From positions 19,533 through 83,532 of the forward strand of contig CACHJU010000006.1 in the NCBI GenBank assembly GCA_902580225.1: a stretch of DNA of 64,000 bases. Reading direction: 5' to 3'. The notes beneath the pieces were generated by a model, which did not search any database, was not told where the DNA came from, and worked only from the letters and a program-made list of their open reading frames with translations. Of the stretch, positions 1 to 64,000 are shown one piece after another. How positions within the stretch are numbered: position 1 is the stretch's first letter; each line of letters starts with the position of its first letter. The DNA is from an uncultured Verrucomicrobiota bacterium. Lineage in GTDB: Bacteria > Verrucomicrobiota > Verrucomicrobiia > Opitutales > Seribacteraceae. Position numbers and translations under genes: made by a program.

Positions 1-1988
1 TTATTCTCTTTATGGCAGATGACATGGGTTTGGGAGATACATCAGCCTATCAGTTTTACACCAAGAATACGGACGAAAAGCAGATCCACACCCCGGCGAT
101 GGAAAAGCTTGCCAAGATGGGAATGCTTTTCACTGACGCCCATACCCCTTCTTCCCGTTGCACTCCCACACGCTATGGATTGCTGACTGGGCGTTACCCT
201 TGGCGTGCACGAATGAAACACTGGGTGCTGTTTGGCGTTCAGGGAGATCCTCTCATCGAAAAAGACCGCCCCACCCTCGCCACTCTTTTTCGTTCCCAAG
301 GGTATGCCACGGCCATGGTGGGAAAGTGGCACCTCGGACTGCGATACACCCAAACAAATGGAAAACCGGCTGCCGGCTGGGAAGATGCGGATCTAACTAA
401 AGATGTTTTTGACGGCCCCTGTGATCATGGGTTTGATTATGCCCGTTTTACCTCACGCTCCCATGGAACATCCGGACCGGATGCGGGCACAACTGGGCCC
501 CAAACAGGAAAAAATAAAAAGGGGAATCGTAACACTCCAAATCAGTCAATCGGCCCTGGCCACATCCATAATCGGGAAATCATTGGATCCACCGGAAATG
601 GGAAAAAATTAGTTGAGAAAGGAAAAAACGCCTATGATTTACACGACCTGGGTAATCGGCATTCCAATCATGCGATCGAATTCCTTACTCAACACCTCAG
701 AAATAAGGAAAGTTCCTTCAATCCATTCTTTCTTTATTATCCCAGTAATTCAAATCACGGACCCTACACCGTAGCCAAAGAAGTGGGCGGCGAGAAAGTT
801 CGGGGAGCGGGCAAGATGGTATCAGGAAGTCCAGCATCAACTCGGTTGAATTATATCTATGAAAACGATGTGGCCCTTGGAAGACTGATTAACTATCTCG
901 AACAAACCAAGGATCCACGCAGACCGAGTAAAAAACTAATTGAAAATACGATTATTATTTTCACCTCAGACAACGGAGCGGAAGTAAAAACCAAAACTGC
1001 AACCGGCCCCGTACGAAGTAATAAAGGCAGTTGTTACGAAGGCGGACATCGTGTGCCCTTCCTTGTTGCTTGGCCTGATGGCAAAATGGGAAATGGAAAA
1101 ACAAGCAGTCAGCTAATTGGATTACAGGACTTATACGCCACTTTTTCAGAAATTTTAAAAGTACCCCTGCCCGACTTGAGAAACGGAGAAAAAGGGGCGG
1201 AGGACAGCTATAATGTTTTACCTGCTTGGAAAGGAAAAAAAATTCCCAATCGCCCGATGTTCTACAATGACCATAAGGAATCTAAAGATGGGGCGGCTAG
1301 TGCCATGCGGTTGGACAATCCAAAGGTTGATGGAAAAATAATAAAGGGCCAGTGGAAAATATTTTTTGAGGCCTCTCTTCTTAGACAAGCAAAGGCAAAA
1401 CCGGTCGAATTGTATGATCTGGGAACTGATCCGATGGAGACCAAAAATCGTTTAGAAGATCCGCAACTTAAACCTTTGATCAAAAAACTCATTTCAACTG
1501 CAATTCAGCATCGCACTGTGGGTGGACATCGTTTTACAGCCATCGCACCCAGGAAACGAATTACTTTTGACTGGACCCAACCAATGCCGATACCCGCCCC
1601 GCTTACTTTGTCAATTTCTGGTAAGGGAGGACTCCCCGCCCAAAAACCCGACGGACTTGGAATCGAAGGGAAAGGATCGTCCCGGATTGATTCAGGTGAA
1701 GGAATTGCCCTGCGCTTTGAACAGGATGTTTTGATTGAATCGATTGCCTTAAAAGCCGGAGGTGGATCAAGTGGTGGAAGCTTAATTAAAGGAAAAAACT
1801 CACCTTTGGCCATCTATTGTATCGATGCGGATAATGACGCCAAAGATCAACAGGGAATCATCAGTGACCTTGGAATTATCAACAGAGGAGAAAGGCTCAT
1901 ACTGGACGCTGGGCCACATTTAGGAGTGGAAAAACCAGGAAGTTGGAAACTGCAAAGTCTTGTGGTCCGGCCCTTTGCTCAAAAATAA
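1..1988 (+). CDS. Type I sulfatase (Cys-type), 5' end truncated by window edge, with extra C-terminal beta-rich domain
   Basis: Frame is open to the window start (ILFMADDMGLGD); CTPTRYGLLTGRYPW signature; VGKWHLG; FTSDNGAE; YDLGTDPMETKN. Confidence 0.93.
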   Translation, partial: ILFMADDMGLGDTSAYQFYTKNTDEKQIHTPAMEKLAKMGMLFTDAHTPSSRCTPTRYGLLTGRYPWRARMKHWVLFGVQGDPLIEKDRPTLATLFRSQGYATAMVGKWHLGLRYTQTNGKPAAGWEDADLTKDVFDGPCDHGFDYARFTSRSHGTSGPDAGTTGPQTGKNKKGNRNTPNQSIGPGHIHNREIIGSTGNGKKLVEKGKNAYDLHDLGNRHSNHAIEFLTQHLRNKESSFNPFFLYYPSNSNHGPYTVAKEVGGEKVRGAGKMVSGSPASTRLNYIYENDVALGRLINYLEQTKDPRRPSKKLIENTIIIFTSDNGAEVKTKTATGPVRSNKGSCYEGGHRVPFLVAWPDGKMGNGKTSSQLIGLQDLYATFSEILKVPLPDLRNGEKGAEDSYNVLPAWKGKKIPNRPMFYNDHKESKDGAASAMRLDNPKVDGKIIKGQWKIFFEASLLRQAKAKPVELYDLGTDPMETKNRLEDPQLKPLIKKLISTAIQHRTVGGHRFTAIAPRKRITFDWTQPMPIPAPLTLSISGKGGLPAQKPDGLGIEGKGSSRIDSGEGIALRFEQDVLIESIALKAGGGSSGGSLIKGKNSPLAIYCIDADNDAKDQQGIISDLGIINRGERLILDAGPHLGVEKPGSWKLQSLVVRPFAQK

Positions 1989-2022
1989 ATTTTTAAATCT
2001 GACATAATTTAATTAAAATAAA

Positions 2023-3470
2023 GTAAAGCTATCTTTTCTAATCCTGGGTATTTTACTATTTTGCATTTCGGGATTTGCCCAAAAACAAAATGTTCTTTTC
2101 ATCGCTGCAGATGATTTATCCTGTGCCCTCGGTTGTTACGGAGATCCGATTGCTAAAACTCCTCATCTCGATCGGTTGGCCGCAACTGGAGTCTGCTTCT
2201 TAAAAGCATATAATCAGCTACCCCTTTGCAACCCGACCCGGGCATCCGTGATGACCGGACTCCGTCCAGATACGATCAAAGTCTATGACCTGGAAAGACA
2301 CTTCCGGGAAGAGGTTCCCAATGCAGTCACGCTTTCTCAACAATTCATGAAGAATGGATGGTGGGCCGGGCGAGTCGGAAAAATTTATCACTACAATGTT
2401 CCGGCATCGATTGGAACCGATGGGTTTGATGATCCCCCGTCCTGGCAAAAAACCGTGAATCCAAAGGGAAGAGACAAAACGGACGAGCATCTAATTTTTA
2501 ATGCTGAACCCCACCGTAAGATTAGTGCCGCCCTGAGCTGGTTGGCCGCCGATGGCAAGGACGAGGAACAAACCGACGGGATGATCGCCACGGAAACAAT
2601 CAAATTAATGAAGCAAAAAAAGGACGAACCCTTCTTCATTGCGGCCGGCTTTTTTCGACCTCACACACCTTATGTCGCACCCAAAAAATACTTTGATATG
2701 TATCCCCTGGAAACATTAAGGCTTCCTTATGCTCCTAAAAATGACAGGGAGGATATCCCCACCGCTGCCTTTGCCCATAACTGTCCGATTCCCCACTACG
2801 GGTTAGATGAATTGACTGCCTCGAGGCAATGCAGGCGTATTATGCATGCGTTTCCTTTATCGACGCCCAGGTTGGCCGAATACTTGACGCCCTCGATCAG
2901 CTCGACCTGACGGACAATACCATTGTCGTTTTCTGGAGTTACCATGGCTACCACTTGGGCGAACACAATGGTATCCGGCAAAAGCGAACTCTTTTTGAAC
3001 AGTGAGCTAAAGCCCCGCTGATTATTCGGGCACCCAATATCAATGGAAATGGTCAGCCATGTCGACGGATCGTTGAATTCGTCGATATCTACCCCACCCT
3101 CACCGAACTCGCCAATATTCCAACGCCCAAGGAAATAGAGGGACAATCGCTCACCCCACTTCTTAAAAACCCACTAAACAGGTGGAATAGTTTCGCGATT
3201 ACCCAAGTACTCAGACCCGCTGATAGTCGTTTGGAGAGTCCTCTGATAGGACTAAGCATCCGGTCAGAAAGATGGCGTTATTCAGACTGGGCTGAAGGGA
3301 AACATGGAGTCGAACTTTACGATCATTTTGCCGATCCGATGGAATTTAATAACCTTGCGATTAAACCAACTCGTGATAATCAAAAAATTATGAAACGCCT
3401 TCGGAAAACCCTTAGCAAGAAAGCAAGTGGTCAAACTACCAAAACTCCATTTAATCCCAAAAGGCTGTAA
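2023..3470 (+). pseudogene. Decayed iduronate-2-sulfatase-like sulfatase (no start codon, one frameshift, one in-frame TGA)
   Basis: Frame A from ~2026: [40 protein letters not shown]...[11 protein letters not shown]...HYGLDE; continues in another frame from ~2812: [29 protein letters not shown]...[27 protein letters not shown]...VELYDHFADPMEFNNLA; TGA at 3003-3005. Confidence 0.88.
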
Positions 3471-3589
3471 GTTTTCGTGAACCCAATAACCATCATTACG
3501 GTCGTCGCAGGATTGGATGGATGTGATCTCAACTCACCAAGCATGTTCGATATGGACGGGGTAGACTGGCCAATAACAAATTCATAAAC

Positions 3590-5230
3590 TTGGATAAAAC
3601 CCGCTATCATGATCTGGATGCCCTGAGGGCTTACGCAATGTTTCTTGGCATTTTGCTTCATGGCCTACTCTCCTTCCTGCCAACCCCGATATGGCCGGTT
3701 CAGGATATTAAACAATCGGAATTTTATTACATTCCTTTGATGTTTATTCATGGATTTAGGATGTCTCTGTTTTTTTTCATAAGTGGGTTTTTCACCATGA
3801 TGATGTGGCAAAAAAGAGGAACTCTCAGCTTGTTACGACATCGGAGCAAACGGATTGTTTTACCATTTCTTATTTTCGGAGCCCTACTCTTTCCCTTTCT
3901 CAACAATATGGGGGCTTTTATCGGAAAAGCAGAAGACAGCAGATCCAAAGAAACCGCTCCACAGACAGAAATGACTAAGGCTATTAATCCCGATTATAAG
4001 GTACCTAACGACCTTGGAGGTGCTGCCAGCGTAGGCAATTTGCAAAAGATAAGGGAATGGCTTCAAAAAGGAGCCATTATCAATGGTAAATATGATAAAG
4101 ACTTAACTCCGCTTCATTGGGCGGCAACCATGAACCAAGTTGATGCCATCCAACTCTTGGCTGACGAAGGAGCAGATCTTAATGCAAGGGATGGGCACCA
4201 ATCAACCCCCTTGTTAGTTGCCGCCTTTTTCGGGCAAGCGGAATCGGTAGAATGCCTTCTTCAAAGGGGAGCCGATCCCAAACTGAAGAATAAAGACGGT
4301 TCCCTGCCCGAGCAGGCGATGATGGCCAACCGATCCATAACCGAATGGGTAGCAAGAGATATTTTACAAATTCCTTTTAACTGGACGAAAATTAGCGAAG
4401 GAAGAAATCAAGTAAGAAAACTACTCACTGGCGATCATTCTTATATTGGTCAGGAGACAAGTTGGTTCGTTCGTAACTATTTTTTGTTCGGCCAATTTTG
4501 CACCCACCATCTTTGGTTCCTTTATGACTTAGTCTACCTGACAGTGGGCTTCCTTTTTCTTATGGGCATTCTAAAATTTATTCCCATAAATGGATTTGCA
4601 AGATGGCTTGCCGAGTCACCTCTTCGACTCCTTTGGCTTGTTCCCCTTACCTACTGGGCTCAGCTTAACATGGGGAGTGGGGAAGATGGGGTTTTTGGAC
4701 CTTCAACCGCGGTTTTTCTGAAACCCGACTGGATTAAACTGGGCTACTACGCGATCTTCTTCGGGTACGGTGCGATTTGTTTTCCTCACAAAGGTTTCCA
4801 TGAAAAAGTTGGACGATTTTGGCCAGTATATTTTGCCTTAGCCACGATTTTGTTCATCGCCGTTCTGTCCATCATAGAGAAAAAGGACGAAGGATCGAAC
4901 TATGAATGGATCTCGCTTTACTCAGCTCTTTTCGTGTGGCTTATGATTTTCGGTTTAATTGGATGGTTCCGTAAATTATTCTCACGGGAGAATCCGAAAG
5001 TTCGCTTCGTTTCCGATTCCGCTTATTGGCTATACATAACTCACCTACCTCTTATTCAAATTATTCAATATTGGCTTTCGGATTGGCCATTACCCAGTTT
5101 TATTAAACTTATCTTCGTCTGCATCGTCACCACTGTTTTACTGCTTCTTTTCTACAGGTACTTCATTCGATATACGGTAATCGGAACCTTGCTTAACGGC
5201 AAAAGATTGAAAACCTATGACGCAACTTAA
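3590..5230 (+). CDS. Acyltransferase-3/OpgC-like multi-pass membrane protein with internal ankyrin-repeat insertion
   Basis: TTG start; LDALRAYAMFLGILLHG and FFISGFF motifs, many TM segments; ankyrin repeats TPLHWAATMNQVDAIQLLADEGADLNARDGHQSTPLLVAAFFGQAESVECLLQRGADP. Confidence 0.85.
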   Translation: MDKTRYHDLDALRAYAMFLGILLHGLLSFLPTPIWPVQDIKQSEFYYIPLMFIHGFRMSLFFFISGFFTMMMWQKRGTLSLLRHRSKRIVLPFLIFGALLFPFLNNMGAFIGKAEDSRSKETAPQTEMTKAINPDYKVPNDLGGAASVGNLQKIREWLQKGAIINGKYDKDLTPLHWAATMNQVDAIQLLADEGADLNARDGHQSTPLLVAAFFGQAESVECLLQRGADPKLKNKDGSLPEQAMMANRSITEWVARDILQIPFNWTKISEGRNQVRKLLTGDHSYIGQETSWFVRNYFLFGQFCTHHLWFLYDLVYLTVGFLFLMGILKFIPINGFARWLAESPLRLLWLVPLTYWAQLNMGSGEDGVFGPSTAVFLKPDWIKLGYYAIFFGYGAICFPHKGFHEKVGRFWPVYFALATILFIAVLSIIEKKDEGSNYEWISLYSALFVWLMIFGLIGWFRKLFSRENPKVRFVSDSAYWLYITHLPLIQIIQYWLSDWPLPSFIKLIFVCIVTTVLLLLFYRYFIRYTVIGTLLNGKRLKTYDAT

Positions 5231-5840
5231 TCTAGTAACGAATAAATCATTTCTTTGGCTAAGTATTTTCTTCGCCGTTCTGATTTGGTCAGGCATTGAG
5301 CCCAAGGACCGATTAACTTGGGTATTGGAGGCAGGCCCCGCAATGATTGGACTCCTGGTTATGGCGAAAACTCGGATATCCTTTCCGCTGACTCCCCTGC
5401 TCTACTTTTGGATTCTGCTCCATTGTATCGTCTTAATGGTGGGTGCAAAATATACCTACGCCGAAGTTCCCTTATTTAATTCGATAAGCGAAACTTATGG
5501 CTGGGAACGCAATAATTACGACAAAGTCGGCCATTTCATGCAGGGATTTGTCCCCGCCTTGTTGGCTCGTGAAATTCTGGTCCGCAAGCAGATCGTGAAT
5601 TTTGCAGGCTGGCGGAATTTCATAATCCTTTCGATCTGCCTCGCATTCAGTGCCTTTTATGAATTGATCGAATGGTGGGCAGCCCTGCTGATCGGAGAAG
5701 ATGCAGAAGCCTTCCTCGGCACTCAGGGTTATGTGTGGGATACTCAGTCCGACATGGCTTGGGCTCTTTTGGGTGCACTGGTTTGCCTGATTGCCCTAAA
5801 AAAATCGCACGACCTGCAAATCAAGCCATTGCTCAAATAA
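5217..5840 (+). CDS. DUF2238/YjdF-like membrane protein
   Basis: YDKVGHFMQGFVPALLAREIL, FSAFYELIEWWAALL, GTQGYVWDTQSDMAWALLGA; overlaps the upstream stop by 14 nt. Confidence 0.85.
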   Translation: MTQLNLVTNKSFLWLSIFFAVLIWSGIEPKDRLTWVLEAGPAMIGLLVMAKTRISFPLTPLLYFWILLHCIVLMVGAKYTYAEVPLFNSISETYGWERNNYDKVGHFMQGFVPALLAREILVRKQIVNFAGWRNFIILSICLAFSAFYELIEWWAALLIGEDAEAFLGTQGYVWDTQSDMAWALLGALVCLIALKKSHDLQIKPLLK

Positions 5841-5865
5841 GTCATCGGATATATAATATCCAACC

Positions 5866-6447
5866 ATGACTAAAGAAACGGATTGGGAAGAAAGATACCA
5901 GGAAGAAGACACGCCCTGGGACAAAGGGGAACCCGCTCCCGGTCTCATCGACTGGCTTAATAAGCAAAAGCTGGCGCCAGAAACCCGAGTATTGGTTCCG
6001 GGATGTGGTCGTGGCCACGATGCGTCCGCATGGGCTAAAGCTGGGTTCGAAACGACCGGGATAGATCTTTCATACCTTGCCTTATCATACGCTCGGCAAA
6101 AATACGAATCCGTGCCCAATCTTGCCTTTTTCCCCGGGGATTTTTTGGAAGAGAAGCCACGGGAAACTTACGATTTAATTTTTGAACATACGCTCTATTG
6201 TGCAATAAACCCGGTGCGCAGGGATGAATATGCACAGGCGTTGGATCATTGGCTCAAGCCAGGCGGTCATTTTCTGGCGATTCATTTTGTTTTTCCACTT
6301 TCGGAAGAAGGACCTCCTTTTGGAGCGAGTAAGGATGAGATCATCAAACGATTCGAGTCCACATTTGAATTAATCGAAGATTGGAAGCCAAGACATTTTG
6401 AAGGAAGGCAAGACGAAGAGCGGATGTTTCTTTGGAAAAGAAAATAA
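5866..6447 (+). CDS. TPMT-like SAM-dependent methyltransferase
   Basis: WEERYQEEDTPWDKGEPAPGL; VLVPGCGRGHDASAWAKAGFETTGIDLS. Confidence 0.88.
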   Translation: MTKETDWEERYQEEDTPWDKGEPAPGLIDWLNKQKLAPETRVLVPGCGRGHDASAWAKAGFETTGIDLSYLALSYARQKYESVPNLAFFPGDFLEEKPRETYDLIFEHTLYCAINPVRRDEYAQALDHWLKPGGHFLAIHFVFPLSEEGPPFGASKDEIIKRFESTFELIEDWKPRHFEGRQDEERMFLWKRK

Positions 6448-6537
6448 TAGAAATTCTTTCCCAGGCTTATTTTAAAAACTAAGCAAAACAGATGATTGAG
6501 CATTGGAATTTGAATATTCCTTTTTATCCTTACTCTA

Positions 6538-8826
6538 ATGCGATTTAGGAGGTATTATCCAATCCAATTACTTGCACTGGCGATCGGTGCAAGTACTTTA
6601 GGCATGGCAGAACCGCTGGATGGAAAAAAACTTTACATCCAACACTGCGCCGAGTGTCACGGTGAGCGAGGTGAGGGCGTGGAGGATGAGTATTCTAAGC
6701 CATTGATCGGAGACTGGCCGGTTACCAAGTTAATTCATTATGTGGATAGAACCATGCCTGATTATGATCCCAATCTGGTCAAAGGAAAAGAGGCAGAGGC
6801 CATCTCACAATTTGTGTTTGAAACTTTTTATCAAAATCCAGAACTTTTTCAAAAGGATTCTAAGATTCAGCTCGCCCGGCTGACTAACCGGCAATTCCGC
6901 CAATCGGTATCCGACCTCTTTGCCCAGTTTATGGGGACGCCCAAAATTGATTATTATAAAGCGGGATTAAGAGGAAAATACTACAATGCGGAAGGGATGA
7001 ACAAAAAGAAAAAAATGCATTCCGAAAGAGTGGATCCAAAAATCGCATTCGATTTTGGGAAAAAAGCACCTTATCAGGAAATGAATCCAAAAAAGTTTTC
7101 TATTTATTGGGAAGGATCGATTCTTCCCCGTGAATCCGGATGGTATGAATTCTTTGTTAAATCTCCCAATGGTTTTGCTCTACGGATAAACAAGCTTGAT
7201 GGAAGACCCTCGATCGATGAGAAGGTGACCGCGGGCGTAATGAGAGAAGTCGGCACGACAATATTTCTTCTTGGCGGCCGGCCCTACCCCCTTCGCCTGG
7301 ATTATCACAAATTTGATGACCCCATCGCATCGATCGAATTGAGCTGGAGAACACCGGTCGGACAAAAAGAAATTATTCCGCCTGAATTCCTTTTTACAAA
7401 ATTGGTAAATCAATCTTACATCCCCCAACAAAAACTTCCCCCTGATGACTCATCTCATGGATACCAAAGAGGTATACAAGTAGATCAAAGTTGGGACGAA
7501 GCGATTACATATGCCGCATTGGATGCGGCTCAGTTCGCGGCGGAAAGAATAAACCAACTGGCCAGGACCAAAGATGATGATCACCAGCGAAAAAAGAAGG
7601 TTATAGAGTTTGCCTCCCAATTTGTTCGCTATGCATTTCGACAAAAACTTAATGAAGAAGATGCAAACTTTTTTATAAAATCTAGGTTCAACGATCAGAC
7701 ACCTTTACATGTATCGATTGAAAAAATTGTCCTCATGACCCTCAAATCCCCGCGGTTCCTCTATCCTGAATGGCAGGCACTCGAAAAAAAGAAAGCGGAT
7801 TCATATGTCGTAGCTACCAGGCTCGCACTCTACATGTGGGATTCAATACCAGACAAACACTTGCACAAACAAATGGATATAGGTCATTTTAGAAACAAAG
7901 GACATATTGAAAGCCAGGCCAAACGAATGCTTCAAGACCCACGCTCAAAAGCAAAATTCAATGACTTCATGCTTCATTGGTTGGAAGTGAAAACCAAAGA
8001 ACTGCCATCAAAAAATACTCAAAAATACTCAAACTTCACTCCTGCTCTTGCCCTCGACCTGAGACGTTCGCTCTTTCGGGGTATCGAAAAAGCGATATGG
8101 GAACAAAATGTCGATTGGCATAATTTTATTAGCATGCCTTCGATTCAATTTAATGACCGCATCGCAAATTATTATGGTTTACCCTTCCCTGCTGAAACAA
8201 ATGCTTCCGGTTTCATTCCATTAGAATCTCAAAAAATGGGTCGCGTTGGCTTACATACCCACCCCTATATTTTAGCCAGCCATTCTTATGCTGAAGAAAG
8301 TTCGCCGATTCATAGGGGAGTTTTTGTCAGTCGAAAAATTCTGGGACGGACACTCAGACCTCCCAAGGAAGCCGTTTCTTTCCGTAATGCTGACTATGAT
8401 CCAAATTGGACGATGCGGCAAAAAGTAACCGCTCTTACAAAACCGGCAAATTGTATGAGTTGCCACGACTTAATCAATGCAACGGGCTTCACTCTGGAAG
8501 GATTTGACACAACCGGAAGGACACGGACCAATTTAGGCACTAAACCTCTCAATCTTGCTACAGAATATCTAGACGAAAATGGAAACCAAAGAAAACTCGA
8601 CGGAGCCAAAGGGTTACTCCAAGAGGCACTAAAATCGACTAGGCCATCAAAATATTTCATCGAGGAACTATGTAAGCACCTTGCAAAACACTCAATACAG
8701 AGCTATTCTAACATAAATTTTTTAGAACTTTCCAAGATGTTATCCTCCAAAAAATTAACGATAAAGGATCTTTATTTAAAAATAGCCATGCAAGCATCTA
8801 CCGATGGTTATATATTTAATAACTGA
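6538..8826 (+). CDS. DUF1592-family cytochrome-like protein with c-type heme motif and PA14 domain
   Basis: CAECHGERGEG; QLARLTNRQFRQSVSDLF (DUF1587-like); PA14-like YYNAEGM...YWEGSILPRESGWYEFFVKS; NCMSCHDLINATGFTLEGFDTTGR (DUF1588-like). Confidence 0.85.
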   Translation: MRFRRYYPIQLLALAIGASTLGMAEPLDGKKLYIQHCAECHGERGEGVEDEYSKPLIGDWPVTKLIHYVDRTMPDYDPNLVKGKEAEAISQFVFETFYQNPELFQKDSKIQLARLTNRQFRQSVSDLFAQFMGTPKIDYYKAGLRGKYYNAEGMNKKKKMHSERVDPKIAFDFGKKAPYQEMNPKKFSIYWEGSILPRESGWYEFFVKSPNGFALRINKLDGRPSIDEKVTAGVMREVGTTIFLLGGRPYPLRLDYHKFDDPIASIELSWRTPVGQKEIIPPEFLFTKLVNQSYIPQQKLPPDDSSHGYQRGIQVDQSWDEAITYAALDAAQFAAERINQLARTKDDDHQRKKKVIEFASQFVRYAFRQKLNEEDANFFIKSRFNDQTPLHVSIEKIVLMTLKSPRFLYPEWQALEKKKADSYVVATRLALYMWDSIPDKHLHKQMDIGHFRNKGHIESQAKRMLQDPRSKAKFNDFMLHWLEVKTKELPSKNTQKYSNFTPALALDLRRSLFRGIEKAIWEQNVDWHNFISMPSIQFNDRIANYYGLPFPAETNASGFIPLESQKMGRVGLHTHPYILASHSYAEESSPIHRGVFVSRKILGRTLRPPKEAVSFRNADYDPNWTMRQKVTALTKPANCMSCHDLINATGFTLEGFDTTGRTRTNLGTKPLNLATEYLDENGNQRKLDGAKGLLQEALKSTRPSKYFIEELCKHLAKHSIQSYSNINFLELSKMLSSKKLTIKDLYLKIAMQASTDGYIFNN

Positions 8827-8836
8827 GTGATTAAAT

Positions 8837-10165
8837 ATGAATTTAAACTCTATCAACCGACGAACTGCACTTAAAAACCTCGGGTTTTCCTCGCTTTCCC
8901 TGCCCATCCTTTCACAGTCATCAAGCCTCTTTTCTGCGAATGAGGATACAACCGTACCCAAGCAAAGGCTTATCGTTATGTTTAGCCCAAACGGTACCAT
9001 TCCAGATCAATTTTGGCCGGACACCATAGGGGAAGACTTTGAACACAAAACTATTCTTAAGCCACTCGAACCTTTTCACGACCAATTGCTCATTCTACGA
9101 GACCTTCATAACAAGGTAAGGGGAGACGGAGACAACCATATGCGTGGAATGAGTTGCCTGCTTACAGGTATTGAGCTTTTCCCAGGCAATGTAATGGGGG
9201 GAGGCAACACCCCCTCCGGTTGGCCCAAAGGAATTTCCATAGACCGAGAAATTTCCAATCATTTACAATCCCAACCCCATACTCGTACTCGATTTGGTGC
9301 GTTACATTTTGGAGTGGGTGTTCAGGACACTGCTGATCCATGGACCCGAATGTCTTACAACGGACCGAATCAGCCTGTCACTCCACTTTCTGACCCCTAT
9401 GATGCATACAGGAAAATATATGGTAATGTTCGTAATAAAAAGAAAGTTCGATCAATTCTGGATGATTTAAAGGCTGACCTACATAAAGTTGCCAACCGAC
9501 TTCCGGAATCTGATCGTAAATTGTTAATAGAACATTCCAAATTAGTGCAACGAATGGATAAGGAATTCAAGGCAGGCAGTTCCCTTTTCAACCTTATTGC
9601 ACCGCCACCCGAATTACCTGAGGGAATTCGTAACCTCAATGAAAACATTCCGCAACTAGGTCGCTTACAAATTGATTTACTTGTCAATTCCTTCGTCAAT
9701 GACTTTGCCCGAGTGGCCACATTACAATACACCAAGTCTGTTGGACAGGCGAAGATGAAATGGTTGGATGTGGAGGATGCCCATCACACACTTTCTCACG
9801 AATCAGATAAGAATAAGGAAGCACATGATAAACTGGTTCGTATTAACACATGGTTTGCGGAAGAACTTGCTTATTTACTCAAAAAACTAGAATCCACTCC
9901 GGAACCCGGACATAAAGGATCGATGCTTGATCACACCTTGGTTGTTTGGACAAACGAACTGGGCAAGGGTAACAACCATACGCTTGACCATATTCCTTTT
10001 GTTCTCGCTGGGAACGGCTTTGGGTTTCGAATGGGACGCTCGATGTCCTGCGAGAATGTTCCACATAATCGCTTCCTGCTCAGTTTGGCTCATGCAGTCG
10101 GACATCCACTTAAAACTTTTGGCAACCCCAAGCTTTCTGCAGGGGGCCCACTCATCCTAGGCTAA
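8837..10165 (+). CDS. DUF1552 domain protein, Tat-type N-terminus
   Basis: INRRTALKNLGFSSLSLP; MFSPNGTIPDQFWP; LLTGIELFPG; KGISIDREIS; directly downstream of the DUF1592 gene. Confidence 0.85.
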   Translation: MNLNSINRRTALKNLGFSSLSLPILSQSSSLFSANEDTTVPKQRLIVMFSPNGTIPDQFWPDTIGEDFEHKTILKPLEPFHDQLLILRDLHNKVRGDGDNHMRGMSCLLTGIELFPGNVMGGGNTPSGWPKGISIDREISNHLQSQPHTRTRFGALHFGVGVQDTADPWTRMSYNGPNQPVTPLSDPYDAYRKIYGNVRNKKKVRSILDDLKADLHKVANRLPESDRKLLIEHSKLVQRMDKEFKAGSSLFNLIAPPPELPEGIRNLNENIPQLGRLQIDLLVNSFVNDFARVATLQYTKSVGQAKMKWLDVEDAHHTLSHESDKNKEAHDKLVRINTWFAEELAYLLKKLESTPEPGHKGSMLDHTLVVWTNELGKGNNHTLDHIPFVLAGNGFGFRMGRSMSCENVPHNRFLLSLAHAVGHPLKTFGNPKLSAGGPLILG

Positions 10166-10171
10166 AACAAT

Positions 10172-10786
10172 ATGAAAGCTAAACTTCTTTTGCTCCTCTT
10201 TCTTCCTCTTTTTACCCAGGCAGAAAATTACCATAATAAATGGGTATCCCTTTTTGACGGTAAAACCACCGATGGATGGATCCCCCGTGGAAATGTTCAA
10301 AAATTTGAGGCAATTAACGGGGAACTTCACTTATTATCAAAGGGAAATATTTGGGTTTTAAGTGACCTGGAAATGAAAGACTTTGAAGTCGAATGCGAAG
10401 TTAAGATTCCGCTTGATTATGAAAAATTTAATTCAGGACTTGGATTTCGATTAACCGGGAAAAACGGAAAACCCAAAGGCTACCAATTCGAAATTGACCG
10501 ATACAAACCGGGAGCCGTTTATGGAATTGGCTTAGGCGGTTGGCTTTACCCCAAAAAAGAGCAGGAAACAGAGTACAAGGTTCGTTCGAAAAATCTCTTC
10601 AAAGCAGCTGAATGGAACCAAGCCCGAGTTGTTTGTAAAGGTTCAAGTATTAAGACTTTTCTTAATCAAAAAATGATAGCTGAAATTAAAGATAACCAAT
10701 CTATGACAGGTTGCTTTGGAATTCAGCACCATGGGAAAGGGGGAGTAGTGGCGTTTCGTAATATTCGTGCCCGTAAAGTAAAATAA
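10172..10786 (+). CDS. DUF1080 (3-keto-disaccharide hydrolase-like) secreted protein
   Basis: Signal peptide; WVSLFDGKTTDGWIPRG; FEVECEVKIP; CFGIQHHGKGGVVAFRNIRARK. Confidence 0.88.
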   Translation: MKAKLLLLLFLPLFTQAENYHNKWVSLFDGKTTDGWIPRGNVQKFEAINGELHLLSKGNIWVLSDLEMKDFEVECEVKIPLDYEKFNSGLGFRLTGKNGKPKGYQFEIDRYKPGAVYGIGLGGWLYPKKEQETEYKVRSKNLFKAAEWNQARVVCKGSSIKTFLNQKMIAEIKDNQSMTGCFGIQHHGKGGVVAFRNIRARKVK

Positions 10787-10830
10787 AAAGGGTTCTTGAC
10801 CCATTTAGCTCGCTGAAATAATCATTCTCT

Positions 10831-11166
10831 ATGAATCCAAAACCCAGTTGTTTACCTTTTTATATTGGCTTAACCTTTATTCTATTTTGTTCTTCTATTA
10901 TCGGTTGTTCCAATCAAACCGATGACCGGGTAACCGATGATAACTCTTCTGCCAGTCAAAGTTACTCTTTAGACTTTTGCGTGGTCTCTGGTAATGATCT
11001 TAATGATGAAGATACCGATATGATTCCATTCACTTACGAACACGAAGGAATCCAAATTGTATTTTGCTGTAAGCCCTGCCTTCCTAAGTTCAAGAAAGAT
11101 CCGGCTAAATACATGGCTATTATAGAGGAAGAAATGGAGGACATGGCAAAGGAGCCATCAAGCTAA
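10831..11166 (+). CDS. Small predicted lipoprotein with YHS-like Cys motif
   Basis: Lipobox SIIGC; DFCVVSGNDL...YEHEGIQIVFCCKPCLPKFKKDPAKYMA. Confidence 0.65.
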   Translation: MNPKPSCLPFYIGLTFILFCSSIIGCSNQTDDRVTDDNSSASQSYSLDFCVVSGNDLNDEDTDMIPFTYEHEGIQIVFCCKPCLPKFKKDPAKYMAIIEEEMEDMAKEPSS

Positions 11167-11172
11167 TTTATG

Positions 11173-12519
11173 TTATTTGTCGTTTAATGATTGCCACCAA
11201 TTCTTTTTAGGTGGATTGCGGATATTTTTTTGAGCGGTTTCTGAAAGTCCACTCGAAGGTAACCAAGCTTCAACTGAATCCTTATCCTGTCGATACCATT
11301 CCTGACCGACTTTTTTGATGGTCGATTGCTGAAGCTTTTCATCGGATATTGAAATTGCCCATTCCATGGCTGCTCCACCATCCTTGGTCGACACGGTGGA
11401 TGCATAAGCGGCCAAAGCAGAATCAAGCTTTGGCCCTGATTCTCTTTCATTAAGCCAATCTCCTGCCGACAGCGGATCCTGTTTTGCCCAGTTTGAAATC
11501 GAGCTTTTTATTCCAACTTCCTGAGATTTTCCATCCGGTAAATTAGAGAAGTAATCTATTGAACTTTCAGGGTCAGTTTCACTCCACTTCCTCCCCAGAT
11601 TTTCAAATGCCTTGGCAGAGTATTTTTCGTTGGCATGCGTTTCGAGCCATTCCGCAACTTCTTCTGGACGATCACGGGCAAAAGTTCGACTCAAGTTCAT
11701 AAACGCTCCCTCTTTCAACTTCGGGTCAGGTAATTCCTCGGCCCAGGATGAAGCCTGACCAAACCCACCCTCCCTGTTATGGCGATCGGCTAGAATACCC
11801 ACTAACTTACCAACTTCTTCTCCGCCTTCCAAGCCCATCACATAATCGGTGGCTCCCTCAAGGTCACGATTGGCCCATCCTCGTACCAGACCAAAATTAT
11901 AAATTTTAGCCATACCCGCATTTTCAGGATACTGTACCCACTTCCGGGCGGCTTCTGGATCAAGGTTTGCCCAGCCTTCCAGTACTCCTGCGGTGGCAAA
12001 TCCTGCTCCTATACCTGAAGCTCGGTCTTTACAATAATCGATCGCTGCAAGCGGATCGAATTGGGACCAAGAATAAAGTAACATTTTATATTCCTGCATA
12101 TTCTCAAAGCCCATATGCAGAGATTCAAAAGCCTTCAATGCCTGACCAATGTTATCTTGATTTAAATTTTCAAAAGCCCGGGCAAACGCCGCCGAACGCT
12201 TAATTGGATTAGTTTCCGATTGGGCAGCCAGTAACATTTGCTCAAGTGATTTTTGGGAAGTCAATGTTTTCACTTCCTCCTCCTCTTCCTCGTTTACTTG
12301 AACATCCCGATCAGGATCAAAGGTTTTTGTGCTTGGTTTGTTGTTTTTCGATTGGAGCTCTACGGATGGCTTGGGGGGCAATTCTTCAGAGACGATCTTA
12401 TTATTATCAATTGAAGATTTGGGCAGACCCAGATAATAACCAAACAAGAAAAGGGCGGAACCAACCAAGAGCAGAAATACTCCTGACCATTTTTTTGAAC
12501 TCTTCGATTCCATAATCAC
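11173..12519 (-). CDS. Membrane-anchored helical-repeat protein
   Basis: N-terminal TM; recurring W-x(3)-DP-x(2)-A/S-x(2)-W/Y motif (WANLDPEAARKW, WSETDPESSIDYF, WAKQDPLSAGDW). Confidence 0.75.
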   Translation of the reverse strand: MIMESKSSKKWSGVFLLLVGSALFLFGYYLGLPKSSIDNNKIVSEELPPKPSVELQSKNNKPSTKTFDPDRDVQVNEEEEEEVKTLTSQKSLEQMLLAAQSETNPIKRSAAFARAFENLNQDNIGQALKAFESLHMGFENMQEYKMLLYSWSQFDPLAAIDYCKDRASGIGAGFATAGVLEGWANLDPEAARKWVQYPENAGMAKIYNFGLVRGWANRDLEGATDYVMGLEGGEEVGKLVGILADRHNREGGFGQASSWAEELPDPKLKEGAFMNLSRTFARDRPEEVAEWLETHANEKYSAKAFENLGRKWSETDPESSIDYFSNLPDGKSQEVGIKSSISNWAKQDPLSAGDWLNERESGPKLDSALAAYASTVSTKDGGAAMEWAISISDEKLQQSTIKKVGQEWYRQDKDSVEAWLPSSGLSETAQKNIRNPPKKNWWQSLNDK

Positions 12520-12577
12520 AAAATAATTTCAACGACCTGATAGTACAACGACTATTATGGGAAAGTTACGAAATATT

Positions 12578-13033
12578 CTATTTGATTTTTGTAATTTTAC
12601 CATAAAGGTGGCCACCGACTTTACCATGACTCCATGTACCGGCATATTTCTTTCCATCAATCACCACATGAGCACTAAAAGTTCCCAAACCGGGAATATT
12701 CATTTTATCCATGGTGATAACCGGAATATCACCAACCCATTTAACGGGTAATGGCATGGGCAAAGTTACATCTTTTTGACCATACTGAATTCTGGCGGTA
12801 AAAATCCACAGGTCCTGCTCTCCAAATTTTTGAACCGATTGGATCTCATAAACTTCCTCAGCAGGTGGATTTTTGGATCCATCAACCGTAAAAAAACCAC
12901 TAAAACGAACTCCTTTCATTGATTTCTCGAAATTTTCAAACAATTCGCTCTGAGGTGTAATTTCTCCTGATACCGAGAGAAAGGAACCAGCAATTAATGC
13001 AATAATCGTCATCATGTAATTCAAACACTTCAT
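12578..13033 (-). CDS. Hypothetical exported protein
   Basis: Signal peptide MKCLNYMMTIIALIAGSFLSVSG; compact beta-like sequence. Confidence 0.6.
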   Translation of the reverse strand: MKCLNYMMTIIALIAGSFLSVSGEITPQSELFENFEKSMKGVRFSGFFTVDGSKNPPAEEVYEIQSVQKFGEQDLWIFTARIQYGQKDVTLPMPLPVKWVGDIPVITMDKMNIPGLGTFSAHVVIDGKKYAGTWSHGKVGGHLYGKITKIK

Positions 13034-13254
13034 TAGTAAAATGAAATTATATTGTAAAATGCATGCAAACCCGAAAACTTATATTCTGTAAAATAAATTA
13101 GTAATTCTATTTTTAATTACTCTTAAAAAACAATATTTAAGAAAATTAAAATTTATAATCGCTTCATTAAACAACAAGTATCACGATGGAGTTACAATAT
13201 TTATAAATATCTGCCCTCTCATAATAATATCTAAATTCACGACATTAACATTAT

Positions 13255-15801
13255 ATGATGAAACCCAAATTCCTGCTTTTTTTAATAATTTTCATTAAAT
13301 TTTCAGGCTTTTCCTTTGCACAAATTGAAAATCAAGCCACTCCAATCGAAAATATATCGGTCAAAAAAGGATTTAAGATTGAGTTACTCTTTACTGTTCC
13401 CAAAGAAAAGCTGGGGTCATGGGTAAATCTATGCCTGGACAACAAAAACCGTATCATTGCCAGTGATCAATTTGGTGGACTCTATCGTTTTGAGGTCCCA
13501 GCTGAGGGAAAAACACTCAAAGAAAGTGATATCGAAAAAATCCCTGTCGATATCCGTGCCGCAAATGGTCTCCTCTGGGCATTTGATAGCCTGTATGTAG
13601 CCGTCAATGATTATGAAAAAAAGATGGAGAGCGGAGTTTACAGGCTCACGGACTCGAACGGAGACGACCAACTTGACAAGATTGAAAAACTGCGGGGTAT
13701 GCAGGCACGCGGTGATCATGGTGTACATGCTCTAATACTCAGCCCCGACCAAAAATCGATTTACCTGATCACAGGGAACAATACCACTCCAGTCGAAGCG
13801 AACCGTTCGCGTGTACCCATGGATTGGGGGGAAGATCACCTCCTCCCCCGAATGCCCGATGGACGGGGGCATAATCGTGATCGCCTGGCTCCTGCCGGTA
13901 TCATTTACAAAATGTCTCCGGATGGAGAGGATTGGGAGATTGTGTCATCCGGATACCGAAACATTTTCGACGGTGGCTTTAACGCAGATGGCGAGCTCTT
14001 TACCTATGATGCAGACATGGAATATGATTTTAACACACCGTGGTATCGCCCAACTCGCATCTGTCATGTCACCAGTGGATCGATGTACGGTTGGCGAAAT
14101 GGAACCGGCAAGCGACCCGAATTTTATCCGGACACATTACCTCCCGTAGTCAACATTGGTCCCGGCTCCCCCACCGGGGTCACTTTCGGATACGGTGCAA
14201 AGTTTCCACCCAAGTATCAGAAAGCGATGTTCATTTTGGATTGGAGTTGGGGGAAAATCTACGCCATTCATATGAGTCCTGATGGAAGCACTTATTCCGG
14301 GGAAAAAGAGACTTTCATCACCGGCAGTCCGCTACCGGTAACAGACGCAATTATCCATCCAATGGACGGATCCATGTACTTTGCTATTGGCGGAAGAAAA
14401 GTTCAGTCTGGACTCTATCGGGTCATTTATACTGGCAAAGGAAAAACCGCTCCCATCTCCACGAAACCTCGCGTGAATGAACTTGCAAGTCTACGGCATC
14501 AGCTGGAAAAATTGCATGTCAGCGAAAATCCCAAGGCTTTAGAATTAGCTTGGCCACATACTGATCATCAGGATCGCTTTGTCCGATGGGCGGCCCTCAT
14601 GGCCATCCAACATTTACCAGTTGAAAAATGGGCGTCGAAAGCTTTGCAAGAAGAGGATTCTGGTAAACGGGTAAATGTACTTCTATCCCTAGCCAAAGCT
14701 GCAGGAATTGATCCTTTTCACCGTCAAAATACGGATCCTCCCATCAACCAAAAACTGAGCAAACAGATCCTCCAATCCCTTCTTCAAATCGAATGGAAAG
14801 AGTTGACTCCCAATGAGCGGCTCGCCCTGGTGCGAACCTATCAGGTTGCGATGGTTCGTTTTGGCAAACCATCCCCCCAACAAGCTGTAAAAATTGTCGC
14901 ACAATTGGATACTCAATTTCCCGCTAAAAATTTTGAAATGAATTGGTTACTTTGTGAAACCCTTGCCTTTCTCGATTCCCCCACTGCAGCCCAAAAAGGA
15001 ATAGCTCTCCTTTTGGAGGCTCCCACACAGGAAGAGCAAATGGAATATGCCCGTTCTCTCCGCAACCTGCAAAGCGGATGGACTCACGAACTACGGGTAC
15101 AATACTTTAATTGGTTTTTAAAGGCGTCTAATTACCGAGGAGGAGCAAGCTTCACCAAGTTTATCGAGTTTATTCGAAACGATGCCGTTGCCAGTTTGAA
15201 TCCTGTTGAACAAAAAGAACTTGCCGAGTTACTCGCCAAGAAGGCTATAGTCAAGTCTCCTGCTGATGTTATGGCAGAGGCGATGGCTGGTAGGACATTC
15301 GTTAAAAATTGGAAATTGGAGGAGTTGAGTAAGGCTGCATCCAGTGGGCTTAAGGGTAGAAATTTTAAGGTTGGTCGCAGGATGTTTGCAGCAGGAGGTT
15401 GTTACGCGTGCCACCGATTTGGAAACCAAGGCGGCATGAATGGCCCCGACCTGACCGGATCGGGCGGTCGCTATTCAACTCATGATTTGCTCGAACAAAT
15501 CATTTATCCAAGTAAGGAAATCAATGAACAGTTCGTTCCCACTTTCGTAACTTTAAAAAACGGGAAGACCTTGTCCGGAGTTGTGGTAAACCTGAATGGT
15601 AACCGCGTTACCTTAAACACCGATCTCTACGACCCGAACCAAAGAACAAATGTGCAAACAAATGAAGTTAAAAGCTTAGGGCCGTCTACTGTCTCGCCGA
15701 TGCCCCCAGGACTACTTAATATGATGGAACAAGAAGAGGTAATGGATCTGCTCGCTTATATTTTAAGTGGTGACGATCCTCAACATAAGTTCTTCAAATA
15801 A
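13255..15801 (+). CDS. PVC-type heme-binding protein: dehydrogenase-like propeller + helical region + CxxCH heme domain
   Basis: PDGRGHNRDRLAPAGIIYKMSPDG; RRMFAAGGCYACHRFGNQGGMNGPDLTGSGGRYSTHDLLEQIIYPSKEINEQF. Confidence 0.88.
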   Translation: MMKPKFLLFLIIFIKFSGFSFAQIENQATPIENISVKKGFKIELLFTVPKEKLGSWVNLCLDNKNRIIASDQFGGLYRFEVPAEGKTLKESDIEKIPVDIRAANGLLWAFDSLYVAVNDYEKKMESGVYRLTDSNGDDQLDKIEKLRGMQARGDHGVHALILSPDQKSIYLITGNNTTPVEANRSRVPMDWGEDHLLPRMPDGRGHNRDRLAPAGIIYKMSPDGEDWEIVSSGYRNIFDGGFNADGELFTYDADMEYDFNTPWYRPTRICHVTSGSMYGWRNGTGKRPEFYPDTLPPVVNIGPGSPTGVTFGYGAKFPPKYQKAMFILDWSWGKIYAIHMSPDGSTYSGEKETFITGSPLPVTDAIIHPMDGSMYFAIGGRKVQSGLYRVIYTGKGKTAPISTKPRVNELASLRHQLEKLHVSENPKALELAWPHTDHQDRFVRWAALMAIQHLPVEKWASKALQEEDSGKRVNVLLSLAKAAGIDPFHRQNTDPPINQKLSKQILQSLLQIEWKELTPNERLALVRTYQVAMVRFGKPSPQQAVKIVAQLDTQFPAKNFEMNWLLCETLAFLDSPTAAQKGIALLLEAPTQEEQMEYARSLRNLQSGWTHELRVQYFNWFLKASNYRGGASFTKFIEFIRNDAVASLNPVEQKELAELLAKKAIVKSPADVMAEAMAGRTFVKNWKLEELSKAASSGLKGRNFKVGRRMFAAGGCYACHRFGNQGGMNGPDLTGSGGRYSTHDLLEQIIYPSKEINEQFVPTFVTLKNGKTLSGVVVNLNGNRVTLNTDLYDPNQRTNVQTNEVKSLGPSTVSPMPPGLLNMMEQEEVMDLLAYILSGDDPQHKFFK

Positions 15802-17030
15802 TGAATATTTCTATGAAAACTACGGGTATATTTTATATAACAGGGTTCGTTTTATTTATTTGTGTTCATTGTCTTGTCGGAAAGAGTAGTTTCGAAGTTA
15901 CCGCAATTCCACAAGAAGTAAGAAATCGCTTAAACTTGGATGAATTTTATCAGAAGCATATTGACCTTCACGGATTTTCTGTAATTGGATCTGCCAAAGT
16001 TTCGAACTTCGCTCTCAAAGAAGCTGCTTTTCTGATCAAAAAGATAGTTGGAAAAAGAAACGACTTACTATCAATGCTGAATCGAAATAAAGCACGCTAT
16101 GCGGTAATGGCCAGAGATGAATTTACCACTGACATTCCCGAACACTCGGACCTCAAACCTTCCCAATATTGGGATCGTCGGGCTCGTGGGTTAGGTGCTA
16201 CCTTTGCCCGACCTGCTGTGACATGTGGGGAGGAAAACCTCCTTGGTATCAAAGGCGACCCGTATACAAAGGAGAATATTTTGATTCATGAATTTGCCCA
16301 TGCCCTTCACCAAATGGCACTCATACAATTAAATCCAAATTTTCAAAATAAAATTGAGAAATGTTACAACAATGCAATCAAAAGAAAAATATGGGGAGGA
16401 ACTTATGCTTCCACTAATGTCAATGAATACTGGGCAGAGGGAGTGCAATCATGGTTTAACACAAACCGTGAAAATGACCGGGAACACGGATTTATAAACA
16501 CTAGAAAAGAACTTAAAAAAGCCGATCCCCAACTCGCCCAATTAATTAATGAAACCCTTGGTGATTCAGAGTGGAGATATCAATTACCTCAAAAACGAAA
16601 TCAGGTCTCATCTCATTTAGTAGGCTTCAATTACAAAGCAGAAAAACCATTTGCATGGCCAAATAATTTAATAATCTGGAAGAAAGAATTTGAATCAGGC
16701 GTAATCGGCTTGGCACCCAAAGGAAGTCCGAAAATAAAGCCATTACCTTCCAAAACAAATGAAAAAACAAAATCTCAGTTCTCAGATAAAAGAAATTACC
16801 TATTTTTGCGTAACCTTTCATCTAAAACAATTTTCCTAGAATGGATCGATTTTGAAGGAAGCCCCAGGCAAAGAAGAACTTTGTATCCCAAAGATCATTT
16901 TGAAATTAATTCTTTTGTAAGTCACGCTTGGCAAATTATCGATCGAGATTCCAACAAAAGAATCCTTAAATTTATCTTGCCCAAAAACAAAACCTCCCAG
17001 TTCACATTCTTGGATTCCCACTACAGATAG
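15801..17030 (+). CDS. Putative secreted zinc metallopeptidase (HExxH)
   Basis: ILIHEFAHALHQMAL; NEYWAEGVQSWF as possible downstream ligand region; TAATG overlap with upstream CDS. Confidence 0.65.
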   Translation: MNISMKTTGIFYITGFVLFICVHCLVGKSSFEVTAIPQEVRNRLNLDEFYQKHIDLHGFSVIGSAKVSNFALKEAAFLIKKIVGKRNDLLSMLNRNKARYAVMARDEFTTDIPEHSDLKPSQYWDRRARGLGATFARPAVTCGEENLLGIKGDPYTKENILIHEFAHALHQMALIQLNPNFQNKIEKCYNNAIKRKIWGGTYASTNVNEYWAEGVQSWFNTNRENDREHGFINTRKELKKADPQLAQLINETLGDSEWRYQLPQKRNQVSSHLVGFNYKAEKPFAWPNNLIIWKKEFESGVIGLAPKGSPKIKPLPSKTNEKTKSQFSDKRNYLFLRNLSSKTIFLEWIDFEGSPRQRRTLYPKDHFEINSFVSHAWQIIDRDSNKRILKFILPKNKTSQFTFLDSHYR

Positions 17031-17109
17031 AGAAGATCCATTTCACCAATAAAAATTGTCAACAATTTTAAATTGACGAATTTTCTATTATTATATTCAT
17101 TAAGACTTT

Positions 17110-17718
17110 ATGGAAAAGAATTCTATCAAAGCAGATTACACCAGGGAAGAAATCTGCGATATTCTAAGGTCGGATCTAATTGCCGGTAAATATAGTCATG
17201 ATCAACCATTGCGTGAAATTTCCCTTGCCAGACGCTTCGGTGTGAGTCGAGGTCCAATAAGAGATGCTTTTTTAAAACTTACGCAAGAAGGTTCATTAGT
17301 ATACGAAACCAATCGCGGAGTTCGCGTTCATTCAGCAATCGCAGATGAGGAACGTAAAGTAATGATGAAGATGCGTTTGGATTTGGAAAAATATTGCATC
17401 TCAAAATACATTGACGAAGCTGACCAGAAAGATCATGACGAATTGGAAATTTTGCTCGAGCGGTTCAAGTGTTCCTGTTTAAGAGACTCCTTGCCCGGAG
17501 TCGCGGAAAGCGACTTGTCTCTTCATAGACACTGGGTCGCTCGGGCATCTAAAAACCTCGAACCAATTTGGTTGGGACTCGCAGTTCGTATTTTAATGAA
17601 GTATTCACGATTGGAAAGCTTTGAAGAATCCATTGAAGAACACGACAACATTGTGGAAGCGATCCAGGTAAAAAATAAAGACGGAGCCCTTAAAGCACTT
17701 GCTTTAAATGTAATTTAA
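17110..17718 (+). CDS. GntR-family transcriptional regulator (FadR/FCD type)
   Basis: LREISLARRFGVSRGPIRDAFLKLTQEGSLVYETNRGVRV wHTH; C-terminal FCD-like DLSLHRHWVARASKN, EEHDNIVEAI. Confidence 0.88.
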   Translation: MEKNSIKADYTREEICDILRSDLIAGKYSHDQPLREISLARRFGVSRGPIRDAFLKLTQEGSLVYETNRGVRVHSAIADEERKVMMKMRLDLEKYCISKYIDEADQKDHDELEILLERFKCSCLRDSLPGVAESDLSLHRHWVARASKNLEPIWLGLAVRILMKYSRLESFEESIEEHDNIVEAIQVKNKDGALKALALNVI

Positions 17719-17737
17719 ATTCTCTACCCTATCGACT

Positions 17738-20521
17738 GTGTTTACCACTCGATCAAGTTTGTTATCATTGTTAATTTTTTTTGTTTTTATCACAAAAATT
17801 AATGCAAATATGGGTGATAAGATTTTTTCCCTCAAAATTAAGCCCTTATTTGAAAGCAAATGCTTCGCCTGTCATAGTCAAAAGGAGGGTAAGGTCAAGG
17901 GGGATTTAGATCTTACCTCGCTTGAGAATATATTTATTGGAGGTGAAACATCTGACCGTGTACTGATCCCTGGGGACCCAAATGGAAGCCTACTTTTAAG
18001 TGCGGTAAAATGGCTTGATCCAGAGTATGAAATGCCCCCAAAAGAGAATGATCGCCTTAGTTCTCAACAAGTGGAATGGGTACGCCAATGGATTGAATTA
18101 GGTGCTCCCTGGCCTGATCTGGCGATTCAAAAAAAATATCGGGCCGAAGAAAGAAGGAAAAAAATTACGGAGGAAGGAGAGATCGTCGATACCAGTGGTG
18201 GTCTATCCTACGAATGGACATATCGGCGCTACAAACCGGAAGACCTGTGGGCATTTAAGCCCATATCCAAACTCAATCCTCCAACTTCCCATCATCCTAT
18301 TGATTGGTTCATCCATGAATCTTTGAGTCCAGCAAAATTCAAACCAGCCAAAGAAGCGGATTTCAGAACCTTGATCAAAAGAGCTTACTTTGATCTGCAT
18401 GGGCTGCCTCCCACCCCTTATGAAATTTTCTTATTCCGAAATAAATGGGATAAAGATTCGGATCATGCATGGGAAAGTTTAATCGATGAACTTTTGATTA
18501 GCCCCCATTTTGGTGAACGCACAGCTCAGCATTGGCTAGATGTTGCACGTTATGCAGACACAGCTGGTCTTTCCAATGATTATGAACGTTCTAACATGTG
18601 GCGGTACCGGGATTATGTGGTTCGTTCATTTAATGATGACAAAGCCTATAATCAATTTATCATTGAACAAATTGCCGGCGACGAACTTTGGGAAAAGCAA
18701 GAAGAGCAGGATAAAGACCCAGAATTATTGATTGCGTCATCGTTTTTGCGAATGGGAGCCTGGGATCCAGCTATGGTATTGAAACCACAAGCCAGACAGC
18801 TTTACTTGGATGATGTGGTCAACGCGGTGGGACAAACTTTTCTAAGTACAACCATGAGATGCTTTAAATGTCATGATCATAAATTTGATCCCCTTCCAAC
18901 CAAAGACTATTACAGAATGTACTCCGTTTTCAGTGCCACACAACTGGCCGAAAGAGAAGCCCCGTTTCTGCAGGAGGAAAATAAAAATGGACTGCATTCA
19001 GGAAAAAAATTCACCGAACAAATGCTCGCATTTGCTAAAGATAAATATCATCACTTGCTGGATAAACAGGAATCCGCCGCCAAGAAATGGTTCAAAGAAC
19101 AGGGCAAAAAATATCTTAATGAAGAGAAGCGCCGTAGTTTACCAGATGAAGAAAAGCCTCCTCGATATGTGGGACTTACTCCTGCTGAAACGGGTAGACT
19201 GAAAGTGAGAAAACAGGATGATTGGATTTGGAGTCGAAGGTTGGAACGCTATGAACCCCTGACCCAAAGCGTCTATAATGGACCCGTACCTAAAAGCCTG
19301 AATTCCCGTAAAATGCGGATGCCCAAAAAAGTTCCCAACTCCCCGATTCCTCAGTCTAAAATCCTTATGGGAGGGGCGATTGAAGCACCTGATGCGGTGG
19401 TAACCCCAGGCGTTTTGAGTGCCCTTGGATTGGCCACTTCAGACAATGAAAATGATCTCTATGCTCTGACAGAAGCAAGAAATGGCAGAAGACTTGGCCT
19501 TGCCCAATGGATTGCTCATCCCAAGAATCAGTTAACTGCCCGATCCATTGTCAACCGTGTATGGCAGAGACATTTTGGAAAACCATTAGCGGGCAATCCA
19601 AATAATTTTGGTGCAAAAGGAAAAAAACCCACTCATCCAAAACTGCTGGATTGGCTCGCTAAGGATTTTGTGGAAAACGGATGGAAATTTAAGCGGCTTC
19701 ATAAATTGATCATGACCTCAAAAGCCTATCGAATGAGTACGCACCATCCCGAAATGAAAAGGTTACAAAATATCGACCCTGACAATCATCTTCTTGCGTA
19801 CCGGGAACCCCGTCGCCTTTCTGCAGAAGAATTAAGAGACTCGATGCTTGTGAGTACAGGGGAACTGAACCGTGAAATTGGCGGGCTTCCCATCATGCCG
19901 GAAATCAATATGGAGGTGGCACTACAACCGAGAATGATTCAATTCTCCATTGCCCCTGCTTACCAGCCTTCCCAATCACCAAAAGAAAGAAACAGAAGAA
20001 CGCTGTACGCCTATCGCGTACGGGGCCAGCCCGATCCGTTCCTCGAATTGTTCAATCAACCCAACCCCAATGATTCTTGTGAGGACAGAGTCTCAGAATC
20101 AGTAAGTCCACAGGCTTTTACTCTTCTTAACAGCGATCTGATGAATGACCGCGCCACCGCTCTTGCTATTCGGATTAATAAAGAGACTCAAGACTTACAT
20201 ACTCAAATCAAACGTGCGGTCCAATTAGTCTTTGGAAGAGTTCCTTCTTCCCAGGAATGGAACCGTTTAGAAAAATATGTAATGAGAATGACCTCTTATC
20301 ATCAGTCTCATAAACCGGAATCAAAAGTCTATCCGACTTCCATCACCCGTTCCTTAGTTGAAGAAAACACAGGTGAATCTTTTGAATATGAAGAAATCCT
20401 TCCAGCTTTCAAAAATTATAAAGCGGATAAGAAAGCTCACGAGGTCAATCATTCCACGCGGGCCCTAGCCGACCTCTGCCTCATTTTGTTCAATTCCAAC
20501 GAATTTATGTATGTCTATTAA
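17738..20521 (+). CDS. PSCyt1/DUF1549/DUF1553 cytochrome-like protein
   Basis: GTG start; FESKCFACHSQKEGKVKGDLDLTS; RAYFDLHGLPPTP; HWLDVARYADT; RCFKCHDHKFDP; SIVNRVWQRHFGKPL. Confidence 0.9.
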   Translation: MFTTRSSLLSLLIFFVFITKINANMGDKIFSLKIKPLFESKCFACHSQKEGKVKGDLDLTSLENIFIGGETSDRVLIPGDPNGSLLLSAVKWLDPEYEMPPKENDRLSSQQVEWVRQWIELGAPWPDLAIQKKYRAEERRKKITEEGEIVDTSGGLSYEWTYRRYKPEDLWAFKPISKLNPPTSHHPIDWFIHESLSPAKFKPAKEADFRTLIKRAYFDLHGLPPTPYEIFLFRNKWDKDSDHAWESLIDELLISPHFGERTAQHWLDVARYADTAGLSNDYERSNMWRYRDYVVRSFNDDKAYNQFIIEQIAGDELWEKQEEQDKDPELLIASSFLRMGAWDPAMVLKPQARQLYLDDVVNAVGQTFLSTTMRCFKCHDHKFDPLPTKDYYRMYSVFSATQLAEREAPFLQEENKNGLHSGKKFTEQMLAFAKDKYHHLLDKQESAAKKWFKEQGKKYLNEEKRRSLPDEEKPPRYVGLTPAETGRLKVRKQDDWIWSRRLERYEPLTQSVYNGPVPKSLNSRKMRMPKKVPNSPIPQSKILMGGAIEAPDAVVTPGVLSALGLATSDNENDLYALTEARNGRRLGLAQWIAHPKNQLTARSIVNRVWQRHFGKPLAGNPNNFGAKGKKPTHPKLLDWLAKDFVENGWKFKRLHKLIMTSKAYRMSTHHPEMKRLQNIDPDNHLLAYREPRRLSAEELRDSMLVSTGELNREIGGLPIMPEINMEVALQPRMIQFSIAPAYQPSQSPKERNRRTLYAYRVRGQPDPFLELFNQPNPNDSCEDRVSESVSPQAFTLLNSDLMNDRATALAIRINKETQDLHTQIKRAVQLVFGRVPSSQEWNRLEKYVMRMTSYHQSHKPESKVYPTSITRSLVEENTGESFEYEEILPAFKNYKADKKAHEVNHSTRALADLCLILFNSNEFMYVY

Positions 20522-21917
20522 TATGAATGTGCCTGTTTCAATTCCCTCTTTAAATCGTCGCGATTTTCTTTATGGCATGACCTCTTCTCTTGGCTCCTTA
20601 GCCATGACCGACCTATTGGCTCAAGATAGGGCATCCGGAAGTGGTCTAAAAAAACCAATGCATGAACCTAAGGCAAAAAATGTAATTATGCTATTTATGG
20701 AGGGCGGGCCAAGTCAGGTCGATACCTTTGACCCAAAGCCCAAACTAAACTCTCTTCACAAGGCCGAGTCTAAACGGACGGGTACTCTAGAATCTGGAAA
20801 TAAATTTTTTGTAGGCAGCCCATACGGAACTCGAAAAGTTGGTAAATCCGGATTGGATATGAGTGATCAATGGGAACATCTTCCTGGAGTGGCCGATGAG
20901 TTATGTAATTACAGAGGTTGCTTCGCAGAGTCACTTAATCATCCGGAAGCACTCTTTCACATGAACACAGGTAGCCGCTTGGGTGGGGATCCGGCTCTAG
21001 GTGCCTGGGTTAATTACGGGCTTGGATCACATAATCAAAATTTACCCGGTTATGTCGTAATGACTGAGCTCGCTCTACCCCAAGGGGGATCACGAAATTG
21101 GTCCAATGGTTTTCTCCCAGGTCAGTACCAGGGAACAAGGCTCAGACCCACCGGTTCCCCCATCCTTGATTTACAGGGACCATCTCATAAGAATCGTTCA
21201 CATCAAAGACAAACTTTTGATGAAATCGCATTCCTCAATGAACAACATGCAATAAAACATCCCTATCATAAAGAACTGGAAACGAGGATGCAAAGCTATG
21301 AACTGGCTTATCGCATGCAAATGGAAGTACCAGGTGTAATCGATTTGGAAGGGGAATCTGAAAAGACTAAGGAAACCTACGGTCTCAATCGAAAAGAAAC
21401 TTCCGTGTTCGGAAAACAATGCCTTATGGCGAGAAGACTGGTTGAAAAGGGAGTCCGCTTTGTTCAGATATTCTCCGGGGGATGGGATAGCCATGACTAT
21501 TTAGAGCGGGCCCATGCTGCCCGTATAAGAAGTGTCGATCAACCGATGACTGCCCTGATCAAAGATTTAAAATCAAGGGGCATGCTTAAAGATACGCTTG
21601 TTCTTTGGATGGGTGAATTTGGAAGAACTCCGGATAATAACCGGAGAGGAGGTGTCTACGCAATCGGACGAGGTCATAACAATAAAGCCATGACTATTCT
21701 CATGGCAGGTGGAGGGGTCAAACCTGGGGCAATTGTAGGCGGAACCGATGACATTGGTGCAGAAGCAGTCGATGTCGCCCATCCTATTCGAGATTTTCAT
21801 GTTACCTTACTTCATCTTCTTGGACTGGATGATAATAAACTAACCTACTTTCATGGAGGCAGGTACAAGCAGCTAAGTCAATTTGGAGGTCAGGTCATCA
21901 AAGAGCTGATTGCCTGA
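20511..21917 (+). CDS. DUF1501 domain protein, Tat-type N-terminus
   Basis: SLNRRDFLYGMTSSLGSLAM; VIMLFMEGGPSQVDTFDPK; LVLWMGEFGRTPDNN; overlaps upstream CDS end. Confidence 0.9.
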   Translation: MSINMNVPVSIPSLNRRDFLYGMTSSLGSLAMTDLLAQDRASGSGLKKPMHEPKAKNVIMLFMEGGPSQVDTFDPKPKLNSLHKAESKRTGTLESGNKFFVGSPYGTRKVGKSGLDMSDQWEHLPGVADELCNYRGCFAESLNHPEALFHMNTGSRLGGDPALGAWVNYGLGSHNQNLPGYVVMTELALPQGGSRNWSNGFLPGQYQGTRLRPTGSPILDLQGPSHKNRSHQRQTFDEIAFLNEQHAIKHPYHKELETRMQSYELAYRMQMEVPGVIDLEGESEKTKETYGLNRKETSVFGKQCLMARRLVEKGVRFVQIFSGGWDSHDYLERAHAARIRSVDQPMTALIKDLKSRGMLKDTLVLWMGEFGRTPDNNRRGGVYAIGRGHNNKAMTILMAGGGVKPGAIVGGTDDIGAEAVDVAHPIRDFHVTLLHLLGLDDNKLTYFHGGRYKQLSQFGGQVIKELIA

Positions 21918-21926
21918 TCATTTTCA

Positions 21927-22115
21927 TTGATGATAAGGATCCTTTTGGCTTTACCTTTTCTTTTGATGTCAGCCTTTTGCATATTTGGATTCCTTGCTTC
22001 CTTCGAACTAACCAAGCCTCTAGAACGATTACCATGGCAATGCATGTACGGGGTTATTGGACTGGTTTCCATTCTTTCCTTTCTCCTCATTGTAAAACCC
22101 AAAAGAAAATTATAA
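21927..22115 (+). CDS. Small two-TM hypothetical protein
   Basis: 62-aa hydrophobic ORF between DUF1501 and a sulfatase, same strand, fits the gap. Confidence 0.4.
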   Translation: MMIRILLALPFLLMSAFCIFGFLASFELTKPLERLPWQCMYGVIGLVSILSFLLIVKPKRKL

Positions 22116-22132
22116 ACTCACTAAAAAGATCC

Positions 22133-23806
22133 ATGAAATTTATTTCCTTCCTTGGTCCTTTTTTCCTTACGCTTCTAAGTACAACCCAGGGCAAAAAACC
22201 AAACATTCTCTACATCATGTCGGATGATCATGCAGCACATGGAATATCAGCCTATGGAGGACGTTTAGCCAAAATCGCCCCAACCCCCAACCTCGACCGC
22301 CTTGCAAAAGAAGGAGCTCTTTTTAAAAACGCCTTCTGCACTAATTCAATCTGCTCACCTTCCCGTGCCTGCGTCCTGACCGGACAATATAATCACACAA
22401 ATGGAGCAGTCGACCTCAGTGGTAAAGTACTCCCAGGCAAGCAAATGCTCGCTATTGAAATGGGTAAAGCAGGCTATGAAACCGCTATGATCGGAAAGTG
22501 GCACCTCAAAGTCGAACCCAAGGACTTTAACTACTACTGTGTGCTACCTGGACAAGGCAAATACCACGGCCCCTCCTTTCGAATTCGAGGAGAAAAGCCA
22601 TGGGGGAAAAACCTGATCGAATTTCCAGAAAAACATTCCACAGATGCCATCACCGACTTGACCCTTGATTGGCTTAAGAAAAGAAAGGATGACAAACCTT
22701 TCTTTCTGATGCATCACTACAAGGCTCCTCATGATTACTTTGAAAATGCAGAAAGATATGAAAATTATCTTGCTAATATTGATATTCCGGAACCTCCCAC
22801 TCTTGGGAAACGAAATCCCCAATTCGGATCTCTCGCCACCCGCGGAGACAATGATGAGTTAATTCCCCATATCGGAACATCCATTGGAAATCGTAACCCC
22901 CGGCGATCCTACCTGCGTGATCTACCCGAAAGATTCCCTAAAGAATTTCCTGAAAATTATGATCCTAACAATTTTACCAATGAAGAAAATACTCGTCTTG
23001 CCTACAACGCCTATCTCAAAAAATTTCTTAGGTGCGTAAAGGGAATTGATGATAATCTAGGTCGCCTGTTTACCCATCTTGAAGCCAGTGGCCAAATGGA
23101 TAATACCTTAATTGTATATACCGCGGATCAGGGCTTCATGCTCGGCGAACATGATTATCAGGATAAACGATGGATGTATGAGGAATCCATGCGGATGCCC
23201 CTTATGGTTCGTTTTCCAAAATCCATTCAATCAGGCCAGAAATTTGATTCGATTATTGAAAATGTGGACTTCGCCCCCACCCTGCTCGACTTTGCCGGTG
23301 CGTCTATCCCAAAGTCTGTCCAGGGTCGTTCATTCAAAAGTATACTTGAAACTGGAAAAGAAAAAAAAGTATGGAAAAAAGCCGCTTATTATCGCTACTG
23401 GATGCACATGGCTCATCATGATAATCCCGCCCACATTGGAATGAGAACCAAGCGTTATAAACTCATTTACTTTTATGGGTGTAATTATCAAGGAGATTAC
23501 CAGACACCGGCAGGATGGGAATTGTACGATATGGAAAAGGATCCTCAGGAAACCAAAAATATCTACGATGATCCAAAAAACGCCAAGCTTGTCAACTCAC
23601 TCAAGAGTTGGATGGTAAAACTGCGAAAAAAGGTGGGAGATGATGGATCCCATTATCCAGCATGCGAAGAGATTGTTCAGGAGTTTTGGGACTACAGTGA
23701 AGCAGATCAGGAAAAAGCCAAAAAAATATCTGGAGAGTATTTATCCAGAAGACAGGCTGAGCTTACATCAGGATTGTTCAACCCCAAGACCTTTGGGAAA
23801 CCTTAA
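22133..23806 (+). CDS. Type I sulfatase
   Basis: ATG 22133 gives signal peptide [80 protein letters not shown]. Confidence 0.95.
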   Translation: MKFISFLGPFFLTLLSTTQGKKPNILYIMSDDHAAHGISAYGGRLAKIAPTPNLDRLAKEGALFKNAFCTNSICSPSRACVLTGQYNHTNGAVDLSGKVLPGKQMLAIEMGKAGYETAMIGKWHLKVEPKDFNYYCVLPGQGKYHGPSFRIRGEKPWGKNLIEFPEKHSTDAITDLTLDWLKKRKDDKPFFLMHHYKAPHDYFENAERYENYLANIDIPEPPTLGKRNPQFGSLATRGDNDELIPHIGTSIGNRNPRRSYLRDLPERFPKEFPENYDPNNFTNEENTRLAYNAYLKKFLRCVKGIDDNLGRLFTHLEASGQMDNTLIVYTADQGFMLGEHDYQDKRWMYEESMRMPLMVRFPKSIQSGQKFDSIIENVDFAPTLLDFAGASIPKSVQGRSFKSILETGKEKKVWKKAAYYRYWMHMAHHDNPAHIGMRTKRYKLIYFYGCNYQGDYQTPAGWELYDMEKDPQETKNIYDDPKNAKLVNSLKSWMVKLRKKVGDDGSHYPACEEIVQEFWDYSEADQEKAKKISGEYLSRRQAELTSGLFNPKTFGKP

Positions 23807-23893
23807 TTTATAATTCTCTAAACTATTGACTTCTCTACATGTTTGATCATTCGATTGAGGCGTTCTTGGCTAGTCACAAACACCCTCAATCAA

Positions 23894-25465
23894 ATGAAAA
23901 ATATTAATTTTCTATTCCAGCTTTCCCTTTGCATATTTTCATGCTGCCTTATTTATGGAAAAAAACAGCCCAACCTGATCGTCTATATGATCGACGATTT
24001 GGGATGGAATCAAATCAGTGCAAAACAGGTCACAATGGGAACCCATACCGGTTCATTCATTACCCCCAATATAGAGAAAATTGCCAATCAAGGTTTGAGT
24101 TTTACTTATGCCTACACCCAACCCAATTGCGCACCCTCCCGTGCAGCCATGCTGTCGGGACAATATCCTGCCCGGGTAAACAACAGCGTGTATGTTGTCG
24201 GGAACCTAAACCGGAACCAAAAACCGGGCATCACCAAGGAAGAAGCAAATTTCACCGGCCCAAGTCAAAGTGAAGATGTTGCCTCCTCAGCTGTAACGAT
24301 TGCTGAGGCACTTAAAAAAAATGGATACAACACTGCACATATTGGTAAATATCATGTGGGTGGTCACGGCACGGATAAAACAATGCCTGAAAATCAGGGG
24401 TTCGACATCAATATTGGAGGATATTCGCAAGGTCACCAACCCACCTGCTTTTCCAAAAAGATTAATGATTCCTGGCAATTCGCAAGACTTGGGCAGGGAG
24501 ACTTCGACCGCTTTGCCAAACCCTACACGGAAGCGTATGTCGAACAGTATGGAATCCCCAAGAGTCAGGTTGGGAAACCCAAACATGTTTGTGATGCCTT
24601 GGCCGATGCAATGGAAGAAACAGTGGATACGCTGGCTGCCAAAAATAAACCTTTCTATTTACAACTCTATGCTTATGCGGTTCATGGACCCGTACAGTCC
24701 AGGCCAGACCTCAAAGAAGCCGCACAAAAACGTCTGGATGCAAAGAATTCTAGAAGAGCTAATTTAGCCGGATTCATATTCGGAATGGATGCAGTCCTGG
24801 GAAGACTCCTTGATACGATCGAAGACCCAAATGGGGATGGGGATGTAGGTGATAGCATCGCTCAGGACACCTTGATCATTTTCACCTCAGACAATGGAGG
24901 TACTCATGGTGACAACCTTCCTTTGCGTGGCGTGAAAGGAATGTTTACTGAAGGTGGGATACGTGTTCCCCTAATTGCCTATTGGCCTGGTATTATCCCC
25001 GCGAATACGGTTAGTAACAGGATGATTCACGGAATCGATTTTTACCCCACTCTCCTTGAACTTGCTGGAAATTCCTGGCTTCCACCCGCAAAAAAACACC
25101 CATTAGATGGAGAATCTTTTTCTAAATTTCTTCACAACCCAAAACTTACTGATAAACGTTCTCCCATCTTTTATTTGTTTCCAGGATACATGGATGTGCG
25201 AGCCCAACCCTGCGTCGTCGTAATTGATGAAATCGAAAATAAACGCTATAAATTACTTTATTACTACGAAACCAATGCATGGGAACTTTATAACCTGACT
25301 GATGATATTGGAGAAGACCAAAACATAATCAAAAAACATCCCGAGCTTGCCTCCAGTCTGTCAAAAAAGATTCAAGACTGGCTCGGACAAAATCATCCAA
25401 CTTGGAAACCAAAATTTCCAATTTCTAAAAAAGACGGTAAACCCGTTCTGCCCAAGTTTTTGTAA
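23894..25465 (+). CDS. Type I sulfatase
   Basis: ATG 23894 gives signal peptide; NCAPSRAAMLSGQYPARV; HIGKYHVGG; FTSDNGGTHGDNLPLRGVKG. Confidence 0.94.
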   Translation: MKNINFLFQLSLCIFSCCLIYGKKQPNLIVYMIDDLGWNQISAKQVTMGTHTGSFITPNIEKIANQGLSFTYAYTQPNCAPSRAAMLSGQYPARVNNSVYVVGNLNRNQKPGITKEEANFTGPSQSEDVASSAVTIAEALKKNGYNTAHIGKYHVGGHGTDKTMPENQGFDINIGGYSQGHQPTCFSKKINDSWQFARLGQGDFDRFAKPYTEAYVEQYGIPKSQVGKPKHVCDALADAMEETVDTLAAKNKPFYLQLYAYAVHGPVQSRPDLKEAAQKRLDAKNSRRANLAGFIFGMDAVLGRLLDTIEDPNGDGDVGDSIAQDTLIIFTSDNGGTHGDNLPLRGVKGMFTEGGIRVPLIAYWPGIIPANTVSNRMIHGIDFYPTLLELAGNSWLPPAKKHPLDGESFSKFLHNPKLTDKRSPIFYLFPGYMDVRAQPCVVVIDEIENKRYKLLYYYETNAWELYNLTDDIGEDQNIIKKHPELASSLSKKIQDWLGQNHPTWKPKFPISKKDGKPVLPKFL

Positions 25466-25513
25466 GCAAAACTTTTTCCTGTTAAATTATTTATACAACA
25501 GGAAGTTGATTAA

Positions 25514-27010
25514 ATGAACAAAATATACTTCGTAATGTTTCTAATTGTTGCGATGGTTTCGACAATCTCAGCTGAAGAGCGTCCCAATATCCTTTGGTTT
25601 GTAATCGATGACATGTCCGCCAATTTCTCCTGTTACGGAGAAAAAACCACTGAAACTCCTCATGTGGATAGACTGGCAAAAGAAGGTTTATTATTTACCC
25701 GTGCCTATGCAACCTCTCCAGTCTGCTCCACTTTTCGATCCTCTTTGATTACCGGAATGTACCAAAATTCGATCAAAGCTCATCATCACAGGAGTGGCAG
25801 AGGAAAAAATAACATTCAACTACCTGATGGAGTGAGACCCATTCCTGAAATTTTTCAGGAAGCAGGATATTTTACATGCATTGGTAGTGGACTGGAAAAT
25901 TTCGATTTTAGAAGCCTGCCAACCAAAACCAAAAGAAGAGGTAAAACGGACTATAATTTTGTTTGGGATACCGAGATGTATAACAGTCATGACTGGTCCG
26001 ACCGCAACGAGAACCAACCGTTTTTCATGCAGGTTCAATTGCACGGGGGGAAAATTCGGGGAGCCGCTGAAAAACACTATGAAATTCTTGAAAAAAGAAT
26101 GGCAATCCAATTTGGACTTAAACCAACCTCCCACGATTTGGTTAAATTGCCACCCTATTATCCAAATGATTCAGTTCTTCTCAGAGACTGGGCGACATAT
26201 TTGGATACAGTTAGAATAACTGACTGGCATGTTGGTCAGGTTATCCAAAGGCTCCAAAAAGAGGGGATTCTTGAAAAAACACTAATCATTTTCTTCACTG
26301 ATCACGGGATCAGCCACGCCCGCGGAAAACAATTTCTCTATGATGAAGGTACTCACATTCCACTTGTAATAAAAGGTCCAGGCGTTCCGAAAGGAGTAAA
26401 AAGGAACGATCTAATTGAGCATATTGATATTGCTGCACTTTCACTTGCAGCAGCTGGAATTAAAATACCCGCGAAAATGGAAGGTCAAGATATTCTTTCT
26501 TTAAAGTACCAGCCAAAAAGATTCATCTTTGCCGCCCGTGACCGTTGTGGAGAAGCTGCGGATCAAATTCGTTCAGTACGTTCCAAAGATTTCCTCTATA
26601 TAAAGAACTTTTTCCCGGATAGACCACACCTGATGCCCAGTAATTATAAGGACTCTAAATTAATCATTAAGCGACTTCGTGAGCTCCATCTTAAAGGAAA
26701 AACAAATACCTTGGCCAACAAACTATTGTTCTCCCCAACCCGCTCAAGAGAAGAGCTTTATCTTTATAAGCAAGATCGATGGCAGACCAAGAATCTCGCG
26801 GAAAACAAAAAGTATGAAAAAACAATTTATGAAATGAGGAAAAACCTCTCCGAATGGATCGTACGAACAGGAGATCCAGGACCAGAAACGCAGGAAGTTT
26901 ATATTCTTGAAACCGAGGATCAAATGAGCACGACCGGAAACAAGGTTTCGAAAGAAATTTACCGAAAGAATTCAGAAATTTATAAAAAATGGCTTAAAGA
27001 AGGAAAATAG
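25514..27010 (+). CDS. Type I sulfatase with unusual CSTFR motif
   Basis: NILWFVIDDMSANFSCYG; SPVCSTFRSSLITGMYQ; IIFFTDHGISHARGKQFLYDEGTHIPLVI. Confidence 0.9.
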   Translation: MNKIYFVMFLIVAMVSTISAEERPNILWFVIDDMSANFSCYGEKTTETPHVDRLAKEGLLFTRAYATSPVCSTFRSSLITGMYQNSIKAHHHRSGRGKNNIQLPDGVRPIPEIFQEAGYFTCIGSGLENFDFRSLPTKTKRRGKTDYNFVWDTEMYNSHDWSDRNENQPFFMQVQLHGGKIRGAAEKHYEILEKRMAIQFGLKPTSHDLVKLPPYYPNDSVLLRDWATYLDTVRITDWHVGQVIQRLQKEGILEKTLIIFFTDHGISHARGKQFLYDEGTHIPLVIKGPGVPKGVKRNDLIEHIDIAALSLAAAGIKIPAKMEGQDILSLKYQPKRFIFAARDRCGEAADQIRSVRSKDFLYIKNFFPDRPHLMPSNYKDSKLIIKRLRELHLKGKTNTLANKLLFSPTRSREELYLYKQDRWQTKNLAENKKYEKTIYEMRKNLSEWIVRTGDPGPETQEVYILETEDQMSTTGNKVSKEIYRKNSEIYKKWLKEGK

Positions 27011-27142
27011 CTCAAACTTCTTGTCAGAGATGAGTATCTGTCAGAGTAATTAGATTTAGGACATTATTCTCCGAAACAATTTGAATTGCTATGTCATTAC
27101 TATTGTAATGAATTTAAAGATAAATCCTCTCCCTCCATATAA

Positions 27143-27787
27143 ATGAAAATTACTCAAGATTCCCCAACCTATTTAGAATGCAAAAAATCAGCCCTTTTCG
27201 GATACATCTTCTCAATCATTCTCATGATTGGAGCAATAATTGGGGTGATTGTTATGTTAATGAAAAGCTCTTCCCAATGGTGGATTGGTCTAATTGCCCT
27301 AGCGATCGGCATCCTAATATTATTTCTAAACAAATCAATTACCCTGATTGCTGATGGAAACATAAAGCAGGTTAAGATTGCCACTAAATCTCTGCTTAAT
27401 GCGAGTAATAATGCTTATGCCTTTCATGATATTAAAGAAATAATAATTGAAGAAGATAGACAATACGAGCGGGACTCTGATGGTGACCGTAAAGATAAAA
27501 CCAGTTATGTTCTAATTTTCAATTTTCATAATGGATATCAAGAAGCCCTCAATTTGACCCCTGGCTCATCTTCGAATATCGCTGTAAATGGGGTAAATAT
27601 GAGTCGTTTTTCTCAAAACAATGCAGTTATGAATATTGGGCAACGACTTTCAGAAGTAATTGGTGTTCCTTTTAACCATAAAAGGCGTGGTGATATGGAT
27701 CTTGGGGATGTGGTAAACTCGGTTAGTGAAGTGGTGCGTCAAGTGAAACAAGCTTCACGGGACGATCAGAATAAACCACAAGTTTGA
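27143..27787 (+). CDS. Hypothetical membrane protein (two N-terminal TM segments)
   Basis: SALFGYIFSIILMIGAIIGVIVML and WWIGLIALAIGILILFL, then a soluble domain. Confidence 0.6.
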   Translation: MKITQDSPTYLECKKSALFGYIFSIILMIGAIIGVIVMLMKSSSQWWIGLIALAIGILILFLNKSITLIADGNIKQVKIATKSLLNASNNAYAFHDIKEIIIEEDRQYERDSDGDRKDKTSYVLIFNFHNGYQEALNLTPGSSSNIAVNGVNMSRFSQNNAVMNIGQRLSEVIGVPFNHKRRGDMDLGDVVNSVSEVVRQVKQASRDDQNKPQV

Positions 27788-27850
27788 TTCCCATTTCATA
27801 ATCCCTTTCCTTAGGTTAAGTTTACCTTAAGTTTCCATTTTTAGCTTTAG
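27788..27850 (+). terminator. Weak candidate hairpin after 27143-27787
   Basis: cttaggttaagtttaccttaag imperfect hairpin followed by T-rich tttccattttt. Confidence 0.25.
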
Positions 27851-27933
27851 GGATTCTTTTTAGTTGGGTTATCTGGTGCGATTTGATTCTTTTAAGGAAG
27901 AAAATCCTCTTTTCGCCCAAACCCTTCAGCCCT

Positions 27934-29463
27934 ATGTTTAAATTTTTGTATAAACTGCTTTATTTTAAATTATGCCTATTTCCGTTCATGCTCTTTAGTG
28001 CGGAAGGCAAAAGAAAACCAAATATCATATTCCTTCTATCCGATGACCAGAGTACTTACTCTCTTGGCTGCTACGGAAACAAAGATGTAAAGAGTCCTGA
28101 AATCGACCACTTAGCCGAGGATGGCATGGTCTTCGACCGACACTATGATACCACGGCCATTTGTATGGCTTCCCGCGCCTCAGTCATGACAGGCATGTTT
28201 GAATACAAACACGGCACCAATTTCAATCATGGTGACATGTTGCAAAAAACTTGGGAAAAGACCTATCCGGTAATGTTACGGAAGCATGGATACCGAACTG
28301 CCTTTGCCGGGAAGTTTGGATTCGATCTTCGGGAAAAGCCCAATGGAAAAAGACTGCCCTTGCCCCAGAAAGATTTCGATAAGTGGGGAGGCGGTCCGGG
28401 ACAGACTAATTATAACACAGCAAAAAATGAGTCGATGAAGCATTATGCGAAGGATTACCCTCACTCCACTCGATCTTATGGTGCCTTTGGTCGGGACTTC
28501 ATTCTCGAATCCACCAAATCGGACAAGCCCTTTTGCCTATCAATAAGTTTTAAAGCACCTCATAAACCAGCTACACCTGATCCGATTGACAATCATGTTT
28601 ACGCGGGCAAAACTTTCAAAAAACCGGCAAATTATGGAAGAAAATATGGGGAGCATTTCTCCAAGCAAAGTAAACAGGACCGACAATACGAGCGCTTTCA
28701 TTCATGGAATTACTCGGATAAATACGATGATGTGATGGCAACTTACCATCAACAAATCTACGCGATTGATGTGGCGGTGGGCATGATTAGAAAAGCACTA
28801 AGGGACAGTGGCACCGAAAAAAATACCGTTATTATTTATACCTCTGATAATGGATTCTTCTGTGGTTCCCACGGGTACGGTTCCAAAGTATTGCCTTATG
28901 AGGAATCAAGCCGTGTTCCTCTCGTAATTTATGATCCGCGCCATCAAAATTCAGGAAAAAAGCTTAGGTCTTCTGCACTTACCGGAAATGTTGACTTCGC
29001 TCCAACGATTCTCAAGTTAGCTGGTTTACCTGTCCCGCGAAATATGGACGGAAAGGATTTAATGACAGTCTATGATAATCCAAAATCCTCTCTGCATAAA
29101 TCTCTTCCCTTGATCAATGTTTGGGGAAGGGCACCCACTCATTGCCTGGGAGTAGTGACAGAAAATATGAAATATCTTTACTGGGGATATGCAGCAGAAG
29201 GATTTGAAGTAACCGAAGAACTATACGATTTGAAAAAAGATTCATTGGAGCTTACCAATCTTGCCCAAAACCCCAATGACATAAAACGCATCCAAAAAAT
29301 GCAGAGACTCTATGACCAGCTATTGAAAAACTGGAAAAAGCAAGCGGTACCTTATAATGATTATCAGAGGTTCGGAGAATTATTCAGCCGACATCAACCA
29401 TGGGAAAAAAGAATGAAATTTCTATCTGCCAAAGGGCTGACAAAGACAAAAGAAAAGAAGTAA
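27934..29463 (+). CDS. Type I sulfatase (CMASR motif)
   Basis: Internal ATG 27934; [74 protein letters not shown]. Confidence 0.92.
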
Positions 29464-29467
29464 AGGC

Positions 29468-30913
29468 ATGCCAATGAGCAAAAAAATAGTCCAATTAACA
29501 TGGATAATTCCATCTGTGCTTCTAGGTTTTACAACAAAGGCCAAGCAACCCAACATAATCTATCTCATGCTTGACGAGTGGGGATATTTTGAATCGGGAC
29601 ACATGGGTAGTTCCGAACTGATAACCCCAAATATCGATCAATTTGCCGCTGAAGGTATGCGCTTCACCAATGCCTATGCAGGTGCTCCAGTCTGTGGTCC
29701 CACCCGTTGCTCCCTTCTCACGGGTCTGCATGCCGGAAATATGTCTATGCGGGTAAACAACGGACACTCCCCAATTCGAGCAGATGAACCGACTTTGGCA
29801 AGCATGCTCAAATCCAAAGGATATGCCACCGGGGGATTTGGGAAATGGGGCATTGGGGGACGTGGAACGACCGGCGTTCCAGAGAATCACAGTTTTGATC
29901 TATTTTTCGGATATTATGATCAGGTGCATGCCCATACATTTTATCCAAGTTACTTAATCAGAAATAGTGAGGAAGTTCCTTTGCCCGGTAATTCAGGGAA
30001 GAGCTTTTATGAGGGAAAGACGCATGCCCATTTGGAAATCTTTAAGGAATCAATCGCTTTCATTAAAAAACACAAAGATGAACCTTTTTTCTGCTATCTT
30101 CCTTGGACGCCCCCTCATGGATTATGGGGTATCGACAAGGATGACCCCTCATGGAAACTCTTCAAAAGTAAGCCATGGACCGCAGGGCAGCGAACAAACG
30201 ATGATGCAAAAGTCTATGCTGCATTCATGCATATGGTGGACCAGCAACTTGGAGAAATAATCAAATTACTCAAAAAGCTAAAATTGGATGAGAACACCAT
30301 TTTCTTTCTTAGTGGAGATAATGGTGGGCAGACTTACTTTGCCACGGAAGATCGACCCCATGGCTTTTTTGCTCCGAACTTGAACCCAGAGACTGGTAAA
30401 AGATTTCGTGCAGGGAAAGGTTTCCTCTACGAGGGAGGGCTCAAGATTCCTTATCTTGTCCGTTGGCCCAAAAAAATAAAACCGGGCATGGTATCTGAAC
30501 ATTTATTTTATCACCCGGATGTCATGCCTACCCTTGCTGAAGTTACGAATGCTGATTGCCCGGAAACCGATGGTATTTCTTTTTTACCCACCCTTCTTAG
30601 CAGGGGAAAACAGGAAAATCATTCCTACATGTACTGGGAACTTGGGAGACAAAGGGCACTTCGAAAAGGTAACTGGAAAGCGTACCGCGATAAAAAAGGA
30701 AACTGGGAACTTTATGATTTGTCGAATGATATTGAAGAGGAAATGGATTTAGCTGATCAAGAAGGAAAGATACTTCAGGATCTAATCGCTCTTGCTGAAT
30801 CCTCTCATCAACCGGCCCGTCCCGGAAAAATTCTTAATCAGGCACTGGTTGATAAAGACCGGAGAGAAGCACCTCATGAACGAAATTTGCAATTTAAGAA
30901 ATCCAAAAAATAG
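29468..30913 (+). CDS. Type I sulfatase
   Basis: NIIYLMLDEWGYFESGHMG; PVCGPTRCSLLTGLHAGN; GFGKWGIGG; GDNGGQTYFA. Confidence 0.93.
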   Translation: MPMSKKIVQLTWIIPSVLLGFTTKAKQPNIIYLMLDEWGYFESGHMGSSELITPNIDQFAAEGMRFTNAYAGAPVCGPTRCSLLTGLHAGNMSMRVNNGHSPIRADEPTLASMLKSKGYATGGFGKWGIGGRGTTGVPENHSFDLFFGYYDQVHAHTFYPSYLIRNSEEVPLPGNSGKSFYEGKTHAHLEIFKESIAFIKKHKDEPFFCYLPWTPPHGLWGIDKDDPSWKLFKSKPWTAGQRTNDDAKVYAAFMHMVDQQLGEIIKLLKKLKLDENTIFFLSGDNGGQTYFATEDRPHGFFAPNLNPETGKRFRAGKGFLYEGGLKIPYLVRWPKKIKPGMVSEHLFYHPDVMPTLAEVTNADCPETDGISFLPTLLSRGKQENHSYMYWELGRQRALRKGNWKAYRDKKGNWELYDLSNDIEEEMDLADQEGKILQDLIALAESSHQPARPGKILNQALVDKDRREAPHERNLQFKKSKK

Positions 30914-30926
30914 TCTGCCAGTAGTA

Positions 30927-32342
30927 ATGAAGTTTTATATCGCCATCTTTCTTCCCCTCACCTTTTGGTTATCAGTATTTGCTGAAAAACCTAATGTCTT
31001 GGTATTCCTCGTGGATGATCTCGGTTATATGGATATTGGTGCAAATAATCCTGATTGTTTCTACGAAACTCCTCATATCGACGAATTGGCTTCCACCGGG
31101 ATGCGCTTCACCGATGGGTACGCCGCAAATCCGGTCTGCTCACCTACTCGCTACAGCTTAATGACTGGGAAATATCCAACCCGGGTTAAGGCGACTAATT
31201 TCTTTTCCGGCAAACGGTCTGGTAAATTCAACCCCGCCCCCTTGCATGACAAAATGGATTTGGATGAAATAACCCTTGCCGAAATACTAAAAGGTCAAGA
31301 GTACCAAACCTTTTTTGCCGGTAAATGGCATTTAGGTCCTAGCAAGGAATGGTGGCCCAAAGGACAGGGCTTCGATATAAACATGGGGGGATGGGCAAAA
31401 GGTGGACCTTACACAGGTAAGAAATATTTCTCCCCTTTCAAAAACCCGGAACTTCATCCAGATAGTCCGGATGGGGAACATCTCCCAAACAGATTGGCAA
31501 ATGAAACCGTAAAATTCATTAATCAGAATAAAGACAAAGCATTTCTAGCCTACCTATCCTTTTATTCCGTCCACACACCTCTTCAGGGAAGAAAGGGCTT
31601 GATTGAAAAGTATAAGAAAAAAGCCACCAAAATCTCAGGAGAAGAATTTGGTCCACTCCACGATCGCAAAGTCCGAATTCTTCAAAAACATGCGGTCTAT
31701 GCCGCGATGGTGGAAGCCATGGATGAAGCCGTGGGTAAAGTTCTCACAGCCCTCGATGAAGCCGGTGTTACTGATAACACCATGGTCTTCTTCACATCGG
31801 ATAACGGTGGACTTTCCACATCGGAGGGCAGTCCAACCAGCAACCTGCCCCTCCGCGGGGGAAAAGGATGGGTTTATGAGGGTGGCATTCGCGAACCCTG
31901 GATTATCCGATACCCGGGTGTAACCAAGCCTGGTTCAGTCAGCAGTGAGATGATTTGTTCCATTGATCTGCTTCCCACCGTAGCATCAAGTGTGGGATCA
32001 AAAATCAAACACGACATTGACGGCATCGATCTAACTCCGGCCTTACTGGGGAAACAATTAGATCGGGAAGCTCTCTACTGGCACTACCCCCACTATTCCA
32101 ACCAAGGTGGAATTCCCGGAGGTGCGGTCCGAATGGGAGATTACAAACTTTTCGAAAACTATGAGAATGGAAAGGTGTCCCTGTATAATTTGAAAGAGGA
32201 CATTGGAGAAACCAAGGACTTGTCTTCCTATGAGCCCAAAAGGGTTAATAATATGCGAAACAAGCTGCATGCCTGGTACAAAGAAGTAGATGCCAAATTT
32301 CTTCAACCCAAAGGAGAATCAAAGAACCCCTGGAGTCCGTAA
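30927..32342 (+). CDS. Type I sulfatase
   Basis: ATG 30927 with signal peptide; NVLVFLVDDLGYMDIGANN; PVCSPTRYSLMTGKYPTRV; FAGKWHLG; FTSDNGGLSTSEG. Confidence 0.95.
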   Translation: MKFYIAIFLPLTFWLSVFAEKPNVLVFLVDDLGYMDIGANNPDCFYETPHIDELASTGMRFTDGYAANPVCSPTRYSLMTGKYPTRVKATNFFSGKRSGKFNPAPLHDKMDLDEITLAEILKGQEYQTFFAGKWHLGPSKEWWPKGQGFDINMGGWAKGGPYTGKKYFSPFKNPELHPDSPDGEHLPNRLANETVKFINQNKDKAFLAYLSFYSVHTPLQGRKGLIEKYKKKATKISGEEFGPLHDRKVRILQKHAVYAAMVEAMDEAVGKVLTALDEAGVTDNTMVFFTSDNGGLSTSEGSPTSNLPLRGGKGWVYEGGIREPWIIRYPGVTKPGSVSSEMICSIDLLPTVASSVGSKIKHDIDGIDLTPALLGKQLDREALYWHYPHYSNQGGIPGGAVRMGDYKLFENYENGKVSLYNLKEDIGETKDLSSYEPKRVNNMRNKLHAWYKEVDAKFLQPKGESKNPWSP

Positions 32343-32351
32343 TCACTGACT

Positions 32352-34097
32352 ATGAATTATATATTCTTATACATTACAGGCTTACTTTTAGTTTCATCAG
32401 TATGGGCTGAAAAACCCAATGTAATTCTCATCATGACCGATGATCAGGGTTACGGAGATCTTGCCTCCCACGGGAACCCAATTCTAAAGACTCCAAATCT
32501 GGACCAATTACACTCGGAATCCGTTCGGTTTACCGACTTTCATGTCAGCCCGTTCTGTACGCCCACCCGGGCCGCATTAATGACCGGAAATCATCCCGGT
32601 GTGACCGGTGCTTATCGAACTAGTGCCGGGAGGACGATGATGCACCCTTCGGAAAAAACCTTGGCCCACCTCTTTGCTGAAAATGGCTACAAGACTGGTA
32701 TGACTGGGAAATGGCACCTAGGAGACAATGCCCCCCACCGACCACAGGACCGTGGTTTCCAGGATGCGGTCTGGCATCGATGCGGAGGAGTTGGGCAGGC
32801 ATCCGACCATTGGGGAAATGATTATTTTGATGATACTTACGAACGGGTCCGTCCGGGAAGCCGGATTGGAACTTTTGAAAAATTTGATGGTTATTGCACG
32901 GATGTATGGTTTCGCGAAGGAATGCGGTTCATCTCAGAAAACCAGAAAGAACCATTTTTTCTTTATATCGCCACCAATGCTCCTCATGGTCCCTACCGGG
33001 TAGATCCAAAATGGGCTGAACCTTATCAAAAGAATGAGGTCAATAATGCCAATTTCTTCGGTATGATTGCAAATATTGATCACAACCTAGGACTACTACG
33101 GGATCATTTGGAAGATTTAAAACTGGCAGAGAACACCATCCTCATTTTCATGACTGATAATGGCACATCTGCAGGATGTAAGTTTCCAGGACTGGATACA
33201 GAGCCCATCTTGGGTTTCAACGCGGGGATGCGGGGTAAAAAGTCTTCAATCTATGAAGGTGGTCACCGCGTACCCTTCTTCCTTCACTGGCCATCGGGCG
33301 GTTTCTCTAAAGGCCTCGAAATAGATATGCTTGCCGCACATATTGATGTTCTGCCCACGCTTGCTGATCTTTGCAAACTTCCCAAACCAGGCAAAAAATA
33401 TGATGTGGATGGTCGATCTCTTACTCCTTTACTTGCAGGCAAAGCTAAATCCTGGAAGCGCAATCACCTGTTTTTACAATATCATGGAGGAGCCCATCAC
33501 AAAATTGCACTCGGTCCCCTTACCAATTCAATTGTGATGACAGAAAGATGGAGATTGGTGAATACGGATAAAGCTGAAGAACTCTACGATATCGTCAATG
33601 ATCCGGCACAACGAAATAATATCGCCAGCCAAAGACCTGGAACTGTTAAGGATTTACGCATAGCCTATCAGTTATTTTGGAAACGCGTTTCCCCGGGTTT
33701 AAAAGCAGTAGCCATCGATCTAGGAGATCCTAGTGAAAATCCAGCAGTTCTATGCTCGCAGGACTGGCGTCCTGAAACGGGTAACCCGCCTTGGAACTTT
33801 CGTTCAATTAAAGGTATTCCCAAAGTGACTTATCCTTGGCTGGTAAATATCCTAGAGGCCGGCAAATATCGGTTTACTCTTAGACAATGGCCGAAAGAAG
33901 CCGATAAGACCATCGTTGGCGTCAAGGCTAGAATTAAAATTGCCGGGCTTGAGAACGAAGCTGTGATCAAAGATGGTTCAAAGGAAATTAAATTCACTCT
34001 TAGCTTACCTTCAGGAATTTCTGAGCTTTGGACTTTTATATACAATCAACAAGGACAAGTTGGTGGTGCCTACTTCACCGAAGTCGAAAAACTATAA
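32352..34097 (+). CDS. Type I sulfatase with C-terminal beta-rich extension
   Basis: NVILIMTDDQGYGDLASHGN; PFCTPTRAALMTG; MTGKWHLGDN; MTDNGTSAGCKF. Confidence 0.95.
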   Translation: MNYIFLYITGLLLVSSVWAEKPNVILIMTDDQGYGDLASHGNPILKTPNLDQLHSESVRFTDFHVSPFCTPTRAALMTGNHPGVTGAYRTSAGRTMMHPSEKTLAHLFAENGYKTGMTGKWHLGDNAPHRPQDRGFQDAVWHRCGGVGQASDHWGNDYFDDTYERVRPGSRIGTFEKFDGYCTDVWFREGMRFISENQKEPFFLYIATNAPHGPYRVDPKWAEPYQKNEVNNANFFGMIANIDHNLGLLRDHLEDLKLAENTILIFMTDNGTSAGCKFPGLDTEPILGFNAGMRGKKSSIYEGGHRVPFFLHWPSGGFSKGLEIDMLAAHIDVLPTLADLCKLPKPGKKYDVDGRSLTPLLAGKAKSWKRNHLFLQYHGGAHHKIALGPLTNSIVMTERWRLVNTDKAEELYDIVNDPAQRNNIASQRPGTVKDLRIAYQLFWKRVSPGLKAVAIDLGDPSENPAVLCSQDWRPETGNPPWNFRSIKGIPKVTYPWLVNILEAGKYRFTLRQWPKEADKTIVGVKARIKIAGLENEAVIKDGSKEIKFTLSLPSGISELWTFIYNQQGQVGGAYFTEVEKL

Positions 34098-34110
34098 AAT
34101 TTAAAAAATC

Positions 34111-35643
34111 ATGAAATCATATATACTCACCCTTGGTATCTTCCTTTCCTGTCTCCTTTACGCCAAGCATCATGCTCACCCGAATGTAATCTTCGTCCTT
34201 GCTGATGATTTGGGAATCGGAGATATATCCCCTACCAATCCGGACTCTAAGATTAAGACTCCGCATCTTCAAAAGATGGCAGATGAAGGGATTACTTTTA
34301 TGGATGCCCATTCTTCAAGTTCAGTTTGCACACCAACCCGGTACGGCGTTCTTACCGGGCGTTACAATTGGCGATCCCGTCTAGCTAGGGGAGTTCTTAG
34401 CGGAACCAGTGATCATTTGATTCCAGCTGACCGGGCAACCGTGGGACATTTGCTCCAAAAAGTCGGTTATCACACCCAAATGATTGGTAAATGGCACCTT
34501 GGATGGGATTGGGCCAAAGCGGACAAGAGTGAACAGAAATGGAAGGATATTAATTTCACTAAACCGGTGAAAAATGGACCCGACATCAATGGATTCACCA
34601 ACTATTATGGTCATTGCGGATCTTTGGATATGCCTCCCTATGTATGGGTAGATACCGGGAAGATAACCGCCCAACCCGACCGGGAAGAAGGAGTTACCAG
34701 AAACGAAGATCCATATGGTTGGTATCGGGAAGGTCCGATCGGGCCCGATTTTAAAATTGATCAGGTACTGCCCCATTTATTCGATAAAAGTGTGGCCTAT
34801 ATAAAAGAGCGTGCCAAAAAGAAAAAACCTTTCTTTCTCTATCTCCCCTTGCCAGCACCGCATACTCCAATCGTACCCGTACCTCCTTACAAGGGTGCGA
34901 GTAAAATGAATCCTTATGCTGATTTCATGATGCAGGTCGATGGACATATGGGTGAACTATTGGCAGCAATCAAGGCGGCCGGGATCGACGAAAACACCCT
35001 AGTTTTCTTTACCAGTGACAACGGTTGTTCACCCCAGGGAAACTTCGAAAAATTAGCCGAATTTGGTCACGATCCAAGTGCGGGGTTTCGTGGACATAAG
35101 GCAGACATTTACGAAGGTGGTCACAGGGTACCGTTGATCGCCCGCTGGCCAAAAGGAATCAAGGCCGGTCAAAAGACCAATGCCCTCGTATGCCTAACCG
35201 ATCTGTATGACACCATGAGAGAAATTACTGGGCAGAAGAAAATTGATCAGGGAGGCGAGGATTCCTTCAGTCTGGTCCCTGCTTTTAAGGAAAAATCAAA
35301 AACAACCCGCTCAACCCTTATCAGTCATTCGATTAGCGGACACTTCTCTATCAGGCAGGGAGACTGGAAACTTTGCCTTTCCGCAGGAAGTGGTGGATGG
35401 AGTGCTCCAAAGGAAATGGAGGCAAAAAAGCAAGGCTTGCCCACCATTCAATTATTTAATTTGAAGCAGGAAAAAAATGAGAAAACAAATCTTCAGGCAA
35501 AAAACAAAGCAAAGGTTAAAGAGCTAATCGAGCTACTCGACAAGGAAGTCAGAAATGGAAGAAGTTCTCCGGGGAAAAAAGTACCAAATGACCGAGAGGT
35601 ATCCTACCTTCCAAAAGGATTCACTATTCCAAAATCCAACTAA
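34111..35643 (+). CDS. Type I sulfatase
   Basis: NVIFVLADDLGIGDISPTNP; SVCTPTRYGVLTGRYNWRSR; IGKWHLGWDW; FTSDNGCSPQGNF. Confidence 0.95.
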   Translation: MKSYILTLGIFLSCLLYAKHHAHPNVIFVLADDLGIGDISPTNPDSKIKTPHLQKMADEGITFMDAHSSSSVCTPTRYGVLTGRYNWRSRLARGVLSGTSDHLIPADRATVGHLLQKVGYHTQMIGKWHLGWDWAKADKSEQKWKDINFTKPVKNGPDINGFTNYYGHCGSLDMPPYVWVDTGKITAQPDREEGVTRNEDPYGWYREGPIGPDFKIDQVLPHLFDKSVAYIKERAKKKKPFFLYLPLPAPHTPIVPVPPYKGASKMNPYADFMMQVDGHMGELLAAIKAAGIDENTLVFFTSDNGCSPQGNFEKLAEFGHDPSAGFRGHKADIYEGGHRVPLIARWPKGIKAGQKTNALVCLTDLYDTMREITGQKKIDQGGEDSFSLVPAFKEKSKTTRSTLISHSISGHFSIRQGDWKLCLSAGSGGWSAPKEMEAKKQGLPTIQLFNLKQEKNEKTNLQAKNKAKVKELIELLDKEVRNGRSSPGKKVPNDREVSYLPKGFTIPKSN

Positions 35644-35661
35644 TTTCATTACCAGATAGTC

Positions 35662-37158
35662 ATGATATTTTATTTAATTACATTCATCACCTTTGCCCTC
35701 TCAGTCTCTCTTTTTTCCGAAAGCTGGAAAATTAAGAGCCAAACAGAATGGAAAAAGAATCTTCAATCGAGCAAAGGGATCATCATCAAAGATAATGTAG
35801 TCTCCCCCGAGGGAAAAGCCGGTCACTTCAAAACAAAGCTTAAGAAATTCAAAAGTAAGAAATCTCTTCAATCTCTTACCATTCACCAGTCACCTGTATG
35901 GCAAAACTGGGAAGAAGTCCCTGGCGTTGGCCCATCCAATCTTAAGGATGCACCCGTCTTCCTTGCAAAAGGATCCAAGGATTACTGGATGTTCGGCCGA
36001 TACAGCCCCCCCAAACCATCCAAAGGTAAAAAATCCGGTAACTTTGAAGCAAAAGATGCCAAGCTCCAGGGATTCAATGTTCCCCTCAAAACAACTCTGG
36101 ATGAAAACCAATTCAATGCACCAGGCGGTTTAGAGAAAGGATTGGGTGGCTATCATGCCTGGCAAAGTAAGGATATGCAAAATTGGGTACACCATGGCCC
36201 AGTTACACCAGGCTTTGCAAGATGGACGACAACGGCCGAACAGATCGGAGGAAAAACCTACATTTACTACGACTTCCCCAATGATCAGGATCCCCATCTC
36301 TTTATTGATGATGATCTGACCGATGGTAAACCGGGTAAAAACATGGGACTCGCCTTTGCCGATCCATCGGATGGTTCAGACTGTGCAGTCATTCGGGACC
36401 TTGATGGAACATTTCATATCATTTATGAAGACTGGAGCCCGATTCATGCAGGAAAGCATTCCTGGGATTCCCCTCTGGCTGGTCATTCTGTAAGCCCAAA
36501 TGGCATACACCCATTCAAAATTTTAGATCCGGCTATAGATCACCGGACCAAGCCAACGGGAAAGATGGCCAAATATAATCATCCACATTGGACGAAGGAA
36601 GACCCGAAGAGATTTCCCACCAGTGTGGCCGAATATGAAATCCATCAACCTGAGCAGGATGCCTATGGCGACTGGGCCGCTATAAGTATCGGTGGACAGT
36701 ATTACTTATTTTGTGATTTCCATCCAGCTAATGACAAAATTAGAATCGCTTGGTTTACTTCTTCCAGTATGAATAAGCCTTTCGAATTCTGCGGAGAAAT
36801 AGGCCAAGGACACCCCGACCCGGATATTGGTTTTGCAGAGGGAAAATTCTACCTCATCACTCAGACTGCAAAGGATTATGTAAGTACCGGTCCCTGGGTT
36901 GAAAAAGTTGAATCTCGTGTTGGAGTGGATACCACCAATAACGGTAAAATTGATAAATGGAGTAAATGGTCAGAGATGAAAGAAAGTTACGACTACATCA
37001 AAGGCTTCTCCAAACAAATCAAGAGGACCCCGGCCAGACAAAACCTTACGGGTCTACCGGAGGGCTTTGCCTTTCAGATCGAAGTTAAGATCAGTGATGT
37101 GACCTCCAATGCTTCCAAGCCTTTGATTGAAAGTTTGGAACTCTCCTTTAAGGACTAG
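35662..37158 (+). CDS. Predicted secreted five-bladed-propeller glycosidase-like protein (GH43/GH117-like; family uncertain)
   Basis: GGYHAWQSKDMQNWVHHGPVTPGFARWTTTAEQIGGKTYIYYDFPND; ISIGGQYYLFCDFHPANDKIRIAWFTSSSM; GHPDPDIGFAEGKFYLITQT. Confidence 0.65.
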   Translation: MIFYLITFITFALSVSLFSESWKIKSQTEWKKNLQSSKGIIIKDNVVSPEGKAGHFKTKLKKFKSKKSLQSLTIHQSPVWQNWEEVPGVGPSNLKDAPVFLAKGSKDYWMFGRYSPPKPSKGKKSGNFEAKDAKLQGFNVPLKTTLDENQFNAPGGLEKGLGGYHAWQSKDMQNWVHHGPVTPGFARWTTTAEQIGGKTYIYYDFPNDQDPHLFIDDDLTDGKPGKNMGLAFADPSDGSDCAVIRDLDGTFHIIYEDWSPIHAGKHSWDSPLAGHSVSPNGIHPFKILDPAIDHRTKPTGKMAKYNHPHWTKEDPKRFPTSVAEYEIHQPEQDAYGDWAAISIGGQYYLFCDFHPANDKIRIAWFTSSSMNKPFEFCGEIGQGHPDPDIGFAEGKFYLITQTAKDYVSTGPWVEKVESRVGVDTTNNGKIDKWSKWSEMKESYDYIKGFSKQIKRTPARQNLTGLPEGFAFQIEVKISDVTSNASKPLIESLELSFKD

Positions 37159-37190
37159 TTTTACAGCAAAAGAAATCATCTGCGAAATTT

Positions 37191-37868
37191 ATGAAACTAC
37201 TTAAATTTTACCTTCCTTCCTTGTTGTTCATTTTGGCAACGGGGCTTCTTTCTGCCAAAGAGACTTTTTTTAATGGGAAAGACCTGTCTGGATGGAGTGC
37301 AGAGGATATGTCGTACTGGTCGGTGCAGAATGGTGGCATTGTCGGAACTAAGGGCGACCAAAAAATTCAAGGGAATCAATTTCTCTGGTACGACAAAAAG
37401 GTGAATGACTTTAAATTGACCCTCAAAGTAAAACAGATTCCTTTTGCAGCCAACGCCGGTATTCAATTTCGTTCTAAACGTGAGAATAATGGCCATGCTG
37501 TGGGATATCAGGCGGATATTGGTAAAGGTTGGTGGGGTTCTCTCTATCATGAACATGGCAGAAAAATCTTGGCCAAGAACAAGGATAAAGAGGGAAAAAA
37601 CCTCAAGCCTGAAAAATGGAATAAGTATGAAATTCTCACCGTGGGTCATCGAATTTGGCTGGCAATCAATGGAAAGATCACCGTGGCACTCCGGGATCCA
37701 ATTGGAGAACTCGAAGGCCAGATCTCCCTGCAAGTGCATGGAGGCATGCCCCAAAAGGTTATTTATCAAGACCTCACTTTGGAAAGAAACCCCCAAGTCA
37801 AAATGCTTGGAATGAATGAAGCCGAATTAAATAAAATTCTAAAACTTGCCCCTAAAGGCCGAAATTGA
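37191..37868 (+). CDS. DUF1080 (3-keto-disaccharide hydrolase-like) protein
   Basis: ETFFNGKDLSGWSAEDMSYWSVQNGGIVGT; NAGIQFRSKR; ISLQVHGGMPQKVIYQDLTLERNP. Confidence 0.88.
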   Translation: MKLLKFYLPSLLFILATGLLSAKETFFNGKDLSGWSAEDMSYWSVQNGGIVGTKGDQKIQGNQFLWYDKKVNDFKLTLKVKQIPFAANAGIQFRSKRENNGHAVGYQADIGKGWWGSLYHEHGRKILAKNKDKEGKNLKPEKWNKYEILTVGHRIWLAINGKITVALRDPIGELEGQISLQVHGGMPQKVIYQDLTLERNPQVKMLGMNEAELNKILKLAPKGRN

Positions 37869-38025
37869 CATCAATCACTGGACAGGATTTCACCCCTACA
37901 AAACCTTTGATCTTGAAGCTGGGAAGAAGATAACCTTTAAATTTCCTGATGGTTTCGCCGCCCATTGGATTCGTTTCAAATCCAATAAGGAAATTAAATC
38001 AACCGCTCAACTCATTTACAAATGA
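37846..38025 (+). pseudogene. Orphan C-terminal domain fragment out of frame with the preceding DUF1080 gene
   Basis: AEIDINHWTGFHPYKTFDLEAGKKITFKFPDGFAAHWIRFKSNKEIKSTAQLIYK then TGA 38023-38025; no convincing start. Confidence 0.6.
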
Positions 38026-39446
38026 CCAATAAAATATCCCTCCTCTTTTTAACATTTTTTGCAATGTCAGGATCAGCAAAACAAAATGTTGTATTCATCT
38101 TAGCAGACGATATGAGTCGGGACACCTGGGGTGCATACGGCGGAAAAGACTGTAAGACTCCAAACATCGATCAATTAGCCAGGGATGGAACGCGATTTGA
38201 TCGTGCCTATTGTACGGTGGCCATGTGTGCTCCCTTTAGGCAGGAACTTTACAGCGGAAGATCCCCCTGGCGAACCGGCACACTACCCAATCACTCAAAA
38301 TCAGTTTCCGGAACCAAAAGCATTGTTCATTACCTAAAACCCCTCGGTTACCGGGTTGCCCTGCTCGGCAAATCCCATGTGGGCCCAAATGAATGCTATC
38401 CATTTGAGCGCCTTGGAGAAGTAAGTAAAAAAGTGGATGCCAATCCTGAAATCCTGGATAAGGCAAAGGCATTTCTCGATGACTGTGAAAAAACAGAAGA
38501 TCCATTTTGCTTATTCATTGGATCTCATGATTCTCACGCTCCATTCACCACGGGTGACCCCTCATCATATGACGCCAAAAAAATTACGGTCCCATCCTAT
38601 TGGATTGATACGCCCGAGCTGAGGGAGGTTATGATTCAATACTACGCAGAGATCACCAATTTTGATCACTTAGTGGGAATGATGCGCAAGGAACTGGAAA
38701 AAAGAAATCTATGGAAAAATACCATTTTCATGGTATGCAGCGAACAGGGAACCCAGCTCCCCTTTGCGAAGTGGACCTGCTATGATAACGGCCTACATAC
38801 AGGATTGGTCGCCCACTGGCCCGGCCTTTCCAAACCTGGATCAGTTATAGATGAGCTTGTCTCCACTGCTGATATAACTCCCAGCTTGGTCGATGAACTG
38901 GGAGGCAAACTTAAAAAAGGTGCCGTGGATGGAAAAAGCTTCCTTAGCTTACTAAAAGGTGTGGAGGAACCGATACGTCAGTATGTATATGGGGCCTTTA
39001 CGAATTGTCGAATCATTGACAATCGGGAACGCATCTATCCGATCCGGGCCATTCGCGATAAAAGATACTCCCTGATTTACAATCCAAATCATAAATCCAT
39101 AACATCCAATGTTACGCTCACACAGGCACTAAAGATGATTGAGGACACCCAAATAAAACCCAAGGACCTCAATCCGTCTGGCTCCTGGGTGGCAAAGCCA
39201 AAGAAAACCAAAATGGAACAAGCACTCGTTCATAAATTGCATAACCGGGACGAGTTTGAATTATACGATTTACAAAAAGATCCATTTGAGATGAAAAATT
39301 TAGCGGGTAGTGCAAAGCACAAGAATGTTCAGCGAAGACTTAAATCTGCCTTAATGGCGAAACTAAAGGAATTAGAAGACAGCAATCCCATCAATACTGA
39401 AAAGGGATTTGTATCGGTTGGTAGCAAAAAAGGTAAGAAAAACTAG
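38022..39446 (+). CDS. Type I sulfatase (CAPFR motif)
   Basis: NVVFILADDMSRDTWGAYGG; AMCAPFRQELYSGRSPWRTG; LLGKSHVGP; VCSEQGTQLPFAKWTCYDNG. Confidence 0.9.
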   Translation: MTNKISLLFLTFFAMSGSAKQNVVFILADDMSRDTWGAYGGKDCKTPNIDQLARDGTRFDRAYCTVAMCAPFRQELYSGRSPWRTGTLPNHSKSVSGTKSIVHYLKPLGYRVALLGKSHVGPNECYPFERLGEVSKKVDANPEILDKAKAFLDDCEKTEDPFCLFIGSHDSHAPFTTGDPSSYDAKKITVPSYWIDTPELREVMIQYYAEITNFDHLVGMMRKELEKRNLWKNTIFMVCSEQGTQLPFAKWTCYDNGLHTGLVAHWPGLSKPGSVIDELVSTADITPSLVDELGGKLKKGAVDGKSFLSLLKGVEEPIRQYVYGAFTNCRIIDNRERIYPIRAIRDKRYSLIYNPNHKSITSNVTLTQALKMIEDTQIKPKDLNPSGSWVAKPKKTKMEQALVHKLHNRDEFELYDLQKDPFEMKNLAGSAKHKNVQRRLKSALMAKLKELEDSNPINTEKGFVSVGSKKGKKN

Positions 39447-40042
39447 TACGACTTGATCCAGTCGACTTGTAGTTTGAACGGTCCATCCTGCTTATCGTAG
39501 ATCATAAATTCGATACTATGGATCTTGGACTTGATCATTGGATACTCTTCTTTCGACAGCGGCCTCCCCCGCCAACTTACATCCATTTCATCAAAAGGAA
39601 TCTTTATCTCACGCCAACCTTTTAAATCACTATCAGTATTAAAATTACTACGGTAAGAAACAGACTTCCCTTCAACACGAACGCCCAATTTATAAGTTCT
39701 TCCATCTCCCTTGTACCGAATATGTAGTCCTGTTTTGTCTCCCAAATCAAAATCAGATGGTTTAGTGCGAATAGAAGAAAATCCACCCCCATTTGTATTG
39801 GTATTTCCGGAAAAGATTAAACGCTTCTTTTTAGAGGTAAATCCTCCTTTTGAACGACCGCCCATGACATTGTCATTAACGACAATCCAATTATGTTTTG
39901 GATCATCAGTAATAAAATCAAAGAGTAAGCTGCCTTTCTCCATTTGTTTTGTGTGTTTGGTAATTCCTGAGGACTTGGGAACTATGGCAAGATATGAAAG
40001 AGATATTAAAAAAATCGTTAGATTTAGGGATAAGTAATTCAT
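39443..40042 (-). CDS. Exported CIA30-like (CBM-like fold) domain protein
   Basis: N-terminal signal; FDFITDDPKHNWIVVNDNVMGGRSKGGF; GDGRTYKLGVRVEG; IPFDEMDVSWRGRPL. Confidence 0.82.
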   Translation of the reverse strand: MNYLSLNLTIFLISLSYLAIVPKSSGITKHTKQMEKGSLLFDFITDDPKHNWIVVNDNVMGGRSKGGFTSKKKRLIFSGNTNTNGGGFSSIRTKPSDFDLGDKTGLHIRYKGDGRTYKLGVRVEGKSVSYRSNFNTDSDLKGWREIKIPFDEMDVSWRGRPLSKEEYPMIKSKIHSIEFMIYDKQDGPFKLQVDWIKSY

Positions 40043-40092
40043 GTATATAAATTAACTTTAATATGCTTCCAGTCAAGGTAAGCACATTTGCA

Positions 40093-40479
40093 TTACCAAA
40101 GGATTGAAACAGGGTATTTTCTTAATTCTTCCTCATTCGTTAAAAGATACATGTCCTCCGCCAATGCAGTAGCTGCCAAAATACGATCAATCGCATCATC
40201 GTGATGATAGGGAAGCTCAGCGAGTCTGTAGCAATATTCCCGCGTCATGCCAATTGATCTGATATTCCAGGTTTTAACCTGTTCCTTGACCCATCTTCTT
40301 GGTGTGCTTGGCATTTCCAAACTACCGTCATTATATTTTAGGGATAGTTCCAGAACGGATGCATCACTGAGGTAGAATTCGTTTTCCTGATCTGAAAGAA
40401 TTTGACTTGCGTTTGAACTCAGCCTTGCCGGTTCGGATGTCAGCCAAACAAATGGAAAAGTATCCAGTAATACACGCAT
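40093..40479 (-). CDS. PIN-domain toxin (VapC-like)
   Basis: MRVLLDTFPFVWL; SVLELSLKY; YHHDDAIDRILAATALAEDMYLLTNEEELRKYPVSILW. Confidence 0.9.
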   Translation of the reverse strand: MRVLLDTFPFVWLTSEPARLSSNASQILSDQENEFYLSDASVLELSLKYNDGSLEMPSTPRRWVKEQVKTWNIRSIGMTREYCYRLAELPYHHDDAIDRILAATALAEDMYLLTNEEELRKYPVSILW

Positions 40480-40712
40480 TAAAAATATACCACAGTATCA
40501 CCCACACTACCCGCCACTTCTCGTTTCTCCACAATTTTAAGGGGTTTAGAAGTAACGGTACCCACATCGGGTCTTTCTTCATTCGGGAGTTGGGTGCATG
40601 GAACCAAACGGGCAATCGGCTTTTTTCCCCTCGCCAGTACAACTTGCTTTCCATCCTCTGCCTGTAAAAGCAATTTTGAAAGATTAGTTTTAGCAAAATG
40701 GACAGTATACAT
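40479..40712 (-). CDS. Phd/YefM-type antitoxin
   Basis: MYTVHFAKTNLSKLLLQAEDGKQVVLARGKKPIARLVP; stop overlaps toxin start (TAATG). Confidence 0.9.
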   Translation of the reverse strand: MYTVHFAKTNLSKLLLQAEDGKQVVLARGKKPIARLVPCTQLPNEERPDVGTVTSKPLKIVEKREVAGSVGDTVVYF

Positions 40713-40716
40713 ATAC

Positions 40717-40742
40717 CTAAGCTAAATTAAAAATTAGCTTAG
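40717..40742. promoter_or_regulatory. Candidate autoregulatory operator of the toxin-antitoxin operon
   Basis: Perfect 9-bp inverted repeat CTAAGCTAA-N8-TTAGCTTAG immediately upstream of the antitoxin start codon. Confidence 0.6.
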
Positions 40743-40879
40743 TCAATAAAATTTTCTATTTTTGAAAATCTTATTGAAAAGAGTTCTGTCTTTAAAAATT
40801 CCAATTTAATCGAAGTAATCTTGCCATATTCAATACACTGGAAGTAATTTTAAATAGTTTCTATAAACTTTTTTTAAAA

Positions 40880-42136
40880 ATGAAAAAAATTCCTATTTCT
40901 CACACCCGCCGAAGTTTTCTTACAAAGTCAGCGACTGGGGCAACTGCAGCGACTATTCTTCCCCGTCACATTTTGGGTGCTCCCCATATTCCCCCATCTG
41001 AAAAATATGGTACTGCCCTGATAGGATGTGGAGGAAGAGGCCCGGGAACCTATTCTCAATTATGTAAGGGATTAAATGTCGAACTTGTCGGTGCCTGCGA
41101 TGTTAACCTCGATCGTGCTGAAAGATTCTCTCAAGCTAGAAGTAAAGGTAAAGCTGAAATTTATCAGGATTTCCGAAAACTTCTTGAGCGAAAAGACTTG
41201 GACTTGGTTGCGATTGCCACACCCCCTCATTGGCACACCAGTATATCCATCGCATCTGCAGAAGCCGGCATGGATGTTCTCTGCGAGAAACCGATGACCC
41301 GATTTGTCGCCGAAGGACGTGCAGTGGTTAACGCTTTCAAACGGTACGGACGGATTTTTCAGATCGGTACTTTCGGAAGGTTTGGCAGAAGCAAGGACAA
41401 ACACGCCGTGCTCAAACACAAGATTATGTCCAGTGGTCTACTCAAGGATTGCCGGGCAGTTCGTAAGAAAAAAGGTGGGTTGAAAGTGAAACAATGGAGT
41501 GGGACCCCAGGAATTGCTCCCCAGACAATTCCTGAAAATCTGGACTGGGACTTGTATTGCGGTCCTTCACCCTGGAAACCCTATGAGAGCAGAAGGACGG
41601 GTGGAACCCATCGTGGGTACTGGGACTATGAAGGCGGTGGAATGTGCGATATGGGACAGCATCACTTTGACCCTGAACAATGGACTTACGCAAAAGACTA
41701 TACCAGTCCAGTCAAGATTACCCCTTTCGCACCTCCGGCCCATCCGGAAGTAACTGGAATGTGGGCCTGGGTGGAACTCAAATATGCGGACGGCTTTAAA
41801 TTTGTTATGGAAAGTACTGAGTGGGGTCCATCGTATGAACAAGATGAGGTTCGCGATGTATCCATGAACGATCTCTCAATCGAAGATCAGAAAAAGATAA
41901 GTGAAATGCCTAACCCTGAACCGCTGCTTTCCTTTGCAGAAGCCGTAAAGCAGAGAAAAGAGGCAGGAGGACACCCTGAGGCGGCTCACCGGGCGGCCTG
42001 CATACTACATCTGGCCAACCTGGCCATTCGCCTCGGGCGTACACTTAATTACGATCCTGACAAGGAAATATTCATCAACGATGAGGAAGCTAACCGCTTC
42101 CTCAATCCCCCAATGAGTGCACCTTGGCGAGTCTAA
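40880..42136 (+). CDS. Gfo/Idh/MocA-family oxidoreductase, Tat-exported
   Basis: HTRRSFLTKSATGATAATILP; ALIGCGGRGPGTYSQL; CEKPMTRFVAEGRAVV; RIFQIGTFGRF. Confidence 0.93.
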   Translation: MKKIPISHTRRSFLTKSATGATAATILPRHILGAPHIPPSEKYGTALIGCGGRGPGTYSQLCKGLNVELVGACDVNLDRAERFSQARSKGKAEIYQDFRKLLERKDLDLVAIATPPHWHTSISIASAEAGMDVLCEKPMTRFVAEGRAVVNAFKRYGRIFQIGTFGRFGRSKDKHAVLKHKIMSSGLLKDCRAVRKKKGGLKVKQWSGTPGIAPQTIPENLDWDLYCGPSPWKPYESRRTGGTHRGYWDYEGGGMCDMGQHHFDPEQWTYAKDYTSPVKITPFAPPAHPEVTGMWAWVELKYADGFKFVMESTEWGPSYEQDEVRDVSMNDLSIEDQKKISEMPNPEPLLSFAEAVKQRKEAGGHPEAAHRAACILHLANLAIRLGRTLNYDPDKEIFINDEEANRFLNPPMSAPWRV

Positions 42137-42158
42137 ACCACAAATCCACTTCTTGCTG

Positions 42159-42989
42159 ATGAAAACAATCGAAATCATACAAGCCTTTCCACAGCCTGAC
42201 GGAAAGATACTCCGTACCATTGACAAAGACGCCTGTGAACAGGCAGTGGTGGACATCCTGAAAGGAGGAAAGCAAATCGTCCGGGAAATCGTTGACCTTA
42301 TTCTGGAACCGGGAAATGGCGACGATATCCGCCCTAGGCACGCTCTTCATGCCACCGCCATCCGGGTTGGAGGAAAAGAGAGAAAAATGGAAAGAAAAGA
42401 ATTCTCCTCCGTCTTAGCCGGGATGTTAACTGACGATCGTCCCCTCGCAGTTAAAGGATTCATCATCCGTCAGCTTCAGATTTGTGCCGGACCCGAACAG
42501 GCAGAAAAAATAGCTCCTTTTCTCACTAACCCGAATGAACATATTTATGAATACGCGGCTCAGGCATTGCAGGCGATTGGCGTGGGTACCGTGGTTCACT
42601 TTCGGAAAGCATACCCCGATGCCTCAGGAGATTGCAGACTCACCATTCTTCAGGCCCTCGGAGTTTTGGAAGACAAAAAATCCCGCGAGTACTTTTTAAA
42701 TGCAGTTGAGGATAAAGATCTGGAAATCCGTCTTGCAGGAATGTGGGGTCTTATGAAAATTGCATCCTCCAAGGATATGGGTGTTTTGCTTTCCCAATCG
42801 GAAAAGGAAAAAGGCTGGGGGCGAATCAAAGCAACCGCCTATTGCTTTGAACTCGCCGAAAAGCTAACTGTAAAAGGGCAGAAAGAAGAAGCCGGCAAGA
42901 TTTACAGACAGATCAAAAATTCACGAAAAGAAAAAGCAGATAACTATCTCCGCCAATCGGCCGACCTGGGGATATCTCTCCTTAAATAA
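42159..42989 (+). CDS. HEAT-repeat-like protein, no signal peptide
   Basis: Helical repeats: NPNEHIYEYAAQALQAIGVG, VEDKDLEIRLAGMWGLMKIAS; in-frame ATG 42159. Confidence 0.65.
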   Translation: MKTIEIIQAFPQPDGKILRTIDKDACEQAVVDILKGGKQIVREIVDLILEPGNGDDIRPRHALHATAIRVGGKERKMERKEFSSVLAGMLTDDRPLAVKGFIIRQLQICAGPEQAEKIAPFLTNPNEHIYEYAAQALQAIGVGTVVHFRKAYPDASGDCRLTILQALGVLEDKKSREYFLNAVEDKDLEIRLAGMWGLMKIASSKDMGVLLSQSEKEKGWGRIKATAYCFELAEKLTVKGQKEEAGKIYRQIKNSRKEKADNYLRQSADLGISLLK

Positions 42990-43008
42990 CCCTTCACCTA
43001 AGTTACTA

Positions 43009-44256
43009 ATGCGTTTATTTTTCCTCCCATTCATCCTTGTTCAATTAGTTCATTCCCAACCCATCCAATGGAACCAGTTCCGCGGACCCAATGGAGACGG
43101 GGATGCAGGTAAGGCCAATTTACCGATCCAATTTTCGGAAACTGAGAATTTAACCTGGAAAACCCCCATGCCTGGAAAAGCCTGGTCATCCCCGGTGGTA
43201 AAAGATGGAAAGGTGTGGATTACCAATGCCGAGGAAGACGGATTTAAAATGTGGGCAATTCAACTGGACTGGAAAACCGGTAAACTATTAAAAAAGGTTT
43301 TGGTTTTTGAAAACAAAGAACCCCAGTTTTGCCATCCAATGAACAGCTATGCCACCCCCACTCCTGTGATCGCCGGAAATCAGGTTTTCGTTCATTTTGG
43401 GTCCCATGGAACCGCTGCCCTGGACGCCAATACGGGAAGGAAAATTTGGGAAAGAAGGGATTTAAAGTGCGACCACTACCGGGGTGCAGCGGCTTCCCCC
43501 ATTCCCCACCTCGATACACTGATTATTCATTTCGACGGCCATGATTTCCAGTTTATTGTCTGCCTTAATCAGAAAACGGGAAAAACTATTTGGAAAAAAG
43601 AACGGGCCTATGACTTCAAAACTGACAATGGTGACCGGAAAAAAGCATACTGCACACCCAGCGTGATCGAACACAAGGGCCGCCTCGAACTTATCAGCCC
43701 GGGTGCCGTTGCCACCGAATCCAGAAATCCCCAAAACGGCGAATTGTATTGGACCGTGAGAACAGGTGGAATGAATTCCTCTTCCCGGCCAATTCTCAGA
43801 GACGGAATTATTTTTGTATTCTGCGGCATGGGTTCGATGTCCGCTATTAAACCGGGCGGAAAAGGGGATGTTGATGACACTCACCTGATTTGGAATCGTC
43901 GCAAAGTGGTGCCCAAAAAATCTTCGCCTCTTTTACTGGGAGATTATTTATTCATGGTATCAGACGAAGGCGTGGCCTCCTGCAATAATCCGAAGACCGG
44001 AGAAGTTTACTGGGCGGAACGCCTGGGCGTAAAGGGCCAGTGTGCCTCCTCTCCCATACACGCGAACGGGAATATTTACTCTTTTTCAAGTGCGGGTGAC
44101 TGCGTGGTATTTGCACCTGACCCCCAGGAACTCAAAGTTATCAGCCGCAATAAACTTGACAATGGTTGCATGGCATCTCCTGCAGTGGTCGGTAATTCTC
44201 TGCTTGTGAGAACCAAGGAAAACTTATATCGATTTGATCGGTCCGATAGGCAATAA
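43009..44256 (+). CDS. Secreted PQQ-like beta-propeller protein
   Basis: WNQFRGPNGDGDAGKANLPIQFSETENLTWKTPMPGKAWSSPVV; DANTGRKIWERRD; NPKTGEVYWAERLG. Confidence 0.9.
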   Translation: MRLFFLPFILVQLVHSQPIQWNQFRGPNGDGDAGKANLPIQFSETENLTWKTPMPGKAWSSPVVKDGKVWITNAEEDGFKMWAIQLDWKTGKLLKKVLVFENKEPQFCHPMNSYATPTPVIAGNQVFVHFGSHGTAALDANTGRKIWERRDLKCDHYRGAAASPIPHLDTLIIHFDGHDFQFIVCLNQKTGKTIWKKERAYDFKTDNGDRKKAYCTPSVIEHKGRLELISPGAVATESRNPQNGELYWTVRTGGMNSSSRPILRDGIIFVFCGMGSMSAIKPGGKGDVDDTHLIWNRRKVVPKKSSPLLLGDYLFMVSDEGVASCNNPKTGEVYWAERLGVKGQCASSPIHANGNIYSFSSAGDCVVFAPDPQELKVISRNKLDNGCMASPAVVGNSLLVRTKENLYRFDRSDRQ

Positions 44257-44266
44257 TTTTTAATAA

Positions 44267-45241
44267 ATGAAAAAAAAGATCCTCCTCATCAGTCTCCTGT
44301 TTAACGGGGTTTCCTTGTTTGCCAAAGATTCCTGGAAATCACAGCCCAATTGGTTAGAGCTTCCCGGCAATCGTGATAAAGTCGGAAATATGCATGGTGA
44401 TATTGCGGTAAGCTCAAATGGTGACATCTATGTAAGTGTGGGCGACCCCAAGGCCGGCTTGCAAGTTTATGGAGATAACGGAAAGTGGAAACGTAATGTT
44501 CCCAATGCCCCGAGTGATCTGCATGGCTTCGTTATAAAAAAAGAAGGAAAACAGGAATTTATTTATGCGGTTCGGGTAGGAGTAGGTGAACTCCTTAAAT
44601 TGACTCTCGACGGTAAAACTGTTTTGAAAATCTCCGCCTATTCCATTCCGGATGAATTCAAAAGAAAAGGCAAAGACGGAAAACCTTTCGTCCGGTTGAC
44701 TGGAGCCGATGTATCCGCAAATGGAGATATCTTTTTGACCGATGGTTATTCTTCCGATCATATTCACCGATTTGATAAAAAGGGTAAGTATTTAAACTCC
44801 TTTGGTGGAAAAAATGCACCCTATGGATTTCGCACCCTCCACAAACTAGTCATAGATTCACGTTTCAACCCAGCACGGATTATTGGGATGGATCGGGCTA
44901 ACAACCGAGTGGTCCATTTGGGACTCGATGGCAAGTTTATTGGCGTGGTGGAAGAAGGTCTTTTACTTCCAGCCTGCGTTCATATTCACGGTGACTGGGC
45001 GGTTATTGGAGAACTGCGGGGCCGCATATCAATCATTGATAAAAAGGGTGAGATTTATGCACAGGTGGGTGGAAATAATAAGAAAGATGAAATAGGTACC
45101 AACCGTACGCCTCCCGCGAAGTGGAGAGAAGGAATTGTCACTGCCCCTCATGGTATTTCCTGTAATTCCAAAGGTGATATATTTGTTGCTGAATGGAATA
45201 CAATCGGCCGGGTTCATCGATTTAACTATATTTCCAAATAA
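44267..45241 (+). CDS. Secreted NHL/six-bladed beta-propeller protein
   Basis: GDIYVSVGDPKAGLQVYGDNGKW; GDIFLTDGYSSDHIHRFDKKGKYLNSFGG; PHGISCNSKGDIFVAEWN. Confidence 0.85.
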   Translation: MKKKILLISLLFNGVSLFAKDSWKSQPNWLELPGNRDKVGNMHGDIAVSSNGDIYVSVGDPKAGLQVYGDNGKWKRNVPNAPSDLHGFVIKKEGKQEFIYAVRVGVGELLKLTLDGKTVLKISAYSIPDEFKRKGKDGKPFVRLTGADVSANGDIFLTDGYSSDHIHRFDKKGKYLNSFGGKNAPYGFRTLHKLVIDSRFNPARIIGMDRANNRVVHLGLDGKFIGVVEEGLLLPACVHIHGDWAVIGELRGRISIIDKKGEIYAQVGGNNKKDEIGTNRTPPAKWREGIVTAPHGISCNSKGDIFVAEWNTIGRVHRFNYISK

Positions 45242-45244
45242 ATT

Positions 45245-45865
45245 ATGCTTAAAAATACTCGACTTCACTCAATCCTTATCACATTACTTTGTCTTTTGTT
45301 TTCCCCACTTTTAGGGAAGCAGAAATCGACGAATAAAACCATTAATATTTTAAATGGCAATGATCTTAAAGGATGGAAAATACCCAAGGGCAATGAGGTT
45401 TCCAATTGGTATCAGGTAACCAATAATATCCTTGAAGTAAGAAGTGGGCCCAAGAAAAAAGGCTCAGTTCTATGGACTGAAAAGGAATACCAAGACTTTG
45501 AAGTAAGTTTGGGATTTCGTTTTATTGACGGAATCATCGATTCAGGTATCCATCTAAGAAATTCAGATCAGATCCAAATTGGAATTTCTGGATCCCTAAA
45601 AAGAGATATGACCTGCTCCCCATACATTCCGGGTAAAGGTTATCCAGTTGAGGCCAAGAATATTAAAAAACTCCTCAAACCGAAAGGTTGGAACCAAATG
45701 CGCATTCGAGCAATTGGTCAAAATTATACCGTATGGTTACAGGAAGAAGAGGTAATGAAGTATAAATCATCCTCGGCTGAAGAAAAAGGACCTATAGGCA
45801 TCCAACTGCACGGAAATCGAAACATGAAAATTGATTTCAAGGAGATTTTAATTATGGAACTGTAG
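45245..45865 (+). CDS. DUF1080 protein
   Basis: INILNGNDLKGWKIPKGNEVSNWYQVTNNILEVRSG; DSGIHLRNSDQIQIGISG; GIQLHGNRNMKIDFKEI. Confidence 0.85.
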   Translation: MLKNTRLHSILITLLCLLFSPLLGKQKSTNKTINILNGNDLKGWKIPKGNEVSNWYQVTNNILEVRSGPKKKGSVLWTEKEYQDFEVSLGFRFIDGIIDSGIHLRNSDQIQIGISGSLKRDMTCSPYIPGKGYPVEAKNIKKLLKPKGWNQMRIRAIGQNYTVWLQEEEVMKYKSSSAEEKGPIGIQLHGNRNMKIDFKEILIMEL

Positions 45866-46054
45866 CACGATGGAAGATTCTAGCTCGTTCGAATAGGGAA
45901 AGCTCTTCATAGTTTTTATTGTCAAATATGAAACTGCAAGTTCTCTACTAGCGGGGCATAATGAATTGCCTTGCAAGGAAAGAAATAAGAAAGAAATCAC
46001 AACATATTATGATTCAGGCTTGCCCTTTTTAAAGCTCAGCCAAATTCTTTTTTC

Positions 46055-47194
46055 ATGCCAAGCAAATCTCCGGTTACTCGATTACTTTTAGACCTTGTCT
46101 CTATACCAAGTATAAACCCATCCCTTGGCCAATCGAACTCCAACTTAACCGGAGAGGAAGGGGTAGCTAACCTTCTTGCCGATCAAGCTAACAAATTAGG
46201 AATAGAAATCCAAAGACAGGCAGTTTTACCGGGTCGGAAAAATATTCTACTCCGCTTGAAGCCCAAAGGTAAAATTAAATCGCGGGTTATGTTAGCTCCC
46301 CACATGGATGTGGTACCCGCAGATGAAAACTCATTTAAACCCAAAATTAAAAAGGGTAAATTACATGGAAGAGGTGCATGCGATACGAAAGGTTCGATGG
46401 CAGCCTTCTTTCAGGCGTTTTGTGATCTGGCAAGAAACGGAGCCTTACCGCTCAGTACCGAAATTATCTTCGTGGGATTAGTCGATGAGGAATTCGCACA
46501 GGCAGGCTCTCGAAAACTAGCTAAGTCTGGCCCTCAAGCCGATCTTGCGATTGCGGGTGAACCCACCGAGCTAAAATTGGTTACTGCCCACAAAGGTAAC
46601 TCCTGGTTACAACTTAAAACCACCGGGGTGGCCGCTCATGGTGCCACTCCAAAGAATGGTAAAAATGCGATCGAAACCATGACTCCCATTCTAAAAACCC
46701 TATTTCATGATTATCCAAAAATATTAAGCAAGCGAACCCACCCGTTACTCGGTTCTCCCACCCTGAATATTGGAAAAATTTCGGGGGGCAACCAACCCAA
46801 TATTGTCGCCGACAAATGCACCATTGATTTGGATAGACGAACGATTCCCGGAGAGAACGAAGATTTAATCAAAAAAGAGCTCATGGCTCTATTCCGAAAA
46901 GAAAAACTGTCCGCCCCCGATTGCTCAAGTATTCGTTCTGTACCATGTCCACCCTTGGATACAGATCCAAATCTTCCCTTCGTTCAAACTCTGCTTCGGG
47001 CATCCAAAAAAAGAAAAACTCATGGGGTATCCTACTTTACGGATGCCTCTCCAATCGCAATGGGTGGAACTCCTGCAGTTGTTTTTGGTCCAGGTAACAT
47101 TGCACAAGCACACGCAAGGGATGAATATATAGATATTTTACAATTGGAAGAAGCTTACAAAATAATCGGTGCATTTTTGAAAAATATGCCATAA
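46055..47194 (+). CDS. M20-family peptidase/deacylase (ArgE/DapE-like)
   Basis: VMLAPHMDVVPADENSFKPKIKKGKLHGRGACDTKGSMAAF; GLVDEEFAQAGSRKL; GEPTELKLVTAHKG. Confidence 0.92.
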   Translation: MPSKSPVTRLLLDLVSIPSINPSLGQSNSNLTGEEGVANLLADQANKLGIEIQRQAVLPGRKNILLRLKPKGKIKSRVMLAPHMDVVPADENSFKPKIKKGKLHGRGACDTKGSMAAFFQAFCDLARNGALPLSTEIIFVGLVDEEFAQAGSRKLAKSGPQADLAIAGEPTELKLVTAHKGNSWLQLKTTGVAAHGATPKNGKNAIETMTPILKTLFHDYPKILSKRTHPLLGSPTLNIGKISGGNQPNIVADKCTIDLDRRTIPGENEDLIKKELMALFRKEKLSAPDCSSIRSVPCPPLDTDPNLPFVQTLLRASKKRKTHGVSYFTDASPIAMGGTPAVVFGPGNIAQAHARDEYIDILQLEEAYKIIGAFLKNMP

Positions 47195-47289
47195 TTTTTT
47201 CCATACCCCGAGTTCTCGAATCTGGAAACTTCTTAAAACTTCGAAAAATGTTTTGATTCCAAATCAATTTATCATTCAAATTCAATACT

Positions 47290-47958
47290 ATGATAAAATC
47301 ATTTACCCTACTCTCTATTTTCCTGCTTATAAATTTACCTACTTACGGAGAAGAATCGAACCATTGGGATATTCTTTTCGATGGTAAAAACTTAAACAAT
47401 TTCCGTGGTTACAAAAAAGAAATGCATGGTAACGCATGGACTGTTGAAGATAAGGTCATTAAGTTAAAGAAAGAAAAAGGGAAAATCGGGGGAGATTTGA
47501 TGACCAAAAAAAAGTATCAGTTTTTTGAACTGCAATTGGAATGGTGCCTACCTAAACCGGGAAATAGTGGAATTATTTTTCGTGTTGGGGAAACCGATGG
47601 CCCGGCTTACAAAACGGGTCCGGAGATGCAGATTTTTCATAAAATGAAACCGGGAGGTAAAACTGATACCGGATCCTGCTACGCATTATATCCACCCAAG
47701 GTGGCAAGTATGAATAAAATTGGGCAATGGAACAAAATTCGCCTTATAATCAAACCGGGGGATCATGTAGAACACCATATGAACGGACAGCTACTGTGCA
47801 GATATTCTATAGGAAGTAAGGATTGGCAAAGTAGAGTGCAGGCAAGCAAATTCAAGAGTTGGGAATTGTTCGGCAAAGTTGAAAAGGGTCATATCTGCTT
47901 TCAGGATCATGGGAATGAAATTTGGTTTAAAAATGTTCGTGTTAAAACACTAAAATAA
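47290..47958 (+). CDS. DUF1080 protein
   Basis: WDILFDGKNLNNFRGYKKEMHGNAWTVEDKVIKL; ELQLEWCLPKPGNSGIIFRVGE; ICFQDHGNEIWFKNVRVK. Confidence 0.9.
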   Translation: MIKSFTLLSIFLLINLPTYGEESNHWDILFDGKNLNNFRGYKKEMHGNAWTVEDKVIKLKKEKGKIGGDLMTKKKYQFFELQLEWCLPKPGNSGIIFRVGETDGPAYKTGPEMQIFHKMKPGGKTDTGSCYALYPPKVASMNKIGQWNKIRLIIKPGDHVEHHMNGQLLCRYSIGSKDWQSRVQASKFKSWELFGKVEKGHICFQDHGNEIWFKNVRVKTLK

Positions 47959-47968
47959 AAAATTTGTT

Positions 47969-49195
47969 ATGATAAAAAATTTGATTTTTTGGACTGGCAT
48001 TGGCTCTTTACTAACCCAGTCACTTTCGGCATCTGAATGGCGTTCTCTTCGAGGTCCCACCGGGATGGGTATTTATTCTGGTGAGATGCCGATTGAATGG
48101 CATTCAAGGGATATTCTATGGAGCAAAGAAATCGAAGGGAAAGGACAATCTTCCGTGGTGCAAGCGGGTTCTGTAATATTTGTAACTTCGGCACAGGAAA
48201 ATAATCTCCGTTTTTTGTACTGTCTCGAGAAAGAAAAAGGTGATTTGTTGTGGAAGAGAGAGATAAGAAACGATCGTGTCGAGTCGATCCACAGAATGAA
48301 TGGATGGGCCACCGCAACTCCAGTTACCGATGGAAATTATGTGATCGTTTTTTTTGGTCCCGCTGGCATGCATTGTTTCGATCTTGAAGGAAACAAAAAA
48401 TGGTCCTTGGATTTGGGAGAATTTCCCAGTCATTGGGGGGTTGCGGCATCGCCCATTATTCATAATGGACTGGTTATTCAAAATTGCGATGCAATTGGAA
48501 AATCCCGACTGGTTGCCATTCATATTGAAACTGGAAAAATTGCCTGGGATACTCCAAGAATGGAGAAACCGAAAGGCGGATGGTCCACACCGATTATCAT
48601 TACATCACAAGGAAAAAAACAACTGGTGTTAAATGGTGAGTTTGGGGTTAAAGGCTATTCGGTTAAAGATGGAAAGGAACTATGGTTCTGTGAAAGTTTT
48701 AATGGAAGGGGGTCACCGGTTCCTTTTTATGATGGCAAACTACTCTTTGTGATTAATGGAAAACCTGGAGACTTATATGCAGTCGACCCAACCGGCAGAG
48801 GCAATATCACCAAAACCCATATGAAATGGCATTCCCGCCGGAATGGCGGCCGGGATTTGCCTTCTCCCGCATCGGTGAAAGGAATGGTTTTTGCCACCAG
48901 TATGAGTGGAATAATCACTTGCTATGATGCCAAGTCTGGAAAAATTTACTGGGTCGACCGGTTAAAAGGAGCTTTTTCAGGTTCGCCCTCTGTTTCATCC
49001 GATTTTTATTACATTCAAAATGAAGCGGGTACTACATTTGTCATTGAACCAGACAGGAAAAAGCTCGTGATTAAATCCCAAAATTCCCTATGTGAAGACG
49101 GAACCGAAGTATTTAGGTCTACACTATCTCCAATTGAAAATAAAATTTATACCCGTTCTCAATCGAAATTATACTGCATTCATAAAAATAAATGA
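47969..49195 (+). CDS. Secreted PQQ-like beta-propeller protein
   Basis: EWRSLRGPTGMGIYSGEMPIEWHSRDILWSKEIEGKGQSSVV; YDAKSGKIYWVDRLKGAFSGSPSV. Confidence 0.9.
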   Translation: MIKNLIFWTGIGSLLTQSLSASEWRSLRGPTGMGIYSGEMPIEWHSRDILWSKEIEGKGQSSVVQAGSVIFVTSAQENNLRFLYCLEKEKGDLLWKREIRNDRVESIHRMNGWATATPVTDGNYVIVFFGPAGMHCFDLEGNKKWSLDLGEFPSHWGVAASPIIHNGLVIQNCDAIGKSRLVAIHIETGKIAWDTPRMEKPKGGWSTPIIITSQGKKQLVLNGEFGVKGYSVKDGKELWFCESFNGRGSPVPFYDGKLLFVINGKPGDLYAVDPTGRGNITKTHMKWHSRRNGGRDLPSPASVKGMVFATSMSGIITCYDAKSGKIYWVDRLKGAFSGSPSVSSDFYYIQNEAGTTFVIEPDRKKLVIKSQNSLCEDGTEVFRSTLSPIENKIYTRSQSKLYCIHKNK

Positions 49196-49277
49196 GTGAA
49201 TCGTAGGAATTTTCAAGCCTTCGAAATTTGTTCTCGGGATTTAAAAAAATAACCATGATAACCAACTATTTGTGCTT

Positions 49278-50672
49278 ATGAAAAACCATCCAGTCAGTTC
49301 AGCTTTATCTCGTCGTCAATTTCTAGGAAACTCCGGAAGAATTGCATCTGCCAGTGCTCTTGCGGGAATTGCCTTACCCGTTGTGCATGGACAAAGTGGA
49401 GACGAGACCAAACTTGCATTAGTAGGTTGCGGTGGCAGGGGAACTGGGGCCGCTAGCAATGCACTTTCAGTTTCACAGGCTAACGGACCGGTTAAACTTG
49501 TGGCCATGGCGGATGTGAATAGTGGAAAGCTTGAGCGTAGTTACAATGGTTTAATTAATAAGCACAAAGATAAAGTCAAAGTATCTGAAGATCAAAAGTT
49601 CATTGGCTTTGGCGGCTATGCCAAAGCGATGGATTTACTTGACCCCGGTGATGTGGTAATTTTCACCACTCCCTGTGCCTTTCGTTGGGTTCACTTTGAA
49701 TATGCGATCAAAAGAGGGTTAAATGTATTTATGGAAAAACCAGTCACTCCGGACGGCTATTCTTCCCGTAAAATGCTAGAGTTAAATGAAGAGGCCAAAA
49801 AAATAAACCTAAAGGTTGGAATCGGTTTAATGTGCAGACACAGTCAGGCAAGACGGGAACTTAAGGATCGAATTGTAAACGGGGAACTTGGAGAAATCCT
49901 CAACATGCGTGCCTACCGGATGCAAGGCCCTATTGCTTCATGCTTTTCAGATAAAAAACCAGAAAATGAAAAAGAACTGGCCTATCAAATAAGTAATTTT
50001 CATAGCTTTCTGTGGTTAAGTGGCGGTTCGTTTAGCGATTTTTTTATCCATAATATAGACGAGTGTTGCTGGATGAAAGGAATGTGGCCGGTTAAATGTC
50101 AGGCACAGGGTGGACGGCACTATAGGGGAGAAAAAGTTGATCAAAATTTTGATAATTATACAGTTGAATATACCTTTCCTGACGAAACCAAACTTTATTT
50201 CCATGGTAGAAATATGTCAGGTTGCCGTCAAGAATTTGCCAGCCATGCACACGGAACAAAAGGGTATGCTTTAATCTCTGGTCCAGGAGGGCACCGCTCA
50301 CAGGCTCGCATTCACAAAAAGCAATCTCCTGATAGTGATTTAGCTTGGATGTTTGGCATGAATGAAGGGGGTCGACCCACGAGGGAAACCAATCCATATC
50401 AGGATGAATGGGAAAGGCTAATGGATGCAATCCGAAACAATAAACCACACAATGAGGTTGAAAGAGGCGTGCAGGCAAGTGTGGTGACATCGATGGGACG
50501 GATGGCTGCCCATACGGGTACTGAAGTAAGTTATGATCAAATGCTCAACTCCAACCATATTTTCGGACCTGGAGTTGAAAATCTAACCATGGATTCTAGT
50601 CCTCCTCTCCTCGCTAACGCAGATGGCACTTACCCCGTCCCTCAACCCGGTATCAAAAAGACTGAATATTGA
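49278..50672 (+). CDS. Gfo/Idh/MocA-family oxidoreductase, Tat-exported
   Basis: SRRQFLGNSGRIASASALAG; LALVGCGGRGTGAASNAL; FMEKPVTPDGYSSRKML; VGIGLMCRHSQARRELKDRI. Confidence 0.93.
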   Translation: MKNHPVSSALSRRQFLGNSGRIASASALAGIALPVVHGQSGDETKLALVGCGGRGTGAASNALSVSQANGPVKLVAMADVNSGKLERSYNGLINKHKDKVKVSEDQKFIGFGGYAKAMDLLDPGDVVIFTTPCAFRWVHFEYAIKRGLNVFMEKPVTPDGYSSRKMLELNEEAKKINLKVGIGLMCRHSQARRELKDRIVNGELGEILNMRAYRMQGPIASCFSDKKPENEKELAYQISNFHSFLWLSGGSFSDFFIHNIDECCWMKGMWPVKCQAQGGRHYRGEKVDQNFDNYTVEYTFPDETKLYFHGRNMSGCRQEFASHAHGTKGYALISGPGGHRSQARIHKKQSPDSDLAWMFGMNEGGRPTRETNPYQDEWERLMDAIRNNKPHNEVERGVQASVVTSMGRMAAHTGTEVSYDQMLNSNHIFGPGVENLTMDSSPPLLANADGTYPVPQPGIKKTEY

Positions 50673-50717
50673 CTGTAAACCCATTTGCTCACAAATTAAA
50701 TCCAGGGCAGTGAATAA

Positions 50718-50885
50718 CTTTCTTAATAAAATGTGCATAACTTAAACCCTTGCACATCAGTTCATTAAGAAGACCAGAAACAATCATTAAAAAATAAAAG
50801 CTCAATCGCGGTTGACGAGAAGAATTCCTTATTCCTAAAGTCAACATGTCCAAGAAAGTTTTGGGGTAGGCTTTCTTGGTTTTTA
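50718..50885 (+). ncRNA. Candidate structured RNA or structured 3' UTR (several helices)
   Basis: ctt(t)cttaat(50718-50727)/attaagaag(50764-50772) enclosing atgtgca/tgcacat; gttgac/gtcaac (50811-50845); ccaagaaag/ctttcttgg (50850-50879). Confidence 0.4.
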
Positions 50886-50924
50886 GGCCCGTTCTTGGCA
50901 ACAAGAACGGGCCGCTTTGTTTTT
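50886..50924 (+). terminator. Strong intrinsic terminator, 12-bp stem with GCAA tetraloop
   Basis: GGCCCGTTCTTG-GCAA-CAAGAACGGGCC followed by gctttgttttt. Confidence 0.85.
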
Positions 50925-51028
50925 AAATGGGATTTAGATTCAGTACGCATAACATTTGAGACGCCAATATAGATGTCCATTTTACTTTTGTATTGTATTC
51001 ATGAACTTTCACTTCCAATTTACTAAGA

Positions 51029-51835
51029 ATGAAATCGAAATCACTTTTAATCTTTTCAACCTTAACCTTTCTTTTTGGTGTTTCTTATGGTCAGTCCAAG
51101 CAAAAGCTAGTTTGGTCAGATGAATTTAATGGAGAATCTCTCGATTATTCAAAATGGGGAGTCGAAGAGAACGCTTACGGTGGCGGAAACAATGAACAGC
51201 AGATTTATCGATGGGATCCCAAAAATCTGCGTATTGAAGATGGAAATCTCGTGATCGAAGCTCATAAAGACAATCCCAATGTGGCGGGAACGACTCGGCC
51301 TTATTCATCGGCTCGAATTCGAAGCAAGCACCGAGGAGACTGGAAATACTGCCGAGTAGATGTTAGGGCAAAATTACCGGTCGGTAAAGGAATGTGGCCC
51401 GCAATCTGGATGCTTCCCACAGATGAGAAATACGGTGGTTGGGCCGCAAGTGGTGAAATTGATATTATGGAATTGGTAGGACATGAACCATCCACATACC
51501 ATGGTACACTTCACTATGGAGGTGGATGGCCTAAAAACAAACATACTGGAAAAGAATTCAAACTTAAATCCGGTACTTTCGCTGACGATTTTCATATTTT
51601 TTCAATCTTTTGGGAAAAAGGAAAAATCATCTGGGGCATAGATGGGAAACCATGGCAAACGCAGGAGAAATGGGATTCGGAAAAAGGAAGTTTCCCTGCC
51701 CCCTTTGATCAACGATTTCATCTTTTGATCAATTTGGCGGTTGGAGGCCGCTGGCCAGGTAATCCAAATGACCAAACCAAATTTCCCGCCAAAATGCTCG
51801 TCGATTATGTAAGAGTTTATCAATTCGAAAAATAA
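51029..51835 (+). CDS. GH16-family beta-glucanase/laminarinase-like secreted enzyme
   Basis: LVWSDEFNGESLDYSKW; GEIDIMELVGHEPSTYHGTLHYGG; LLINLAVGGRWPGNP; VDYVRVYQ. Confidence 0.95.
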   Translation: MKSKSLLIFSTLTFLFGVSYGQSKQKLVWSDEFNGESLDYSKWGVEENAYGGGNNEQQIYRWDPKNLRIEDGNLVIEAHKDNPNVAGTTRPYSSARIRSKHRGDWKYCRVDVRAKLPVGKGMWPAIWMLPTDEKYGGWAASGEIDIMELVGHEPSTYHGTLHYGGGWPKNKHTGKEFKLKSGTFADDFHIFSIFWEKGKIIWGIDGKPWQTQEKWDSEKGSFPAPFDQRFHLLINLAVGGRWPGNPNDQTKFPAKMLVDYVRVYQFEK

Positions 51836-51877
51836 ATCTTCTGATTCGAAAAATCAACCCCGTGAAACTCCTAACAG

Positions 51878-52078
51878 CTTGACAAAAACATGGACGGTTT
51901 TTTGACTAAAAATGAATTCACTAAGCCCGAGTTGTTTAATTCCTTTGATTCCGATCGTGACGGCCGCGTAAGTCTGCAGGAAGGAAAGGAAGGAATGGCT
52001 AGGATAAAAAAAAGGAAGAAGGAACAAAAAAATAAACAACGGGGAGGATTGCGGGAAATTATCGACCGTTTGCTCTAG
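51878..52078 (+). pseudogene. Truncated EF-hand ORF (probable remnant)
   Basis: QLDKNMDGFLTKNEF...FDSDRDGRVSLQEG: two EF loops, but the only ATG (51890) lies inside the first loop and an in-frame TAA is just upstream. Confidence 0.5.
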
Positions 52079-53382
52079 CCTTCTTGATTCATTGTAAGCA
52101 AATGATCGACTATTCGGGCCATCCCCAGCGGCGGGATTGATTCACCGACCACTTGACGGATTAACTTGGGAGAAAAATCCTGGTTTCGACTCATCCTTCC
52201 ATAGGGGATCCCATCGAATAAAAATCTCTTCTTCCACCGGGGATGATCGAGAGTGGATAATAGCAAAATTTCACGCAGGGATAGAACTCGGTTTTGATCC
52301 GGATGTCCCTTCACATCACTTGAAATGACTCCACTGTTCATTGTTAATGTGCTCGCCGGGCGGTCCCACTTCATCCTGCGATAACTGGTTTTAAATCCCT
52401 TGATCAGTCTCGCCCGACCGTCCTGAACCACCATCGGACGGGGTAACAACCCGCCGCATTGCTCACAAAAAACCGATTCCTTCTTGCGATTCTTATAAGA
52501 ACATTCAGGGCAAATAAGATTATCAAAGGCACTCCTCCCCTCCGGGGTATTTTTCATCCAAAAATATTGCTTCTCATTCCAGCGGGGAACACAATGAAAA
52601 GGGTCTTGGGCATCTTTTAAAAAGGTCCGGGAGTCTAGAGCAGACAGTTTACCAATTGTCTCACGGAGGGTCACTAAGGGATGACAACCCCGAACTCCGT
52701 GACTGGGAGGGGGATGAAAAGGACTTAAATTCCTGGAAAAAATATTTTGCCGGACCGGAATCTTTTGTGTAATTTTGGGAACCCGGCATCCAATTGTAAT
52801 TAATCTTTCCCTGTGATGAGGAACACCATAGGATGAAAAATCCAAAATACAGGAACGGATTGCATATCCCAAGGGATGTAATCTTCGACCCATACAATTC
52901 AGAATATTTTCAGGTTTATTCTTCTCATTACGAATCACCGTATTTTCCATCCTTCTAACATTCTCGAGAATAAACCAATCGGGTTGAAGCTTTTCCAAAA
53001 TTGAAATCCCTGGTAATATCAAACGGTTCCTTTCATCTTCACGGGCCCGCATACCCGAACGAATTGAAGATGAAATCCGGCCTGCTCCATTCGCAGACAT
53101 TCCCTGACAGGGTGGTGAGAGCGTCAGCAACCAAGGCCTTTTTCCCTTTAATTCAGTTCTAAAAAAGGAAATATATTCATCTTTCAATTTCCAAATATCT
53201 CCTTCAAAAACCTTCGTTTCTGGAAAGTTTTTGGATATTAGTTGAGATCGAGAGATCATTAATTCCAAAGCAGCGATGACTGGAATTCCGCACCCCCATT
53301 CAATACCTACATCCCCAAGTCCCCCCCCGGAAAAAAGGGATCCTGACACGGGGACAGAATTGGTATCAAGAGAATTTTTCAT
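52075..53382 (-). CDS. C5-cytosine DNA methyltransferase with zinc-ribbon insertion
   Basis: SLFSGGGLGDVGIEWG (motif I); LTLSPPCQGMSANGAG (motif IV); WFILENVRRM (motif VI); CPECSYKNRKKESVFCEQCGG; MKWDRPASTLT (motif IX). Confidence 0.9.
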   Translation of the reverse strand: MKNSLDTNSVPVSGSLFSGGGLGDVGIEWGCGIPVIAALELMISRSQLISKNFPETKVFEGDIWKLKDEYISFFRTELKGKRPWLLTLSPPCQGMSANGAGRISSSIRSGMRAREDERNRLILPGISILEKLQPDWFILENVRRMENTVIRNEKNKPENILNCMGRRLHPLGYAIRSCILDFSSYGVPHHRERLITIGCRVPKITQKIPVRQNIFSRNLSPFHPPPSHGVRGCHPLVTLRETIGKLSALDSRTFLKDAQDPFHCVPRWNEKQYFWMKNTPEGRSAFDNLICPECSYKNRKKESVFCEQCGGLLPRPMVVQDGRARLIKGFKTSYRRMKWDRPASTLTMNSGVISSDVKGHPDQNRVLSLREILLLSTLDHPRWKKRFLFDGIPYGRMSRNQDFSPKLIRQVVGESIPPLGMARIVDHLLTMNQEG

Positions 53383-53536
53383 CTGGATCGATCTTTAGCC
53401 TACTCCTTAAATTCGGTCAATGCACCATACCATTCAAAAGCAGTGAAATGAATCATCCTTCAGATAATATCTTAAAGATAACCCGATAATTAGAATGGAC
53501 AACGAGATCGGAACCATCAATTTTTATTCTTTTATC

Positions 53537-55126
53537 ATGAAAATAATTGTTTCACTTTTTATTAGCCTGTCTCTTTGGGGACAGTCCTTTGCTCACGATC
53601 CAGCTTCCGAAATGGCAACCGCAGCCAAAAATTTCCTCGATTCCCTCGATGAATCTGCGAAAAAGAAGGCTTTTTTTCCCTTCACTGACAAAGAAAGGGA
53701 AAACTGGCATTTCTTCCCGAGTTCCTTTGTCAGTCCTAACGGACGCATAGGACTTTCGGTCAAGGAAATGACTTCCCCCCAACGAACAATGGCCCAAACC
53801 CTCCTTTCCTCCGCCCTTAGCCATCGTGGTCAAATTGAAGCCTCCACGGTTATCCTTCTTGAACAAATCCTTTACGAGAGAGAGGAACGCGAGATGAGAA
53901 ACCCGGATCTTTACACATATGCCGTCTTTGGCCGACCCGACAAGGCAGGAACCTGGGGTTGGCGCTTCGAGGGTCACCACCTCTCCCTGAATTTTTCTCT
54001 GGTCAACGGTCGGATATTTTCCATTACCCCCAGTTTCTGGGGAGCCAGTCCGGCCAAAGTAACTGAAGGGAAACACGCCGGACTTCGGGTTCTTGCCGAT
54101 GAGGAAAAGAAAGCCTTCAAATTCCTCAAATCCCTTTCCCCACCTCAAAAGAAAATGGCCATCCTTTCCAACAAGGCACCCAGAGAGATATATTCTGGAC
54201 AGGATAACACAGTCAATCATTCGACTTTCCTGCCGCCGAAAGGCCTCCCCATCACCAAAATGAATCCCCGCCAAAAAGGATGGCTATCTGAATTGGTCGA
54301 TGTCTACACTGTTAAACACCGATCCCGGGCTGTTGAACAAATAGCAGGTAACAAACCCCTCCTCCACCCCACCGAAACTTTTTTCGTATGGTCCGGAGGA
54401 CTGTCCCCTGAGACCGGTCATTACTACCGGATTCAGACGCCAGATTTTCTTTTTGAATATGCCAATACTCAAAACAATGTGAATCATGTCCATGCGGTTT
54501 GGAGGGATTTTAAGGGCGATTTTGGAAGGGATCTACTAGCTGAGCACTACGCCGAAAATCATTCTTCAGGAAAAGAATGGAAAAGTATGTTTGACGGGAA
54601 AACACTCAAGGGCTGGAAGCCGAATGAAAACGAGGATTCCTTTAGCGTTAAAAATGGATGTATCGTGGCTAATGCACCCGGCCGTTGCCATCTTTTTTAC
54701 CAGACAAAAAAACCGTTCAAAAACTTTGAGTTCAAGGCCGAGGTGATGACCCTTCCACAATCAAATGCCGGCGTTTATTTCCACACCCGTTTTCAGGATG
54801 AAGGTTGGCCCAAGGCAGGGTTTGAATGTCAGGTCAACAATACCTACCACGATCCCAAAAAGACCGCCAGTATTTACGGTGTTCAGGATTGTCTCGAAGC
54901 ACCCGCCAATGATGATGAATGGTTTGACCTTTACATCAAAGTAAATGGTAAGCATGTCATTACCAAGGTAAACGGTAAGGTCATTTCGGATTGGACCCAA
55001 CCGGATGACTGGAAACAGGGCGGAAATTTTGAGCGGATGTTGGGCGAAGGTACTTTTGCTCTTCAAGGGCATGATCCTGGAAGCACGGTTCTTTTCCGCA
55101 ATCTCTTTGTTAAAAGACTGCCTTAA
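53537..55126 (+). CDS. DUF3500-DUF1080 fusion protein
   Basis: N-terminal DUF3500-like WGWRFEGHHLSLNFSLVNG...TPSFWGASPA; C-terminal DUF1080 WKSMFDGKTLKGWKPNENEDSFSVKNGCIVAN; signal peptide from ATG 53537. Confidence 0.85.
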   Translation: MKIIVSLFISLSLWGQSFAHDPASEMATAAKNFLDSLDESAKKKAFFPFTDKERENWHFFPSSFVSPNGRIGLSVKEMTSPQRTMAQTLLSSALSHRGQIEASTVILLEQILYEREEREMRNPDLYTYAVFGRPDKAGTWGWRFEGHHLSLNFSLVNGRIFSITPSFWGASPAKVTEGKHAGLRVLADEEKKAFKFLKSLSPPQKKMAILSNKAPREIYSGQDNTVNHSTFLPPKGLPITKMNPRQKGWLSELVDVYTVKHRSRAVEQIAGNKPLLHPTETFFVWSGGLSPETGHYYRIQTPDFLFEYANTQNNVNHVHAVWRDFKGDFGRDLLAEHYAENHSSGKEWKSMFDGKTLKGWKPNENEDSFSVKNGCIVANAPGRCHLFYQTKKPFKNFEFKAEVMTLPQSNAGVYFHTRFQDEGWPKAGFECQVNNTYHDPKKTASIYGVQDCLEAPANDDEWFDLYIKVNGKHVITKVNGKVISDWTQPDDWKQGGNFERMLGEGTFALQGHDPGSTVLFRNLFVKRLP

Positions 55127-55140
55127 TTAATATTCTTCAA

Positions 55141-56448
55141 ATGAAAGCCTTTTTGATCAGTTCGCTCATTCTTCCCCTTCTCGGATTTGCTCAAAATTGG
55201 CCCCAATGGCGCGGCCCGCACGCATCCGGTCATGCACCCAAAGGAAACTATCCCAAAGTCTGGTCTTCCCAAAAAAATATCCTCTGGAAAACAAGCCTAC
55301 CCGGACGGGGTCATTCGTCTCCAGTTCATGACGGGAAAAATATATGGATAACCACCGCATTGGAAACCCCCGCATCAGAAGAGGAGAAGCAAGAGAGACT
55401 TAAAGAAAATAATGGATTACCCTCTGTTACGGTTCTTTCCAAGTTGAGTCTACACGCCCTTAAAATTAACCCCATCTCTGGAAAAATTCTTAAAAATATT
55501 AAGATCTTCGAAAAAAGTCAGCCTCAATGGGTTCATAAATTAAACAGCTATGCATCCCCCACTCCGTTTTTGGAAAATGGAAAATTATACCTTCATTTTG
55601 GTGCCTACGGGAATGCATGTATTGATTCCGAATCAGGTAAGATCATTTGGAAGAACGATGAAAAAAAACTCTGGATCATGCATGAGAACGGCCCGGGAAG
55701 TTCTCCCATTCTATGGAAAACCCTAATGGTTTTTCATTTGGATGGAAGCGACCGCCAAAGCATTGTCGCTCTTCATAAAGATAGTGGCAAAATTGCCTGG
55801 CAGACACCCCGAAGCGGGGAAATGAGGGAAAATCCACAATTCCAAAAATCCTACTCCACACCGATTATTAAAGAATTCAATGGAAAGACCGTTTTAATCT
55901 CGTGTGCAGCTGACTGGGTATATGGGTATGACCCCCAAAACGGTGAAGAACTCTGGAAAATTAAATACGGTATTCTCGGATTTTCTAATGTTGCTCGACC
56001 AGTTACTGGTCATGGTATGATTTATCTATCCACCTGCTTCTCAAAAGCGGAAATCCATGCCTATCAATACGAGGGTCTGGCTACCCCGAAACTTGTCTGG
56101 AAAATGACTAAAGGAGCACCTAAAATGCCTTCACCTATTCTCATAGGGGAACAACTCTATGTGGTAAATGATGGAGGAATTCTCTCTGTTGTGAATGCTA
56201 AAACCGGCGAACTTGACTGGCGGGAAAGACTCGATGGCGAATTCAGTGCCTCCCCAACCTATGCCAACGGACTCCTTTACCTGTCTGACCAAGCAGGAAA
56301 GACCACCATTATACAGCCTGGAAATAGCTTAAATATACTTTCCGAAAATGAATTGGAAGGCAGCCCACATATGGCTTCTTTTGCCCCCTTTAAAAGCTCT
56401 TTCCTTATTAGAACAGATAACACTCTTTATCGGGTTGGGGAAAAGTGA
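55141..56448 (+). CDS. Secreted PQQ-like beta-propeller protein
   Basis: NWPQWRGPHASGHAPKGNYPKVWSSQKNILWKTSLPGRGHSSPVH; NAKTGELDWRERLDGEFSASPTY. Confidence 0.9.
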   Translation: MKAFLISSLILPLLGFAQNWPQWRGPHASGHAPKGNYPKVWSSQKNILWKTSLPGRGHSSPVHDGKNIWITTALETPASEEEKQERLKENNGLPSVTVLSKLSLHALKINPISGKILKNIKIFEKSQPQWVHKLNSYASPTPFLENGKLYLHFGAYGNACIDSESGKIIWKNDEKKLWIMHENGPGSSPILWKTLMVFHLDGSDRQSIVALHKDSGKIAWQTPRSGEMRENPQFQKSYSTPIIKEFNGKTVLISCAADWVYGYDPQNGEELWKIKYGILGFSNVARPVTGHGMIYLSTCFSKAEIHAYQYEGLATPKLVWKMTKGAPKMPSPILIGEQLYVVNDGGILSVVNAKTGELDWRERLDGEFSASPTYANGLLYLSDQAGKTTIIQPGNSLNILSENELEGSPHMASFAPFKSSFLIRTDNTLYRVGEK

Positions 56449-57840
56449 TCAACTTTCTCGAAGACCGGAGAACACATTACCGGTTGGCTTTGGCGGTATA
56501 GAACTAAGCCATTTTTGAAGCAGGTTTTTCATCCGTTTGACCGTTTCCAAATTCTTTGCAGCCAGGTCACTACTTTCCAGCGGATCATCAACCAAATCGA
56601 AGAGTTCCACATGGGACTGATCTTTATTAAGCACCAGTTTCCACTGCTCAGAAACCACGGCATAGGCAACCCAATGATCTGGTTTTGCCTGGTTAGCGGG
56701 CCAGGGTGCAGACATTCTCCAAAAGATTGGTTTCTTCCGCAGTTTGTTTCCCTGCCCCATTAAAGTTGAGACTTGGCTGATTCCATCTGATTGGTACGAC
56801 TTGGGCAATTTCACATTCCCAAGTTCACAAAAAGTGGGCAACAAATCGACCGCTGACAGGACCGAGGTTTTATCCACTTTCCCCGCAGCAATTTTCCCGG
56901 GCCAACGGGCAATAAAGGGAACCCCGATACCGCCTTCCAGCAAAGCCCCTTTATAAGCACGTCGCCCTCCTGTAATCCCCTTCGCTGCACCGATCCCATA
57001 TCCCGGACCGGTTGCTGAATCATAACTCAGGGTAATGGGAGAATTCGGAGACCCCCTGGCCGGCCCGTTATCCGAGCTAAAAATAACCAGGGTATTATCA
57101 GAAATTTTCATCTCGTCCAGAGCATTCAACAATTGACCGATTCTCAGGTCCGCATGGTACAAGGTGGCCGCATAAATATTGTCCGCCTCCGGTAAATCGG
57201 GAAAAAGTTTCTGCAATTTGGGATCTACATGAAAGGGTGTGTGCGGTTCATGAATCCATAAATTGATAAAAAATGGTTTTCCACTCTCCTTGCTTTTTTT
57301 CATGAATGGAATTGCACTCTTCACATCATCGTGCACAAACATTTGTGGCCCAGAACAATTATAGGACCCATAATCATCATAGCCATATTCAGTGAGAAAC
57401 GGAGCATCCGGAATCATATCATTTGCCAGGTGCCATTTTCCATAATGTGCAGTGGCATATCCAGCTTTTTTGAGAAATTTTGGTAACAAGGGGGCTTTGG
57501 TATCCAGCCAATCAGGCATATTGCGCCTCTGATTGCTTGGCACCCATGCAAAGTGCCCGTCAATATTATAACGGGCAGGAAAATGCCCGGTCATCACTGC
57601 GGTCCGACTGGGTGAACACACACCGCTTGCCACCGTAAAACGATAAAAATCAGTCCCCTCCTTGGCCAGTCGGTCAATGTTCGGCGTCTTCAAATAAGGA
57701 TGTCCATGGCAACCCAGATCACCCCATCCCCAGTCATCCGCGAAAATAAAAACAATGTTGGGTGAATCTTTTTCAGCATGAAGAGAGAAGGTGATAAGAG
57801 CCAAAAACAGGAGGGAAAAACAGGAGATGAATGAAGTCAT
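56449..57840 (-). CDS. Type I sulfatase
   Basis: [73 protein letters not shown]. Confidence 0.95.
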   Translation of the reverse strand: MTSFISCFSLLFLALITFSLHAEKDSPNIVFIFADDWGWGDLGCHGHPYLKTPNIDRLAKEGTDFYRFTVASGVCSPSRTAVMTGHFPARYNIDGHFAWVPSNQRRNMPDWLDTKAPLLPKFLKKAGYATAHYGKWHLANDMIPDAPFLTEYGYDDYGSYNCSGPQMFVHDDVKSAIPFMKKSKESGKPFFINLWIHEPHTPFHVDPKLQKLFPDLPEADNIYAATLYHADLRIGQLLNALDEMKISDNTLVIFSSDNGPARGSPNSPITLSYDSATGPGYGIGAAKGITGGRRAYKGALLEGGIGVPFIARWPGKIAAGKVDKTSVLSAVDLLPTFCELGNVKLPKSYQSDGISQVSTLMGQGNKLRKKPIFWRMSAPWPANQAKPDHWVAYAVVSEQWKLVLNKDQSHVELFDLVDDPLESSDLAAKNLETVKRMKNLLQKWLSSIPPKPTGNVFSGLRES

Positions 57841-58014
57841 AATGAATGGATTTTCTTAAATGTGGAAGACTGGAAGTTGTATTTAAAAATCCGATATTGA
57901 GCCAAGAAAGAAATATGTCAACGACAGGGCATTCATTGCCGGTCGAATCAAAATTTTAGATCAGATCCTGATTTTCAGATTGCCAATTGAAATTCCCAGG
58001 TTCTCCATGTTGGG

Positions 58015-59550
58015 ATGAATAAATTGTCCTTGATTCTTTTCCCTCTTATGGTTTCGGCCAGTATCCTCTATTCGGCCAAGCCCATGAATATTGTCTTCAT
58101 GTTTGCTGATGATCATGCTTATCAGGCAATCTCTGCTTATGGCTCAAATCGGAATCAAACCCCCAATATTGACCGTCTCGCCAAGGAAGGTATGCTCTTT
58201 GACCGGGCCTTTGTCACCAATTCAATTTGTGCACCAAGTCGGGCGGTTATTCTCACTGGTAAACACAGCCATCTCAACGGACAGTTGACCAACGGACAGC
58301 GCTTTGATGGGGAACAACAAACTTTTCCCAAACTGCTCCAGAAAAAAGGCTACCAGACCGCCATGGTTGGAAAATGGCACCTCAAAAGTGATCCAACTGG
58401 TTTTGATTTCTGGCAAGTGCTTCAGGGTCAGGGTCCCTATTACAATCCACCCATGAATACCCCTGACGGCGTGAAAAAGATTACCGGCTACACCACTGAT
58501 GTGATCACCGATGTGACCCTGGACTGGCTTAAGAACAAAAGAGATCCCAACAAACCTTTCATTCTCATGAGCCAGCACAAGGCACCCCATCGGAATTGGC
58601 AACCCGGTCCGAAATACCTGACCAAATACGACGGCATGGACATTCCTGAACCCGAAACCCTTCGGGATGACTATAAAAACCGTCTCGAACCCGCCTCCAC
58701 CCAGGCAATGACCATTGACCGTCACCTTTCCACCAGCGACTTAAAAATCAAGGCTCCGAGCAACCTCACGCCCGAACAGAAGGAAAAATGGGACGCCGCT
58801 TATGGCCCTAAAAATAAGGCTTTGGAGGATGCGAATTTAGAAGGAGATGCCCTTTTCAAATGGAAATACCAGCGCTATGTAAAAGACTATCTCCGCTGCA
58901 TCGATGCGGTCGATGAAAGTGTCGGACGTATTCTCGACTACCTCGATCAGTCCGGTTTGGCAGAGAACACTGTGGTCATTTACTCTTCGGATCAGGGTTG
59001 GTATTTGGGAGAACATGGATGGTACGATAAGCGTTGGATGTACGAGGAGTCATTCCGTACGCCCCTCCTGGTTCGTTGGCCCGGGGTCACCAAACCCGGT
59101 AGTAAAAATACTGATCTCGTCCAAAACCTCGATTATGCTCAGACCTTTCTTGATATCTCCGGCATAAAATCACCCAAAGATATGCAGGGAAAATCCATTG
59201 TTCCCTTACTCAAGGGAAAAAAGCCCAAAAACTGGCGTAAATCTCTTTACTATCAATATTATGAATTTCCCGGTGGCCACAGTGTCAGACGCCACTACGG
59301 AGTTCGAACCGAGACCCACAAGCTGATTTACTTTTACATGCTCGATGGCTGGGAACTCTATGATTTGGAAAAGGATCCAAATGAACTTAATTCAGTGTAT
59401 GGACAACCTGAATATGCTGCCCTTACCAAAGAACTTAAGGATGAGCTCAACCGACTTCGAAAAAAATACAAGGTACCGGTGGATGACCGCCCGCTCACCA
59501 AAGTACCTAGAACCCCTAGAAAACCAAAAAAAGAAAAGAAGAAGAGCTGA
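58015..59550 (+). CDS. Type I sulfatase with Lys-rich C-terminal tail
   Basis: [84 protein letters not shown]. Confidence 0.95.
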
Positions 59551-59577
59551 TCCGAAAAAAGTTTATTATGGAAAGTT

Positions 59578-61062
59578 TTAATCAATCACCTTGATTGGAA
59601 AATACCGGGACGGAGTGTGTTCCTTTTCCATAATCTCTTTTATTTGTTGAACCACATTTGGATGCTTTGCGGCCAGATCCTCGGATTCTGATTCATCTTT
59701 GGACAGATCAAATAGCTCAATTTTCAGAGGATCATGGTTCTTTCCTTTACGGATCATTTTCTGGCGAATCCCTTTCCACTTTCCCATCCAAACTGCCTGT
59801 TGTCCCCCGTAACCGGAGAATTCCCTATACAAGGGAGGTCTTTTAGAATTAGCTTTCCCGAGGAGACTGGGTTTCAAATTATGCCCGTCATGCTCGGCAA
59901 CCAAAGGGGTTTTTGCATCAATTAAATCATGCAGGGTGACCATCCAGTCTTCAAAACCAGTCCGTTGATCCGAAACCGAACCGGGTTTTATCTTACCCGG
60001 CCATTTTGCAATCAAGGGTACACGAATACCACCTTCATAAAGGGATCCTTTCAAGCCCCTCAAATTCCCGACGCTGTTAAAAAAGTCGTAATCCACTTCC
60101 AGTTTCAGATGACTGGTTCCATTGTCCGAGGTAAAAATCACAATCGTATCCTCGGTCAGACCAAGCCGCTTGATTAAATTCACCAAATTACCAACATTCC
60201 GATCCATCCGGGTAATCATCGCCGCATATGCCGCACGGGGAGTAAAATGAGGGGTGTATCCATATCCCTGGGAGCGCGTAAAGGGTGGGTCATTCCAATT
60301 AAGTTTCAGGTAGGGTTTCAATTCATCATCGGGCACATGCAGGGCCACATGAGGAATAAGCGTCGGATAATAGAGAAAGAATGGCTTGTCCTTATTTTTC
60401 TTAATAAACTTCAAGGCCTGTTCATTTATCCGGTCGGATGCATAATCCTTTCCTTTGAAAATTTCATAACTCTTGGGATCCTCTGGATCTGTTCCTTTTA
60501 CCAGGGATGCATGTCCCGGAACTGGAGGGTTGTTCTTCAAGGGAACCCGGTCCCGGTCACTCCATAAATAATCCGGATAATAACTGTGGGCATGGCGTTG
60601 ACAGTTGTATCCATAAAACCGGTCAAACCCTTGATTCATCGGATCCCCTTCCGTACCCGGGCTGCCCAGACCCCATTTTCCAAAGGCACCGGTTGCGTAA
60701 CCCTCTTTTTTAAAGATCTCCGCCATGGTCAGTTCATTAAGAGGTATCGGCCGTTGTCCCTCCGGTTTGATTTCTCCATTATTTCGGATGAATGCATGGC
60801 CGGGATGTTTCCCGGTCATCAACACACAACGGGATGGGGCACAAACTGCATTTCCTGAATAATTCTGGGTAAAGCGCATTCCCTCCTCTGCAAGTTTGTC
60901 AAGATGGGGAGTCCTTATTTTTTTCTGCCCGTAACTTCCCAGTTCCCGATATCCAAGATCATCGGCCAGTATAAATATGACATTCGGTTTTCGTGCTTCT
61001 AAGCAGAAAATAGGAAAAAGAGTTATGAACAGAATGAAAGAAAATGAATATTTTTTATTCAT
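59578..61062 (-). CDS. Type I sulfatase
   Basis: NVIFILADDLGYRELGSYGQ; AVCAPSRCVLMTGKHPGH; FGKWGLGSPG; FTSDNGTSHLK. Confidence 0.95.
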   Translation of the reverse strand: MNKKYSFSFILFITLFPIFCLEARKPNVIFILADDLGYRELGSYGQKKIRTPHLDKLAEEGMRFTQNYSGNAVCAPSRCVLMTGKHPGHAFIRNNGEIKPEGQRPIPLNELTMAEIFKKEGYATGAFGKWGLGSPGTEGDPMNQGFDRFYGYNCQRHAHSYYPDYLWSDRDRVPLKNNPPVPGHASLVKGTDPEDPKSYEIFKGKDYASDRINEQALKFIKKNKDKPFFLYYPTLIPHVALHVPDDELKPYLKLNWNDPPFTRSQGYGYTPHFTPRAAYAAMITRMDRNVGNLVNLIKRLGLTEDTIVIFTSDNGTSHLKLEVDYDFFNSVGNLRGLKGSLYEGGIRVPLIAKWPGKIKPGSVSDQRTGFEDWMVTLHDLIDAKTPLVAEHDGHNLKPSLLGKANSKRPPLYREFSGYGGQQAVWMGKWKGIRQKMIRKGKNHDPLKIELFDLSKDESESEDLAAKHPNVVQQIKEIMEKEHTPSRYFPIKVID

Positions 61063-61214
61063 AGGATTGGATTAGGGGATAAGGATAAACTTTTACAAAA
61101 CCATGGATTGTTGTAATTTGTTAGTGTAAAAACAAGCGGATTTTTTCTTTACTACTTGAATTGTCCTCCTAGAGTTTAAATATTCACCCTATATCAGACC
61201 GGATTCCTTTATCT

Positions 61215-62177
61215 ATGAAAATACCATTCATTCCTTTTTTAACTGCCAGTATTATGCTTGTAGGTTCGCTCGAGGCTGCCAAAGTCGTTTTCCTTTACGG
61301 TGCTCGAAGTCATGCATCCGGCGATCATGAATTCCAGGCTGGTTCCCACTTATTGGCCAAGCATATTAATGCTCAGGACAAAGTAGACCTTCAGGCAACC
61401 GTTCATCCAGGCTGGCCTGAGGATGAATCCATTCTTGACGATGCCGATGCCATTGTAATCTATGCAGACGGTACCAAAGTGATTGGGAACGGATGGGAAA
61501 AAATGGACCAATTGGTCAAAGAGAAAAAAACGGGTGTTCTCTTCATGCACTATGCGGTTCATCCCAGTGTGGAACAGGGCGAAAAATACTACCTTCCCTG
61601 GATCGGGGGTTTTTTCGAGAACGGGATCTCGGTTAATCCATTCTGGCGGGCAAATATAAAACCGAAAAAAGGCCATGAAACTGCCCATGGGGTCGGCCCC
61701 ATTTCGGCGGTGGATGAATTTTACTTCAATATCAAACTCCACCCCGACTCCCTCAACCTCGGAGCCGCCACACCCACCGAAAAAAATCTTCTCCGGATCA
61801 ATAATATCTGGACCCGGGCGGCTTATTTGGCCAAGGGCAAAACTCAGTCCCTGCTCTGGGGAATCACCCGGCAGGGAGGCGGACGGGGAGCCGGTTTCAC
61901 CGGTGGACACCACCATCGAAACTGGGCTATTGATGGCTACCGTCAACTTGTCCTTAACACCATTGCCTGGATTGCCGGGGAGAAAGTTCCCAATTCGGGC
62001 GTACCCACCTATCCGGTCACTGAGGATGAACTCAATGAAAAACTTGATGATTATGGCGACAAGACCAACCGGATCAAACTCCCCACCCTCGCGGATATTA
62101 CTTTTACCCCCGGCCCATGGATGACTCCCGAGGAACATGCCGAATCCCGCCGGAAGCCCAAAAAGAAGAAAAAATAA
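61215..62177 (+). CDS. ThuA-like secreted protein with Lys-rich tail
   Basis: KVVFLYGARSHASGDHEFQAGSHLLAKHIN; DDADAIVIYADG; GGHHHRNWAIDGYRQLVLNTIAWIAGEKVP. Confidence 0.87.
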   Translation: MKIPFIPFLTASIMLVGSLEAAKVVFLYGARSHASGDHEFQAGSHLLAKHINAQDKVDLQATVHPGWPEDESILDDADAIVIYADGTKVIGNGWEKMDQLVKEKKTGVLFMHYAVHPSVEQGEKYYLPWIGGFFENGISVNPFWRANIKPKKGHETAHGVGPISAVDEFYFNIKLHPDSLNLGAATPTEKNLLRINNIWTRAAYLAKGKTQSLLWGITRQGGGRGAGFTGGHHHRNWAIDGYRQLVLNTIAWIAGEKVPNSGVPTYPVTEDELNEKLDDYGDKTNRIKLPTLADITFTPGPWMTPEEHAESRRKPKKKKK

Positions 62178-62225
62178 ACCCTTAATTTCAAGCCAGCCTT
62201 GATTAACCCAACCCTACTTAAAACA

Positions 62226-62915
62226 ATGAAAAAATATTCCCTATTCATTCTATTCACCTCACTGGCATCCGGGCTTTTAGCCAAGCACCATGAGGGAGAA
62301 ATGACGCCCATCTTCGACGGAAAATCCCTGGACGGTTGGACCCAGCTTAATGGAACCGCAGATTACCGGGTCGAAAAAGGAGCCATCATTGGCAAGACTA
62401 AAGAAGGCAGTCCCAATTCCTTCCTCTGTTCCGATAAATTATACGGTGATTTTGCCCTTCAGTTTCAGGTCAAATTGATCAATAACGAACTCAATTCCGG
62501 GGTTCAAATTCGTTCCCAATGCAAGGAACTGACGGAAAAGGAAAAAAAGCGGGGTGATAAACACGGCCGGGTCAACGGTCCCCAGGTGGAAATTGAAGCC
62601 ACTAAAGATAAGGGTGCCGAATCGGGCTATATTTATGGAGAAGCATGTGGTGGCTGGATGACCCCAAAGGAGGACCTCATCCCCCACACCCACTTTAAAA
62701 ATGGAGAATGGAACCAATATCGAATTATTGCTAAAGGTCCCCGTATTCAAACCTGGGTCAATGGCACTCAAGTTTCCAATCTTACTGATAAGGAAAAACA
62801 CAAATCTCACCCCAAAGGCTTTATTGGACTGCAGGTTCACTCCATCAAAAAAGGATCAGGTCCTTACGAAGTTGCCTGGAAAAATATAAAGATAAAAGAA
62901 CTGGGTAAAAAATAA
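62226..62915 (+). CDS. DUF1080 protein
   Basis: MTPIFDGKSLDGWTQLNGTADYRVEKGAIIGKTKEG; LNSGVQIRSQC; FIGLQVHSIKKGSGPYEVAWKNIKIKEL. Confidence 0.92.
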   Translation: MKKYSLFILFTSLASGLLAKHHEGEMTPIFDGKSLDGWTQLNGTADYRVEKGAIIGKTKEGSPNSFLCSDKLYGDFALQFQVKLINNELNSGVQIRSQCKELTEKEKKRGDKHGRVNGPQVEIEATKDKGAESGYIYGEACGGWMTPKEDLIPHTHFKNGEWNQYRIIAKGPRIQTWVNGTQVSNLTDKEKHKSHPKGFIGLQVHSIKKGSGPYEVAWKNIKIKELGKK

Positions 62916-62927
62916 ATCTTCCCGCAC

Positions 62928-63590
62928 ATGAAATTTCTTGGATTGTTACCCCTGAGTCTGCTTCTTTCTTCCTTCTGTTTGGCGAATCCTGAGAAAAAAG
63001 AAAACGATGGATTCATTTCTCTCTTCAATGGAAAAGACCTTTCTCACTGGCAAACCACCGGGAACTGGCTTCCTCAAAAAGATGGATCCCTTCTCATCCA
63101 ACCCAAACCTGGACAAGAAGGCTGGCAGCGGTATTCGGATTATTTAATCAGCAAGGAAAAATTCGGGGACTTTATCCTTACCCTTGAATACAAATACCCC
63201 CCCAAGGGAAACAGCGGGGTCTTCTTCCGCATTGGGGATCCAAAAAATCCGGTTAAAACTGGAATTGAATGCCAGATTCTGGACTCATCCGGCAAAGCGG
63301 ATGATCAAATGGGTCACCATGACCATGGTGGCATAATCCGCACTGTTGGGCCGAGGTTTAATATGTCCAAAGAACCCGGCGAATGGAACCAAATGAAAAT
63401 TCAATGTCAGGGTCATCAACTCATCATTCATTTAAACGGTGAACAAATTATAAACCATTGGCTGGACAGTGCCGGAAAAGGAAAACTGACCGGTGTGTCC
63501 GATCGACCGATTATTGGCCATATTGGCCTTCAGGACCATGGCGTACCTAACAACCTGTATTTTAGAAATTTACGGATTAAAAAGCTCTAA
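62928..63590 (+). CDS. DUF1080 protein
   Basis: DGFISLFNGKDLSHWQTTGNWLPQKDGSLLIQ; YKYPPKGNSGVFFRIGD; IGLQDHGVPNNLYFRNLRIKKL. Confidence 0.92.
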   Translation: MKFLGLLPLSLLLSSFCLANPEKKENDGFISLFNGKDLSHWQTTGNWLPQKDGSLLIQPKPGQEGWQRYSDYLISKEKFGDFILTLEYKYPPKGNSGVFFRIGDPKNPVKTGIECQILDSSGKADDQMGHHDHGGIIRTVGPRFNMSKEPGEWNQMKIQCQGHQLIIHLNGEQIINHWLDSAGKGKLTGVSDRPIIGHIGLQDHGVPNNLYFRNLRIKKL

Positions 63591-63668
63591 TTTTTCAAAA
63601 GTTTTCTAACTTTTTGGTAAGAAATATTCTCCTTGTGGTAATTACCTATGTAATACACTTTATATAAC

Positions 63669-64000
63669 ATGCAATATCCCTTACCCTTTCTTAGGAATTT
63701 ATTCCCAATATGGAATAAATGGGTTCTTGTTGTATCCGCATTCCTATTATCGGTTTTTTCCGGTTCATCCGTTTTTGCAAGTATGGCTAACCACTCCCTG
63801 ATTCTCAAATCAGACGGATCACTCCATACTTTCGGAAATAATGGCTACGGACAACTGGGGGACGGAACCACTACCACCAGAAACACACCCACCCAAATTC
63901 TTGCGTCCGGGGTCTCTCAAATTGCTGCAGGTAGTTACCACTCCCTGATTCTCAAAGCGGACGGGTCCCTCCATACTTTCGGAATTAATACTTCCGGACA
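63669..64000 (+). CDS. RCC1-repeat protein, N-terminal part, runs off window end
   Basis: MQYPLPFLRNLFPIWNKWVLVVSAFLLSVFSGSSVFA; HSLILKSDGSLHTFGNNGYGQLGDGTTTTRNTP repeated as HSLILKADGSLHTFGINTSG. Confidence 0.85.
   Translation, partial: MQYPLPFLRNLFPIWNKWVLVVSAFLLSVFSGSSVFASMANHSLILKSDGSLHTFGNNGYGQLGDGTTTTRNTPTQILASGVSQIAAGSYHSLILKADGSLHTFGINTSG

Follow-up and report, generated by a model that had tools for sequence, protein, structure and literature searches.

Exported proteins of a marine Opitutales bacterium that probably break glycosidic bonds after oxidation of the sugar, with a DUF3500::DUF1080 fusion

A stretch of 64,000 nucleotides (the window) from a member of the marine Opitutales (Verrucomicrobia) encodes a conserved group of exported proteins whose probable task is to cleave glycosidic bonds once the sugar has been oxidised. 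The general chemistry of an oxidise-then-cleave route is already known; the pairing of DUF3500 with DUF1080 in one protein gives a testable function for the obscure DUF3500. This genome holds many DUF1080 proteins and many PQQ-like propellers, and both, like DUF3500, are poorly explained. All gene families placed here by a preliminary description of the DNA are present where it put them and each named family is confirmed by Pfam, although its two modules overlooked an M20 gene (46055-47194). The genes are as follows.

38022..39446, + strand: sulfatase (PF00884), the upstream neighbour, kept in part of the genus
39443..40042, - strand: CIA30/CBM11-like secreted protein
40880..42136, + strand: GFO1, Gfo/Idh/MocA oxidoreductase (PF01408 and PF19051), Tat-type signal HTRRSFLTKS
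42156..42989, + strand: HEAT-repeat protein (Pfam), without signal peptide
43009..44256, + strand: PQQ1, secreted BamB-like beta-propeller (Pfam)
44267..45241, + strand: NHL-repeat propeller (Pfam), fused to DUF1080 in relatives
45245..45865, + strand: DUF1080a, divergent subtype (DSG..R, QIQIG, GIQLHG)
46055..47194, + strand: M20 family, ArgE/DapE-type deacylase, without signal peptide, conserved in the locus
47290..47958, + strand: DUF1080b, retaining NSGI, PExQI and QDHG
47969..49195, + strand: PQQ2, secreted PQQ-like propeller
49272..50672, + strand: GFO2, Gfo/Idh/MocA (PF01408 barely above cut-off, and PF22725), Tat-type signal LSRRQFLGNSG
51029..51835, + strand: GH16 glycoside hydrolase
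53537..54562, + strand: DUF3500 domain (PF12006) of the DUF3500::DUF1080 fusion, matching ApmL/Amc20 in sequence and fold
54563..55126, + strand: DUF1080 domain of the same fusion, signature variant NAG..H, LQGHD
55141..56448, + strand: PQQ3, PQQ-like propeller, kept next to DUF3500::DUF1080 in relatives
56449..57840, - strand: sulfatase, conserved downstream neighbour
62199..62915, + strand: DUF1080c, like the first domain of PDB 4jqt (by eye)
62928..63590, + strand: DUF1080d, subtype with ECQI and LQDHG, found by the whole-genome search

The two modules were thought to repeat the same families. The families do occur in both, but the copies are old paralogues: GFO1 and GFO2 share 27% identity, confined to the N-terminal half, PQQ1 and PQQ2 28%, and DUF1080a and DUF1080b 23%. 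A recent duplication of the modules is ruled out by these values of 23-28%. Gene order is largely kept in Opitutales MAGs, at 56-93% identity, and clustering is also above chance: there are six Gfo/Idh-DUF1080 pairs no more than 5 kb apart against 1.5 expected, and seven PQQ-DUF1080 pairs against 1.7, under a uniform model and with most pairs coming from this locus. The genes form a neighbourhood conserved within a single family of marine Opitutales, and the chances are about even that it is catabolic and partly accessory.

That the Gfo/Idh and DUF1080 proteins belong together is borne out by this conserved order, by NHL::DUF1080 fusions within the family and the DUF3500::DUF1080 fusion, and by an association that reaches across the phylum. 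Downstream sequence was available for 19 distant GFO1 loci. A HEAT-domain protein comes next in 12 of them, and in seven loci that protein carries DUF1080 as well; one distant relative fuses an AP_endonuc_2 TIM barrel to HEAT and DUF1080. The HEAT protein at 42156..42989 is homologous to the N-terminal part of the phylum's HEAT proteins beside GFO1, some of which bear DUF1080. A single-sequence scan of genome contigs with this protein gave no match, and an alignment-based scan gave 15 loci. Within the genus its gene was detected in eight of 27 genomes (many are incomplete), and the rest of the locus persists in others. The lack of a signal peptide on the HEAT protein here speaks against a keto-sugar reading.

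Both Gfo/Idh proteins carry Tat-type signals, as had been described, and both keep the NAD-binding residues on which the original proposal depended, with the Rossmann motif and EKP intact. The GFO1 motifs G.GG.G, EKP and DMGqH..DP are kept across 33 homologues, and GCGGRG, EKP and SDF.IHNID of GFO2 are kept in four. The best solved matches of GFO1 are 8tdf and 8tdh (E 9e-24 and 7e-22) and DgpA (E 1e-18), and its top NCBIfam match is the model for BT_2158 glycoside 3-dehydrogenase (NF058561), below cut-off: GFO1 scores 134-135 bits, over its N-terminal half only, and GFO2 36-37 bits, against a cut-off of 750. As membership of the BT2158-type family takes 750 bits over the whole protein, neither qualifies. 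Two genes of the same genome outside the window reach 403 and 309 bits at nearly full length, and one of them adjoins DUF1080 and TIM-barrel genes. These better-scoring genes, and the scores of GFO1 and GFO2, count against a keto-sugar reading. The preliminary interpretation as a whole is supported in part. DgpA among the nearest solved relatives of GFO1, together with intact NAD and EKP motifs, supports a keto-sugar route, but both Gfo/Idh proteins fail the 3-dehydrogenase model. The nearest solved relatives of GFO2 are inositol dehydrogenases rather than 3-dehydrogenases. Eight orthologous loci in other families are without a DUF1080 or PQQ neighbour, and this weakens the case that GFO2 is a 3-dehydrogenase acting with DUF1080.

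The seven DUF1080 domains counted earlier in the window are all there (starts 10172, 37191, 45245, 47290, 53537, 62199 and 62928), each above the PF06439 cut-off, and the genome, which is 67% complete, holds 21 matches. QxH of the signature is kept in all seven and NSGI, PExQI and QDHG in DUF1080b, but NSG..R is altered in three: at 37191 (NAG..R), at 45245 (DSG..R) and in the 53537 fusion (NAG..H). Within the locus it is DUF1080b that comes nearest to solved DUF1080 structures (E about 1e-26 to 5e-33); the domains at 45245 and in the 53537 fusion show weak similarity to solved members, and their changed signature residues are a point against a keto-sugar reading. A DUF1080 protein, BT2157, is a 3-ketotrehalose hydrolase (PMC9007349). 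Overall the DUF1080 signature is largely kept. What had been called hydrolysis would probably be an elimination followed by a hydration.

For DUF3500 there is a single match among solved structures, to the dehydratase ApmL/Amc20 (PDB 9x86). It covers the whole domain in sequence (HMM E 1.8e-76) and in fold (Foldseek E 1.3e-20), with GHH and HxH conserved, so that profile, fold and both motifs agree with an ApmL-type dehydratase. ApmL is an enzyme of antibiotic biosynthesis, whereas DUF3500 here is secreted and fused to DUF1080. The fusion occurs in 22 of 30 retrieved DUF3500 loci, with a propeller adjoining in 18. Stand-alone DUF3500 elsewhere had neither Gfo/Idh nor DUF1080 in the stretches examined of 20 neighbourhoods; these rule out DUF3500 as a general partner of either and stand against a keto-sugar reading. 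It is suggested only tentatively that DUF3500 is a family of keto-sugar dehydratases, and that the secreted fusion, partnered by a PQQ-like propeller, is a two-step enzyme that would remove water or a substituent from the oxidised sugar and then cleave or rehydrate it, an oxidative-cleavage variant found mainly in this marine Opitutales family. Should the locus work as proposed, DUF3500 would acquire a function open to testing with 3-keto sugars from known dehydrogenases.

The PQQ-like propellers, at first taken for possible dehydrogenases, are unlike them. They score at most 40 bits against the PQQ dehydrogenase model TIGR03075 (cut-off 480), a search for a vicinal cysteine (CC) pair in them found none, and the modelled fold of PQQ1 is BamB-like, its top 50 fold matches being BamB, YxaL and tetrathionate hydrolase. 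On these three counts a PQQ dehydrogenase role of the propellers is rejected. PQQ1 differs from those fold relatives in its linkage to DUF1080 genes, and a role in outer-membrane assembly is without support.

Taken as a whole, a keto-glycoside cleavage reading, with oxidation by GFO1, cleavage by DUF1080, a second step by DUF3500 and non-redox propellers, has roughly an even chance of being correct. In the periplasm, Tat-exported GFO1 with bound NAD would oxidise a sugar hydroxyl, most likely at C3, on an oligosaccharide or a small glycoside. Secreted DUF1080 proteins would then cleave the keto-glycoside, probably through elimination and rehydration and not through direct hydrolysis, and a Gfo/Idh protein may recycle the keto-sugar or NADH, so that the route can be redox-neutral. 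DUF3500 fused to DUF1080 may act on these oxidised sugars as a second dehydratase or lyase. The propellers, PQQ-like and NHL alike, would be non-redox partners that bind ligands or serve as scaffolds, and neighbouring sulfatases may prepare substrates. If so, these bacteria cleave glycosides by an oxidative, non-classical route that is overlooked when glycosidases are counted. The conserved neighbourhood and the three fusion types narrow the proteins for co-expression to a few.

The locus resembles the Bacteroides pathway of the BT2156-BT2160 type (BT2158 dehydrogenase, BT2157 DUF1080) in its exported Gfo/Idh/MocA and DUF1080 proteins and in the redox activation of sugars that is proposed. Neighbourhood and fusions agree in encoding the two together. 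It differs in that its Gfo/Idh proteins fall below the BT2158 family cut-off and in adding HEAT, NHL, PQQ-like propellers and DUF3500. The Bacteroides cluster includes a TIM-barrel member; the whole-genome search found no TIM-barrel (AP_endonuc_2) lyase or isomerase partner on contig 6, and its absence from the window locus is a further point against a keto-sugar reading. Closer to the Bacteroides type is a cluster on contig 1 of the same genome, with a Tat-Gfo/Idh, DUF1080 and a Tat TIM barrel. BT2158 acts in the periplasm as a glycoside 3-dehydrogenase (PMC11300592). In the lactose route of Caulobacter, as in the one proposed here, 3-oxidation takes place in the periplasm and a DUF1080 protein acts next, but the LacABC dehydrogenase is membrane-bound and not a Tat-exported Gfo/Idh (PMC9007349). 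The OGE/CGE beta-eliminases share the elimination chemistry on 3-keto-glucosides that may operate here, but are TIM-barrel Mn enzymes, not DUF1080 (PMC10628242). Secreted DUF1080 proteins also abound in Thermogutta and other planctomycetes, PVC bacteria too, although for THTE_1561 direct hydrolysis of xanthan is proposed, without a Gfo/Idh-linked cluster (PMC5673643).

Other readings of the same genes are less probable. It is doubtful that most DUF1080 domains here are jelly rolls that bind carbohydrate without catalysis, with the propellers as their surface scaffolds and the Gfo/Idh proteins engaged in unrelated sugar or inositol oxidation. DUF1080 does overlap the carbohydrate-binding family CBM66 (PMC5673643), signature residues are changed in the copies linked to DUF3500 and NHL, and the affinities and unlinked orthologues of GFO2 fit an unrelated oxidation; the retained motifs of DUF1080b and its match to solved structures argue for catalysis, and DUF1080-bearing HEAT proteins follow GFO1 across the phylum. 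It is very unlikely that the locus is a patchwork of paralogue-rich secreted families with no joint pathway, its synteny reflecting slow rearrangement in a small family: the patchy HEAT gene, the M20 gene inside the locus and the unlinked GFO2 of other families could be so explained, but NHL, DUF3500 and HEAT have each been fused to DUF1080 separately, and the GFO1-HEAT linkage is phylum-wide.

The preliminary description went further: a sulfated polysaccharide would be depolymerised mainly in this way, with desulfation in the periplasm, then oxidation at C3 and cleavage of the keto-glycoside. This full route seems unlikely, if less so than a patchwork. In its favour are about 80 sulfatase genes in the genome and a modest statistical link between sulfatases and DUF1080: for 10 of the 21 DUF1080 matches a sulfatase lies no more than 3 kb away, where 14% would be expected (p 3e-4 under an assumption of independence). 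But the two share gene islands, so their proximity is not specific, and the characterised systems found have disaccharides and small glycosides as their substrates (PMC9007349, PMC11300592). The window is indeed poor in recognisable glycosidases, with two, the number given before, GH16 at 51029 and a GH43-like protein at 35662 whose label was assigned by eye and which matches nothing in Pfam and NCBIfam; two are nevertheless present, and the count is for the window of a genome 67% complete.

Two smaller points concern individual genes. The M20 protein passes the ArgE/DapE model TIGR01910 (221.5 bits, cut-off 217.6) and lies under the cut-off of the acetylornithine deacetylase equivalog. The DUF3500::DUF1080 gene (53537-55126) has a longer ATG start at 53495.

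Domain searches of the window found each of the families named in the preliminary description in place, together with an M20-family gene between the two modules that it had left out; a methyltransferase gene further along is listed with them:

40880-42136, GFO1, Tat-signal Gfo/Idh/MocA oxidoreductase of module 1
42156-42989, HEAT gene
43009-44256, PQQ1, PQQ-like propeller
44267-45241, NHL gene
45245-45865, DUF1080a
46055-47194, M20-family gene, ArgE/DapE type
47290-47958, DUF1080b
47969-49195, PQQ2, PQQ-like propeller
49272-50672, GFO2, Tat-signal Gfo/Idh/MocA oxidoreductase of module 2
52075-53382 (-), DNA cytosine-5 methyltransferase, with GH16 on one side and the DUF3500 fusion on the other
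53537-55126, DUF3500::DUF1080 fusion
55141-56448, PQQ3, PQQ-like propeller

A relative (L018) has a homologue of the methyltransferase at the same place, ahead of the DUF3500 fusion. The modules do share their family content, as had been claimed, but they are old paralogues with 23-28% identity: PQQ1 and PQQ2 are 28% identical, DUF1080a and DUF1080b 23%, and GFO1 and GFO2 27% over the N-terminal half only, Pfam assigning the C-terminal domain to PF19051 in GFO1 and to PF22725 in GFO2.

Counting the window's own genome, 14 of 75 relatives carry a match to the HEAT gene, and these belong to a single family; an alignment scan places the carriers among Opitutales/Opitutia genomes, for the most part MAGs. 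These genomes for the most part retain the order GFO1-HEAT-(extra DUF1080)-PQQ1-NHL-DUF1080a-M20-DUF1080b-PQQ2-GFO2; in some a sulfatase lies between DUF1080a and M20, and in others single genes are absent or moved. The extra gene, a secreted DUF1080 after HEAT in many relatives (L025 9028-9759, with equivalents among L021-L029), is absent there in the window. In other genomes of the family (L221, L228-L230) the fetched stretch shows PQQ1-DUF1080a-M20-PQQ2-GFO2 or DUF1080-M20-GFO2 but lacks GFO1-HEAT, which makes that pair a variable front part of the locus.

Action of exported GFO1 and DUF1080b on oxidised sugars, the core of the route proposed earlier, is supported, and for the remaining proteins less so; desulfation of a polymer would be a hypothetical further part of that route. 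The NAD, EKP and DMGqH..DP motifs of GFO1 are kept in 33 homologues, and DUF1080b matches solved structures at E about 1e-26 to 5e-33. Among solved structures GFO1 is closest to 8tdf and 8tdh, which stem from work on non-classical glycosidases in gut metagenomes, with DgpA next. GFO2 is closest to inositol dehydrogenases, and at L212-L219, where other families carry an orthologue 56-61% identical to it, the fetched stretches hold neither a DUF1080 nor a PQQ gene. QxH is retained in all seven DUF1080 domains of the window; NSG..R is altered in three of them (37191, 45245 and the copy fused to DUF3500), the last two of which match solved structures only weakly. BT2157, a Bacteroides DUF1080 protein, hydrolyses 3-ketotrehalose, and a Caulobacter member is a putative 3'-ketolactose hydrolase (PMC9007349); a Thermogutta member is a proposed xanthan-backbone glycosidase (PMC5673643).

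Against the model of the glycoside 3-dehydrogenase BT2158, GFO1 scores 134-135 bits (750 required), over the N-terminal half only. Much higher scores go to two genes elsewhere in the genome, with 403 bits for one on contig 26 and 309 bits for one on contig 1. The former adjoins a protease-like protein with a DUF1080-matching stretch (L232 7466-9748), and inspection by eye of its neighbourhood revealed no further pathway gene. The latter belongs to the following cluster:

G000 (the source genome) contig 1, 138771-143561 (L099 6715-11616), Tat-exported Gfo/Idh, DUF1080 and TIM-barrel protein, among sulfatases

Its DUF1080 has the full signature and its TIM-barrel protein a Tat-like N-terminus. 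This cluster, outside the window, is the genome's better candidate, and its best, for the classical 3-keto-glycoside pathway. That general pathway is already known; what is new in the window's locus is the propeller and DUF3500 partners.

The suggestion that the propellers are dehydrogenases failed. The predicted structure of PQQ1 (pLDDT 85) matches BamB, YxaL and tetrathionate hydrolase, with no PQQ dehydrogenase among the 50 best solved matches; PQQ1-3 have no vicinal cysteines and score at most 40 bits against the PQQ-dehydrogenase model (cut-off 480). We infer that they bind ligands or serve as scaffolds and have no redox role. Contig 60 (L106) has a further DUF1080-PQQ pair, and a second DUF1080 lies close by.

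The most useful new lead is the fusion of DUF3500, which matches a dehydratase, to DUF1080. DUF3500 and DUF1080 form a single protein in 22 of 30 DUF3500 loci, a PQQ-like propeller adjoining in 18 of the 22. The predicted DUF3500 structure (pLDDT 86) gave one significant solved match in Foldseek, 9x86, which is ApmL, a dehydratase from the amipurimycin pathway (28% identity; E 1.3e-20; TM 0.87, normalised to the target's length); a profile search linked the two at E 1.8e-76, with GHH and HxH retained. In that pathway a glucuronosyl nucleoside gives rise to the amipurimycin core (PMC11188666). The family may not share one chemistry, since a fungal DUF3500 protein is a proposed dioxygenase (PMC12388069). 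Twenty other DUF3500 neighbourhoods have no Gfo/Idh and no DUF1080 in the fetched stretches, and the link is therefore nearly confined to the window's family; the one case outside it is in another family of the same order (L115). A DUF3500-like gene (L025 11911-12987; 26.3 bits, just under the cut-off) directly precedes GFO1, as do similar genes in related genera.

Several relatives encode NHL and DUF1080 as one polypeptide (L025, where Pfam shows it, and L231), and further NHL frames of 511-560 aa have a length that fits this fusion. GFO1 has a match at E <= 1e-60 in 26 of 241 genomes sampled across the phylum. Twenty neighbourhoods were fetched, of which L079 stops right after GFO1, leaving 19; four genomes give two loci each, so that not all are independent. 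A HEAT-domain protein directly adjoins GFO1 in 12 of the 19, seven of these proteins carrying one or two DUF1080 domains and some bearing F5/8-type (galactose-binding-like) domains; the sole TIM-barrel case is a HEAT::AP_endonuc_2::DUF1080 fusion directly after GFO1 (L085 10849-14859). By eye, most of their N-termini look like signal peptides. The window's HEAT protein has no signal peptide in its sequence; one could speculate that it is co-exported with the Tat-carried GFO1.

The genome holds 85 sulfatase matches, fragments among them. It is 2.36 Mb and 67% complete, the window being part of contig 6, and it has 21 DUF1080 matches, seven of the domains in the window. Ten of the 21 lie within 3 kb of a sulfatase (14% expected; p 3e-4 under independence), which is modest evidence because both families share the same islands. 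At 2086-3119 of the window an interrupted sulfatase reading frame has three stops in its second piece, being either a pseudogene or an assembly error, and an acyltransferase-3 membrane protein at 3590-5230 carries ankyrin repeats mid-protein.
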